A stretch of 64,000 nucleotides of DNA. Source: Roseisalinus antarcticus. Lineage in GTDB: Bacteria; Pseudomonadota; Alphaproteobacteria; Rhodobacterales; Rhodobacteraceae. Shown here one piece after another: positions 1 to 64,000 of the stretch. Each line of letters begins with the position of its first letter. The stretch's first letter is position 1. Location: the NCBI RefSeq assembly GCF_900172355.1, contig NZ_FWFZ01000006.1:124001-188000 (forward strand), in the 5' to 3' direction. The translations under genes were made by a program, and so were the position numbers. Under the pieces are notes generated by a model. It was not told where the DNA came from, ran no database searches, and saw only the letters and a program-made list of their open reading frames with translations.

Positions 1-18
1 GCGGGCAGTGTCGGCGGA

Positions 19-61
19 ACGGTGGGACGACGCTCGGCTGCGCCATCGCCCCGCCCACCGT
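19..61. repeat. Inverted repeat at left edge
   Basis: Arms ACGGTGGG (19-26) and CCCACCGT (54-61) can pair around a 27-base loop. It lies just beyond the stop codon of the leftward gene ending at 90, so it may help terminate that transcript, but no T-tract follows on either strand. Nothing else is recognisable in 1-89. Confidence 0.3.
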
Positions 62-89
62 CCCTTGGGCGCGGCGCGGGCGGGCCGGT

Positions 90-1091
90 TCAGCGCATCC
101 AGAAGCCGTGCTTCTTGATCTGGTTGCGCAGCTTGCGCTCGGGGCGGGGGAGGTTGTCGCGATCGAACAGGGCGCGGACCTTTTGACCCCGGCCCTGGAA
201 CAGGAAGCGCTTGAAGGGTTCATGGCCCTTCAGCACCTTCTTGATCCGGTTGGGCGTGGCCGCCGCCTCGGCCACCTGCACCGCCCGGTCGCTTTCGCGG
301 GCGTAGAGCAGGGGCATCACCCGCCAGTGGCAGGTCATCTCTCCGTCGAGCCCGTCGAGCTCCGGCCCCGGCCGCCCGCCGCCGAAGGAATGGATGACGA
401 GCGGCAGGGCGACCTGGTCCAGCCAGGGGTCCAGGCTCTGGATCACCAGCTCTTCGGGCGGGTCGTCGCGGATCGCGGTGGCGTAGTCGAGGAACCGCCG
501 CCCGAAGGCCACCGGGTCGGCCCCGAAGAACCAGCCCGCGTTGAAATAGAGATACCGCTGCCAGTATTCGGCGGGCTGGCCGAGGTCGAGCGAGCTTTCG
601 AACTCCAGCCCGAACTTGTCGTAGAGCGACCGCCAGATCGCGGTGTAGCCGGGCCAGTAGAGCTCTTCCTCGGGCCAGGAGCCCTCGCGGCGCATGGAGG
701 CGGCGGGGCGGCTGAAATCGAAGGGCACGGTCTGCAGGTCGCCCAGCACCAGCGTGTCGCTGTCGAAGAACACGAAGGGCGCATCTTCGGGCATGGCAAG
801 CAGGCCCTCGATCTTGTTGCCGTAGGGATAGGCCGCGCCGAAGGTCCGGCTCTCGAAGGGGCGGATCTCGGCGCCGAGCTCCAGCAGGGCCGCGCGGACG
901 TCGCTGGCCATCCGCGGCTCCCCGGGCCAGAGCGGGCCGGGCTGCGGCTCCACCACCACCAGGCGGCCGGCGAAATCGGGGGTGTTGGCCCGCAGCGAGG
1001 CGGCGAACAGCAGCGCCTCACAGCCCAGACGGCCGGCCTGGCCGACCACCATGATATTGAACGCTTGGTCGTGGACTGGCTTTCGCGCCAT
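90..1091 (-). CDS. Glycosyltransferase-like protein (DxD motif)
   Basis: The gene encodes 333 residues from an ATG at 1091. The N-terminal part resembles a nucleotide-sugar-binding Rossmann-like fold (strand FNIMVVG near residue 11). An acidic FFDSDT motif sits at residues 108-113 (D110, D112), the position expected for the metal- and sugar-nucleotide-binding DxD of GT-A glycosyltransferases. There is no signal peptide or membrane segment, so it should be cytosolic. The C-terminus is rich in Lys and Arg (from about residue 280). The donor and acceptor sugars cannot be told from the sequence. It is transcribed away from the gene at 1178, with 86 bases between the two starts. Known: many alphaproteobacteria carry such GT-A-like proteins of undefined substrate. 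Enzymatic activity is inferred from the DxD motif alone. Confidence 0.6.
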   Translation of the reverse strand: MARKPVHDQAFNIMVVGQAGRLGCEALLFAASLRANTPDFAGRLVVVEPQPGPLWPGEPRMASDVRAALLELGAEIRPFESRTFGAAYPYGNKIEGLLAMPEDAPFVFFDSDTLVLGDLQTVPFDFSRPAASMRREGSWPEEELYWPGYTAIWRSLYDKFGLEFESSLDLGQPAEYWQRYLYFNAGWFFGADPVAFGRRFLDYATAIRDDPPEELVIQSLDPWLDQVALPLVIHSFGGGRPGPELDGLDGEMTCHWRVMPLLYARESDRAVQVAEAAATPNRIKKVLKGHEPFKRFLFQGRGQKVRALFDRDNLPRPERKLRNQIKKHGFWMR

Positions 1092-1177
1092 TATGGACCC
1101 ATCCGGCTGCTCTCGTCCGCGCAGTATAGGCTGTGCCCGGGGGCGGGGAAACCGGTGCCATTGTCCGGAGGAACAAT

Positions 1178-1714
1178 ATGCTCGAATTCTACCTGCCGTT
1201 TATCATCGGTGTCGCATTGGGTATCGATCCGACCGCCTCGGGCGGGGGCGCGACCGCCGCCCCCGACGAGATCGCGGCCCCGCTGGAGGACAATATCGGA
1301 CAGGGCTCGGGCGATGACGGCACCGGCCGCGCACCCGAGCCGCAGGTCGCGACGGGCAAGTTCACCACCGCGCTGGAGGTGCGGCCGATCCTCGGCATGA
1401 CCCAGGCCAACTGGGTCGCCGTGCGCGATTACAACGGGCAGGACCTGTTGTATTTCACTCATCTTCTCAGCTGGCGCTGCGGGCTCTGGGACATCAGCTA
1501 TGGGCTGAACGGGGCCCCGCCCGAGGAGGTGTTCCCGATGGAGCCGTGCTATCCGGACACCGCGTCGCCGAACGCGCTGGTGGCCTCCGAAAGCTATCTG
1601 CCCTACATCAGCCTGCCGGCGGGCAGCGTCGACAGCGTGACCGTCGCGATCACCTATGACGACGGCGGCACCGAAGAGGTGACATTCGAGCGGGCGCAGG
1701 TGCTGATGCCCTGA
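1178..1714 (+). CDS. Hypothetical protein, possibly exported
   Basis: This encodes 178 residues. I chose the ATG at 1178 because CGGAGGA (1166-1171) is a strong ribosome binding site about six bases upstream. A GTG at 1133 would add 15 residues with no such site. The N-terminus has a short hydrophobic stretch (LPFIIGVALGI), then a Gly/Ala/Asp-rich linker to about residue 55, then a compact domain containing a WRCGLWD segment and a second Cys in EPCYP, which could form a disulphide if exported. I do not recognise the family. It ends two bases before the stop codon of the convergent gene at 1717, so the two share a 3' region. Confidence 0.6.
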   Translation: MLEFYLPFIIGVALGIDPTASGGGATAAPDEIAAPLEDNIGQGSGDDGTGRAPEPQVATGKFTTALEVRPILGMTQANWVAVRDYNGQDLLYFTHLLSWRCGLWDISYGLNGAPPEEVFPMEPCYPDTASPNALVASESYLPYISLPAGSVDSVTVAITYDDGGTEEVTFERAQVLMP

Positions 1715-1716
1715 GC

Positions 1717-2187
1717 CTAGCGCCGGGTCAGATCGACGACCGAGGTCTCTTCGGTCCCCGCACGGGTCTGGCGGGTCGTCGCGATGCGCAGGCCGTCGCC
1801 GTCCAGCGGCACGAACTGGACCGCGGCGGTCTCGCCGTCTGCCGTGCCGCGCAGGGTCAGCGCGTTGTCGTCCGGCGTGCCGGTCAGCTCTTCGATCCTT
1901 GTGGTGGTGTTGGGCTCCACCCCTTGGCCGCGGGCGATCACGCTGCCATCGGGCTGAGGGGTCAGCAGCAGGCCGATCTCGATCCCGCCTTCGGGGATCG
2001 CGCAGCGGCCGGTGACGAAGGTGGCCGCGCCCTGCGGCTCCAGCGAGATGCGGCAGCGGATCGCGCCAGTGGTGCCGCCGCGCAGCATCTGGCCCGCCCC
2101 CTGCCAGTCGCCGTGCTTGGTGGTCACATCGAAGGCGGCCGCGGCGGGGGTGGCCAGACACAGGACGGCGAGGGCTGCACGGATCAT
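1717..2187 (-). CDS. Small exported protein, third gene of the pump cluster
   Basis: This encodes 156 residues with a clear Sec signal peptide (MIRAALAVLCLATPAAAAF, cleavage likely after AAA-A near residue 18). The mature protein is all-beta in character, with two Cys (in RCRIS and GRCAI) that could form a disulphide in the periplasm. Its ATG overlaps the stop of the MMPL transporter gene by four bases (ATGA, 2184-2187), so the two are translationally coupled and it is probably an accessory subunit of that pump. I do not recognise a family. Seen: signal peptide, overlap, Cys pair. Inferred: periplasmic accessory role. Confidence 0.65.
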   Translation of the reverse strand: MIRAALAVLCLATPAAAAFDVTTKHGDWQGAGQMLRGGTTGAIRCRISLEPQGAATFVTGRCAIPEGGIEIGLLLTPQPDGSVIARGQGVEPNTTTRIEELTGTPDDNALTLRGTADGETAAVQFVPLDGDGLRIATTRQTRAGTEETSVVDLTRR

Positions 2188-4337
2188 CGGGAGGACTCCT
2201 TGGGGCTGGCCCAGACCAGAAGGCTGGGAAACAGGAAGAGGTCGGCGACCAGCGCGAGCGCGACCGCCGAGGCCGTCAGTCTCGCGAAGATGCCGATCGA
2301 GGGCAACAGCGACAGCGCCGAGACCGAGAAGCCGAGGATCAGGATCAGCGAGGTGATGACCACCGGCGGCGTCACCGCATTGACGGCCGCGGCGATGGCC
2401 GCCGGCCCTTCGCTGCTCCGCCGCTCGATCCGCAGGCGGTTGAGCAGGTGGATCGTGTCGTCGACCGCGATGCCGAAGGCGATGGTCAGCGCGATGGCGC
2501 CGGTCAGCGTCAGCTGGGTGCCGGTCACGACCAGCCAGGCCTCGACCCCGAGGATCGGCAGCAGGTTCGGCACCAGCGATGCGAGCGCAAGCCGGACCGA
2601 ACGCATCAGCACCGCCGAGAGCACCACCACCAGCGCCACCGCGAGGTAGAAGGCCACGCGCAACTCGATCACCAGCCGGCTGACCTCGGTGAAGGACATC
2701 AGCGGATAGCCGGTAACCTCGGCCACGTCGGAGAGGCCGGCATTGGCCAGCTCGGTCTCCAGCCGTTGGGCGAAGGCGCGGGTGCCGTCCTCCTTGGTGC
2801 CCAGCGGCGCCGCCACCGGCAGCGCGAAGGCAGAGCCGTCCTCGGCCAGAAAGCGGCGGGTGATCGGGTTGGCGGCGTCGATCCGGTCGGGCAGGCTGAT
2901 CGGCTGCCCGTAGATCGCCCGGGCGACCGCGTCGATGCGCGTCCGGTCGGCGGGCTGCAGACCCGGCGCCGGGTCGGCAGCGGCCACCACGACATGGAGC
3001 CTGTCAGAGCCGGGCAGCTTGGCCTCGACCTCGGCCAGGTCGCGGGCGAAATCGGTGCCGCGCGGGATGTGGTGGGACATGTCGTAGCCTGGCCGGGTCA
3101 GCGTCGTCATCCCCAGCAGGATGACCAGCAGCGCCACCCCCGCGGCCCCGACAGGCCCGGGCCGCCGGAGCAGGCCCAGGGCCAGGCGGCGCACCGGGGC
3201 AAAGCTGTAGCCGGGCAGGCGCACGGGCCCCCGCGTCATCAGCCGTGCCATGGGCGGCACCATCAGCATCACCACCACGAAAACCAGCGCCAGCCCCACC
3301 GCGCCGACCCAGGCCAGGGTATTGAGCGTGGGCGATCCCACGAAGAGCAGCGACAGGAACGCCATCCCCGTGGTGATCGAGGTCAGGAACAGCGCGGGCC
3401 ATGTCTCGCGCACCGCCCGGGACATCGCGGCCGATTGCGCGGGACCGGGCGGCAGATCCCGGGCCGCCTTGCCGATGGCGTGGTAGAGATGCACCGTGTC
3501 CGCGAAGGTCATCACCACCAGCAGCGTGGGCACCATGGCCACGAGCGGATCTACCGGAATGCCCGCCGCGGTCTGCAGCCCCAGCGCCCAGGCGAGGCTG
3601 ACGATCGAGGGCACCGAACAGATCACCGCCGCGACCCAGGACCGGAACAGGATCAACGACAAGACCGCGCTCAGCGCCATCGACAGCGGCATCAGCCGTA
3701 TCTGGTCGCGTGCCAGCGCCTGTGACACGCCCAGGTGCAGCTGCGACAGGCCCACGCGGTGGACCGTCAGCGCGGGCGCGGCGGTCTGCAGCGCCCGCTC
3801 GAGCGCCGCGGTCCGGTCGTCGAGCGCCATGTCGTGGTCGGGCAGCACGGTGACCAGCGTCAGGCTGCGGTCCTCGGCCAGCATCTCTGGGGCCAGCGGC
3901 ACGGCGTCGTGCAACGCCGCCAGCCGGTCGGCGGGGGCCAGATCGTCAAGCGCGGGGCGGCGCAGGAAGGGCCTTTCGGGGTCCTCGGGATCGGGCAGCG
4001 AGAAGATCGAGATCACGCCGGTCACGCCCTCGGTCAGCTGCAGCTCGATCAGCAGGTCCTCGAGCGCGGAGAAGCTGCCGGGCGCCCCGAGGTCGTCGGC
4101 CACGACCGAGAGCACCGCGTCCCCGCCGACGGTGCCGAAGGTCTCCTGGAAACTGGCGAAGCGCTGGTAGGTTTCGGAGGTGCCCTGCAGGGTCCGCGAC
4201 AGGTCGCCCTGCATGCGGATCCCCGTCGCCGTCCAGCCGGCCAGAAGGGTCACGGCCAGGATCGCGAGCAGCTGCAGGATGTCTCTGGTCCGCGGGGTCA
4301 TTCGCGGCAGATAGGGCGTTCGCCGCGATCCGTCCAT
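2184..4337 (-). CDS. MMPL/RND-family transporter
   Basis: This encodes 717 residues, the usual size for an MMPL-type RND permease and much shorter than AcrB-type pumps. It has an N-terminal membrane helix (ILQLLAILAVTLLAGWTA), a large periplasmic loop, a block of about five helices with the signature FADTVHL (near residue 277), then a second loop and a second helix block with VDDTIHL (near residue 622). The paired Asp-containing motifs are the proton-relay signature of this family. It would use the proton gradient to move a lipid or peptide-like substrate out of the inner membrane. It lies between a periplasmic adaptor gene (87 bases upstream) and a small exported protein (4-base overlap). 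The ATG at 4301 (MTPRTRD) is an alternative start. It diverges from the giant LEPR-XLL gene, suggesting a role in its export or in envelope adjustment; that link is inference. Confidence 0.85.
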   Translation of the reverse strand: MDGSRRTPYLPRMTPRTRDILQLLAILAVTLLAGWTATGIRMQGDLSRTLQGTSETYQRFASFQETFGTVGGDAVLSVVADDLGAPGSFSALEDLLIELQLTEGVTGVISIFSLPDPEDPERPFLRRPALDDLAPADRLAALHDAVPLAPEMLAEDRSLTLVTVLPDHDMALDDRTAALERALQTAAPALTVHRVGLSQLHLGVSQALARDQIRLMPLSMALSAVLSLILFRSWVAAVICSVPSIVSLAWALGLQTAAGIPVDPLVAMVPTLLVVMTFADTVHLYHAIGKAARDLPPGPAQSAAMSRAVRETWPALFLTSITTGMAFLSLLFVGSPTLNTLAWVGAVGLALVFVVVMLMVPPMARLMTRGPVRLPGYSFAPVRRLALGLLRRPGPVGAAGVALLVILLGMTTLTRPGYDMSHHIPRGTDFARDLAEVEAKLPGSDRLHVVVAAADPAPGLQPADRTRIDAVARAIYGQPISLPDRIDAANPITRRFLAEDGSAFALPVAAPLGTKEDGTRAFAQRLETELANAGLSDVAEVTGYPLMSFTEVSRLVIELRVAFYLAVALVVVLSAVLMRSVRLALASLVPNLLPILGVEAWLVVTGTQLTLTGAIALTIAFGIAVDDTIHLLNRLRIERRSSEGPAAIAAAVNAVTPPVVITSLILILGFSVSALSLLPSIGIFARLTASAVALALVADLFLFPSLLVWASPKESSR

Positions 4338-4424
4338 CGACTTGTCCGTTTCCCTGTCCCGCGCACCGGCGCTCCCGCGGGCGCCCCGGGCCCGCGCAGC
4401 GGCGCCCGCACGGGCGCCCTGGGG
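4338..4424. repeat. GC-rich gap with three palindrome-related arms
   Basis: CGGGCGCC occurs at 4378-4385 and 4411-4418, and its complement GGCGCCCG lies between them at 4401-4408. The middle arm could pair with the left arm (15-base loop); pairing with the right arm leaves only two bases for a loop. A stable RNA hairpin between the adaptor and transporter genes would be expected, perhaps tuning their ratio. Confidence 0.4.
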
Positions 4425-5207
4425 TCAGCTTGGCGGCGCAAAGATGAGATCGCAACGCAGCCCGGCCGGCAGCACGAGGTCGGAATTGTCGAGCTCCAGC
4501 CGCAGCCCGAAAGTGCCGGTGGCCGCATCGAAGACCTGGTCGACCACCGTGACCACGGCCGCGTAATTGCCGCCGATCGGGTCTTCCGGCCGAACGGTCA
4601 GGGTGTCGCCCACGGCGACCGCCCCGTAATAGGAGATCGGCGGGAAAGCCTCGACGCGCAGCCGATCGACCCGCGCCAGGGTCAGGACATGGGTCTGTGC
4701 CTCGTGCATCTCGCCCACGGTCAGGCTGCGCTCGGTCACCACGCCGGACATGGGCGCGATCATCCGCTTCTGCTCCAGCCGCAGATCGGCCTCGCGCGCC
4801 TCGATTTCGGCCAGCTCACGGTCCATCCGGGCGGAGGCGAGCTCCTCTCGGGCGACATCCGCCTCCAGCCGCGCCTCGAGCGCCTGCGCGGCCGGGATCG
4901 CGCGATTCTCCGCCAGACGCTCGGCCCGCTCCGCCTGGCCTTCAAGGTAGTCCAGGCGGGCCTGGCGGGCGGCGACCTGGTGCGGATTGGCCGCGCGCGC
5001 ACGTGCGCGCTCAACTTTGATCGCCTCGATGGTTGTGTCCAGTTCCGCCAGCAGATCGCCCTTGGTCACCACGTCCCCGCGCGACACGTGCACCGCGCTG
5101 ACCAGCCCCTCCACCGGGAACGAAAGCTCTGCCGTTTCAGACGGTTCCACCAGGCAGAGCACGGGGTCGAGCACCTGTTGCGCGGCAAGGTGCACAGGCA
5201 TGCCCAA
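4425..5207 (-). CDS. RND/HlyD-type periplasmic adaptor; leader interrupted by a stop
   Basis: The open frame gives 260 residues from TTG 5207 (or 258 from ATG 5201). It contains a lipoyl-like half (SFPVEGLVSAVHVSRGD), a long Ala/Glu/Arg-rich coiled-coil hairpin (about residues 60-150), the second lipoyl half (MIAPMSGVVTERSL) and a beta-barrel with FPPISYYG and PAGLRCD. This is the membrane-fusion adaptor that joins an inner-membrane pump to an outer-membrane channel. As read, it lacks a signal peptide and neither start has a Shine-Dalgarno sequence. In the same frame upstream, ATG 5261 begins MKRSRSLF, then a TAA stop (5235-5237), then AISTWAFAALGMPVHLA, together a good signal peptide broken by one codon. 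The gene may therefore be inactive, read through or mis-sequenced. It heads the pump cluster. Confidence 0.75.
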   Translation of the reverse strand: MGMPVHLAAQQVLDPVLCLVEPSETAELSFPVEGLVSAVHVSRGDVVTKGDLLAELDTTIEAIKVERARARAANPHQVAARQARLDYLEGQAERAERLAENRAIPAAQALEARLEADVAREELASARMDRELAEIEAREADLRLEQKRMIAPMSGVVTERSLTVGEMHEAQTHVLTLARVDRLRVEAFPPISYYGAVAVGDTLTVRPEDPIGGNYAAVVTVVDQVFDAATGTFGLRLELDNSDLVLPAGLRCDLIFAPPS

Positions 5208-5277
5208 GGCCGCGAAAGCCCATGTTGATATGGCTTAAAAGAGGGATCTAGACCGTTTCATGTGACACTCAAGAGCA

Positions 5278-5306
5278 TTGACGGGACAGAAGGATTAACG
5301 AATAGG
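5278..5306 (+). promoter_or_regulatory. Candidate sigma70-type promoter for the giant gene
   Basis: TTGACG (5278-5283) fits a -35 element. After 17 bases comes AATAGG (5301-5306), a weak -10. The downstream leader to the ATG at 5366 is about 50 bases and includes GGGGG (5356-5360) as the ribosome binding site. The divergent adaptor gene shares this region of roughly 100-160 bases, so both promoters must lie here. Confidence 0.3.
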
Positions 5307-5365
5307 TTTCCCATTACGTTCTGAACGCCAGCATTTTTTAGCATGTTGAAGGTCCGGGGGTTAAG

Positions 5366-8300
5366 ATGGGTCGCGTCAAGCGGATAAGGTCGGGACTGCC
5401 CCTGACACCTTTTCGGGGCACGTCTCGGAGCCCCTTCGGTCCCATGTTTGCCGGACCGCGGCCCAGCACCACGATCACGCCGAAAACCCTCGCCGGCACC
5501 ACCGCGCTGTCGCGCGGCCTGCATGCCGACACGTTCGAGCCGCGGATCCTGCTGTCGGCGGATGTGCTGCCGGTGGCCGGCACGCTGGAGGTTCCGGGCG
5601 AGACCGACCTCTTCACCTTCGAGATCGCCGAGGAACGGCTGGTCGTCTTCGACTCGCTCACCTCCCGGTCCGACATCCTTTGGTCGCTCGAAGGCGCGGG
5701 CGGCGAGATCGTCGCGCCCACCCGCTTCGACCGGGCCGACGCGGCGGATGGCGGCGAGATCCTCGCCCTCGAGGCCGGCACCTATACCCTGACCGTCGAC
5801 GGGGTGGCGGATGCCACCGGGAATTATGCGTTCCGGATGCTGAACCTCGACACGGCCGTCGACATCGGCACCGGCGTGCAGGTGGCCGGCACGCTGGAGC
5901 AATCGGGGCTGGAGACCGACCTCTTCCGGTTCGACGCGGTGGCGGGGCAGGAGCTCTATTTCGACGCCCAGGCCGGCTCGGGCAACGTCGACTGGCAGTT
6001 GGTGGATGAAACCGGCGCAACCGCCTTCAGCTCGCGCGATTTCAACACCTCTACGGACGTGCCGCGCTGGCTGGTTCCCAGAACCGGAAGCTATACCCTG
6101 CTGATCGAGGGCAATTACGGAAATACCGCGGTCCGGGATTACGCCTTCACCATCGAGGTGCTGCAGGACAAGTCCGAAAGCTACACCGTCGGCGAAACGG
6201 TCCTCGACACATTCACCCAGCCCGGGCAACGCCACGAGCGGACCTTCACGCTCGCGGCCGACAAGACCCTGGTCTTCGACAACCTCTGGGGGGCGTCGAT
6301 CGACCCGCGGGTGACCCTGACCGGACCGCGCGGCGAGGAGTTCCGCAACGTCAGATTTGCCAGCATGGACTGGATCTACGGCGACCCCACGTTCGAGCTG
6401 ATCGCGGGGGACTATACGCTGACCTTCGAGACGCCGTCGGATTCGGTCGGCGAATACGGCTTCCGGTTGCTGGACATGGGCGCGGCCGAGGTCGTGTCCC
6501 TGGGCGAGACGGTCTCGGGGTATGTCGGCAACGGCGGCGTGGAGCAGATCCTGGCGCGACGGCCGTCCGAGGCACCGGGCGCCGCGGCGTCCGGCGACAG
6601 GATGCTGGTGACCGGGTCCGGCCTGTCGGTGGCGGAGGTGACGGACAGCGCCGCCCTGCAATCGCCCAGCTTCACGCTCGAGGCCTGGGTGCGCGACGAC
6701 AGCGACGGCACCCAGGGCGTGGTGCTCGGCACGTCGAGCAACACTTCGCTCTTCGGCGGCTTCGGGCTTTATGCCAGAAACGGCGAGATGCATTTCTACG
6801 TGGACGACGACGTCGCCGCCTCCGATCTCTCGGCGACGCTGGCCGATGGCTGGAACCACGTCGCGGCGACCTACGACGGCGCGATCATGCGGCTTTACCT
6901 CGACGGCACATTGGCCGGCGAACTGGCCTGGGACGGCGGCTATGCCGCGACGTCGGCCCCGCTGGGGATCGGCCACGTGGGCGGCAATCTGAAATTCAGG
7001 GGCGCGATCGACGACGTCCGGATCTGGAGCACCGCGCGCACCGCGACGCAGATCGCCAACAATTACCAGACGCGGGCGACGGGACCGGCGACCGGGCTTG
7101 AGCTGGCGCTGGGCTTCGACGAGGCCGAAGGCGGGGTGCTGACCGATGTGTCCGGCAACGGCCGCGACGGGACCCTCGCCAAGGGGCGCTCCACCGAGAC
7201 CCTGATCTATGCCGTCGACGTCACCGCCGGGGACAGGCTGATCCTCGACGCGACACATTCCGGCAACGTGCAATATCGCCTGATCGGCCCCGCGGGCGAG
7301 ACGATCTACAGCGTCCGCAGCCTGACGGATACCGGACCGATCGAGATCACCGACAGCGGCCGCCATACCCTGGTGATCGAGGGCTATCCCTACGAGACCA
7401 GTGCCCGGACGTTCGGCTTTACCGTCGCGCCCGAAACCACCCGGGACCTGACGCTGACCCTGGGCGGGCGGGTGGACGGAACGCTCGACGCGATCGGGCA
7501 GATCGATGCCTACGACGTGACGCTTGCGTCCGCGACCAGGCTTTACCTGGACGTTCTGACCCCGGACGGCTCGGTCGAATGGATGGTCCTGGGGGGCAAC
7601 GGCGTCAACACCGCCTGGACGGACTTCAGCCAGACCAACGGAACCTCGAACAACAGCGCACCATTCCTGGATCTGGCCGCGGGCAGCTACACGATCATGG
7701 TGCGGGGCGATATCGGCACCCTGCGCGATTACGCGTTCCGCCTGGTCGACGTCGCCGCCGAGGCGACCGCTTTCTCTTATGGCGAGGCGATCTCGGGCAC
7801 GCTGACACCGGGCACCGCCACCGCCTTCTACCGGTTCGAGGGCGAGGCGGGCGACCTGGTCTCGTTCAGCAACATCCCCGGCGCCGCGAACCTGCGGGTC
7901 GTGGATCCGCTTGGCCGCACCGTCTACAATCCGCAGGGGGGCGTCGCCCCCGATCCGCTGCGTCTGTCCTCCACGGGCACCTTCGAGGTCATGGTCGAAG
8001 GGCTGAACTACGGCAGCACGACCGATCCTTTCAACTACGGCTTCCAGGCCGACAAGACGGGCACCGACCCCGGCCCGGCGCTGACCGGCGAGACGATCGA
8101 GATCGGCGAAACGGTGGTCGGCGCCGTGACCGTCGGTGGCGAGACGGACGATTACATCTTCACCCTCACCGAAGAGACGGAGATCTATTTCGATGCCCTG
8201 AGCTACAGCGAGTTCTACACCCGCTGGTCGCTCGAAGGGCCGGACGGGCAATTGGTCAACGAGCGCTACTTCGTGTATTCGGATTCCAGCAATTTCGCGC

Positions 8301-11300
8301 CGGGGGTCGGGCTCACGCTGCGGCCGGGCACCTACCGCCTGCAGTTCAAGGTCGACTTCAATCGCACCAGCAACTTCTCGTTCCGGCTGCTGGACCTCTC
8401 GGACGTCGAGACCATCGCCCTGGGCGACACCGTCACCGCGACCCTGACGCCGGCCAGCGCGACCAAGGTGTTCGAATTCGACGGCACCGCGGGGCAATCC
8501 TTCGTCTTCGTCACGACCGCGCGGTCCGCCGGCTCGCAGCCCAGCTATCGGCTGATCGACCCCTTCGGCAACCAGGTGACCTACGGCAGATCGACCGGCG
8601 GCAACTGGATTCAGAGCCTGAACGCGACCGGCACCTACAAGCTGATCCTCGAGGGCGAGATCAACAGCAGCGGCACCGCGACCCAGGAGATCTCGTTCAT
8701 CCTGACCGAGACGCAGAACACCACGGCGCCGATGGCGCTGGGCGATCTCGTCACCGGCCAGGTCCTCAGCCCCGGCTCCGCCTCGCGGCACACGTTCACG
8801 GTGACCGAAGCGACGGCGGTGGTCTTCGACACGCTCGCGAGCTTGAACGGGACGGTGCGGCTGGAGGGGCAGAACCGGTTCGTCAAGACCTTCACGCTGG
8901 ACCGCGGCGACGGCTATTCAGGGGACCCGTTCGTCATCCTCCAGCCCGGCGACTACACTGCGACCGTCACCGGCGACAACTTCGAGACATTCGACTACGC
9001 GTTCCGGCTGCTCGATGCGGCCGACGCCGAGACGATCACCTATGACACGCCGGTCAGCGCCGTGCTGGCGCCCAAGAACGCCACCCGGATGTTCCGGTTC
9101 GACGCCACCGCCGACCAGGTCCTGACAATCGCCAACACCTCGTCCGCGGGGCATTATTACACCCCGGTCATTCGCCTGATCGACCCGTTCGGCCGGCAGA
9201 TCTTCCGCGACAGGATCAGCGATCAGGCGCCCCGGGTGCTGACGGCCCCGGGCAGCTACCTCTTGCTGATCGAAGGAGAGCCCAGCGAAGCGGCGACCGG
9301 CGAGACGACGGTGAATTTCACCCTGCAGGACCCGCAGAATCCGGCCCCGCGGGTGCTGGAGCTCGGGACACTGGTCGAGGGCACCGTCGCGCGCGCAGGG
9401 CAAAAGCATGTGTTCACGCTCGACATGGCCAGCGACGGGCAGCTCTACATCGACAGCTTCACCGACCAGCGCTATCTCGACTTCGAGTTGATCGGCGCCT
9501 CCGGGTCGATCCACAGCTACGAGTTGCGCTATGCCGACAGCGGCAACAGGGGGTCGAACCCGATCATCAAGGTGCCGGCCGGCAGCTATACCGTCGTCGT
9601 CAGCGGCCGGAACGGGACCGAGACCGGCGATTTCGGCTTTGCGCTGCGCGACATCTCCACCGGCACCGACATTGCCCTGGACGAAATCGTTTCCGGTGCG
9701 CTGAACCCGCGCAACAGCACGCAGTTCTATCATTTCGACGGGGTGGCGGGCGAAAATGTCCTGTTCGACCTGCTGAGCCTGTCGGGCAATTCCCAGACCG
9801 TCGAGTGGCGGCTCATTTCCCCGACGGGCAGCCAGGAGATCGGTGACACCAACCTCGGCGATGTCGGGGCCCACACGCTCCAGCGGACCGGGCGCTATAC
9901 CCTGCTGATCGAGGGGCTTGTCACCGAGAACGCGGGCGGCCAGACCGATTTTTCCTTCGTCCTGCAACGGGCGCGCGAGGTCGTGTTCGAACAGGGCGGC
10001 CTCGACGACAGCGACAGCAATTTCGGCCTGACCCGGACGACCGGGCCGGACGGCGGCAACGCGCTGGCCTTCTCCGGCTTCGAGTCGGTCGCGATCGAGG
10101 CGCCCGATCTGCCGGTCTCGGGCTCGTTCACGGTGTCAGGCTGGGTCAGTCCGGATCAGATGCGCGAGACCTGGACACCTATCGTCTGGAAGCAACGCGA
10201 CGGCGGCGTCTACAACCGGCAGTTCTCCCTTTGGGTGAACAACGCCGGATACATCCACATGACCCACGCCGTCGGGTCGGGCACGTCGCAGTCGTCGCTC
10301 AACGGCTACCGGGTGAATTTCGGCGCGTGGAACCATTTCGTCGCGGTCTACGACCGGGACAACGACGCGATGCAGCTCTATGTCAACGGCAGCCTCGCGG
10401 CCGAGACCGCCATTCCCGACACCCCCGACGACACCGATAGCACGCTCTACTTCGGCAGCACCGGCGACGATGCCAGCTTCGAGGGGGCGCTGGCCGACAT
10501 CCGCATCCACGGCGCGGCGCTGGATGCGACCCAGGCCGAGGACCTCTTTGAGGGGACGCTGCCGGCGGTCGACCCGCTGATCGAGGTGCTGTTCGACGAT
10601 GCGCCGGGACTGGCCGCCGTGGCCAACACCGGCACGGATACCACGCTCGCGCGGGTGCGGGACGTGACGGAAGGGCAGAGCGGGGTCTTTCACGGACGCC
10701 TCGACCGGCTGGGCGAATCCCATGTCTACCGGTTCTCGCTGACCGAGGGGACGCGGCTCTACTGGACGCCGCTGACCGACCGCGGAGATTCCGAGGCCTA
10801 CGATCTGCGGGCCACCCTGCGCGGTCCGGGCGGGGTCAACATCACCCGCGATCTGAACGATACCGGGGAATCCTCGAACACGGGCGATTATGCCTTCGAC
10901 GCCCCGGCCGGGGACTACACGCTGACATTCCGCGGCACCGGCACGCTGTCGGGCAGCTACGGGCTGCAATTGCTTGACCTGGACGCGGCCCGGCCGGTCA
11001 CCCTCGGCCCGGACGAGATCACCGGCACGCTGGACGTGGGCACCAGCGCCACCGCCTTCCGCTTCGAGCTGGCGTCGGGCGACGAGATCTACCTCGACCT
11101 TCTGTCCTTGGGACTCGCTTCGGGGTCGGCCACCTGGCGGATCCAGGGGCCCGCGGGCAACCTGGTGGGCGGGCCCTATGCCGCGTCGGACGTGGGCCCG
11201 CTGACCTTCGACGTGGGCGGCACCTACACGCTGATCCTCGAGGCCGACCGCGGCGAGGGCCGCCTGTCCCCGCGGGATTACGCCTTCACGCTCTACAAGG

Positions 11301-14300
11301 TGAACGCCGATCCGGTCGCGATCACCTTCGGCGGCGACAATCCCGGCGGCGTGGCGCCGCAGGTGCCCGGCGCGGTGGCGGGCGAAGGGCTCCGCCTGCG
11401 GGGCGCGGAATGGCTGGAGGTGGATCACGGCCCCGCGGTGTCGGTGACCGGCGATCTGACGATGGAGGCATGGGTCTGGCTGGACCGGTTCGACGAGACC
11501 TGGACGCCGATCCTCTACAAGGGCGAGGGGCTGGGCGGGTTCACCCGCGACTACAGCCTGTGGGTACACTCCAACGGCTCCGTCTGGGCCGGGCGCACGC
11601 GTCCGGGCACCTCGGCCGACGACACGATCCAGACCGGGGCGGGGCTTGTCGCGACGGGCCGGTGGGTCCATCTGGCGGCGGTCTTCGACCTGGCGGTCGA
11701 AGGGTCCACCAGCGGCGAACAGCGGATCTACGTGGACGGAACGCTGGTCGATACCGAATCCATGACCAGCGGCCCCAGCCAGAGCACGGCGACCCCGCTG
11801 CTGATCGGGATGACCCACGATACCAGCGCAGACTACGGCATGTTCGAGGGCCGGATCGACGAGGTGCGGCTGTGGCGGACGGCCCGGACCGAGGCGCAGA
11901 TCGCCGCGGCCTACAGCGCGCCGCTGGCCGAGGGCGACCGCGCGGCGCTGACGCTGTATCTCCCGTTCGACGCCGCCCAGGTCAGCGGCACCGAGGTGTC
12001 CGACGTCGGGCCGAACGCCGTCACGGCGCAGCGCGTCAACGGCATTCCCACCGGCATCACCGGCGAGATCGCGCTGCGCGGCCAGCGCCAGAGCTATCAA
12101 TTCACCCTGGATACCGACACCCGCGTGCTTGTCGACGCGCTGAGCGACCGCAGCGATCTGAACGTCATGCTCACCGGGCCGGACGGCAGGGTCTTCGACA
12201 TCGATCTGCGGGCCCCGGATTCAGATTACTTCAGCCACACGACCAGCCCGATCTGGGACCTGAAGGCCGGCGATTACACGCTGACCTTCTACGGTGAAAG
12301 CGGCGCCTCGGGGACCTACAACCTCGATCTGATCGATGTCGGCGGCGCCAGCGAACTGACCCTCGGGGCGCCGGTCAGCGGGGCGCTGCTGCCCGGCAAC
12401 TCCAGCGATATCTACCGTTTCACTGCAAGCGCGGGCGACAGCCTGTTCCTCCAGAGGCTCGCGTCCTACGGGTCGATCACCCTGCGGCTTGTCGGCCCCG
12501 ACGGGGCGCAGGTCCTCGACCGCGCAAATCTGACCGACCGGGGCGGGGTGACGCTGCCCGGTGACGGCGAATACATCCTTCTGATCGAAGGGTCCAACGG
12601 CAACGCCGGTCGGTCGACCTACGAGATCAACGTCGTCCAGGAGGTCGTCGCCGGCCCCGAGCCCTATGTGCTGGGCACGCGCCAGAGCTTCGATCTGCCG
12701 AGCCCCGGCGCGAAACAGGTCTATGCCTTCTCGCTGACCGAGCCGCGGCTGATCTCGATGGACAGCCTCGAGGACCGCTCCAACCTGACATGGAGCATCG
12801 TCGGGCCCGGCGGGGAGGTTCTGAGCGGGCGGCAATTCAACCAGACCGACGGCGGCCAGCAGCGCTCCGAGAATTCGCTGCGGCTGGGGCCGGGCGACTA
12901 CCGGCTCGTGCTGGACGCGACCGACAGCATGACCGGCACCTTCCAGTTCCGCCTGAACGATCTGGAAAGCGCCGCCCAGGACATATTCCTCGATGACGAG
13001 GTCAACGACCCGCTGCCCGACGGCGGCGACGGCACGCTGATCTACCGGCTGAGCGGCAACGCGCTCGACCGGTTCGACATGGAGGTCGCGGTGGCCCCCG
13101 GGTCGAACACCTATTGGCGCCTGGTCAATGCGCAGGGTCAGCAGATCGTCACCCCGACCCGCGTCCAGACCGGCGGCAGCTACGTGCTGCCCGAGGCCGG
13201 GACCTATTACCTGCTGGTCGAGGGCGGCCTGCGCGACCCCGATCCCACGACCGCCCCGCGCTTTACCCTGGTCAGCCGGTCCGGCCCCGATGCCGCCGGC
13301 GACACGGTCCAGGATTACGACACCGCCGACGAGATCGGCCACGTGCTGCAATCCTCCGGCGTTGACGGGCCGGTGGAGGTTCTGAACGGCGCCGACCGGT
13401 CGCTGCAACTGATCGACCGGCTCAGCGCGTCGCAGACCCGGGGCATCGCCTTTTCGACCACTGCCGACGGCCCCTATGACGATTTCACCGCCCGCGCGGC
13501 GTTCCGTATCGGCGCGCCGCCCAGCGGGCTGGTCGGGCAGGGGGTCTCTGTGCTGGTGCTGCCGGCGGCCATCTACGGCCGCGGCGGCGACGTGCCGCTG
13601 GTCGGGGTGGAGCCCGCCCTGGACGGTGTCGTGGCCGTCGCGCTCGATTTTCAGCAGACCGGCGGCGACGGCGCGGTGCCGCATCTGTCGGTCCATCATG
13701 CCGGGACCACGTTCGAGGTGCCCCTGTCGGACGCAGGGTTGACCGAGGCCGACCTGCTCGACACCGACCTGATCCTGGAACTGCGCCTGACCCGCACCGA
13801 TGGCGGCGCGAACCTGACCGTGGTGCTGAGCGTGGACGGCGCGGCGCAAACCCTTGTGGACGGCCGCTTCCTGGCCGGCCACGAGCTTGCGACCGCCCGC
13901 GCCGCGATGCAGGCGCAAAGCAGCGGGAGCCACACGCTCGAGGTGCTGCTGGACCGGTTCGAGGTCGCCACGATCCCGGAGGCGGCCCCGACGGTCGCCA
14001 CGATCGGCGAGATCGTCAGCGGCTCCCTCGCCGCCGCGGGCGCGGTGGACCGCTACAGCCTGACCGTGACCGAGGCGACGGTCCTGCTGCCCGATGCGCT
14101 GACCGCGAATGCGAACCTCTACTGGCGGCTGACAGGGCCGGGCACCGGCATCGCGCGCGGCTTCGGCCAGACCGACAGCTACCACTACGGCTCCACCGCC
14201 TATCCGATCACACTGCCGCCCGGAACCTACGAGCTGGCGATCGGCGCCAACAGCGGGGCGACGGGCAGCTACCGCTTCGTCCTGCGCGACGCCGCGGCGG

Positions 14301-17300
14301 CCGAGGTCATCGCGCTGAACACCCCGGTCTCGGTGACCCTGCCGGGCGGGCCGGACAACGTGGCCTATGCCTTCGACTGGGCCGGCGACGGGCAGATCTA
14401 CCTGCTCGCCGACCAGGCCACCGGCGATTGGGGCCGCTACCGGCTGATCGGCCCGAACGGGGCCCAGATCGGCGGGGTCTCGGACTTCGCCACCGACCGG
14501 GTGCTGACGCTCGAGGAGGCCGGTCGCTACGTCATCCAGCTCGAGGGGCGCTATGACGCGACCGTCCCCAGCCAGCTCACCTTCGCCGTCTTCGACCGGC
14601 GCGATACCGAACAGGCGCTGACCCTCGACGATATCGTCGAGGGCGAGATCACCCGGGTGTTCGAGCGGCAGGTCCATACGTTCGATCTGGCCGAGGACAC
14701 GCTGCTGCATTTCGACTCGCTCACCAACCGCTCGGACCTGCGGTGGCAGCTGATCGGGCCGGAAGGCAGCGTGCGGACGGATACCTTCCACAGTTCGGAT
14801 GCGGACGGGCAGATCGCCGGATCCGTGATGGCGCTCGAGGCGGGGTCCTACCGGCTCGTGGTCTGGGGCGCCGACGCCTCGACCGGGGCCTACAGCTTTG
14901 CCATGCGCGACCTTGCCGCGGCCACGGCGCTCGAATTCGGGGTGCAGGTCGATGTCGAGTTCCCCAACATCGCCGAGACCAGGATCTTCAGCTTCGAGGG
15001 CGCGGCGGGCGACCGGTTCTACGTCGACTACCTGTCGGGCGCCCTCAACGGGCGCTGGAAGATCGTGAACCGCTTCGGGACGCTCGAGGCCGATGCATAC
15101 CCGCGCAACGACATGGCCTCCGTCACGCTCGCCGCCGACGGCACCCATTACCTGATGATCGAAGGCGCGGTGAACACCACCGGCAGCACGACCTTCAGCT
15201 TCCTCGCCGCCCCCCTGGCCGAGCGTCAGGGCACCCTGACCCTGGGCGAGACCTTCTCGGACAGCGTGTCGCTGCCGGGGCAGGTCACGCGCTACGCCCT
15301 GAACCTGACCGAGCCCACGCGGCTTTACGTCGACGTGCAATCGCCGGCCTCGAACAATTTCATCTGGGAATTGCGCGGACCGCAGGGCCGGGTGTCCGAG
15401 CGCATGTTCGCCGATTCCGATGCCAGCGACAGCTCCACCGCGCCGCTGTTCGATCTGCCGGCGGGCGAGTATGCGCTTCTGGTCCGGGGCTCCGGCGACA
15501 CGACCGGCGACTACACCCTCTCGACCTTCGACCTGGCCGATGCCACGCCGCTGACCGTTGGCACCCAGGTGACCGGTCAGCTTGCGCCCGGCACCGAGAC
15601 CCAGGCCTTCACCTTCGACGCGGTCGCGGGCGAGCGCTTCTTCTTTGACCAGTCGAGCAACGACCAGCAGTCCAACTGGCGCCTGATCGACCCCTACGGC
15701 ACGGAAGTGTTCGACGTCCAGTTCAACCAGGACGTCGAGACGATCCAGCTGGAGGAGACGGGCACCTATACCGTGCTTCTGGCCGGGCGCATCTATTACA
15801 ACGAGACGCGCAACTTCACCTTCAACATCTACGCCAACACCCCCGCCGAGCCGGTGCGCCTGGGGATCGAGGATCAGCCCTCGCCCGACCTTGTGGTCAC
15901 CGATCTCGTCGTCTTGGGGGATGCGGCGATCTTCAGCGGCGGGACCGTTCCGCTGAGCTGGAGCATCGGCAACACCGGCGACCTGCCGGTGGACACTGCC
16001 TTCGACACCCGGGTCACGATTCGGCGACAGGACACCAACGCCATCGTCGCCGACGCGGTGCTGGCCTATGATCCGGCGGTCTCGGGCGCGATCGCGGTCG
16101 GGGGCACCCTGACGCAGGGGATCGACGCGCTGCAACTGCCGCCGGGCAACGCCTCGGTCGGGGCGCTGGTGGTGACCGTGCGCGCCGACATCACCAACGC
16201 CATCGAAGAGATCAGCCCCACCGGCGCGGCCGAAACCAACAACGCGACCACGCTCGAGATCACCTCGGACCTCGCCCCGGCGATCGACCTGGTGCCATCG
16301 GACATCGTGCTGTCCCCGGCAGACGGATGGTCGGCGGGCGAGACCGTCTCCGTCGCCTGGACCACGACGAACGCGGGCAACCTCGGCGTCTCGGGCCCCT
16401 GGGTCGAGCGGGTGCAGATCTTCAACCGGAACAGCAACCGCGTCGTGGTCAGCCAGGCCCTGACCGAGACCGACACCACCCCGCTGGGGGCTGGCGAAAG
16501 CCGCGACCGCACGCTGGAATTCGGCTGGCCCGCGGGCAACGACGGCCGCGGCGAGTTCGAGGTCCGCATCATCGTCGACGAGCGCGGCGAGATCTTCGAG
16601 AGCAATGACGCCGGCACCGGCGAGGACAACAACCGCGAGACGCTGACCCGCGCCTCGGGGCCCGACCTGGTGGTGTCCTCGCTCGAGGTGGTCGAGGCAG
16701 AGCCCCGCGCGGGCGGGCCGTTCACCATCCGCTGGACCACCGAGAACCTGGGCGTCACGGCCACGCCCGAGGCCTGGAACGAACGGATCTACATCCGCAA
16801 CCAGAGCACCGGCCAGACCCTGCATTACCTGACCTACGCGGTGACGGACGGGCCGATCGCGGCCGGCGAAAGCGCCGTGCACGAGCTTGAGCTGTCCCTG
16901 CCGGACGGGACTGCCGGGGTGGGCCAGATCTATGTCGAGATCCGCACCGACCTCGACACGTCGTCACGCGGGACGGTCAACGAGGCCCGCGACGGGCTGA
17001 CCGTCAGCCAGGCCGAGGGCAACAACCTCGCCAGCATCGTGGTCGAGTCGGTCAGCCGGCCCTACGCGGATCTTGTGGCCACCCTCACCGGCGTGCCGAA
17101 CCTGCCGCGCGGCGGCGACACGGTGCAGGTCAGCTGGCGGGTCGAGAACACCGGCGATGCGCCGGCCACGGGCGGCGACGACGGCGGCTGGACCGACAAG
17201 ATCTACCTGAGCACGGACGCGGTGTTCGACGCGGGCGACACCCTGCTGGGAGAGCTGCGCCGCACCGAGACCCTGGCCGAGGGCGCCGACTACAGCGTCA

Positions 17301-20300
17301 GCACCGACGTGGTGCTGCCGATCGGGATCGAGGGCGAGGTCTATCTGCTGGTGGTCGCCGACGCCGACGAGGACGTATCCGAGCCCGACACCCGCGCGGA
17401 CAATTCCGACCGCGACCGCATCACCCTCAGCTCGCCCTATTCCGACCTTTCGGTGCAGACCGTGGTCGCACCGCCCAGCACCTATTTCGGCGGGGACAGC
17501 ATCGACGTCTCCTGGCGCGTGGCCAACATCGGCCCCGACGCGCTGGCCGCCCCGCCGGGTGGCTGGATCGACCGGGTCTTCCTGACGCCGGACGGCACGC
17601 TGGGCGCAGATGCCATCGCGCTGGGCGACTTCCCCCGGACCACCGGCCTCGGGGTGGGCAAGAGCTACAGCCGCTCGGTCTCGGTCGATCTGCCGCCGGG
17701 CGCCTCGGGCCCCTACCAGATCCTTGTGCTGACCGACGCCGAGGCGGCGGTGTTCGAGCGCGGCCTGCTGGGCAACAACGCGGTCGCCTCCTCGGCGATC
17801 CTGTCCCTGTCGGAAGCGCCGTCGCCGGACCTCGTGGTCAGCGGCGTCAGCACCGAGGGAGAGCTGGTGCCCGGCGCCACGGTCGAGGTCACCTATACCG
17901 TCACCAACAGCGGCGAGGCCGCAGCGCTTGCAGTCTGGGACGACCGGATCAGCCTCGTGGGGCCGCAGACCCGGGTTCTGGCCACGGTCTCGCGGACCTT
18001 CGATCTGGCCGTGGGCGACAGCTACACCCGGACGGTCGAGGTCATCGTCCCGCAACTGGGCCTGGGCGATTACGCCTTCCTGGTCGAGGTGGATCGCGGG
18101 GCCGACATCTATGAAGGCGGCCGCGAGGCCAACAACGCGGCCCAGACCACCCCGGCCGGGCTGAAATATCCCAACCTCACCCCCGAGGACGTCACCGTCT
18201 CGGACGCCGCGGTGCAATCGGGCGAGAGCGTGGACGTGTCCTGGACCGTGGCCAATATCGGCGAGGGCGCCGCGGCGACACTCTGGACCGACACCGTCTG
18301 GCTGAGCCGCGACGAGGTGCTCGACGACAGCGACATCGCGCTGGGCTCGCTGGAGCATGACCCCGGCCTGCCCTTCGCCGCCGGGGCCCGCAGCCCGCAG
18401 ACCCTGTCCGTGGACATTCCGATCAGCGCCTCGGGCGACTGGTTCCTGCTGGTGCAGGTCGACAGCGGCTTCGACGTGATCGAACCGGGGGCGGATGACG
18501 ACAACGCCGGCACCACGCCGCTGACCGTGAGCCTCGCGCCCTATGCCGACCTCCAGGTCTCGGAGGTGGTGGCGCCGACGCTGCTGGTCGACGACCCGGC
18601 TGAGCTGACCGTGGGCTGGACCGTCACCAACGCCGGCACCGGGCGCGGCATCACCGATGTCTGGACCGACAGCATCTGGGTCGACGGCAACGGCGTGCTG
18701 GGCGATGCCGAGGACCGCATGCTGGCCAGCTTCACCCACGAGGGCGGGCTGGACCAGGGCGACACCTACGAGCGGTCCGAGACCTTCTTCCTGCCCACCG
18801 GCTTCACCGGCCGGTTCGACCTCTACGTGCGCACGGACACGGGCGGCGAGGTCTTCGAGAACGGGCTCGAGGCCAACAACCGCAAGGTCGCGGACATGGT
18901 CTTCGACGTCATGCCCATTCCCTATTCCGATCTGCAGATCACCCGGGTGGTCGCCCCGGACGATGCGCAATCGGGCCAGGACATGACCCTGATCTGGGAA
19001 GTGGTGAACGACGGCATCGGCCTGACCAGCACCGCCAGCTGGTCCGACATCGTCTATATTGCCGACAACGCCGATGGCACGGGCCGGACCCGGCTGGGCG
19101 TCTTCGGCCACATCGGCTTTCTTGCGCCGGGTGCCGATTACGTCCGCGAGGCCAGCGTCCGCATCCCGGACGGCTGGGAGGGCCCGGCCTATTTCTTCGT
19201 CGAGACCGGCGGGCCGTTCGAATTCATCTACGACGAAGAGGGCAACAGCGCGGTCAGCGCCGAGGTCGACGTGGCGCTCTCGCCCTCGCCGAACCTGGTG
19301 GTCAGCGGCGTCACCGCGCCCGAGACCGCGCCCGAAGCCTCTGCCATCGACGTCACCTGGACAGTGACCAACAGCGGTGCCGGCCCCGCCGTGGGCTCCT
19401 GGACCGACAGGCTGGTCTTGCGGCCGACCGACGGGGAAAGCAACGATATCACCGTCGGCAGCTTCACCTATACCGGGCCCTTGCAGGCGAACACGTCCTA
19501 CACCCGGCGCGAGCAGGTCGTCCTGCCCGCCCAGGTCAACGATTTCTACAAGCTGGTGGTGATCACCGACTTCGCCGACACCGTCTACGAGCACAATGCC
19601 GAGGACGACAACGAGGACGAGACCGCCACCGAGATCGCGGTCTCGCTGCTGCCGCGGCCCGACCTTCAGGTCGCGGGCTTCATCGCGCCCGACCGTCTTA
19701 CCGCGGGCGGCACCGGCAGCGTGCGCTTTACCGTCATCAACCAGGGGCCGGTCGCGACCGACGTGCCGAACTGGACCGACCGGGTCTACCTCTCGCTGGA
19801 CGAGAAGGTCACCTCGGACGACATCCGGCTGGGCGCCTTCAGCAACGAGGCGGCCCTCGCGCCCGGCGAAAGCTACCTCAGCCAGGAGGCCAGCTTCGTG
19901 GTGCCCCAGCGGTTCCGCGGCACGGTCTACCTGCTGGTCGAGACGGATTCCGGCCGCCAGGTCGACGAATTCCCGAACGAGGCCAACAACGTCGGTGTGC
20001 ACGAGGTCTATATCGAGCCGATCCCCTTCGCCGACCTCGTCGTGGACGAGGTACAGGCGCCCAGCCAGTCCTTCGAGGGCGGGCAGGTCACGGTCAATTA
20101 CACCGTCACCAACCGCGGCGCGGGCGACAGCAACATCGGCAACTGGACCGAGCAGATCTGGCTGACCCGGGACAAGAACCGCCCCAGCGCCGGCCAGGGC
20201 GACGTGCTGCTGCAGACCCTGCAATACACCGGCGGCATCCTCGAGGTGGGGCAGGGCTATGACCGCACGGTGACGGTGGACCTGCCCGACCGGGTGATCT

Positions 20301-23300
20301 CGGGCACCTATTACATCACGCCCTGGGTCGATCCCTACGGCACGGTCCTCGAGGATCCGCTGGCCGTCAACGCCAACCCCGACGATCCGACCGAGCTGAA
20401 CTCCAGCAACTACCGCGCCGGCGGCGGCGGCATCGTCGGCAGCGGCATCGCGGTCATCGGCAACCCGCCCCCGGTGGTGAACCCCGACCTGGAATTGACC
20501 ATCGACAGCCTGACACCCGAGGCGACCGCCGGCGCGGTGGGCGAGGATGGCCGCTTCGAGGTGACCTACACGCTGACCAACCACGGCGACGGGCCGAGCG
20601 TGGGCTACCGCGTCGAATTCACGCTCAGCGAATTCGCCACGACCGCCCAGCCGGGCGGCGAGCGCTGGACCTTCCACGCCACCGGCCCGACCCTGCAGCC
20701 CGGCGAGAGCGTGACCCTGACCCGCAGCCTGACGCTGAACCCCGGGGTCGACGCGAACTACCTGATCGCGTCGGTCCAGGCGACCTCGGATTCCGACCGG
20801 ACCAACGATACCGACCTGGCCGAGACCCTGGTGCGCAGCGCCACGCCGAACCTCGAAGTGGTCGAGATCGTGCCGCCGGAGGGGGCGCGCTCCGGCGAGG
20901 AGGTGACCTTCACCTACACGGTCAGGAATACCGGCGACGCGCCGGTCTGGGACCGGACGGAGTACTGGCGCGACGCGATCTGGGTCTCGCCCGACCCGAC
21001 CTTCATCCGCAACCGGGCGGTCAAGCTGCAGACGCCGACGATCTCCAACGCCACGCCGCTGCAGCCGGGCGACAGCTACACCGGCACGGTGACGGGCCGG
21101 CTGCCGCAGGGCATCGACGGGCGCTATTTCATCTATGCCTTCACCAACACCGACCGGGACGCGGGCGACAACCGGTCCTGGCCGATCATCTCCGGCTCGG
21201 CCGATGCCGATCTATACCAGGGCTACACCCGGAATGCGTTCGAAGGGCCGAGCGGGTCGGTCCTGCGGGCCGAGTTCGACGTTCTCTACGACGAGCCCGA
21301 CCTCAAGGTCAGCGTCCTCGAGGTGAAGGACACTGCCGCGGCGGGCGAGACCCTCGACATCACCTTCGAAGTGACCAACGTGGGCACCCGAGCGACGCGC
21401 GAGAGCGCCTGGCGCGACCGGGTCTACCTGTCGCTCGACCCCTCGCTGGACGAGCGCGACTACCTCATGCGCCGGGTCGAGGACGGCCGCGAGATCCGCG
21501 CCGAGCACTACCACCAGGGCGTGCTGGAGCCCGGCGAGAGCTATACCGCGACCGTGACCGTCACCATCCCGTTCGAGATCGAGGGGGATTTCCACGTGCT
21601 GGCCGTGGCCGACAGCGGGCTGGGGGAATCGGGGCTGGTGAAATCCTCGATCTCCGACCGCTTCCCCGGGGTGCGCGGCGATGCCAACGGCACGGTGCGC
21701 GAGTTCCAGGGCGAGGGGAACAACACCACCTCGGCCGCGATCAAGGTCACGCCCTATGTCGCGCCCGACCTCAAGGTGTCCAGACTTGAGGTGCCCGAAC
21801 GCGTGGTTCGGGGTCAGCAGTTCAACGTCACCTACGAGGTGACCAACGTCGGGGGGGCGACCCCGGTCCAACAGGGCAGTTGGACAGATCTCGTCTATTT
21901 CAGCCGAGACGAATATCTCGACATCCGCTCCGACAGGTTCCTCGGCCAGATCCGCCACCAGGGCGGACTTGGTGCGGGCGAAAGCTACGAAATCAGCCAG
22001 AGCTTCGGTGTGCCCAACGACATGGCGACCGAGGCCTATTACGTCTTCGTCGTCACCGATCCGGCCCGCTACACCGCCAAGGGCGACGTGTTCGAGGGCG
22101 AGAACGAAGCGAACAATTCGCGCGCCTCGGACGTGCCGGTGATCATCGACCTGCCGCCGCCGACCGACCTGGAGGTCACTTCGATCGTCGTGCCCTCCGG
22201 CGCCGCCGCGGGCGATCCGATCACGGTGAAATGGACCGTGACCAACAATTCCGACGACGTGGTGGCCGCCGGCCGCTGGTCCGACAGCGTGTTCCTGTCC
22301 GCCGACGGCACCTGGGACATCGGCGACCGGCCGATCGGGCGGATGGAGCATGTGGGCGACCTCGCGCCCGGCGACAGCTACACGCTGGAGCTGCAGACCA
22401 CGATGCCCGCGGCCACGCCCGGCGGCTACCGGGTCATCGTGCGCACTGACATCTTCAACCAGATCTTCGAGGACACCGGCGAAGAGAACAACACCACCGC
22501 CTCGGCCGACACGTTGCAGGTCAGCGTCGACGAGCTTCTGCTGAGCACGCCGACCACCGTGTCGCTCGGCAACGGGCGCGAAAAGCTCTACCGCATCGTG
22601 GTGCCGCCGGACGAGACCCTGCGCGTCACGGTGCTGTCGTCGGAAAGCACCGCCTCGAACGAGATCTTCCTCAGCCACGACAGGCTGCCCGGCCCGAACG
22701 ATTTCGACGCGACCTACGAGGGGCCGCTGTCGTCGGACCTGGTGGCCTTCGTGCCTTCGACCGAACCGGGGATCTACTACATCTCGCTGCGCAATTTCTC
22801 GGGGCCGGCCGAGGGCACCGACCTCACGATCCTGGCCGAGCTTCTGCCGCTGGCGATCATCGACGTCGAAAGCGACCGGGGCGGCGATTCCAAATGGGTG
22901 ACCACCCGGATCAAGGGGGCGCAATTCGCCGAGGGCGCCACGGTCAAGCTGGTCCGTCCGGGCATCGCCGAGTTTTCGCCCGAGACCTGGACCGTCCTCG
23001 ACAGCACCGAGATCATCGCCGTCTGGGACCTGAGCGGTGCGCCGCACGGGCTCTACGACATCGAGGTGACCAACCCCTCGGGCGAACAGGCCGTGCTGCC
23101 CTATCGCTACCTCGTGGAGCGGGCGATCGAGGGCGACGTGACCATCGGCGTCGGCGGCAGCCGGATCGTGCTGCCGGGCGATGTCGAGACCTATTCGGTC
23201 GCCTTCGAGAACCTCAACAACCTCGACGCGCCCTATACCTTCTTCCAGGTAGGCGTGCCGGAGCTGTTGCTGAATCCCTATGTCTATGGCCTGCCGATGC

Positions 23301-26300
23301 TGGATTTCTTCAGCAACGTGCGCGGCACGCCGGACGGGGCGGAAGGCACGCCCAATGCCGACGTGTTCTGGGCCGGGCTGGAAAGCATCGTCAACCTCAA
23401 CGGTCAGCTGACCGCCTCGGGCTATGTGCAGGATCTGCCGGCCGACGGCTTCGGCGGCTTCAGCTTCAACCTGCAGACCTACCCGGGCCTGCGAGAGCTG
23501 CATGACGAGGCCTTCGGCGCCTTCCGCGACCGGATGGCGCTGCTGGTGCCGGAACTCGACGGGATCCTCGAAGAGGGCGGCGAGGCGGCGATCGGCGAGT
23601 GGTTCGAGGCGCTGACCGCGAAGGTGGCCGAGACCAACCCGGCCCTTGCCGGGCAGCTGGCGAACTTCCCGTTCGAGGAGCTCTACGAGCAGAACGTCGC
23701 CAAGCCCGGCAAGGACGAGATCCCGTTCATCCCGTTCCGCTTCCACATCTTCGCCGCCGCGACGTCGCTGACCCGCGCGGAATTCGTGGCCCAGCAGACC
23801 GCCTTCGCGATGGACCTGCGCGAGGCCGTGCTGACGGCGCAGGACGTGCCGGGGCCGCTGGTGGCCATCGTCGGCGACCCCGATGCCTGGGTCGAGCTCT
23901 ACCTCGCCGGGCTGGAGACGGCCGGCATCCTGCGCGACGCCGAAGACGTGCCGCCGATGCGGACCAAGACCCAGGTGCTGTCGTTGATGGCGGTGCTGTC
24001 CTCGGGCATCCTGTTCGGCCGCGCGGGCGAAGAGATCCGCTCGGATGGCGATGTTCTGGGCTTCTTCGAGGATGTGCGCAGGCTTTATGGTCACACCCCC
24101 GACGTGATGGCCGAGATCGACTTCTGGGACCCGCGCGAATCCGATCGCTACTCCGGAGAAGTGCCGATCCCCGAGATCGTGACCTTCGACGATTACGACC
24201 TGGGGCTCACGAACGAGACCCATTTCGAGGCGGTTCGGATCTATGTGCCATGGGTGCCGTTCGAAAGCCGTGGAGCCGCGCTGCCCGAGGATTTCCAGGC
24301 CTCGCCCGAGCCGGTGGATGGCGCCGGCTTCGAGACGCTGGACTTCAGCGAATACTACGCCTCCGAGGCGGGAACCGCGCGGCTCGCCTCGCTGGAAGGT
24401 CCGCAGACCCTGGACACCATGGGCTGGCTGCCGGCGACCCAGGCGCTGCCCTACACGGTGAATTTCGAGAACGACCCCGATTCCAGCACCTGGGCGAACC
24501 GGATAGAGATCGTCACCCGGCTCGACCCCGACCTTGACGCGCGCTCGTTCGAGCTGGGCGACATCAAGATCGGCGACATCACCATCGACGTGCCCGAGGG
24601 GCGCTGGTTCTACCAGGACGAGATCGACTTCACCAATACCCTGGGCTTCGTGGTCCGGGTCAGCGCCGGTGTCGACCTCTACCAGGATCCCGCCGCCGCC
24701 CGCTGGGTGATCGAGGCGATCGACCCGCTGACCGGCGAGGTCATCCAGAGCACCACGCGCGGCCTGCTGCCGCCGAACTCCGAGGGCGGGATCGGCGCGG
24801 GCTTTGTCAGCTACACCGTGCGCCCGGGCGACGACGTCGAGACCGGCACCCGGATCTCGGCCCAGGCCCGCGTGCTGTTCGACACCGCCGCCCCCGAAGA
24901 GACGCTGGAGATCACCCAGGCCGTCGATGGCGCCGGCCCGCAGACCGCGATTTCCGTCAGCCGGGTGACCGGCACGAACAACTACGTGGTCGACTGGGAG
25001 GCCGAGGACGACCTCGGCGGGTCGGGCGTGCGGCATGTGACGCTCTATGTGGCGACGGACGGCGGCGATTTCCGGATCTGGCAGCGCCGCCTGACCGAGG
25101 CCAGCGGATCGGAGGTGTTCCAGGGCGAGGCGGGCAAGACCTACGAATTCCTGGCCCTGGCCACGGATATCGCCGGCAACCGCGAGACCCCGGACGACGG
25201 CTCGGCCGTCACCTCGGACGGGCAGCCGGTCAACCTCGGCTCGGCCCCCGAGGTCGAGTCCACGACCCCGCCGGACTTCGGCGAGCCGCCGCCCGTGGTC
25301 GAGACGCCCTCGACCAACGCGCTGTTCGACCGGGCCGAGCAGAATGTCCCGAATTCCGATCCGCTGACGCGGGTGTCGGAATTCACCAGCGTCCTCAGCC
25401 CCTTCATCGGGCAGTCCTTTGCCACCGACGTGCCGTCGAGCAACGCCGACATCGCGCCGATGGCGCTGCTGGAACGCTCCAACGGCGATATCTGGGTGTC
25501 GGGCGGGGCCAATCGCGGCTCGATCTGGCTGTTCGACGACCAGGGCGGCGCGGCCGATGCCGATACGCTGCTGATCACCCTGGACGAGCCGGTGTTCAAC
25601 CTGGCCGAGGATCCCTCGGGCCGGATCTGGGCGACCACGGGCGGCGGTGCGCTGCTGCGGCTCGACCCGACCACGGGCGGCGTGCTGGAACGGTTCGGCG
25701 ACGGGCTGACCATGGGGCTCGCCATCGCCGCGGACGGCACGATCTACGTCGGCGCCCACAGCGGCGTGCTGAAATTCGACGCGGCCACCGGCAAGTTCGA
25801 GCAATGGAGCCGCGACGAGAACCTGCGCGTCTCGTCGCTGGCCTTCGACAATTACGGCGACCTCTGGGCCGTAACCTGGCCCGACCGCGAGCAGGTCATC
25901 CGCTTCGACGAACGCCAGCGCGGCGAGCTGATGCTGGAATTCACCTCGCCCATCGACAGCCTGGATTTCGGGCGGACCGGCACGGACATCGCCGACCTGA
26001 TCTTCATCACCCACAACAGCGGCACCGTCAGCGACACCGGCGAAGTCTCGGGCGGCTCGGTCCTGACCATGGTCGACCAGGCGACCCTGCGCCGGGTCGA
26101 CGTGGCCCGCGGCGGCACCCGGGGCGACGAGGTCCTGACCCTGTCCGACGGGCGGGTGCTGATCAGCCAGTCGACCCAGGTCGACGTGGTGGCCCCGGCC
26201 TATTCGCCCGCCGTCGTCGCCACCAATCCGCCCGACGGGGCGCTGGTGCCGCTGCCGCTGCCGGTGATGACGATCCGGTTCGACCAGGACATGTTCGCGG

Positions 26301-29300
26301 GCGATCCGACCAGCAGCGCCTCGGTCATCAACCCCGACAATTACAGCGTCGTCGGCGCCGGCGGCGGCAGCGTGGCGCCGGTGGCCGTGCTCTATGACGC
26401 GACCTCGCGCACGGTCCTGCTCAAGTTCTCGAACCTGCCGGCGGACGACTACACGGTCACCGTCTCGGAGGACGTGACCTCGCTCTACGGCCTGCGGATG
26501 GGCACCGCGTATGAGACCGCCTTCCGCGGCCTCGACGATCTGTCGTCCACACTGGGGATCGAGTTCACGCGCACCCGGTTCGACCGCGCCACGGGCGTCG
26601 TGTCCTACGAGGTCGTGCTGACCAACCTGTCGGAGGGCGACATCGTGCTGCCCGCCCTGCTGACGCTGGATCCGCGCCGGGGCTACGAGGGCGTGCCGGT
26701 GGCCGCTGACGGGCAGACCGACGACGGCCTCTGGCTGATCGACCTCAGCGCCGCGCTGCCCGCCGACGGCCGGCTGGGCCCGGGCGAGGGCACCAGCGGC
26801 GTGACCGTGGGCATCGCCACCCCGGGCCGCCAGCGGGTGCAGTTCTCGACCGGCGTCGTCGCCGCGGGCCTGCCCAACGCCGCGCCCGTCTTCGTGTCGG
26901 AGCCGCCGACCCAGGCGAGTGTCGGCGAGGCGCTGATCACCAATGTCCTGGCGCTCGACCCGGACGGCAACTCGATCATCTACAACCTGCTCAGCGGCCC
27001 CGAGGGCATGACCCTCGATGCCACCTCCGGCCAGCTTGCCTGGACCCCGGCCGAGGGCACCGCCAGCGAGGTTCCCGTCGTCGTCCAGGCCTTCGACGCG
27101 CGGGGGGCGGTGACGCTCCAGCGTTTCGTGGTCAGCGTGGCGGGCGGCAACGAGGCGCCGGTCTTCCTCAACGCGCCGACGGAATTCGAGGTCGCCGAGG
27201 GCGGCGTGGTCGAGTTCGACGTTCTGGTGACCGATCCCGACGGCGACGACATCGTCACCTGGATGGACGACATGCCCGACGGCGCGATCTACGACAGCGC
27301 GCTGCGCCGGTTCAGCTGGGCCACGGGGTACGAATCCGCGGGCACCCACACCCTGACCCTGCGCGCGAGCGACGGGCTGCGCGAGGTCGCCATCAACGTG
27401 GCGATCCGGGTGGCCGAGGCCGCGCAGCCGGTCTCGCTCAGCGTTCCGGCCCGGTCGATGACCGTGACCGAGGGCGACCGCATCCGTTTCAACCTCGGGG
27501 CCGAGGCCGACCCCGGCACACCGCTGACCTTCGGCAATTTCAACGCGTCGCTGCCGTTCGGCGCCTCGCTGAACGCGCTGACGGGGGAGTTCGAATGGAC
27601 CCCGGGCTATACCCAGGCGGGCACCTACGAGGTGCTCTTTGCCGTGTCCGACGGCAACGGCGTGGCGCTGCAGCCGATGACCATCGAGGTGACCGAGGGC
27701 AACGGCGCGCCGGTCTTCGACAATCTCGACGGGCTCAGGGTCTACGAGGGCCAGCGCTTTGCCGTGCGGCCCTTCGCCTTCGACCCCGACAACCCGGAGT
27801 ACGAGCCCGGCATCCGGCTGCCCGACGGCACCGTGATGCAGAACGATGCGGTGCCGAAGACGGTCGAGATCGAGCTGCTGACCCCGCTGCCCGAGGGCGC
27901 CACCTTCGACACCGAGACCTGGGCGCTGGAATGGGTGCCCGGCGCGACCCAGGCCGGGACCTATACCTTCCGCTTCCGCGCCACGGATGACGGGGCCGAG
28001 ACCGGCAATCCGATCAGTGTCGAGACCGAGGTCGAGGTCGAGGTGCTGGACCTCAACCTGGGGCCGGAGCTGCCCGATTACGGCAACGTCACGCTCGCCC
28101 GCGACGAGGTGCTCGAGATCGAGGTCGCGACCCAGGACCCCGAGGGCGACCCGGTCACGCTGCAATTGTTCAACGAGCAGCCGGGCATCCCTCTGCCCGA
28201 TTTCATCACATTCACCGACCGCGGCGACGGCACCGGCGTGATCCGCATCGCCCCCGGCGTCTGGGACCGGGGCGACCATCCCGTCAGCCTGGTGGCCTCG
28301 GACGACGGCGGCGGGCAGGGCGTGCTGCGCGGCGACATCCGCACCTTCGTCATCACTGTCGAGAGCGACAACGAGCCGCCGCAGTTTGCCTATCGCGGCC
28401 CCGTGGTGGGGGTCGTGGGCACCCAGATGTCGGTCGAGATCGACGCCACCGACCTCGACGGCGACGACCTGACCTTCGACCTCGCCGGCCTGCCGCCCGG
28501 CGCGGTGCTGAGCATGGATCCGTTGATCTATGGTCGCGCCACGCTGACCTGGACGCCCACGGCCGCCAACGTGGGCAGCCGCACCGCCACGATCACCGCG
28601 ACCGACACCGGCAATTCCGGCCTGACCGACCCCGGCAGCACCCAGTTGCAGTTCACCGTCGCCGTGCGCACCGCCAACGCGGCACCGGTGCTCGACCCGC
28701 TGGGCACGCTCAAGGGCACCGAGAGCGAGGCCTTCTCGCATACCTTCGGCGCGAGCGATGCCGATGGCGACGGGCTGACCTTCACCGCCGAGGACCTGCC
28801 CGCCGGGGCGCGCTTCGACCGCCAGACCGGCACGCTGGACTGGACCCCGACCAGCGTCCAGGCGGGCAGCTACACGATCATCGTGACCGCCAGCGACGGC
28901 AACGCCGAGAGCACCGAGGAGGTGCTGATCGAGATCGACGAGACCAACCGCGCCCCGGTCTTCGTGCCGATGATCACCCAGCTCGGCCGCGACCGGGCCG
29001 AGCTGCGGTTCAGCCTGGCCGTGGCCGACCCCGACGGCGACCCGGTCATCCTGTCGGCACTGTCGACGCTGCCCGAAGGCGCGGCCTTCTCGGATGAGCG
29101 CGGAGAATTCGTCTGGATCCCGCAATACGACCAGTCCGGGCAGTATTCCCTGCGCTTCGCCGCCCAGGATCCGTCGGGCCTGTCCGACGAGATCGTGGTG
29201 CTGATCGACATTGCCGACGTGAACCGCGCGCCCGAACTCGCCGCCTCCGACCGGGCCTTCCTGATCGGCGAGCCGCGCAGCTTCACCCTGGAATCGAGCG

Positions 29301-32300
29301 ATCCCGACGGCGACACGCTGGAATTCAGCGCCGTGAACCTGCCCGACGGCGCGGTGCTCGACAGCGCCACCGGAGAGGTCACCTGGACCCCCGGACCGGG
29401 TCAGGATGGCGATTATTACGTCACCTTCCTCGCCTCCGACGGCAGCCTGACCGACCGCCAGACCATCGTGATGCGCGCCTCGCTGGAACGCCAGGAACCC
29501 TCGGTGCGGATCGAGCTTACGCCCAGCTTCCCGGCCGTGCCGGGCCAGTCGGTGCTGGTGCAGGTGGTGGCCGACAGCCTGTCGGACATCACCGATGTGA
29601 CGCTTTACGTGGACGGCGTGGAACAGGCGCTCGACGCGCAGGGCCGCGCCTACGTGACCCCGACGAGCCCGGGCAAGATCGCGCTTCGGGCAACGGCGCT
29701 CGATGCCGACGGGATCGAGGGCGAAGCGCTGCTGCCGATCAAGGTGCGCGACCCGTCCGACCGCTCGGCGCCGGTGGCCATCATCGACCCGCTGCTGGGG
29801 CTGGGGCCGATCTCGGGCGTGCAGGGGATCGAGGCGGTCGTCGCCGACGCCAACCTCGACACCTGGACGCTCGAACTTCTGAACCGGGCGGGCACCACCG
29901 TGCTGTCGGTGCTGGGAGAGGGCGAGGAGCCCGCCGCCGGCACCCTGGGAGAGCTCGACACCCGGCGGCTGCTCAACGGTCTTTACAAGTTGCGGCTGAC
30001 GGCGACGGACATCGGCGGGCGGCTGGTGCGCGAGACCGTCAACATCGAGGTCAAGGGCGCCGACAAGACCGGCCGCTACCTTGAGGAGGTCGTCGATTTC
30101 AGCGTCGATCTAGACGGGATCACGCTCGATTTCGCGCGGCGCTACGACAGCCTGTCGGGCGGCGGGGCCTTCGGCCTCTGGAGCGCGGGGCTCGAAACCG
30201 ACATGACGATCGAGGCCGGCGAGACCGGCCGCGAGGGTCTGGGCGTCCACGCGGCGCTGAAAGCCGGCGCACGGCTTTATCTGACGGCGCCGGACGGCAC
30301 GCGGCTGGGCTTCACCTTCCGCCCCGAGCCCGAGCAGGTCGGCAACCTGACCTTCTACGTCCCGGCCTGGGTCGCGGACGCGGGGCAGGGCGACTGGTCG
30401 CTGACCTCGTCCGAGACCTTCCTGCGCAAGTCGGGCGGGGCCTTTTACACGGTCGACGACGGCTTGCCCTACAGCCTGAAGGACCCGGTCGTGGCCGGCG
30501 TGCAGCCCTATGTCCTGACCTCGGGCGACGGGCGCAGCTACGTGCTCGGCTCTTCGGGCCGGGTGCAGGAGATCCGGCAGGACGGCAAGCGGCTCTTTGT
30601 CAGCGACAGCGGGATCACGGCGACCAACGGCGACGCCATCAGCTTCCTGCGCGACCAGGGCGGGCTGATCGGCCGGATCACCACGGCGGACGGCCAGGCC
30701 TTCGTCTACACATACGATGGCGCGGGGCGGTTGACCTCCATGCGCGCGCTCGAGGACGGGACCGGCTACCGCTACGGCTACGACGGCCCGTTCCTGACCC
30801 TGTCCTCCGAGATCGAGGGCACGGGCCGCGCGATCAGCTACCTGCCCGAGGTCACCACCACGCCGGTGATCGCCGACCTGGGCGGGCTGGTCTCGCTGAC
30901 CGGCTCCCCGGTCACGGTGGGCGCCGGCACCGCGACCTATTCGATGTTCATCCGCGACAGCGAGATCGCCGGCGCCGCGGGCGGCCGGATGATCCTGCGG
31001 CTGGCCATGTCGGACCCGGATGCCGAGATCCGCCTCGGCGGGGCGGACCTGCTGTCGACCGAGTCGACCGCCGACGGGGTCGTCGCGCTCTTTGCGGTGC
31101 GCACCGGCGGGCTGAAGCGGCTGGAGGTGGAGACCGCGGGCGGCGGGACGCTCGACATCTCCGTGGGCGGCGACCTCACGCGCGACGGCAAGGTCGACGG
31201 CGACGACAGCAGCGCGCTGAACGCCGGTTCCCCGGACGGCGACATCACCGGCGACGGCGTGGTCAATGTCGACGACCGCGGCGTGCTGAACGTCAACTTC
31301 GGCGTCCGGCCGAACCTCGCGCCCGTGGTGGCCGAGACTTTGCCCGAGGTCTTCACCCACGAGGAACTGGCCGTCTTCGTCCCGCTGAGCGACATCGCGA
31401 GCGATGAAGAGGGCGACGATATCTTCTTCCGCGTGATCTCGGCCGAGAATGTCACCGCGACCTTCACCAGCGACGGCCAGCGGCTGCGCCTGACGCCGAT
31501 CGCGGGCTTCAGCGGTGCGGCGACGATCACGCTGATGGCCGACGACGGGTTCAGCTCCACGGGGCCGATCACGCTGGACGTCGATGTCTCGGATTCGCCA
31601 CTGCTGTCGCTCGATTTCGTCAAGCGGAACTACTATTTCGACGGCGTGGGCGAGATCGACCAGGTCCATGTCGTGGGCCAGTTCGGCGACCAGGCCGACG
31701 TGATCCTGCCGCTGGATTACGTCAACGCGCAGATCCTCGACCCCAGCCGCGTGACCCTGTCCTCGTCGGGCGTGTTGACCGCCAAGGCGGAGGGCACGAC
31801 CGCGGTCACGGTCTCGCGCGGGACGATCTCGGCCGGGACGGTCGTGGGGGTCGGCGTGGAATACGAGGGCCGCAAGGTGTCGTCGCTGATCTACGGCATC
31901 GATGCCTATCCCGACGACGTGACGATCCTGTCGGAGGGCGGCGAACGGCAGATTATCATCACCATCGGCGAGGACAAGGAGGAGAACTTCCAGGTCCAGT
32001 CCGCCGAGGATGGCGCGATCTACGTGGTGGGCGACGAGAGCATCGTGACGGTCACCGATGACGGGCTGATCAAGGCCGTCAGCGAAGGCACCACCACGGT
32101 CACCGCGATCTATGGCTACGGCGAAGAGACCATCGATGTGAAGGTCGCCGCCCCGATCGAGGGCAACACCGGCACCATTGGCGCCGAGGGCGGAGCCCTG
32201 CGCAACGAGGACGGGATCGTCGCGACCTTCGGGCCGGGGCAGTTGCAGGACGGCAGCGACGTCAGCCTGACCAAGCTCGACGAATCCGACCTTACCGTCG

Positions 32301-35300
32301 CGGTGCCTCCTGACTTCGAATTCGTGGCCGGGGCAGAGCTTTCGGTCACGGGCGATATCGACGGCCCGATCCAGTTCGCGGCCCCCGTGGACAGCAGCGT
32401 GGCCCAGGCGGGCGACGAGGTCGCGTTCTTCGTCCTGATGGATCATTCCGAGGTCACCCAGGGCGAGGTCGGCGAAATGTGGACGCTGGTCGACAGCGGC
32501 ACGGTGGGCGAGGATGGCCTGGCCCGGACGGCCTCGCCGCCGTTCCCGGGCCTGTCGGAGCGCGGCAGCATCATCGTCGCCAAGGTCAACCAGAAGATGG
32601 ACCTGGTCGGCATCAAGTTCCAGCAGGCGATGAAATCGGCGCTGATCGTCGCCGGCGGCGTCGCCATCGCTGCGGGCATCGCGACCCTGTCGGGAAGCCT
32701 GCTGGGCGGGATCGCGGCGGTCGGCATCGCGGGGGCGGCCGTGGGCTGGGCGGCCTACACCTACTGGGGCGACGAACGCATCCAGGAGATCAACGTCTAC
32801 AGCGACTGGGCGGGCAAGTTCACCAAGGACACGTTCAACGTCGAGAAGCAGCCTCTCGCCAAGGCGATCGACATCACCGGCAACATCACCGACCCGCGCC
32901 CGGACGTACTGGATACGCGGCCGCAGGTGACCCGCATCGTAGGCTTCAACGAGACCGCGGAGAAGCCCTCGATCCTGGTCGAGGGCCGCAACTTCCTGAA
33001 CGTCGACGGCTTCGGCTCCAATCCCAGGGATCTGCGCGTCGTCTTCGAGATGGGCAATTACCGCAAGTATGTCTACGGCGGGGCGTTCACCAACGTCGTC
33101 AATGGCGGCCAGACCGACGTCAGCTCCTTCGTGGTCGAGTTGCCCGACGACATCCTCGTCAGCCGGGCGCAGATCTATGTCGAGCGGCCCGGCCGCGGGG
33201 CCACCGCCGCCGGCGACGGGACCTGGGTGCTGCCCGCGCCGATGGCCCGGTCCTCGGCCTTCACCGTTGCCAATACCGTCGGCTACGGCATCGTCGGCGG
33301 CGTCGATCTGGATGACGGCTACGCCGCCCGGGTGGAGCTCTTCAACGTGCAGCCCTCGGGCTATACCGGCGAGCAGAACGTGACCGAGTTCATCACGCTG
33401 CTGAACGGCACGAACAAGATTTTCGGCCGGGTCATCGACACCGCCATGGCCTCGGATCTGTCGGCCGCCTACGTGGCGACGCCGGAAGGCATCGCGATCA
33501 TCGACATGCTGCGGCTGCGGCAGTTCGACCCCGACCCCGATGCCGCCGGCCTGCAGCTGATCGAGATCCCGGACGTGGGCATGAGCCAGGAGATCGTGCT
33601 CGATCCGCAGGGCAATTTCCTCTACGTGGCAGGGCTCGGCAAGATCTTCACCATCGACCTGCGGCCCGGTTCCTCGACCTATCTGCAGCAGATGCCCAAG
33701 GTCGCGCTGCAGATCCCGGCCGAGGCCGCGCAGCGCACCGGCGGCCAGATCAACGGCATCGAGATCAACGCCGACGGCACGCTGCTCTATGTGGCGGTGC
33801 CCTACGGCAACATGCTGGGCGACGAGGGCTGGCTGAACGGGCCGGGCCAAGAGGGCATGATCCACGTGATCAACGTCAACCAGGACCACCGTCCGCCGGG
33901 CGGTCAGGCGGGCGGCGAGAACCATTACTTCGAGGATTTCTACCAGATCCCCGCCGGGGTCGACCCCTATGACATCGCCGCCACCGCGGATCCCGACAAG
34001 CTCGTCTTCGTCTCGCGCGGGGATGCCCGCGAAGGCTTCCGCACGATCCATGTGACGCGGAACGAGCCCAAGAACTTCGACGTCGACGTGAACCGGCTCG
34101 ACCCGCCCCCGGGCGACAATGGCGGCACGCGCCGCCGGCTGCAGCTCAACCAGGGCGCGGTCGGGGTGAAATACGTGCCGGACTCGTTCTCCGCCTTCGG
34201 CGGCCGGCTCTATGTCGACCTGTCCTACTACGACCGGCTGTCGAGCCAGTATTTCGACCTCGACATCTGGAACCCCAGCGCCGTCGCGGTCACCCCGGAC
34301 GGGGGCTATGCCTTCGTCGCGGATTACGAGGTGTCGCGCTACTTCAAGCTGCCCTCCGAGATGGCCTACGAGATCGAGCTGCGCCATTCGCTCGGCTCCA
34401 AGGTCGGCCTGATCCGCAACCCGTTCGAGATGAGCCTGGGCGAGTGGACCGAGAACGAGATCATCGGCGTCCACGATCCGGTCGGCAAGCTCGAGAGCGC
34501 CTCGAGCCCGGTCCCGATGCAGTTCATCACAGAGCTGGAGATGGCCCCGGGCGGCAAGGTCCTGTTCGCGAATTACCGCGGCGCCGGCAACATCGTGAAC
34601 TTCAACATCGAGAACTGGGCGATCAAGTCCTTCAACCGGGCGCTGAACCGCGAGATTCCGATCGACCGGACCGAGGACCGGGAGATCGACAACCCCGCCT
34701 CCGCGCCGATCTACGGCGATCCGATCGACGTGTTCCGCTATGCCCGCGGCCTCTCGGTGCAGATGGTCACCGGGCTGGAGCTGCGCGCGCCGCGCGGCCA
34801 GGTGCAGGTGCACGGCGAGGACCCCGACGAGCTGGTGCTCGAGGCGATGATCGACACCGACCGCGCCGACCTCCAGTTCTGGACCGGCAACTTCTTCCTC
34901 TCCGGGCTCCAGCCCGGACAGGGTCTGTTTCCGACCGATCCGGTGCGGCCCCGGGTGGGCAGCTCCGGCAGCGGCGACCCGGTCGACGGCAACCCCGGCC
35001 GGATCGTCGATACCCGCGCATCCGGCATTTCGCTGAAGTCCGGATACACCTACGAGCTTCTGGTCGACGGCACGATCAAGCAGGGCGCCAGGATCGTTCC
35101 CGAGGATGGCGATACCGCCAAGGCCAAGGACCTCCTGCGGCTCAGGATCGCGCCCGAGATCGCGCGGCTGCTGACCGGCGGGCAGACCTTCTACTGGGGG
35201 ATCGAGACCACGGGCTCGGTCAATGCCAAGGGCTCCACGGCGATCAGCACCCTGCCGGCGCCGACCACCAGCCGGTTCAGCACGGTGACGGTGCTGACCC

Positions 35301-38300
35301 ACGGCTTCGCGCTGAATCCGCTGCCCGACTATGCCAACACGGCGATGAACGAGGACACGCTGGGCGAATGGCTGGCCTATGCCGAGCTGATGTCGACCGC
35401 CCAGGGCGGCGGCGAGATCCTCGTCTACAATCGGCAGACCGGCCTGTTTCACCGCTATGACAAGCAATTGGCCCAGGGCAAGCGGATCGACCGGACCGAG
35501 GCGTTCGACATCAACACGATCGAGCAGGGGAAATCGGTCACCATCGTCGCAGACTGGTACCGCGAGAGCGACATCACCGACACCGGCTATGCAGAGGCCG
35601 CCGCCGACGCGCTGTTCGCATCGCTCGTGCATCTCAACCGGCTGAGCGGCGCCAACCTCTTCAACAGCCCGCTGCATTTCATCGGCCACGGGCGCGGCGC
35701 GGTCGTGAACTCCGAGATCATCCAGCGCCTGGGTCTGAATTTCACCCAGGACATGGACATCCACATGACCACCCTGGACCCGCACGATTTCGGCCAGGCC
35801 ACGCTCGATTTCCCGGCCATCGACACCATCAACAACTACCTCTCGGCGGCCAAGCTCGCGGCGGGCATCACGGGCGTGTTCTATCCGCCGGCCTTCACCG
35901 TCGTGAACGCGCTGGGCAAGGTCGAGACGTTCGTCAGCAAGTTCTCGGACATCGTGAAATTCGTCGGTCTCAACCTCAAGCCGATCGCGTTCGGCGATTT
36001 CGTCGATCCCAATGTCTATGTCTGGGACAACGTCGATTTCGCGGACAACTACTTCCAGACGTCGGCCCCGGAATCCCCGGCCAATACCAATACTTTCGCG
36101 GGCTATTTCAAGCAGAAGCTCTCGGGCTTCACCCAGGTCACGACCCAGAACGGCCGCTCGCTTGTCGACACCTCGAAGGATTCCAAGGAACCGGTTCCCA
36201 CGGTCATCGGCGTCCCGAACGTCGAGATCAACTTCACCGCCGGCAAGGTGCCGGGCTTCGTCAACTCCGACTTCATGGGCACCCCCCACGACCGCGTGGT
36301 GACCTGGTACCTGGGGACGGCCGACGTCACCTCGCTCGACCTCAACCAGGAGATCGTCTGGCGCAGCGCGGGCGACGAGGGCACGATCGTCGGCGCCACC
36401 ACGGGGGCGCGCAGCTATCAGTACATCACCCGCTACCTGTCCGAAGAATATTCCAAGCTGCCCTGGTATGGGGTCAGCTCCGCGGCCACGACGATCCCGA
36501 CCTTCAATTCGGTCTACTACAGGAACTACCACGTCCAGGCGCAGAAGGACCGGATCAACTGGCAGGGCGTCAAGGGCTATGCCATCACCGAGGCGATCGG
36601 CTCGGGGTATTACTTCGCGACCACCGGCGGCGGTGAACCCTATCGCCCCGAACCCGGCAACGCGGCCAAGACACCGGTGATCTTCGACAACACCGGGGTC
36701 GGCTACACCAAGCCCGATCCGGGCCAGGCGGCCAAGAAGACCGATCCCTATCCCACCGTATTCAACGGCGATTTCGAGCACGGGACCAAGATGTCCGGGC
36801 TGGAATACTTCAAGTGGCTGGTCAGCGTCCTCTACAACACCATCGACACCGGCGCGGCGGTCCAGGACGGCAAGATCAAGGGGCCCGACGGCAAGCCGCA
36901 ATACGGGTTCAAGGCGCTGCTGAGCAACATCAGCGTGCCCGACCTTGGCAAGGGCCTCGGCCGGTTCCCGCTGCATTACGACGTGCCGGGCTGGTCGATG
37001 CACGGCGGCATCGACCAGGGCGTGGGCGACGACGAGGACGAGGGCTATTCCTACGCGATCCGCCTGTTCGACGATTTCATACCGCTGCTGTCGGGTCCGG
37101 TGGACGTCACCGGCTGGTTCATGGTCAACACGAATTTCTACAAGGAAATCGTCGATGTCATGAAGCTGGTGCTGCGCCCGACGATCGGCAAGCTGGTCGA
37201 AAGCGCCGTGACCAAGGTCGGCTCGAACGAGCGGGTCGAACAGGCCCGCGACAGGGATCCCGCCTTCGTGAAACAGGAACGCGAGGCGTTCCTCGACCTG
37301 CGCGGGCTGAAGGAAGTGCCCAACGGCTTCGGCGGCACGAAGGTCGTCGATGCGGATGGCAAGACCACCATGTCCAGCACGGAACTCGACACCGTGATGG
37401 ATTTCTTCTTCGACAACCTGGAATCGATTGATCCGGTGTCGGCGCTCTATGACTTCATCATGGCCCGGATCAAGCAGGCGAAATTCCTCGAGCCGCTCGA
37501 CCCGCCGCCCAACCTGCGGGCCATCGCGAACTTGCCCGCCGGCAGCCTGGCGCGGACCCAGGCCGTCAACGCCGCCTCCGACTGGATCTTCGACACCTTC
37601 ACCAAGGGGGTGGCCTATCTCTTCGACAAGCTGGTCGACGGCCAGCCGGCCACCGACCTGATCGGGGGCACCGATTACGCCCTCCTGATGGGCGGATCGA
37701 GCTTCGTGAAGAACCTGATCGGCGTCTTCCTGCCCGATATCGAGAGCAAGTATCTGGGCACCGACGAAAACGGCAAGCCGATCTCGCTGGAAGACCTGTT
37801 CCAGGACGCGTTGGATTCCGTCGCCCAGCTCGACAGCGTCACGCACAACCGCCTGTATTACCCGCAGAACATGAATTTCGTCGAAGCCGAGGTCATGATC
37901 CCGCTGGCGCTCAACGATTCCATGGCGCTGGAGGCCGAGTTCCGCAGGCTCGACGGCCGGACCTTCACCGCCGAGCCGGTCAGCCTCGGGACGGCGATGT
38001 TCACCAAGCGCAAGGTGCACTTCGCGATTCCGCCCGAGATGAAGGGGTGGAGCGGCAGCCTCACCATCCGCCAGAAGGACGCCGAGCCGTTCACCGACCT
38101 GGTCAACGACCCGGCGAACAACATCCTGGAGCAGACCGGGTATGTCTTCGCCGAACTGGGCGACGACATCCTCTCGGCGCTCAGCTCGCTCATGCTGATC
38201 GACGATATCAAGCTCGTCGGCTCCAGCAACCAGACCGCGGCCGAGACCGGGGCAGGGGCCGAGGCCGTGACCCTGGCCGAGGCGCGGGCCGTCGCCGAGG

Positions 38301-41300
38301 CCGCGGCCGGCATCTGGGCCGACAGCGGGCTGGTGGTCGGGGCCGGCCTGCAACTCGCCGATCTGGAGATCGTGGTGGGCGATCTGGGCGATGGCGTGCT
38401 GGCGACCTGGGAGAACACCACGATCACCGTCGATACCGATGCGGCCGGGATGGGCTGGTTCGTCGATGCGACGCCGCGGGACGCCTCCGAATTCGGCGCG
38501 GGCGCGGCGCCCCACCTGTTCCGGGCCGAAAGCGGCGCGGCCGCCGGGCGCTACGACCTGCTGACCGTGCTGCTGCACGAGATGGGCAACGCCCTGGGAT
38601 TGCAGGACATTCCGGTGACCGACGCGGGCACCTTCACGATGACCACGGTGCTTGAGACCGGATCGCGGCGGCTGCCCACACAGGACGACGTCACGCCGTT
38701 CCTGTCGCTTGGCACCGGCGAGGACTCCCTCGACGGCTTCAGCCTGCTCGACCCCTCCGCCGAGCTTCTGACGGACGAGGGGCCTGCGGCGGCCGCGGCG
38801 GCTGCGCCCTTCGACCTGCTAGCCGGTCCGGCCGAGGATTTCGGTAACGGACGCTTCGACATTCCGCTTGCCGATCCCGCCGGGCGCTGGGAGACGAGCG
38901 GCGATGTCGCCATCGTTTCGGCCAGCGCCGTGATGGACGAGGGCGCCAGCGAGATGAGCGGCCTGGTGCAGACTTTCGCGCTGCCGGCCGAGGCGACGGG
39001 GCTTCAGTTCACGCTCAGCGATATCCGCCTGACCGCGCCCGGCGACACAGCGCCCGATGCCTTCGAGGTCGCGCTGTTCAATGCGCATACCGGCGACCGG
39101 GTGCTGGGCGACATGGCCGGGCTCACCGGCTCTGACGCGGTGCTCAACATCCAGAGCGACGGGTCGCGCTTCGTCTCGGCCGGCGTCACCATCGAGGAAC
39201 AGCCGGGCGGCACGCTGCTGGTCACCATCGATTTCGGCGGGCTGGCCAGCCGGCCCGACGCGCTGCGGCTGGGGTTCGACCTGATCGGGATGGGCGATCT
39301 CGACAGCTCGGTCGCCGTGGACAACGTGCGCCTTCTGGGGACCTCCACCAACGCCGCGCCCGTCGCGGCGGACGATGTCTTTGCCCTGTTCGAGGACACG
39401 CCGGGCATCCTCGACATCCTCGCCAACGACACCGATGCCGACGGCGACCAGGTCTATGTGGCCAGCTTCACCCCGCCCGCCGAGGGCACGCTGGAGCCTG
39501 TGGGCGACGGCACCTGGCGGTTTGTTTCGCCGGCAGACGCCTCGGGCACCTTCACCTTCACCTACACCGTGTCGGACGGCCTGGTGGAGAGCGGGCCCGC
39601 GACGGTCGTCCTCAATGTCGCGGCCGTCAACGACCTGCCGGTCATGGACCCGATCGCCGACGTGAGCCTCGGCGCCGGCGTGCAGCTGTCGGTGACCGCC
39701 ACGGCCAGCGACCTGGAAACCGCGCCGGCCGACCTGCGCTATGCGCTGCTGTCGGCACCCGCCGGCGCCTCGATCGTGGCCGAGACGGGCGCGATCTCGT
39801 GGGATACGACCGGCAACCCGGGCGAGCACGTGTTCCGCGTCCAGGTGGACGATGGCGACGGTGGCCTCGACGACGTGAGCTTCACCGTGGACGTGGTCGG
39901 CGACCTGGTGCTGACCGAGGTGTCCGACCGGGTGGTGGCCGAAGGCGCCCCCATCGACGTGACCCTGCAGGCGCTGCTGCGCGGCGGCCCGGCCAGCGGA
40001 TTGACCTTCGGCAAGCTGGCCGAGACCCCCGACTGGATCACCATCGACCCGGCGACCGGCGCGATTTCCGGCGACACCAGCGCCCGCAGCGGCAGCTATA
40101 CCCTGCGCTATTCCGTCGAGGACGGCGAGGGGAACCGCGACACCGCGAGCTTCGCCCTTCGGGTGGCCGCGGCCCCGGTCATCGACGGGCTGAGCGACCG
40201 TACCCTGGCCGACGGCCAGCCCCTGCTGGCGCAGGCGACGGCGACCGATGCCGACACCCCGGCCGGGGACCTGGTGTTCTCGAAGGTCGCGGGGCCGGAC
40301 TGGATCAGCGTCGATCCGGTCACCGGCGTGGTCTCGGGCGATACCTCGGGGCAGGCGGGCACCGCCGATCTGACGGTGGCGGTGGCCGATCCCGACGGGC
40401 TGTCGGACCAGGTAACCGTGACGCTGACAATCCAGGCGGTGCCGGTCTTCGATCCGATCCCGACGCTGACCCTCTCCGAAGGCGATGTCATCGACATCCC
40501 CGTGCTGGTCTCCGATGCGGACAGCCCCGACGAGGATCTGGTGATCGAGGTGACCGACGGGCCGGGTTGGATCGGCTACGGCAGCCTCAGCGGCACCCTG
40601 ATCGGCGACAGCACCGGCCAGGGCGGCGAGTTCGAGGTCACTCTGACCGCGACCGACCCCGACGGCAACACCGGCACGCTGACCGTGCGGGTCATCGTGC
40701 AATCGGCCCCCGCCATCGTCGACCCGGACCCGCAGGTCCTGCTGGAGGGCGCGGCCCTCGACGTGCAGCTCGATGCGACCGACGCCAACGACCCGTTCGA
40801 GGACCTGACCTTCACCAAGGTCTCGGGGCCGGACTGGATTCAGGTCTCTACCGACGGGCGGATCACCGGGTCCACCACCGGGCGGCCAGGCAGCTTCAGC
40901 GTGACGATCCGGGTCGAGGACCCCGAGACCCTGACCGACACCGCGGTGCTGGACATCCGCGTGCTGGCAGAGCCGGAGTTCGTCGCCATCGCGCCGCGGA
41001 CCCTGCTGGAGGGCGCCGCCCTCTCAATGCCGGTGACGGTGAGCGATGGCGACACGCCGCTGGACGAGCTGACGGTGAGCCTCACCGACGGGCCGGCCTG
41101 GATCATCTACAACGCGACCACCGGGGCGCTGGAAGGCGACAGCACCGGCGAGGTCGGGGATTACAGCGTGACGCTGCGGGTCGAAGACCCCGAGGGCAAT
41201 TTCGCCACCCAGGTCGTCTCGGTCTCGGTCGAGGCCGCGCCGCTGCTGGCAGACCCCAGCGACGAGGTTCTGACCGCGGGCGACGCGCTGGCCGTGACGC

Positions 41301-43990: not shown

Positions 43991-43999
43991 GGGTACGGT

Positions 44000-44329
44000 A
44001 TGGCCAAGCCAGGCACACAGAACGGCAAGAAACAGGAGACGGGACCGCAGGCGGCAACCACGCCCGGGGCGGTGCCGCCCAACAAGGTCTCGTTCGACAC
44101 CTCGCAGCTCAAGAGCAGCTATTGCAACGTCTGCAACGGCTCGAGCACCCGCGAGGAAGTGGTCGTCAACTTCGGCGTGAACGAGAACTGGGATCTCGGG
44201 CGCGACAAGCTCGAGGTGCATCTGCACCACCGCATCGTGATGTCGCCCCACGCGGCCAAGCGGATGCGCGACATGATGAACCGCCTGATCGAAGAGCACG
44301 AGACGCGCTACGGCAAGCTTGAAGGCTAG
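44000..44329 (+). CDS. DUF3467-like small protein
   Basis: This encodes 109 residues, starting 10 bases after the stop of the giant gene. The N-terminus (about 28 residues) is Gln/Thr/Pro-rich and probably disordered. A compact domain follows with YCNVCNGSSTREEVVVNFG and a C-terminal helix with SPHAAKRMRDMMNRLIEEHE, the layout of DUF3467 proteins. There is no signal peptide, so it should be cytosolic. The function of the family is not known to me. Its place between the giant substrate and the export-type genes suggests a chaperone or regulatory partner; this rests on position only. Confidence 0.75.
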   Translation: MAKPGTQNGKKQETGPQAATTPGAVPPNKVSFDTSQLKSSYCNVCNGSSTREEVVVNFGVNENWDLGRDKLEVHLHHRIVMSPHAAKRMRDMMNRLIEEHETRYGKLEG

Positions 44330-44343
44330 GGCAGGGACGGACC

Positions 44344-46215
44344 ATGACTCTGTCCCGCGGCGCCCCATCCCCCGCCGACGCCGAGGCCGCCGAGGTCGTG
44401 GGCCTCACGGGCAGCGCCTGGGCCGCGTTCATGAACGCGGGCGGCGAGAGGGCCTTTCTGGCCACCTGGCTGGCGGTGCTGCTGGGCAAGATCCCCAACG
44501 CCGCCTTCGCGGTGGTGCTGGAGCCTGACGCCGCCACCGGGCGCCTGATGCCCGTGGCCGCGGCCCCCGACGTCCGTCGCGACCTGGCCTCGCTGCGCCC
44601 GATCACCGAGAAATGCGCCAACACGGGCCGCGCCGCCACCGCGACCGGCGAGGACGGGCTGGGCCACGTCGCCGTGCCCGTGCGGGCCAATGACGGCACG
44701 GTCACCGGGCTGGTGGTGCTGGAGCTGCGCGACGCCACCCCTGCGGGCCTGCAGGCCGCGATCCGCGAGATCCACTGGGCCTCGGGCTGGATCACCGCCC
44801 GGCACTGGGAGGGCCGCGCCGAGACCGAGGCGCAGCGGGTCGAACGGGCGGGCATCGCGCTCGACCTGCTGGCACTGGTCAACGAGCATCGCCGCCCCGA
44901 GGCCGCCGCCATGGCGCTGGTCAACGAGCTGCAGTCGATCCTGGCCTGCGACCAGGTCTCCATCGGGATGGTGCGGGGCCGGTCCAGTCCGCGTGTCCGG
45001 CTGCTTGCCATGTCCTATTCCGCCTGGTTCAAGCGCCGCTCCTCGCTGGTCGAGGGGCTGGAGAACGCCATGGACGAGGTGCTCGACCAGGGCGCCGCGG
45101 TGGCCTATCCGCCGACCGAGACGCTGGCGCGGGCGGTCTCCATCGCCCATGGCGACCACGTGCGCGGCAGCCAGACCAGCCACATCCTGTCGGTCCCGAT
45201 GCAGGACGAGGCGCGGACCGTGGGCGTGCTGACCGTCGAACGGCGCGAGGGCGCGGCCTTCGACGACCGCGAATTGCGCATCGCCCAGAGCGTCGCCGCC
45301 CTGATCGGGCCGGTGCTGGAGCTCAAGCGCCGCAACCGGCGCTGGATCGGCGGCCGGCTGGTCGAGAAGCTGGGCCATGCGCTGGGCGTCGTGCTGGGCC
45401 CCCGGCGGCTCAGCTGGAAGCTGCTGGCGGTGGGCCTGATCGCGCTGGCGGTCGCGGCGGCCACGGTGCGCGGCCCGTTCCGCATCTCCGCCGAGGCGGT
45501 GCTGCGCGGCGAGGTGCAGCGGGCGGCGGTCGCGCCTTCCCAGGGCTTCATCGCCGAGGCGCCGATGCGGGCGGGCGATCCGGTGGCCGCGGGCGACCTG
45601 CTCGCGCGGCTGGACGATCGCGACCTGCGCCTGGAAGAGCTGCGCTGGACCTCCGAGATCGACCGGCTGGTGGCGCAATCGCGCTCGGCGCTGGCCGAGG
45701 GCGCGCGCGAAGAGGTCGCCTATCTCGAGGCCCAGGTGCGTCAGGCCCGCGCCCAGAAGGCGCTGGTCGACGCGCAGCTTGCCCGGACCGAGATCCGTGC
45801 GCCGTTCGACGGGCTCATCGTCTCGGGCGACCTCAGCCAGCGGCTGGGCGCACCGGTGCAGCAGGGCGAGGTCCTGTTCGAGATCGCGCCGCTCGACAGC
45901 TACCGGGTCGAGGTCTTCCTGGACGAGCGCGACCTGCGGTTCGTGACCGAAGGGATGGAGGGCCAGCTGATCCTGAAAAGCCGCCCCGATGACGGGCGCG
46001 GCTTCCGGATCACCCGGATCACCCCGGTGTCGGAGACCCGCGAAGGCGCCAACACCTTCCTTGCCGAGGCGGAGCTGACCGGCCCCATCGCCGAGCTGCG
46101 CCCCGGCATGGAAGGCAGCGCCAAGGTCGAGGCGGGCCGGGCGCTCTATGTCTGGAGCTGGACGCGGCGGCTGCGCGACTGGCTGCGGCAGACGATCTGG
46201 AACTGGCAGCCCTGA
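44344..46215 (+). CDS. GAF-domain / HlyD-type adaptor fusion, inner membrane
   Basis: This encodes 623 residues, starting 14 bases after the previous stop with AGGGACGG upstream. Residues 1-165 form a GAF-like region I assign weakly. Residues 169-335 form a clearer GAF domain (ALVNELQSILACDQVSIGMV, then LSVPM and GVLTVERREG). A single membrane helix lies at 360-375 (LLAVGLIALAVAAATV). The periplasmic part is HlyD-like: lipoyl halves around VAPSQGFIAEAPMRAGD and IRAPFDGLIVSGDL flank a coiled coil, followed by a barrel domain (YRVEVFLDERD). A cytosolic sensor joined to a membrane-fusion adaptor would let export respond to an internal signal. The next gene starts one base after its stop. Confidence 0.8.
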   Translation: MTLSRGAPSPADAEAAEVVGLTGSAWAAFMNAGGERAFLATWLAVLLGKIPNAAFAVVLEPDAATGRLMPVAAAPDVRRDLASLRPITEKCANTGRAATATGEDGLGHVAVPVRANDGTVTGLVVLELRDATPAGLQAAIREIHWASGWITARHWEGRAETEAQRVERAGIALDLLALVNEHRRPEAAAMALVNELQSILACDQVSIGMVRGRSSPRVRLLAMSYSAWFKRRSSLVEGLENAMDEVLDQGAAVAYPPTETLARAVSIAHGDHVRGSQTSHILSVPMQDEARTVGVLTVERREGAAFDDRELRIAQSVAALIGPVLELKRRNRRWIGGRLVEKLGHALGVVLGPRRLSWKLLAVGLIALAVAAATVRGPFRISAEAVLRGEVQRAAVAPSQGFIAEAPMRAGDPVAAGDLLARLDDRDLRLEELRWTSEIDRLVAQSRSALAEGAREEVAYLEAQVRQARAQKALVDAQLARTEIRAPFDGLIVSGDLSQRLGAPVQQGEVLFEIAPLDSYRVEVFLDERDLRFVTEGMEGQLILKSRPDDGRGFRITRITPVSETREGANTFLAEAELTGPIAELRPGMEGSAKVEAGRALYVWSWTRRLRDWLRQTIWNWQP

Positions 46216-46216
46216 C

Positions 46217-48367
46217 ATGGCCGAGGCGTTCCTGTCGCGCATCTGGTATCGCGTATCCGGCCTGACGCCGCGCCTGCGCAGCCATGTCACCGTGCACCGC
46301 CACCGCTATCGCGGGCAGCCCTGGTATGTGCTGCAGGACCATTCCTCGGGCCGGGTGCACCGGTTCACGCCGGCGGCCTACATGGTCATGGGCCGGTTCG
46401 ACGGACAGACCACCATCGACCGGATCTGGAACGATCTGGCCGAGACCTATGACGCCGACGCGCCCAGCCAGGACGAGGTGATCCAGCTGCTGGCGACCCT
46501 GCACCAGAACGACCTGATCCAGCATGCGTCCAACCCCGACGTGGCCGACCTGCTGGAGCGCTACCGCAAGAAGGCGACCGAGGTCTGGAAGCAGAACCTG
46601 TCGAACCCGGTCTCGGTGCGGGTGCCGCTCTGGGATCCCGACAGGTTCCTGACGCGGACGCTGCCCGTGGTGCGGCTTCTGACCGGCTGGTGGGGCCTGA
46701 TCCTCTGGGCCGTGGTGGTCGCCTGGGGCGGTCTGGTGGGCCTGCAGAACTACGAGGCGCTGACCACCAATTTCACCGATCAGCTGTTGGGTGCCCAGAA
46801 CCTGATGATCTCCATCGTCAGCTACCCGCTGCTCAAGGCGCTGCACGAGCTTGCCCACGGCTATCTGACCAAGGTGCGCGGGGGCGATGTGCGCGAGATG
46901 GGGATCATGTTCCTGGTGTTCTTCCCGGTGCCCTATGTCGATGCCTCGGCGGCGGCCGCGTTCCGCAACAAGTGGCACCGCGCCGCCGTCAGCGCCGGCG
47001 GCATCATGGTCGAGACCTTCGTGGCCGCGCTCGCCGTTCTGGTCTGGGTGGAGTTGGAGCCCGGCTTCCTGCGGGCGGTCTGCTTCAACCTCATTGCCAT
47101 CGGCGGGCTGTCCACGCTGGTGGTGAACGGCAACCCGCTGCTGAAGTTTGACGGCTATTACGTCATGTCCGACCTGATCGAGAGCCCGAATTTCGGAACC
47201 AGGGCAAATCGTTACTGGGGCTATCTCATCCAGAAGCGGCTGTTCCGCGCCCGCCAGCTCAAGGCGCCCTCGGCGACCTGGGGCGAGAAGGTCTGGTTCA
47301 CCCTCTACGCGCCCGCGGCCCTGGTCTACCGGCTGGTGGTGATGATCGGGATCGCGCTCTTCGTGGCCGGAAAGTATTACTTCATCGGTATCCTGATCGC
47401 GGCGTGGAGCGTGTTCAACGCGGTGGTCAAGCCGATGTTCAAGCACATCCGCCACGTGCTGACCTCTCCGTCCCTGCGCAAGGTGCGCAGCCGGGCCAAG
47501 GCCTGGACCTTCGGCGGCATGGGCCTTGTCGCGCTGATCCTGCTGGCGCTGCCCCTGCCGCTGCGGACCGATACCGAAGGCGTGGTCTGGCTGCCGGAGG
47601 CCGCCCATGTCCGCGCCCGGGCGCCGGGATTCCTGCAGGGCTTCGACGTGGCGCGGGGGGCCGAGGTCGCGGCCGGCGCCCCGCTGGCCGCGCTGGAGGC
47701 GCCCACCCAGGACGCCCGGATCGACGCCCTGCGCTGGCGCAACATCGAATACGAGCGCCGGCTGTCGGTGCTGCAGATCCGCGATCGCGGCGGCGCCGAG
47801 CTCGCCCGGCTTGAGCTGGAGGAGGCCCGCGGAGAGCTTTCGCGCGAGTTGGCGCGGGTGGCCGACATGACCGTCCGCGCCCCCCTGGCCGGCCGGTTCG
47901 AGCCGGTATCGCCCGAGGGCGACATCCTGGGCCGCTTTTTCGCCGAGGGCGACCTGATCGGCTATGTCCTGCCGCCGCGCCCCGAGGTCCTGCGCGTGGC
48001 CGTGCCGCAGGCCGACATCGCCCTGGTGCGCGAGCGGCTGCGCGGGGTCGAAGTGCGCCTGGCCGGCCGGCTGGAGCAACGGCTGCAAACGCAGGTGCTG
48101 CGCACGGTGCCCCAGGCCTCGACCACCCTGCCGAGCGCGGTGCTGGGATCTGGCGGCGGGGGGCGATTTCTGACCGCGCCCACGGACGAGAAGGGGCTGG
48201 AGACGACGGAGCCGGTGTTCCTCTATGACCTCGCGGTGCCCGACGCCCTGGCCGACACCGGCTATGGCACCCGCGTGCATGTGCGCTTCGATCTGGGGAT
48301 GGAGCCCCTGGGCTTTCAGATCGGGCGGCGGGTGCGGCAGCTGTTCCTGGACCGATTCAATGCCTGA
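46217..48367 (+). CDS. PqqD-like + M50 site-2-protease-like + HlyD fusion protein
   Basis: This encodes 716 residues. I chose ATG 46217, one base after the upstream stop, over an overlapping upstream start. Residues 38-105 are PqqD-like, a fold used elsewhere to bind peptide leaders. The membrane part begins near 150 and carries HELAH at 210-214 and NGNPLLKFDGYY with N306 and D312, the full zinc-ligand set of M50 intramembrane proteases. From about residue 470, after another membrane helix, comes a HlyD-like periplasmic portion (GVVWLPEAAHVRARAPGFL, coiled coil, VRAPLAGRFEPV). It probably sits in the inner membrane and could cleave or hand over the giant protein. Its last codons overlap the next gene by eight bases. 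Confidence 0.85.
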   Translation: MAEAFLSRIWYRVSGLTPRLRSHVTVHRHRYRGQPWYVLQDHSSGRVHRFTPAAYMVMGRFDGQTTIDRIWNDLAETYDADAPSQDEVIQLLATLHQNDLIQHASNPDVADLLERYRKKATEVWKQNLSNPVSVRVPLWDPDRFLTRTLPVVRLLTGWWGLILWAVVVAWGGLVGLQNYEALTTNFTDQLLGAQNLMISIVSYPLLKALHELAHGYLTKVRGGDVREMGIMFLVFFPVPYVDASAAAAFRNKWHRAAVSAGGIMVETFVAALAVLVWVELEPGFLRAVCFNLIAIGGLSTLVVNGNPLLKFDGYYVMSDLIESPNFGTRANRYWGYLIQKRLFRARQLKAPSATWGEKVWFTLYAPAALVYRLVVMIGIALFVAGKYYFIGILIAAWSVFNAVVKPMFKHIRHVLTSPSLRKVRSRAKAWTFGGMGLVALILLALPLPLRTDTEGVVWLPEAAHVRARAPGFLQGFDVARGAEVAAGAPLAALEAPTQDARIDALRWRNIEYERRLSVLQIRDRGGAELARLELEEARGELSRELARVADMTVRAPLAGRFEPVSPEGDILGRFFAEGDLIGYVLPPRPEVLRVAVPQADIALVRERLRGVEVRLAGRLEQRLQTQVLRTVPQASTTLPSAVLGSGGGGRFLTAPTDEKGLETTEPVFLYDLAVPDALADTGYGTRVHVRFDLGMEPLGFQIGRRVRQLFLDRFNA

Positions 48368-50345
48368 CGGCGCGGGCCTCTGGGGGTTCGGGCCGGTCAA
48401 GCGGGCGCAATCGCCCTATGCCGAACGGGCCGACCCGATCGACAATGCGGTGGACCGCTGGCTGGATCGCGTGCTCGGCCAGATCGAAAGCCGGCTGCCG
48501 TTCCACCGCCGCCGGCTGCGGCGCAAGGCGGCCCGGATCGTGGCGCTGGAGCCGGACTATGCCAGGCTGAAGATGTCGGAGCTCGTGGCCCGCGCGCACG
48601 GGCTCGCCCGCGATACGCTGCGGCCCGGCAGGGCGGGCGACCTGCCGTTGATCCACCTGATGGCGGGGCTGCGGGAACTGGTGTTTCGCAAGCTGGGCAA
48701 GCGGCCCTATCCGGTGCAGATCATGGGGGCGCTGGCGCTTATGGAAGGCCGGCTGGTCGAGATGGCTACCGGCGAGGGCAAGACCCTGACGGGCATGCCC
48801 GCCGCCATCGCCGCCGCCCTGCGCGGAGAGCCGGTGCACGTGGTGACGGTCAACGATTACCTCGCCGCCCGCGATGCCGAGGAGATCCGCCCCCTGGCCA
48901 AGGCGCTCGGCCTCAGCGTGGGCGTGATCGAGACCGAGATGGACCCCTCCGCCCGCGCCGCGGCCCATGGCGCCGACCTGACGTATGTCAGCAATGCGAA
49001 CGTGACCTTCGATTATCTGCGCGACCGGGTGGCGCTTGGCCAGCGACGTGGCCCGGCGCGCAAATCCCTGCGCGACATGCTGGGCGGCGGCGGCAGCGCG
49101 GCGCTGACCCTGCGCGGGCTGGGGTTCGCCATCGTGGACGAGGCCGACAGCGTGTTCATCGACGAGGCGCGGACCCCCCTGATCCTGTCGACCACCGGCG
49201 ACGATGCCGCAGCCGCGGGCCGCTATGCCACCGGCCTGCGGATCGCCCGGGCGCTGGGCGAGGGGCGGCATTACACGCTCGATCAGATGGCGCGCAACGT
49301 GACGCTGACAGAGGCCGGCAAGGCCCGGATCGGGCAGGCGGCCGAGGGTCTGACCGGCCAGTGGCGGGTCAGGCTGGCGCGGGAAGAGCTGATCACCCAG
49401 GCGCTCTCGGCGCTGCATTTCTTCGAGAAGGGGCGCGATTACATCGTCGACGAGGGCGAAGTGCGCATCGTCGACGAATATTCCGGCCGGGTGATGCCGG
49501 ACCGGACCTGGCAGGGCGGCCTGCACCAGATGATCGAGGCGAAGGAGGCGCTGGAGGTCACCGGGGTCAAGATCACCCTGGCCAGCATCACCTATCAGCG
49601 CTTCTTCCGCCGCTACCTGCGGCTGGCGGGGATGACCGGCACCGGGATGGAGCTCGCCGGCGAGATCCGCCAGACCTACGGGTTGACCACGGTGCGGGTG
49701 CCGCGCCACCGCCCGTTGCAACGGCTGCACGTCGGCACGCGCTTTTGTCGCGACGACGTGGCGCGCTGGAAGGCGGTGGTCGCCCGCGTGGCCCAGGTCA
49801 ACGCGCGGGGGCGGCCGGTGCTGGTCGGGACCCGCTCGGTCGAAGCATCCGAGCGGCTGTCGCAGGTGCTGGACGAGGCCGGGCTGGCGCACAGGGTACT
49901 GAACGCGCGGCAAGACAGCGAAGAGGCCGCGATCGTCGCCCAGGCAGGGGCGCGCGGGGCGATCACGGTGGCCACGAACATTGCCGGCCGGGGCACCGAT
50001 ATCGGGCTGGGCCAGGGGGTGCGCGAGCTGGGCGGCCTGCACGTCATCCTGACTGAATTCCACGAAAGCAGCCGCATCGATCGCCAGCTCTACGGCCGGG
50101 CCGGGCGGCAGGGAGATCCTGGCACGACCGAGGCGGTGGTGTCGGTGACCGACGAGCTGTTCGTGCGTTTCGCCCCTGGCCTGCAAAAGGTCGCGGCACG
50201 GGTGCGGACGCCGTGGCTCTGCCATCTGATGCGGCTTTGGGCCCAGGCGCGGGCGGAGCGGGAACACGCGATCACGCGCCGCGAACAGGTGGAGCTCGAC
50301 AAGCAGTTGGAGAAGTCCATGGCCTTCGCCGGCGTCCGAGAATGA
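48360..50345 (+). CDS. Short SecA-like ATPase (SecA paralogue)
   Basis: This encodes 661 residues from ATG 48360, which overlaps the preceding gene by eight bases; an earlier in-frame start is buried in that gene. SecA motor motifs are intact: Walker A ATGEGKT (136-142), VNDYLAARDAE (164-174), Walker B DEAD (260-263) followed by SVFIDEARTPLI, then ATNIAGRGTD (538-547) and GRAGRQGDPG (579-588). After the second nucleotide-binding domain only one long helix remains (to 661). The helical wing, most of the scaffold and the zinc-binding tail of housekeeping SecA (about 900 residues) are missing. It is therefore a specialised paralogue. As last gene of the operon it would energise export of the giant protein, by inference. 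Confidence 0.85.
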   Translation: MPDGAGLWGFGPVKRAQSPYAERADPIDNAVDRWLDRVLGQIESRLPFHRRRLRRKAARIVALEPDYARLKMSELVARAHGLARDTLRPGRAGDLPLIHLMAGLRELVFRKLGKRPYPVQIMGALALMEGRLVEMATGEGKTLTGMPAAIAAALRGEPVHVVTVNDYLAARDAEEIRPLAKALGLSVGVIETEMDPSARAAAHGADLTYVSNANVTFDYLRDRVALGQRRGPARKSLRDMLGGGGSAALTLRGLGFAIVDEADSVFIDEARTPLILSTTGDDAAAAGRYATGLRIARALGEGRHYTLDQMARNVTLTEAGKARIGQAAEGLTGQWRVRLAREELITQALSALHFFEKGRDYIVDEGEVRIVDEYSGRVMPDRTWQGGLHQMIEAKEALEVTGVKITLASITYQRFFRRYLRLAGMTGTGMELAGEIRQTYGLTTVRVPRHRPLQRLHVGTRFCRDDVARWKAVVARVAQVNARGRPVLVGTRSVEASERLSQVLDEAGLAHRVLNARQDSEEAAIVAQAGARGAITVATNIAGRGTDIGLGQGVRELGGLHVILTEFHESSRIDRQLYGRAGRQGDPGTTEAVVSVTDELFVRFAPGLQKVAARVRTPWLCHLMRLWAQARAEREHAITRREQVELDKQLEKSMAFAGVRE

Positions 50346-50453
50346 GCCTGCGCTCGGCGGATGCCGGACCGCCCTCGGCATGCGACGGCACCATGATCCC
50401 GCCCCGGAACCTGGTCCATGGGGGGCGGTGCACCTGTATTTTCGGGGGAAAAG

Positions 50454-50537
50454 TGGTGGGCGACCCTGGAATCGAACCAGGCGTGGGTCTCCCCGGCGGA
50501 GTTACAGTCCGCTGCCGCACCTTGCAGCCCGTCGCCC
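50454..50537 (-). tRNA. tRNA-Tyr (GTA)
   Basis: The acceptor stem is GGGCGAC (50537-50531) pairing with GTCGCCC (50464-50458), followed by A and an encoded CCA (50456-50454). The T-arm TGGTTCGATTCCA is clear, and there is an extended variable arm as in bacterial tRNA-Tyr. The anticodon GTA lies at 50505-50503. The 3' end faces the export operon. Confidence 0.95.
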
Positions 50538-50549
50538 TAAGTAGGGTGC

Positions 50550-50578
50550 GGGATAACGGGGGTGAAAATTCCCGTCAA
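50550..50578 (-). promoter_or_regulatory. Promoter of tRNA-Tyr
   Basis: On the minus strand, TTGACG (50578-50573) and TATCCC (50555-50550) are separated by exactly 17 bases, ending 12 bases before the tRNA. The tRNA-Gly gene in this window has the same -10. Confidence 0.6.
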
Positions 50579-50730
50579 GGCGATTTTCGGCGACCGGCGC
50601 AACTTGCCGGTCGGTCGGTGCCTGGTGGTGCCGGGGGAAGGCGGTGGCCGGGACCGGGGGCCGCCGGGCCGGCTGTGGCCTTGCGCCTCGGGACCCGTCA
50701 GCGCATGAGGAGGATGATGGAGGCGTTGCG

Positions 50731-51510
50731 ATGAAAAAACCGACCTGGGTTGTGGACAAGGAACGGGCCAAGCGGGCCGCCGCGCAAGAGACCCTGTGGC
50801 TTTTCGGGCTGCATGCGGTGCGGGACGCGCTGATGAACCCGCGCCGCGAGAAGCGGCGGCTGGTGCTGACCAAGAATGCGCTGGACCGGCTGGAGGACGC
50901 GGTGGCGGCCTCGGGGATGGCGCCCGAGATCAGCGATCCGCGCAAGTTCGCAGCGCCGATCGACCCGGCCTCGGTTCACCAGGGGGCGGCGCTGGAAGTG
51001 CGGCCGATGGATTGGGGCTCGCTGGACGAGGTCTGCACGACAGGGGGCCGTGGCGCACCTCGGGTGGTGTTGCTGGACCGGGTGACGGATCCGCACAACG
51101 TGGGGGCTGTCCTGCGCTCGGCCGAGGTGTTCGGGGCGCGGGCCGTCGTGGCCGTGCAACGCCATTCGGCGCCCGAGACCGGGGCGCTGGCCAAGACCGC
51201 GAGCGGCGCGATGGAACGGCAGCCCTATCTGCGGGTCACGAACCTGGCCACGGCGATGGAGAGCCTGCGGGCGATGGGCTATCTGATCGTGGGGCTCGAG
51301 GGCGAGGCCGAGGCCGAGATCGGCACGGCGCTCGCGGGGCAGGGCGACCGGGCGATCGCCCTGGTGCTGGGCGCCGAGGGCCCCGGCCTGCGCGAAAAGA
51401 CCAAGGAGACCTGCGACATACTGGTGCGGATCGGCGATCCGGGCGGATTCGGCTCTCTCAACGTTTCAAATGCGGCGGCAGTGTCCCTATATGCCTCTCG
51501 AAGCGTGTGA
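50731..51510 (+). CDS. rlmB: 23S rRNA (guanosine-2'-O-)-methyltransferase (SpoU family)
   Basis: This encodes 259 residues from ATG 50731, with GGAGG a few bases upstream. It methylates the 2'-OH of a conserved guanosine in 23S rRNA (G2251 in E. coli) using S-adenosylmethionine. An N-terminal L30e-like RNA-binding domain (LFGLHAVRDAL, residues 24-34) leads to the SPOUT knot. Motif 1 is LDRVTDPHNVGAVLRSA (115-131, with N123 and R129), motif 2 LGAEGPGLR (213-221) and motif 3 LNVSNAAA (243-250). Length is typical. A related TrmH-type specificity cannot be ruled out by motifs alone. The region between tRNA-Tyr and this gene holds the tRNA promoter and presumably its own. Confidence 0.9.
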   Translation: MKKPTWVVDKERAKRAAAQETLWLFGLHAVRDALMNPRREKRRLVLTKNALDRLEDAVAASGMAPEISDPRKFAAPIDPASVHQGAALEVRPMDWGSLDEVCTTGGRGAPRVVLLDRVTDPHNVGAVLRSAEVFGARAVVAVQRHSAPETGALAKTASGAMERQPYLRVTNLATAMESLRAMGYLIVGLEGEAEAEIGTALAGQGDRAIALVLGAEGPGLREKTKETCDILVRIGDPGGFGSLNVSNAAAVSLYASRSV

Positions 51511-51519
51511 GAGAGGACC

Positions 51520-51825
51520 ATGGCCGATCAGAAGATTGCGACCTGCTGCTATTGCGGCACCCGGGCGGCGCTGGTCCTGAGGGGGACGGAGCGGCACGAG
51601 CTGTCCTGTGCCAGCTGCGGGGCGCCGCTGCACGACATGAAGCGCTTGAAGGCGGTCGACCGGGAGCCCGTGCGGCGGACTGCGCCTGCGGCGACACCCC
51701 CCCGCCCGGGCCATCCGGCGCGCGGGCAGGTGTGGCGGGGCAAGAAGAAGAAATCGAAGAAGAAATCCCTCAAGGCGCGGGCCTTCGGCGAATTGTGGGA
51801 TATCGTCGAGGATATCTTCGACTGA
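51520..51825 (+). CDS. Zinc-ribbon protein, Lys-rich
   Basis: This encodes 101 residues, nine bases after rlmB, with AGAGGA as ribosome binding site. Two CxxC pairs (C9-x-x-C12 in CCYCG, and CASC about 20 residues later) form a likely zinc ribbon. A Pro/Arg linker is followed by a strongly basic run (KKKKSKKK) and an acidic helical end (ELWDIVEDIFD). It is cytosolic. The basic run suggests nucleic-acid or ribosome contact, which fits its coupling to the rRNA methylase, but no function is known to me. Confidence 0.75.
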   Translation: MADQKIATCCYCGTRAALVLRGTERHELSCASCGAPLHDMKRLKAVDREPVRRTAPAATPPRPGHPARGQVWRGKKKKSKKKSLKARAFGELWDIVEDIFD

Positions 51826-51941
51826 GCCCCGGGCGCTGTAACATCGGTCAGAACCGCGTCAGCCTAGTGAAATCGGCTTATCTCGGGGGCTGGGGCGGGG
51901 CATGATGCCGGCATGGACCTTGGCAGCCGGAGACCGCCGCC

Positions 51942-52384
51942 ATGATCGACCGCCGCAGATTGCTTGCCCTCGCCGCCGCCGCTCCGGTCCTTGCGTTCTC
52001 AACCGCGGCCCGGGCGGCCGAGCCCGAGATCTTTGCCGTGGACGGGGTGGCGATCCGCGGGATCGACCCGGTCGCCTATTTCGACGGGGCGTGACCGGCG
52101 GCGACGCGATGCTGATCTGGCGCGGGGCGGAGTGGCGGTTCGCCAGCGCCCAGGCGCGGACGGCCTTCGAGATGGCGCCGGAGCGGCTGGCGCCGGCCTT
52201 CGGCGGCTATTGCGCCTACGCGGCCTCGCGCGGCTATCTCGCACCCACCATTCCCGAGGCCTGGACCGTTCACGACGGGCGGCTCTATCTCAACGCCTCG
52301 CTTCGGGCGAGGGAGCTTTGGCTGCAGGATATCCCGGGCAATATCGCGAAAGGCATGGCCAACTGGCCCGCGATCCTGGGCTGA
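51942..52384 (+). pseudogene. YHS-domain exported protein, frameshifted
   Basis: ATG 51942 opens a twin-Arg-like/Sec leader (MIDRRRLLALAAAAPVLAF) and continues to DPVAYFDGA, then meets TGA at 52092-52094. The expected continuation (TGGDAMLIWRGAEWRFAS, then GGYCAYA, AWTVHDGRLYLN and GNIAKGMANWP) is in the neighbouring frame from 52091 to 52384. Together they give a normal small exported YHS-domain protein, a family linked to metal handling. One base (or 1+3n bases) seems lost at about 52090. Either the gene is broken or the sequence has an error. It starts 116 bases after the zinc-ribbon gene. Confidence 0.8.
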
Positions 52385-52495
52385 TCACGTTGTCATGAGG
52401 GGGCTTTCAACATGTCCGCTTCGGTCCCATCTACCGATGAGATGCGTGGGCCGGAACACCCGCGTACTCCAATCACTGTCCCTCGTTCCAGACCT

Positions 52496-52528
52496 GCGCC
52501 CTTGGCTTTCGGCCGAGGGCGCTTTTTT
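52496..52528 (+). terminator. Rho-independent terminator or attenuator
   Basis: Arms GCGCCCTTGGC (52496-52506) and GCCGAGGGCGC (52512-52522) form an 11-pair stem with one G-U pair and a five-base loop, directly followed by six T (52523-52528). It ends 30 bases before the next start at 52559, so it either ends upstream transcription or attenuates the CoA-binding gene. The 174 bases of 52385-52558 hold nothing else I can name. Confidence 0.7.
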
Positions 52529-52558
52529 GTGGAGCCGTGAGAGTAGGGGAGGGGCGAT

Positions 52559-52984
52559 ATGGAGCGCGACGATCTGATACGGCGGGTCCTGCAGCGGACG
52601 AAGACCGTGGCCGTGGTCGGGTTCTCGGCCAATCCGGCGCGGCCCTCGCACGCGGTGGCCGCCTTTCTGCAATCGCTGGGCTGGCGGCTAATCCCGGTCA
52701 ACCCGGGGCTCGCCGGGCAGGTCCTGCTGGGCGAGACGGTGTGGGGGCAGCTGTCCGAGGTGCCGGAGCAAGTGGACATGGTGGATGTCTTTCGCCGGTC
52801 CGAAGCCGTTGCGGAGATCGCGCGGGAGGCCCTGGCGCGATGGCCCGATCTTGCCACGCTCTGGCTGCAACTCGGGGTGCGCGATGACGCCACCGCGGAA
52901 TGGGCCCGGGAGCGCGGCGTCACGGTCATCCAGGACCGCTGCCCGCGGATCGAACATGCGCGGTTGATGCTGCAGGGGGGCTAG
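52559..52984 (+). CDS. CoA-binding domain protein (YccU-like)
   Basis: This encodes 141 residues with GGGGAGGGG just upstream. It is a single Rossmann-type CoA_binding_2 domain: TVAVVGFSANPARPSHAV (residues 16-33), RLIPVNPG, VDMVDVFR, LWLQLGV and a closing DRCPRIEH. Family members resemble the CoA-binding part of succinyl-CoA synthetase; the biological role is undefined. It is cytosolic. Its stop TAG overlaps the hisE stop on the other strand within CTAG (52981-52984), so the two genes converge with a four-base overlap. Confidence 0.85.
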   Translation: MERDDLIRRVLQRTKTVAVVGFSANPARPSHAVAAFLQSLGWRLIPVNPGLAGQVLLGETVWGQLSEVPEQVDMVDVFRRSEAVAEIAREALARWPDLATLWLQLGVRDDATAEWARERGVTVIQDRCPRIEHARLMLQGG

Positions 52985-53310
52985 CCGCCGGCCGGTTCCG
53001 CGCCGCCCCGGGCGGCTTTCTCGCTCAGTCCCCCGCAGGCCTCTCGCCGGGCGAGCTCCGCCTCGATGTCTTCCAGCGCCACGTCCCTTGCCGCGCACAT
53101 CACCAGCAGGTGGTAGAGCGCGTCTGCCGCCTCTGAGACCAGCCGCGCCCGGTCGCCCTTGACCGCTTCGATGATCGCCTCGACGGCCTCTTCGCCGAAC
53201 TTCTCGGCGCATTTCTCGGGGCCCTTCGACAGCAGGCGGGCGGTCCAGCTGCTCTCGGGGTCGGCGGACTTGCGGTCGGCGATGGTCTCGGCCAGGCGGT
53301 GCAGGCTCAT
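52981..53310 (-). CDS. hisE: Phosphoribosyl-ATP pyrophosphatase
   Basis: This encodes 109 residues from ATG 53310, which overlaps the hisF stop by four bases. It hydrolyses phosphoribosyl-ATP to phosphoribosyl-AMP, step 2 of histidine synthesis. The MazG-like all-helical core shows [24 protein letters not shown] with the metal-binding Glu residues, and [10 protein letters not shown]. It is monofunctional, without a HisI domain, as usual in alphaproteobacteria. It is the last gene of the hisA-hisF-hisE run. Confidence 0.92.
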
Positions 53311-54092
53311 GTCATCCTCATCGGTATGCCGGCGGCGGCCATGTGCGCCTTTGCCTCGGCCAGGGTGTAGGTGCCGAAGTGAAAGATCGAGGCGGCGAGG
53401 ACGGCCGACGCGCCGCCGAGGGTCACTCCCTCCACCAGGTGGTCGAGCGTTCCCACCCCGCCGCTTGCGATGACGGGAATGTCGACCGCGTCGGTGATGG
53501 CGCGGGTCAGGGCCAGGTTGAACCCGGCCTTGGTGCCGTCGCGGTCCATCGAGGTCAGCAGGATCTCTCCGGCGCCCTTGCTGGCGGCGGTCACGGCGAA
53601 GTCCACCGCGTCGATGCCGGTGGGCTTGCGGCCGCCGTGGGTGAAGATCTCCCACCGGGGCGGGGTGCCGGTCGCGGGGTTCCCCGGCTCGACGGTCTTG
53701 GCGTCGATGGCGCAGACGATGCACTGGCTGCCGAAATGCAACGCGGCCTCGGTCAGCACGTCCGGATTGGCGACGGCGGCGGAGTTGAAGCTGACCTTGT
53801 CGGCGCCGGCGAGCAGCAGGTTGCGCACATCCTGCACGGTGCGGACCCCGCCGCCGATGGTCAGCGGCATGAAGCATTGCTCGGCCGTGCGGGTGGCCAG
53901 GTCGTACATCGTGCCACGGTTCTCGTGGGTGGCGTGGATGTCGAGGAAACAGAGCTCGTCCGCGCCGGCGGCGTCATAGATCCGGGCCTGTTCGACCGGG
54001 TCGCCGGCATCGCGCAGGTCGAGGAAGATCACGCCCTTGACCACGCGGCCGTCGGCCACGTCGAGGCAGGGGATGATGCGGGTCTTCAGCAT
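53307..54092 (-). CDS. hisF: Imidazole glycerol phosphate synthase, cyclase subunit
   Basis: This encodes 261 residues, a standard (beta-alpha)8 barrel. With HisH it turns PRFAR and ammonia into imidazole glycerol phosphate and AICAR. Catalytic acids are D11 (IPCLDVADG) and D130 (CAIDAK). Phosphate-binding loops are IGGGVRT (79-85) and ASGGVGT. HisH, its partner, lies about 1.5 kb upstream rather than adjacent. It overlaps hisE by four bases and starts 84 bases after hisA. Confidence 0.95.
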
Positions 54093-54176
54093 GGGGGGGT
54101 CTTACGACACGCGCTTGCCCCTTGGCCAGAGGGAAGCGGGCGGGAGTTTCTTGCGGCGCGTGGGTGCGGCGGGCGG

Positions 54177-54896
54177 TCAGCCCCGCATCAGCGCCAGCGC
54201 CTGGGCCAGGTCGACCGCCCCGTCATAGAGCGCACGGCCCGAGATCGCGCCCGCGATCACCCCCGTCGCCTTCAGCCGCGCCAGGTCGTCCAGCGAGGAC
54301 ACGCCGCCCGAGGCGATCACCGGGATCGACACGGCGCGGGCCAGCGCCTCGGTCGCCTGGATGTTGGGGCCGCCCATGGCGCCGTCGCGGTCGATGTCGG
54401 TATAGATGATGGCGGCGATGCCCGCGTCCTCGAACGTGCGGGCGAGGTCGGTGACCTTGAGGGTCGTCTCCTCTGCCCAGCCCTTGGTGGCGACCAGCCC
54501 GTTGCGCGCATCGAGCCCGACGGCCACCTGTCCGGGAAAGGCCCTCGCCGCCTCGCGGACAAGTGTCGGGTTCTCGACAGCCGTCGTGCCCAGGATGACC
54601 CGGGCCAGACCCTTGTCCAGCCAACGTTCGATCGTGGCCATGTCGCGGATGCCGCCGCCCAGCTGGGCGGGCACGTCGATCGCCTTCAGGATGGCCTCGA
54701 CCGGGGCGGCGTTGACCGGGGTGCCGGCGAAGGCGCCGTTCAGGTCGACGAGGTGGATCCATTCGGCCCCCGAGGCCACGAAGGCCGCGGCCTGGGCGGC
54801 GGGGTCGTCGTTGAAGACCGTCGCGGCCTCCATTTCGCCGCGCAGCAGGCGGACGGCCTGACCGTCCTTGAGGTCGATGGCGGGATACAGGATCAT
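54177..54896 (-). CDS. hisA: ProFAR isomerase
   Basis: This encodes 239 residues from ATG 54896 ([10 protein letters not shown]); the frame stays open upstream but that part is not conserved in character. It isomerises ProFAR to PRFAR, the step before HisFH. Catalytic D8 and D129 (VGLDARNG) are present, as are the phosphate loops LGGGIRD and ASGGVSS of the half-barrel repeat. It is the first gene of the leftward hisA-hisF-hisE group. The 172 bases to the divergent TetR gene (54897-55068) contain TTAA-N7-TCAA (55006-55020), one mismatch from a CtrA box. Confidence 0.95.
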
Positions 54897-55068
54897 CTGG
54901 CACTCCGTCTTGATTTGCCGCGTTAAGGCACGGGACGGGGCGGGGGTCAACGCGCGGCGACGCTGCCCGGGCCCGGCGGGATTTCCGCAGGATGACCGGA
55001 CCCCGTTAACCAAACATCAATATCGTGGCCGCTATGCTGGATCGGTCGTTTGGTTGCAGGAGGGCAGA

Positions 55069-55629
55069 ATGCCACAGGAAGTATTGGACCGTCGTGTCCG
55101 CAGAACCCGGGCGCGACTGGCGCAGGCTGCTCAATCGGTGCTCGAGGAAGGGTGCTGGGCCGGGGCCTCGGTCCAGTCACTGTCGGATCGCGCCGATCTT
55201 GCCCGGTCGTCGTTCTACGCGCATTTCGCGGGCAAGCCCGCGCTGCTGGACCTGCTGATCGACCAGCGCCTGGCAAATGCAGAGCAGGATATCGCGGCGC
55301 TCTCGGCCCGTTCGGGACGGCTGGCGACGGTGACCTGGCTGGCATGGCACATGAAAAGTGCGCGTGCCCTCTATCGCGAAGTCCTGGGCCCCTCCGGCCA
55401 GCGGCAGCTGCGGCGCAAAATCTCCGATCGCGTGGCGGAGCTTCTGGGGGCCGAGCTGTGCGGGCGTGGGGCCGCGCCCCGGCAGGACGCCATGCGATTC
55501 GCCGCCGACGGGATTCTCGCGGTGCTGGAGGATTGGCTGCACGACCCCTCCGGCCCCCTTGCGTCGGAGCTGGAGGAGCGGCTCAACGTGCTGGTGGCGC
55601 CGGTGCTGGAAAACCGCGCCGTGGCCTGA
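55069..55629 (+). CDS. TetR/AcrR-family regulator
   Basis: This encodes 186 residues from ATG 55069, with AGGAGGG close upstream; longer in-frame starts overlap hisA. The N-terminal helix-turn-helix is typical (VQSLSDRADLARSSFYAHFAGKPALLDLL, positions 43-71). The C-terminal ligand-binding half is all-helical and not distinctive. It sits on the opposite strand between hisA and hisH, splitting the his genes, and converges with hisH (15 bases between stops). Its targets are unknown; self-regulation through the hisA-facing intergenic region is possible. Confidence 0.85.
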   Translation: MPQEVLDRRVRRTRARLAQAAQSVLEEGCWAGASVQSLSDRADLARSSFYAHFAGKPALLDLLIDQRLANAEQDIAALSARSGRLATVTWLAWHMKSARALYREVLGPSGQRQLRRKISDRVAELLGAELCGRGAAPRQDAMRFAADGILAVLEDWLHDPSGPLASELEERLNVLVAPVLENRAVA

Positions 55630-55644
55630 CCCGTGGCCTGAAGC

Positions 55645-56283
55645 TCAGGGCGTCCAGCGCAGGAAGTTGGCGATCAGGCGCAGGCCGGTCGCCTGGCTCT
55701 TCTCGGGGTGGAACTGGGTGCCGATCACGGTATCGCGGGCGACAATGGCGGTGATTTCGGCGCCGTAGTCGGCATGGGCCAGCCGGTGCGCCGGGTCGTC
55801 CACTTCCATCTGGTAGGAATGGACGAAATAGGCGTGATCGCCCGACGCGAGCCCGTCCAGCACGGGGTGAGGGCGATCCAGGACAAGATCGTTCCAGCCC
55901 ATGTGCGGCACCTTGAGGCCGGGATCGGCGGGCGCGATGCGCCGGATGGCGCCGGGGATCCAGCCGAAACCGGGCGTTTGCTCGTATTCATGGCCCGTCG
56001 TGGCCAGCATCTGCATGCCGACGCAGATCCCCAGAAGCGGCCGGCCGTCGCGCATGACGGCGTCCGTCAGGGCCTCGGCCAGCCCCTCATGGGCCAGCAG
56101 CGCGGCCCTGCAGGCGGGAAAGGCCCCGTCGCCCGGCAGCACCAACCTGTCAGCGCCGCGCACCACCTCGGGATCGGCCGTCACGACGATCTCTCCGGCA
56201 TCGGTCTCGGCGGCCATACGCTCGAACGCCTTCTGGGCGGAGTGCAGGTTGCCGCTGTCGAAGTCGATCAGCGCGGTGGTCAC
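55645..56283 (-). CDS. hisH: Imidazole glycerol phosphate synthase, glutaminase subunit
   Basis: This encodes 212 residues from GTG 56283, which overlaps the hisB stop by four bases (GTGA); this overlap decides the start. It is a class I glutamine amidotransferase supplying ammonia to HisF. The triad is C87 (GICVGMQ), H192 and E194 (QFHPEK), and the oxyanion-strand region LPGDGAF is present. It is translationally coupled to hisB. Confidence 0.95.
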
Positions 56284-56867
56284 AGCGCCCCCTTGGTCGA
56301 CGGGATCGCGTCCGCCTTGCGCGGATCGGGCTCCACGGCCGTGCGCAGGGCCCGCGCCACCGCCTTGAAGGCGGCCTCGGCGATGTGGTGGCTGTTGAAC
56401 CCGTGCACCTGGTCGACGTGCAGGGTGATGCCGCCGTGGGTCGAGAACGCCTGGAAGAACTCGCGCACGAGCTCGGTGTCGAAGCTGCCGATCTTGGCAG
56501 AGGGCAGCGCGAGGTTGCAGATCAGGTAGGGCCGTGCGGAGAGGTCGAGGGCGCAGCGCACCTGGGCGTCGTCCATCGCCAGGGTGCAATCGCCGTAGCG
56601 GCGGATGCCGCGCTTGTCCCCCAGCGCCTCGCGCAGGGCCTGGCCAAGCGCGATGCCGGTATCCTCGACCGTGTGATGGTCGTCGATATGCAGGTCGCCA
56701 CTGGCCCGTATCGTCATGTCGATCAGTGAATGGCGCGAGAGCTGGTCCAGCATGTGGTCGAAGAACCCCACGCCGGTCTGGTTGTCGTAGGCACCGGTGC
56801 CGTCGAGATCGAGCGTGACCTCGATCGTCGTCTCGGACGTCTGTCTGGAAATGGTCGCGCGTCGCAT
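56280..56867 (-). CDS. hisB: Imidazoleglycerol-phosphate dehydratase
   Basis: This encodes 195 residues, the monofunctional form without the HisB phosphatase domain. It dehydrates imidazole glycerol phosphate to imidazole acetol phosphate. The manganese-binding signatures are intact: [30 protein letters not shown] and [12 protein letters not shown]. It heads the hisB-hisH pair and diverges from the Hint-domain gene, with 241 bases between starts. Confidence 0.95.
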
Positions 56868-57108
56868 CGGCGTCTCCGGGGGTTGCGTTGCCGCGCTTAT
56901 AGGCAGGCGACCCGGTCATGAAAAGCACCCCGCGCGACACGCGCCTGTCGCCGTGACTCGACGGATCGCGTCCGCGCGGTTCGCGAATGGCCACCAATGG
57001 CCGCGCTTTGGCCCCATTGTTGACGATTGCTTGGGGCATTCGGGCCTATCAGTAAAGTTTTCCGAAAATGGTGGTGTTCGACGCGCAACGACTCGAGGAC
57101 TGCAGAGA

Positions 57109-58866
57109 ATGCCGATCTACTATTTCGTAGCCAGAAACGACCCAAGCCCGGCGGCGGACGAATTGCGCGCCGGCCAGACGGTCGAGGTCAGCTCCGGGGA
57201 CGTCTATTACTTCACCGACGCGGCCGACGACGACGTCACCTTCGAGAACAGGGTCGGCGGGGGCATTGACACCATCGCGATCCATTTCGACGCGGCGCCG
57301 CTCTCTGCCTACACGGTGGAGCTGAAGGCCGGCGTGACGGGCACCTTCGAGGTGGCGCCCGGGATCGACGCGAGCGGCATCGAGGTGGCCGCCCGGTATT
57401 CCTCGGGGCTCGACCTGACGGTCGGCGATGCCGGCCGGATCGGCCCGGTGAGCGGCTCCTCCGTTGGGGCCGACACGATCCTGCTGGGGCAGGATGCCAC
57501 CATCGACGGCGACCTCAGTCTGGGAAGCGGGCTCGGGTCCAGCGACGTGGACCTCGGCTCCGGAAGCTCCATTCTCGGGCGCATCACCGGGGGCGGCGGC
57601 ACCGACGATATCGCCCTGGGCGACAGGGTCACGGTGACCGGCGACATCAGCCTGGACAAGGGCGCCGACACGCTGACCATCGGCGACGGCGGCAGCTACG
57701 GCAAGGTCAGCCTGGGCGATGGCGCCGACACGCTGACCATCGGCAGCAACAACGTCTTCGCCAAGGGCATCGACACAGGCAACAGTCCCGATGCGGTCAC
57801 CATCGGCGACGGCAACACCATCAACGGCGACCTGAGCGCGGGCGCCGGCGCGGACAGCCTGACCATCGGCGACGGGAACACGATCACCGGCGACCTGCTG
57901 GCGGGCGCCGGGGCCGATACCGTCACCATCGGCGACAATATCGTCATCGACGGCGGGATCGACGGCGGCGACGGCAACGACACCTTCGAGATCGGAGACT
58001 TCGCCAGGTTCACCGATTTCTACGGCGGCAACGGCGCGGATTACCTCAACATCGGCTTTATCGACGGCTCCGTACCGACGATCATCGACGGGGTGAGCCA
58101 CGATGGCGGCGACGGCGACACGACCAACGACGACACGCTGCGGCTTGCGATCAGCCCGACGGACCGCGCCGGGTTCGAGACGATGCTGGCCAACGAGGGC
58201 TATGTCTTCGACGGCGACCAGTGGGTCGCGGACTCGGGCACGAACTATCACCTGACCTGGAACAGCGTCAGCATCCGGGACTGGGAGAACATCCAGGTCG
58301 TCTGTTTCGCGCGGGGCACCCTGATCCGCACGCCCCTGGGCGACCGGCCGATCGAGGATCTGGACAAGGGCGACCTGGTCTGCACCCGGGATGGGCGGTC
58401 GCAGCCGATCCGCTGGATCGCAAGCACGACCGTCCCGGCCCATGGCCACCTTGCGCCGATCCGATTCGAAACCGGTGCGCTCTGCAATGCCCGGCCGCTG
58501 GTGGTCTCGCCTCAGCACCGGATGCTGGTCACCGGCTGGCAGGCGGAGTTGCTTTTCGGGGCGGAGGAACTGCTCTGCCCGGCCAAGGCCCTGGTCAACG
58601 ACCGCACGATCCGGGCGCGGGAGTGCGGGTTCGTCCAGTATTTCCACATGCTCTTCGACCGCCACGAGATCGTGCTGGCCGAAGGCGCACCGTCCGAAAG
58701 CTTTCACCCCGGGCTGACCGGCCTCGACAGCCTCTCCATCGCTTGCCGGGACGAGCTGTTCGAGCTTTTCCCCGAGCTCGAGGGCTCGCCGGCGGCCTAT
58801 GGCGGCACGGCGCGGACCGTGTTGACCTATCGCGAAGGCCAGGTCCTGAGCGCCGCGCTGGCGTGA
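57109..58866 (+). CDS. Beta-repeat protein with C-terminal Hint domain
   Basis: This encodes 585 residues from ATG 57109 (MPIYYFVARN); the open frame upstream overlaps hisB and is not used. Residues 90-330 contain a ladder of short repeats, such as GDGNTINGDLSAGAGADSLTI, with Gly/Asp turns that suggest a beta-solenoid. From 399 a Hint (hedgehog/intein) domain begins: C399 in VVCFARGTLI, then DLDKGDLVCTRDG, and SPQHRM with H470. Hint domains cleave their own chain at the Cys. There is no Sec signal; relatives in Rhodobacterales are thought to leave by type I secretion. The 241 bases upstream contain a TTGACG but no convincing -10. Confidence 0.8.
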   Translation: MPIYYFVARNDPSPAADELRAGQTVEVSSGDVYYFTDAADDDVTFENRVGGGIDTIAIHFDAAPLSAYTVELKAGVTGTFEVAPGIDASGIEVAARYSSGLDLTVGDAGRIGPVSGSSVGADTILLGQDATIDGDLSLGSGLGSSDVDLGSGSSILGRITGGGGTDDIALGDRVTVTGDISLDKGADTLTIGDGGSYGKVSLGDGADTLTIGSNNVFAKGIDTGNSPDAVTIGDGNTINGDLSAGAGADSLTIGDGNTITGDLLAGAGADTVTIGDNIVIDGGIDGGDGNDTFEIGDFARFTDFYGGNGADYLNIGFIDGSVPTIIDGVSHDGGDGDTTNDDTLRLAISPTDRAGFETMLANEGYVFDGDQWVADSGTNYHLTWNSVSIRDWENIQVVCFARGTLIRTPLGDRPIEDLDKGDLVCTRDGRSQPIRWIASTTVPAHGHLAPIRFETGALCNARPLVVSPQHRMLVTGWQAELLFGAEELLCPAKALVNDRTIRARECGFVQYFHMLFDRHEIVLAEGAPSESFHPGLTGLDSLSIACRDELFELFPELEGSPAAYGGTARTVLTYREGQVLSAALA

Positions 58867-58880
58867 CCTTGGCCCTGGGT

Positions 58881-58913
58881 GGGAAATTTGCGGGAAATCT
58901 GCGGGAAATCCGA
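58881..58913. repeat. Three tandem 11-base repeats
   Basis: GGGAAATTTGC, GGGAAATCTGC and GGGAAATCCGA follow each other exactly at 58881, 58892 and 58903, between the Hint gene stop and the tRNA-Gly 3' end. The 11-base period places each copy on the same face of the helix. Confidence 0.6.
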
Positions 58914-58915
58914 AC

Positions 58916-58990
58916 TGGAGCGGGTGATGAGATTCGAACTCACGACCCTTACCTTGGCAAGGTAATGCTCTACCCCTGAGCTACACCCGC
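58916..58990 (-). tRNA. tRNA-Gly (GCC)
   Basis: The acceptor GCGGGTG (58990-58984) pairs with CACCCGC (58926-58920), then T and an encoded CCA (58918-58916). The D-arm GTAGCTCAGGGGTAGAGC, anticodon GCC (58958-58956) and T-arm GAGTTCGAATCTC are standard. Confidence 0.95.
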
Positions 58991-59007
58991 ATCCGTTCGG
59001 TGAGCGG

Positions 59008-59036
59008 GGGATATAAAGACTTGGCGCCCGCTGCAA
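59008..59036 (-). promoter_or_regulatory. Promoter of tRNA-Gly
   Basis: On the minus strand, TTGCAG (59036-59031) and TATCCC (59013-59008) are 17 bases apart, with the tRNA 17 bases downstream. It matches the tRNA-Tyr promoter in spacing and -10. Confidence 0.5.
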
Positions 59037-59070
59037 GAGGAAAAATGCACGGTCTTGCCCGCACGCCGCG

Positions 59071-59814
59071 TCAAGCCTCTCTGGCCTTGGCCGGGCGCCC
59101 GCGGCCCTTGCGCTGACGCCAGAGGTTGAGCGCCTCGACCGCGCCGGCAAAGACCATGGCGGCATAGATGAAGCCGCGCTCCACGTGGAAATGGGCCCCG
59201 TCGGCGATCAGCGCCATGCCGACCATTACCAGGAAGGCCAGCGCCAGCATCTTGGTTGAGGGATGCGCCTCGACGAAGGCGGCGATCGGGGCGGCGGCGA
59301 TCATCATCACGCCGATGGCCAGGACGACGGCGGCGATCATCACCTCCACATGGTCGGCGATGCCCACGGCGGTGATCACGCTGTCGAGGGAAAAGACCAG
59401 GTCCAGCAGCATGATCTGCAAGATGACGGACACGAATCCGGCAGCGATGACCTTTTCTGGCGTCGTGTGCAGGTCGTCGCCCTCGACCTCCTCGAAGATC
59501 TCGGTCGCGGCCTTGTAGATCAGGAACAGCCCGCCCGCGATCAGGATCACGTCGCGCCACGAGGCCGCCCATCCCATGAGCGTCACGAAGGGTTCGGACA
59601 GGCCGATGATCCAGGTGATCGAGAACAGCAGTGCGACGCGCAGCACCAACGCCCCGGCGAGGCCGATGACCCGCGCCCGCGCCCGCTGCTCCGGCGGCAA
59701 CCGGGCGGCGGCGATCGAGATGAAGATGACGTTGTCCACGCCAAGGACGATCTCCAGAACGGTCAGCGTCAGGAAAGAGGCCCAGACGGCGGGGTCGGCG
59801 AGCAGGTCGAACAT
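59071..59814 (-). CDS. TerC-family integral membrane protein
   Basis: This encodes 247 residues from ATG 59814 (MFDLLADP); a TTG four codons earlier is possible. About seven membrane helices are visible. The family signatures EIVLGVDNVIFI (near residue 22) and DLVFSLDSVITAVG (near 145) carry the conserved Asp/Asn pairs proposed to handle metal ions, with a cytosolic loop (EEVEGDDLHTTPEK) between. TerC-type proteins export manganese or help metallate secreted enzymes; which applies here cannot be told. It stands alone, 80 bases from tRNA-Gly and about 100 from pyc. Confidence 0.88.
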   Translation of the reverse strand: MFDLLADPAVWASFLTLTVLEIVLGVDNVIFISIAAARLPPEQRARARVIGLAGALVLRVALLFSITWIIGLSEPFVTLMGWAASWRDVILIAGGLFLIYKAATEIFEEVEGDDLHTTPEKVIAAGFVSVILQIMLLDLVFSLDSVITAVGIADHVEVMIAAVVLAIGVMMIAAAPIAAFVEAHPSTKMLALAFLVMVGMALIADGAHFHVERGFIYAAMVFAGAVEALNLWRQRKGRGRPAKAREA

Positions 59815-59911
59815 GGGGCGATCCAAAAAGGGTTACCCCGGCACATAAGCCGGGCCCGCCCCGACAAAAGGGGGCAGGGGCCTTTGACCGCAATATCGGC
59901 GGGGACGGCGG

Positions 59912-59927
59912 GCGCCCCCGGGGGCGC
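59912..59927. terminator. Perfect 16-base palindrome after pyc
   Basis: GCGCCCCCGGGGGCGC begins two bases beyond the pyc stop codon (59931-59929). It could form a very stable hairpin in the pyc transcript, but there is no T-tract, so termination or 3'-end protection is only a possibility. The rest of 59827-59928 shows no gene. Confidence 0.35.
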
Positions 59928-59928
59928 G

Positions 59929-62900
59929 TCAGTCCTCGAACTCGATCAGCAAGTCCTTGGCGTCGATCTGCGAGCCCGCCGAGACATGGACGGCCTTGAC
60001 CGTCGCGGCGCGTTCGGCATGCAGGCCGGTTTCCATCTTCATCGCCTCGATGGTCAGCAGCAGGTCGCCTTCCTTCACCTTGGCCCCGGCCTTCGCCGCG
60101 ACGGAGGCCACGACCCCGGGCATCGGCGCCCCCATGTGGGCCGGGTTGCCGAGCTCTGCCTTGGGGCGCTTGACCGTCTCGGCCGCGACCTTGCGGTTGG
60201 GCACGCGGATCGTGCGCGGCTGACCGTTGAGCTCGAAGAACACGCGGACCTCGCCCTCTTCATTGGTCTCGCCCACGGCCGAGAGCCGGATCTCCAGCGT
60301 CTTGCCGGGGTCGATCTCGGCCGCGATCTCGTCGCCCGGGGACATGCCGTAGAAAAAGGTGGAGGTGGGCAGGGTGCGGACCGGTCCATAGGTCTCGTGC
60401 CGCTTGGCATAATCGCTGAAGACCTTGGGATACATGAGATATCCGTTCAGATCCTCGTCGTCGATCTCGATCTCCAGCTCGTCCTTGATCTGGGCGCGGG
60501 TCGCTTCCAGATCGGTCGGGGGCAGCTGCTTGCCGGGGCGGGCCGTGCTGGGCTTCTCGCCTTTCAGGATCTTCTTCTGGATCGCCTTGGGCCAGCCGCC
60601 GGGGGGCTGGCCGAGGCTGCCCTTCATCATGTCGACGACCGAGTCGGGGAACGACACATCGACATCCGGATCCTCGACCTGGGCGCGGGTCAGGCCCTGC
60701 GACACCATCATCAGGGCCATGTCGCCGACCACCTTGGACGACGGCGTGACCTTCACGATATCGCCGAACATCTGGTTCACGTCGGCATAGGTCTGGGCGA
60801 CCTCGTGCCATTTCTCCTCGAGCCCGAGGCTGCGCGCCTGCGCCTTGAGGTTGGTGAACTGCCCGCCGGGCATCTCGTGCAGATAGACCTCGGACGCCGG
60901 CGCCTGCTGGCCGGATTCGAAGGCCGCGTAATGGGCGCGGACGGATTCCCAATAGTTGGAAATCTCGCGGATCGCGGCGATGTCTAGCCCGGTGTCGCGG
61001 TCCTGGAACCGCAGTGCCTCGACGATCGAGCCCAGTGTGGGCTGCGAGGTGTTGCCCGACAGCGCGTCCATCGCCGCGTCCACGCAATCGACCCCCGCGG
61101 CAGAGGCCGCAACGATGGTCGCGATCGCCGCCCCGGACGTGTCATGGGTGTGGAAGTGGACCGGGATCGAGACCTCGTCCTTCAGCGCCTTCACCAGCGC
61201 CGTGGCCTGCGCCGGTTTCAGCAGGCCGGCCATGTCCTTGAGCCCGAGGACATGGGCGCCCGCGGCCTCCAGGTCCTTGGCCATGGTGACGTAGTATTTC
61301 AGGTCGTACTTCGCGCGGTCCGGGTCGAAGATGTCCCCGGTATAGCAGATCGTGCCCTCGCAGACCTTGCCGGCGTCCTGCACCGCGTCCATAGCGACGC
61401 GCATGTTCTCGACCCAGTTCAGGCTGTCGAAGACGCGGAAGACATCGACGCCCGATGTGGCCGCCTGCTTGACGAAGAACTGCACCACATTGTCGGGGTA
61501 GTTGGTGTAGCCCACGCCGTTCGAGGCGCGCAGCAGCATCTGCGTCAGGATGTTGGGCATCTTGGCCCGGATGTCGCGCAGGCGCTGCCAGGGGCATTCC
61601 TGCAGGAAGCGGTAGGCCACGTCGAAGGTCGCGCCGCCCCAGCATTCCACCGAGAACAGGCCCGACATGTTCGCCGCATAGGTCGGCGCCACGCGCACCA
61701 TGTCGATCGACCGCATCCGGGTGGCCAGCAGCGACTGGTGCCCGTCGCGCATGGTGGTGTCGGTGATCAGCAGGCGTTTCTGGTCCAGCATCCACTGGGC
61801 CACGGCCTTGGGCCCGTCGGCGTCGAGGATGTCGCGGGTGCCGCGGGCCAGGTCCTTGGTTTGGGGCCTGGGCGCGACCGGCTCCTTGATGTCGTCGGCA
61901 GGGCGCACGCGGCCCTCGGTCTCGGGGTGGCCGTTGACGGTGATGTCGGCGACATAGGTCAGGATCTTGGTCGCCCGATCCCGCCGGGCCTTGAAATCGA
62001 AAAGCTCCGGCGTGGTGTCGATGAACTTGGTGGAATATTCGTTGTTGAGGAATATCGGGTGCTTCAGCAGGTTGATGACGAAATCGATGTTGGTGCTGAC
62101 CCCGCGGATCCGGAATTCGCGCAGGGCGCGGTCCATCCGCTTGATCGCGGCCTCGGGCGTGGGTGCCCAGGCGGTGACCTTGGTCAGCAGGGAATCGTAG
62201 AACCGGGTGATGACGGCGCCGGAATAGGCGGTGCCGCCATCCAGCCGGATGCCCATGCCGGTGGCCGAGCGATAGGTCTGGATCCGGCCGTAATCGGGGA
62301 TGAAGTTGTTGGTCGGGTCCTCGGTCGTGACCCGGCATTGCAGGGCATGGCCCGACAGCTCCACATCGTATTGAGAGGCGCAGCCCGTGGCCTCCACCAG
62401 GCTCTTGCCCTCGGCGATCAGGATCTGGGCGCGGACGATGTCGATGCCGGTGACCTCTTCGGTCACGGTGTGCTCGACCTGCACGCGGGGGTTCACCTCG
62501 ATGAAGTAGAATTCGCCCGTCTCCATATCCATCAGGAACTCGACCGTGCCGGCGCATTCGTAATTCACGTGCTGGCAGATCTTCTTGCCGAGGTTGCAGA
62601 TCTGTTCGCGCTGCACCTCCGACAGGTAGGGGGCCGGGGCGCGTTCCACCACTTTCTGGTTGCGGCGCTGGACCGAGCAATCCCGCTCCCACAGGTGATA
62701 GATGTTGCCCTCCTTGTCGCCGAGGATCTGGACCTCGACGTGCCGGGCGCGGATGATCATCTTTTCGAGGTAGCCCTCGCCGTTGCCGAAGGCGGCCTCG
62801 GCCTCGCGCCGGCCCTCGCGGACCTTCTCTTCCAGCTCGCCCTCGTTCTCGATCGGGCGCATCCCCCGGCCGCCGCCGCCCCAGGACGCCTTCAGCATCA

Positions 62901-63372
62901 AGGGATAGCCGATCTCCTTGGCCTCCGCCTTGATCGCCTTCATGTCCTCGCCCAGCACTTCGGTCGCGGGGATCACGGGCACGCCGGCCTCGATCGCCAC
63001 GCGCCGGGCGCTGGCCTTGTCGCCCAGCTTGCGCATCGTGTCCGCGGTCGGGCCGATGAAGGCGATGCCGTTGTCCCAGCAGGCGTCTACGAATTCGGGG
63101 TTCTCGGACAGCAGGCCGTAGCCGGGGTGGATCGCGTCGGCGCCGCATTCCTTGGCGACGCGGATGATCTCCTCGATCGAGAGATAGGCCGCGACCGGCC
63201 CCATCCCCTCGCCGATGCGGTAGGCCTCGTCGGCCTTGAACCGGTGCAGGCCCAGCTTGTCCTCTTCGGCATAGACCGCGACGGTGCGCTTGCCCATCTC
63301 GTTGGCCGCCCGCATGACGCGGATCGCGATCTCGCCGCGATTGGCGATGAGGATCTTCTGGAACTCGGGCAT
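59929..63372 (-). CDS. pyc: Pyruvate carboxylase
   Basis: This encodes 1147 residues, the full-length single-chain form. It carboxylates pyruvate to oxaloacetate with ATP and biotin to refill the citric acid cycle. Biotin carboxylase comes first (KILIANRGEIAIRV at the start, then GGGGRGMR for ATP, then EVNPRVQVEHTVTEE). The carboxyltransferase follows (DTTMRDGHQSLLATR near 540, and HFHTHDTSGA for metal binding). The biotin carrier lies at the C-terminus with EAMKMETG, the biotinylated Lys being K1112. All key motifs are intact. The 150 bases upstream contain a CtrA-type box nearer the divergent gene. Confidence 0.97.
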   Translation of the reverse strand: MPEFQKILIANRGEIAIRVMRAANEMGKRTVAVYAEEDKLGLHRFKADEAYRIGEGMGPVAAYLSIEEIIRVAKECGADAIHPGYGLLSENPEFVDACWDNGIAFIGPTADTMRKLGDKASARRVAIEAGVPVIPATEVLGEDMKAIKAEAKEIGYPLMLKASWGGGGRGMRPIENEGELEEKVREGRREAEAAFGNGEGYLEKMIIRARHVEVQILGDKEGNIYHLWERDCSVQRRNQKVVERAPAPYLSEVQREQICNLGKKICQHVNYECAGTVEFLMDMETGEFYFIEVNPRVQVEHTVTEEVTGIDIVRAQILIAEGKSLVEATGCASQYDVELSGHALQCRVTTEDPTNNFIPDYGRIQTYRSATGMGIRLDGGTAYSGAVITRFYDSLLTKVTAWAPTPEAAIKRMDRALREFRIRGVSTNIDFVINLLKHPIFLNNEYSTKFIDTTPELFDFKARRDRATKILTYVADITVNGHPETEGRVRPADDIKEPVAPRPQTKDLARGTRDILDADGPKAVAQWMLDQKRLLITDTTMRDGHQSLLATRMRSIDMVRVAPTYAANMSGLFSVECWGGATFDVAYRFLQECPWQRLRDIRAKMPNILTQMLLRASNGVGYTNYPDNVVQFFVKQAATSGVDVFRVFDSLNWVENMRVAMDAVQDAGKVCEGTICYTGDIFDPDRAKYDLKYYVTMAKDLEAAGAHVLGLKDMAGLLKPAQATALVKALKDEVSIPVHFHTHDTSGAAIATIVAASAAGVDCVDAAMDALSGNTSQPTLGSIVEALRFQDRDTGLDIAAIREISNYWESVRAHYAAFESGQQAPASEVYLHEMPGGQFTNLKAQARSLGLEEKWHEVAQTYADVNQMFGDIVKVTPSSKVVGDMALMMVSQGLTRAQVEDPDVDVSFPDSVVDMMKGSLGQPPGGWPKAIQKKILKGEKPSTARPGKQLPPTDLEATRAQIKDELEIEIDDEDLNGYLMYPKVFSDYAKRHETYGPVRTLPTSTFFYGMSPGDEIAAEIDPGKTLEIRLSAVGETNEEGEVRVFFELNGQPRTIRVPNRKVAAETVKRPKAELGNPAHMGAPMPGVVASVAAKAGAKVKEGDLLLTIEAMKMETGLHAERAATVKAVHVSAGSQIDAKDLLIEFED

Positions 63373-63498
63373 CTACGGTCTCCATGTCTTCGCAGTTGCA
63401 GAATTTTGTAAGGCGGTTCCCGGGCGGGGTAAACGGCTGTTGATGCCGGACGATATCGCTAACGGAGTTTATTTCCGCATCTGCACACTTGCCCGGCG

Positions 63499-63514
63499 TT
63501 AACGAAATGTTAAC
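63499..63514. promoter_or_regulatory. CtrA-type box
   Basis: TTAA-CGAAATG-TTAAC is a perfect TTAA-N7-TTAAC, the CtrA consensus of alphaproteobacteria. A third TTAA (63520-63523) follows after six bases, so three TTAA lie 10-11 bases apart. The site abuts the ATG at 63523 and is 127 bases from pyc. Confidence 0.6.
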
Positions 63515-63522
63515 CTCCGTTA

Positions 63523-63936
63523 ATGGCGACAGAGATGGAACTTGCGGCGATCCTGTGTTCGCTCATCCTCGGGGGTGAGGTCGAGCAGCGCCATTATTTC
63601 GACGTCGTGGACCGACGGCATCACATCCGGGTGGATTGCGAGACGGACAGCCACGTGGTCGAGGTCGGGTTCGACGACAAGCGCTCGAGCAACGACAGCC
63701 TGCACCAGGCGCTATTTTCCGCAAACCTGACCGGCAAGCTGCCGATGATCGTGATCATCGACACCAACGGCTTTGAAGAAAACGTGCAATACCAGATCGA
63801 GACCGTGGCCCGGATGACGGGGGTGTCCTATATGACCGTGACCGAGGATTTCCTGATCCGCTGGCAGATGACAGAGCCGTTCCGGCAGAACCGCTCCACC
63901 CTGTTTCGCCAGGTGGAGACGGCCGCGGTCAACTGA
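63523..63936 (+). CDS. Conserved-looking hypothetical protein next to CtrA box
   Basis: This encodes 137 residues from ATG 63523; ATG 63535 (MELAAIL) is as plausible, and neither has a good ribosome binding site. It is cytosolic, with a mixed alpha/beta pattern (HYFDVVDRRHHIRVDCET, VVEVGFDDKRS, LPMIVIIDTNG, YQIETVARMTG), somewhat like nuclease-fold or PD-(D/E)XK-type small proteins, but I see no sure catalytic set. I do not recognise the family. The CtrA-type box directly in front suggests cell-cycle or motility-linked control. Confidence 0.7.
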   Translation: MATEMELAAILCSLILGGEVEQRHYFDVVDRRHHIRVDCETDSHVVEVGFDDKRSSNDSLHQALFSANLTGKLPMIVIIDTNGFEENVQYQIETVARMTGVSYMTVTEDFLIRWQMTEPFRQNRSTLFRQVETAAVN

Positions 63937-63948
63937 CTGTCGGGCCGG

Positions 63949-63999
63949 TCACCATTCCATCTGCGGGGTGCCGTCCGGCGCCCAGACCTGCACAAGGGC
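63949..63999 (-). CDS. C-terminal end of a leftward gene (partial)
   Basis: Read leftward, the last 16 codons give ALVQVWAPDGTPQMEW followed by TGA (63951-63949). The gene runs off the right edge. It would converge with the gene ending at 63936. The product cannot be named from so little. Confidence 0.4.
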   Translation of the reverse strand, partial: ALVQVWAPDGTPQMEW

Positions 64000-64000
64000 G

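Follow-up and report, generated by a model that had tools for sequence, protein, structure and literature searches.

The giant-gene operon and its short SecA

The stretch of DNA analysed here (the window; 64,000 nucleotides of Roseisalinus antarcticus contig NZ_FWFZ01000006.1, positions 124,001 to 188,000) carries a same-strand run of five genes encoding, in order, a giant protein, a DUF3467 protein, a GAF-HlyD protein, a PqqD-M50-HlyD protein and a short SecA, with gaps of 9, 14 and 1 bases followed by an 8-base overlap. The giant (5366..43990, plus strand, as are all five genes), identified from its frame and a profile match, is a surface-type protein of 12,874 aa and the putative cargo of the system. 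It matches the LEPR-XLL profile NF012209 at 30.6 bits (cut-off 17), and the motif itself (FEPRILLSAD; 5528..5587, plus strand), near the N-terminus, is a candidate export or sorting signal. The first 60 residues from the called start at 5444 lack any strongly hydrophobic segment (highest mean over 15 residues, 1.41).

The DUF3467 protein (44000..44329; 109 aa; PF11950, 62 bits, cut-off 25) has an AlphaFold model of low confidence (mean pLDDT 55.9) from which a likeness to SecB is not readable, and its profile search against solved structures gave a single weak match (E 0.12). It is followed by a 623-aa protein (44344..46215) with a GAF domain, a single membrane helix predicted from hydropathy and, C-terminal to the helix, an HlyD adaptor domain. 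The next gene (46217..48367; 716 aa, or 739 aa from a possible start at 46148) encodes a PqqD-like domain (residues 37-101, 46325..46519; PF05402, 33.1 bits, cut-off 23.4), an M50 (S2P-like) membrane part with an HExxH zinc-site motif (H210, E211, H214; 46844..46858), and an HlyD-like adaptor. Fold searches with its model are dominated by HlyD-type adaptors over residues of about 445-703 and barely cover the membrane part. The 739-aa version aligns through residues 41-421 with 357 of the 379 positions of NF041824, the daptide HExxH membrane protease, at 139.9 bits against a cut-off of 300; unlike that protease, it carries an HlyD-like domain downstream and adjoins SecA.

Outside the run, a small HlyD-type adaptor lies on the opposite strand (4425..5201, minus), homologous to the small HlyD often found 3' of short SecA elsewhere. 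For an MMPL/RND gene at 2187-4301, the genes called in the compared loci include no relative. No OEP gene was found within the window, and no ABC match among the five operon genes, the scan covering four of them in full and about 9,000 of the giant's 12,874 aa in two parts.

The last gene of the run (48360..50345, plus strand) encodes 661 aa followed by a stop codon. Its product comprises NBD1, PPXD and NBD2 and then a tail of about 50 residues corresponding to the start of the scaffold helix. Translation and alignment place all four checked ATPase motifs: Walker A (GEGKT, residues 138-142, 48771..48785; G138-K141 invariant and T142 nearly so among 20 aligned sequences), the DEAD box or motif II (residues 260-263, 49137..49148), motif V (TNIAGRGTDI, residues 539-548, 49974..50003) and motif VI (GRAGRQG, residues 579-585, 50094..50114). 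SecA_DEAD (298.5 bits), SecA_PP_bind (87.8) and P-loop_SecA (174.2) all exceed their Pfam cut-offs, and the five families listed by the scan include no wing or scaffold model. Only 76 residues follow GRAGRQG, versus 331 in the full-length SecA of the same genome, and in the alignment of the two the short protein breaks off near the beginning of the helical wing. By the usual SecA domain borders it therefore lacks the wing, the two-helix finger, the remainder of the scaffold and the zinc tail. The preliminary description of a 661-residue paralogue with both nucleotide-binding domains intact and neither helical wing nor zinc tail is thus borne out. A longer frame exists (ATG at 48225, 706 aa); the start at 48360, with an 8-base overlap onto the upstream stop codon, is preferred, since starts of this overlapping kind and a similar length are seen in many relatives.

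A broken or truncated secA is ruled out by the intact motifs and by the similar length of relatives, uncut members being mostly about 630-690 aa. All four motifs are kept in 78 of 80 relatives, the exceptions being L015, which is frame-broken, and L079, which has a variant motif VI. Variants of motif V occur in L207 (G229:C5), L104 and L105, and of motif VI in L125 and L117.

A SecA clade apart, in a conserved locus

Beside the gene studied here, the genome encodes one full-length SecA (C80, 914-aa frame) and three more short SecAs, in agreement with the expectation of a second, complete secA. In a quick tree of short SecAs and housekeeping SecAs from Pseudomonadota, a single branch with support of 100 split 31 housekeeping SecAs from the short ones. 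The short SecA shares NBD1, PPXD, NBD2 and the four motifs with housekeeping SecA, but it lacks the wing, two-helix finger and zinc tail, falls on the opposite side of the tree and misses both housekeeping models (TIGR00963, 536.3 versus 800 bits; NF009538, 545.8 versus 814 bits). Like accessory SecA2 it is an extra paralogue beside a full-length SecA; it differs in being more truncated and in adjoining HlyD and M50 genes. Canonical SecA2 is ruled out by scores of 372-477 bits, below every curated cut-off (725-1100) of the models TIGR03714, TIGR04221, TIGR04397 and NF012136.

The neighbourhood was compared across 85 loci (80 relatives, the window itself and four loci of its genome, one of them the housekeeping locus L089), in which some misses are due to contig ends. 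An M50-family gene lies directly upstream of SecA in 78 loci and a GAF-HlyD/HlyD-cluster gene two upstream in 71; 50 loci have a small HlyD, 22 have DUF3467 and 20 an OEP-family gene. The HExxH motif occurs in 76 of 78 M50 proteins, the other two having been called as 488-aa pieces.

Such a locus has been published. Kamneva, Poudel and Ward (2015; PMC4452313) described 'secondary SecA_DEAD proteins' as a truncated SecA forming its own clade, without the wing-scaffold, in a type I-like locus with GAF-HlyD, Peptidase_M50-HlyD, HlyD and sometimes OEP genes; they suggested that SecA is the ATPase of the locus and the M50 protein its pore. The present protein belongs to this class: SecA_SW is absent or a fragment, its clade stands apart from canonical SecA, and its neighbours encode GAF-HlyD, M50-HlyD and HlyD proteins. 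The sections of PMC4452313 on the locus name no cargo and describe its wider role as 'completely unknown'; the main text of the paper contains none of the terms LEPR, giant, PqqD, DUF3467 and Walker. New relative to that account are the LEPR-XLL linkage, DUF3467, the PqqD domain, and the SecA-less and SecA-dead variants; among open-licence PMC papers we found no printed account of a link between LEPR-XLL and the short-SecA locus.

Linkage to LEPR-XLL giants, and loci without SecA or its motifs

The four short SecAs of the genome and its four LEPR-XLL matches over the cut-off lie on the same four contigs. As raw counts uncorrected for shared ancestry, with M50 scored on the top three candidates of each genome, LEPR-XLL was present in 21, M50 in 31 and both in 20 of the 292 genomes of an order survey, and in 53, 90 and 51, respectively, of the 349 genomes of a phylum survey. 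Thus 11 order-survey and 39 phylum-survey genomes matched M50 but not LEPR-XLL, a few of these M50-only genomes having LEER/LEDR-type variants of the motif. In the order survey, 22 of 26 LEPR-XLL frames lay less than 4 kb from an M50 gene (again among the best three candidates per genome, the M50 gene of G000:C110 having been entered by hand from locus L088), and 14 of the 16 genomes with a short SecA bearing Walker A and DEAD box also had LEPR-XLL. None of 14 control genomes gave a LEPR-XLL match at E 0.01. The surveys and the tree rule out a scattered clade without tie to these genes, and the anticipated separate clade linked to LEPR-XLL was recovered.

LEPR-XLL frames, measured from stop to stop, had a median of 9,513 aa beside an intact short SecA (n = 34) versus 3,432 aa without SecA (n = 20), points that are not independent since SecA state follows M50 clades. 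Four rows with a dead SecA completed the comparison; G305:C17, cut by a contig end, was kept as a lower bound. Left out were split frames (G000:C39, G580:C1:2384510), frames truncated at a contig end or lying on a different contig (G378:C407, G404:C9, G140:C195), G182, which has no M50, and genomes with LEPR-XLL and M50 on separate contigs. Two SecA-less LEPR-XLL/M50 exceptions exceed 5,500 aa (5,517 and 7,165 aa), and such loci imply that SecA is not universally required. The GC-rich loci L113, L117, L130 and L139 were examined by six-frame search.

In five further loci SecA is in place but Walker A, DEAD, V and VI are all lost; L193, in which only a recognisable Walker A is missing, and the cut fragments L156, L196 and L204 were not counted. 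The M50 tree indicates at least two such losses, three by parsimony, and no intact short SecA was found in G031 and G301, two genomes with a dead copy. All five dead SecAs preserve PPXD better than NBD2, whereas in the intact divergent L088, L104 and L119 NBD2 is at least as well preserved as PPXD. Part of NBD1 is preserved as well as PPXD in the dead L102 and L187, so retention is not specific to PPXD.

A candidate SecA-assisted exporter

Type I secretion systems consist of HlyB, HlyD and TolC, with LapBCE serving giant adhesins. The locus resembles them in its HlyD adaptors, in an OEP/TolC partner at some loci and in a huge repetitive cargo, but the operon has no ABC transporter, having a SecA-type ATPase and an M50 protein instead, and the giant bears an N-terminal LEPR-XLL motif. 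A Vibrio LEPR-XLL giant is described in PMC10868602 with C-terminal RTX domains, a feature that would suit conventional type I export and speaks against the reading below. Sharing one operon with the giant and with type I-like export parts, the short SecA probably helps to export the giant. Our preferred reading, to which we give a probability of roughly two in three, is that it is the cytosolic ATPase of a non-ABC, type I-like exporter serving the LEPR-XLL giant of the same operon.

As judged from sequence, export, its direction, the channel, the motor and leader recognition may be pictured as follows. The giant, with no evident Sec signal peptide, would be held unfolded in the cytosol, perhaps by DUF3467. 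Recognition of its LEPR-XLL N-terminal region would occur at the inner membrane, and the PqqD-like domain of the M50 protein may be responsible. By hydrolysing ATP, the SecA clamp (NBD1/NBD2/PPXD) would then feed the chain into an M50-based inner-membrane unit, and the HlyD-type domains of three proteins together with an OEP/TolC channel would carry it across periplasm and outer membrane. Against this picture, M50/S2P proteins are not known as protein channels, and no OEP gene was found in the window.

Housekeeping SecA contacts SecY and SecB through parts that the short protein has lost. The earlier suggestion that it may act on another channel or partner fits this loss and the fixed M50/HlyD neighbours, but less well the loci in which SecA is absent or ATPase-dead. 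A rival proposal, an accessory SecA2-like factor working with SecYEG so that Sec takes the giant across the inner membrane and M50/HlyD act only at a later stage, has in its favour that Gram-positive SecA2 proteins work with SecY and that PPXD is retained. PMC4452313, moreover, found actinobacterial SecA2 to be the related clade. Against it stand the missing wing, two-helix finger and most of the scaffold, the low SecA2 scores and the giant's weakly hydrophobic N-terminus, and we regard it as improbable. Still less probable is that the locus processes or retains the giant, with LEPR-XLL as an M50 retention or cleavage site and export elsewhere, for example by a distant ABC-type T1SS. The conserved HExxH and the known N-terminal retention modules of LapA-type adhesins would suit such a role, but three proteins with HlyD-type domains, an OEP gene at some loci, and an export-class ATPase with the giant and no ABC gene between giant and SecA in the window would not.

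A simple obligatory motor is challenged by the five ATPase-dead loci, while the four motifs kept in nearly all relatives indicate that hydrolysis is usually under selection. The same exporter might contain a short SecA that serves above all as a clamp, structural or chaperone-like, on the unfolded giant, with ATP hydrolysis helpful but dispensable and force supplied by folding outside, the proton gradient or the housekeeping SecA. The dead copies that hold their place in the operon after at least two losses, their better-kept PPXD and the loci without SecA favour this version; the intact motifs of those relatives and the NBD1 part kept in L102 and L187 count against it. We consider it unlikely; it overlaps with the ATPase-driven exporter preferred here, and the likelihoods of the two are not mutually exclusive. 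Tentative, and on balance doubtful, is the broader claim of a distinct SecYEG-free secretion class for giants, in which jointly an S2P-like protein would recognise the LEPR-XLL end through a PqqD leader-binding domain, the conduit would be formed by that protein, HlyD domains and an outer-membrane channel, and SecA would be a processivity clamp for the longest chains that can persist after ATPase loss.

Little is understood about how bacteria get single chains of 5,000-15,000 residues out of the cell. With LEPR-XLL giants as the link, the role of the locus described in 2015, which had no known cargo, becomes directly testable, and the linkage offers a function for the LEPR-XLL motif. The short SecA is a SecA-type protein whose site of action may lie away from SecY, and its ATPase-dead versions could separate the clamp role of SecA from its ATPase role.

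A short SecA family without the helical wing

Translation and a domain search bore out the preliminary description of the open reading frame at 48360-50345 (+), which encodes a real 661-aa protein with SecA_DEAD, PP_bind and P-loop_SecA domains and all four ATPase motifs. Only 76 residues follow GRAGRQG, versus 331 in the full-length SecA of the same genome (895 aa as called), and alignment of the two proteins places the C-terminus of the short SecA at the point where the helical wing begins. The tail of the short protein can be aligned with the beginning of SecA's long scaffold helix, which makes the earlier reading of this end as one long helix appear fair. NBD1, NBD2 and PPXD constitute the polypeptide-clamping ATPase core of SecA; the missing two-helix finger and regulatory C-domain would be consistent with a motor no longer inserting into SecY.

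The genome holds five SecA_DEAD matches: the second, full-length secA that had been sought (contig C80) and four short ones (C70, which carries the window, C106, C39 and C110). The short SecA is a family and no accident. One scan of genome contigs yielded 125 relatives; the set of 80 that was kept includes 78 with all four ATPase motifs intact, and its record titles are mostly of Proteobacteria, with single Nitrospirae, Nitrospinaceae, Rokuibacteriota and Desulfohalobiaceae. A quick tree was built from 53 short, 5 'dead' (see below) and 31 housekeeping SecAs; a branch with support 100 separates the housekeeping SecAs from all the others, as the suggestion of a separate clade had anticipated.

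A conserved operon with a probable role in export

In the window, the giant, a 12,874-aa LEPR-XLL protein (5366-43990, +), is followed by genes for a DUF3467 protein (44000-44329, +), a GAF-HlyD protein (44344-46215, +), a PqqD-M50-HlyD protein (46217-48367, +) and the short SecA, with successive gaps of 9, 14 and 1 bases and finally an 8-base overlap between the M50 gene and the short SecA. A small HlyD gene (4425-5201) is divergent from this operon, and its relatives in other loci often lie downstream of SecA. Among 85 loci picked via their SecA, one of which (L089) is the genome's own housekeeping SecA locus, the M50 family lies immediately upstream of SecA in 78 and a GAF-HlyD/HlyD cluster gene two upstream in 71; small HlyD occurs in 50, DUF3467 in 22, OEP in 20 and SapC in 9. 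HExxH is present in 76 of 78 M50 proteins, and of 30 members 27 have a recognisable Peptidase_M50, 23 an HlyD_3 and 22 a PqqD domain. The AlphaFold model of the M50 protein (mean pLDDT 86.2, pTM 0.65) has an adaptor-like C-terminal part, matching MacA (3fpp_A, Z 14.1, rmsd 4.7 over 227 residues) and MexA (1vf7_A, Z 13.8, rmsd 5.1 over 217 residues).

Several neighbours accompany the module. The DUF3467 gene, mostly directly upstream of GAF-HlyD, has a conserved TREE motif and a poor fold prediction, and possibly encodes a chaperone. A SapC-family (PF07277) gene repeatedly adjoins the module (L042, L049, L099-L101, L118, L124 and others), and in L120 (13087-15156), L136 (3033-5129) and L155 (13038-15104) the small HlyD has as its neighbour a POTRA protein of ShlB/FhaC type, which may be an alternative channel through the outer membrane. 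Gammaproteobacterial loci L074, L079, L080, L082 and L083 share an upstream gene family, whose L074 member was identified by a scan as an HDOD-domain protein. The window's small HlyD also adjoins an MMPL-family membrane protein (2187-4301, -) with a weak SecD/SecF match, to which none of the called genes of the other loci is related. Elsewhere in the window, the protein at 57163-58863 (+) has a C-terminal part that may resemble a Hint domain.

Linkage to LEPR-XLL giants

The profile of the LEPR-XLL motif (NF012209) gave four matches above cut-off in this genome, on the very contigs (C70, C106, C39 and C110) that carry the short SecAs. At E 0.01 none of 14 control genomes matched; at the loose E 10 used here, seven did, one above cut-off. 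On C106, C70 and C110 the end of the giant's frame lies at most 2.1 kb from the M50 gene. On C39 (36278-70500; L087, L109) the giant, which is convergent to its SecA module, seems to be broken into several same-strand frames, through either assembly error or real decay; further long frames on that strand towards the module (44001-52000 lying outside the sequence read) suggest a single giant interrupted by frame breaks.

Of 292 genomes surveyed in the order, 21 have LEPR-XLL, 31 the M50 profile and 20 both (Fisher p 4e-22, shared ancestry ignored). A short SecA with Walker A and DEAD box occurs in 16, of which 14 have LEPR-XLL (p 5e-17, shared ancestry ignored; exceptions G158 and G291), in line with the proposed link between the clade and LEPR-XLL genes; an intact short SecA is absent from seven of the 21 LEPR-XLL genomes. 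Across 349 genomes of the phylum, the counts are 53, 90 and, for both, 51 (p 7e-34, shared ancestry ignored). Stronger evidence than these tests is the adjacency in varied arrangements: the M50 gene lies within 4 kb of 22 of 26 LEPR-XLL frames in the order, and co-directional, divergent and convergent pairs were all seen. The other four frames lie 14 kb away (G104), 27 kb away (the split C39 frame), on another contig, the frame being cut (G140), or in a genome with no M50 (G182). Among the loci of the kept relatives, seven (L023, L060, L071, L072, L073, L079, L083) contain the N-terminus of a large open-ended frame; a pattern search found a LEPR-type motif in five of these frames, and none in those of L079 and L083.

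Loci with dead or no SecA, and a proposed model of export

SecA is optional: M50-HlyD loci beside LEPR-XLL genes also exist where no SecA was found in the fetched 17-20 kb, some large proteins in such loci carrying variants such as LEERILFDA, LEPRTMFDA or LEDRIVLDA. LEPR-XLL and M50 share a contig in 58 pairs. Where the short SecA is intact, the LEPR-XLL frames of these pairs span 4,161-15,434 aa (n=34, median 9,513); where it is dead, they run from 5,359 to at least 13,412 aa (n=4); where there is none, they span 1,093-7,165 aa (n=20, median 3,432). Comparing pairs with a SecA, intact or dead, to those with none gives a Mann-Whitney p of 2e-9, or of 5e-8 when each genome contributes a single value (30 versus 18). 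The exceptionally long frames despite no SecA are those of G393:C61 (5,517) and G391 (7,165). Giant length and M50 clade are confounded, because SecA-bearing loci share one side of the M50 tree (62 rows, support 83 only). Two SecA-less rows fall inside that side, L138 of G604 (frame 3,952 aa) and L146 of G470 (2,850 aa), and 21 outside.

In five loci, at two or more places on the M50 tree (three by parsimony), the customary SecA position of the operon is still filled by an open SecA-like frame, about 560-675 aa long, from which Walker A, DEAD and motifs V and VI are all missing: L102 (G031; 10810-12480), L103 (G123; 6098-7810), L150 (G301), L187 (G293) and L188 (G305). All five have retained PPXD better than NBD2, with identities to consensus columns of 30/19, 55/25, 32/7, 39/22 and 48/19 per cent, respectively (NBD2 and tail of L150 being mostly unaligned); three intact divergent members give 57-77 for PPXD and 62-77 for NBD2. 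The first part of NBD1 scores 17-41 per cent, being as well preserved as PPXD in L102 and L187, and the tail 53 (L102), 40 (L103) and 47 (L188). No intact short SecA was found in G031 or G301, which nonetheless have LEPR-XLL frames of 5,359 and 8,407 aa; a simple model with SecA as an obligatory motor is weakened by this. In these genomes, either ATPase activity is dispensable, or the housekeeping SecA helps, or the giants are not exported.

As families, PqqD domains are binders of leader peptides, M50 proteins are embedded in the membrane and have a zinc site, and HlyD with OEP forms an envelope-spanning conduit. From this family knowledge, that of SecA, and the gene set, gene order, intact motifs and linkage observed here, we infer that the giant would be recognised via its LEPR-XLL end, passed on by SecA and exported through the M50/HlyD/OEP unit.

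In the main text of Kamneva, Poudel and Ward 2015 (PMC4452313), these SecA_DEAD proteins with the wing-scaffold missing, the kinship of their clade with actinobacterial SecA2, and their GAF-HlyD, M50-HlyD and HlyD neighbours are already described, with SecA proposed as ATPase and M50 as pore. The gene type is therefore already published, and the window adds another member. That main text contains no LEPR, giant, PqqD, DUF3467 or Walker; two further papers in which LEPR-XLL turned up each have a single mention of it, in the parts seen. No report in print of the cargo link, the optional SecA or the dead SecAs was found in the literature searched, and together these three make the system testable.
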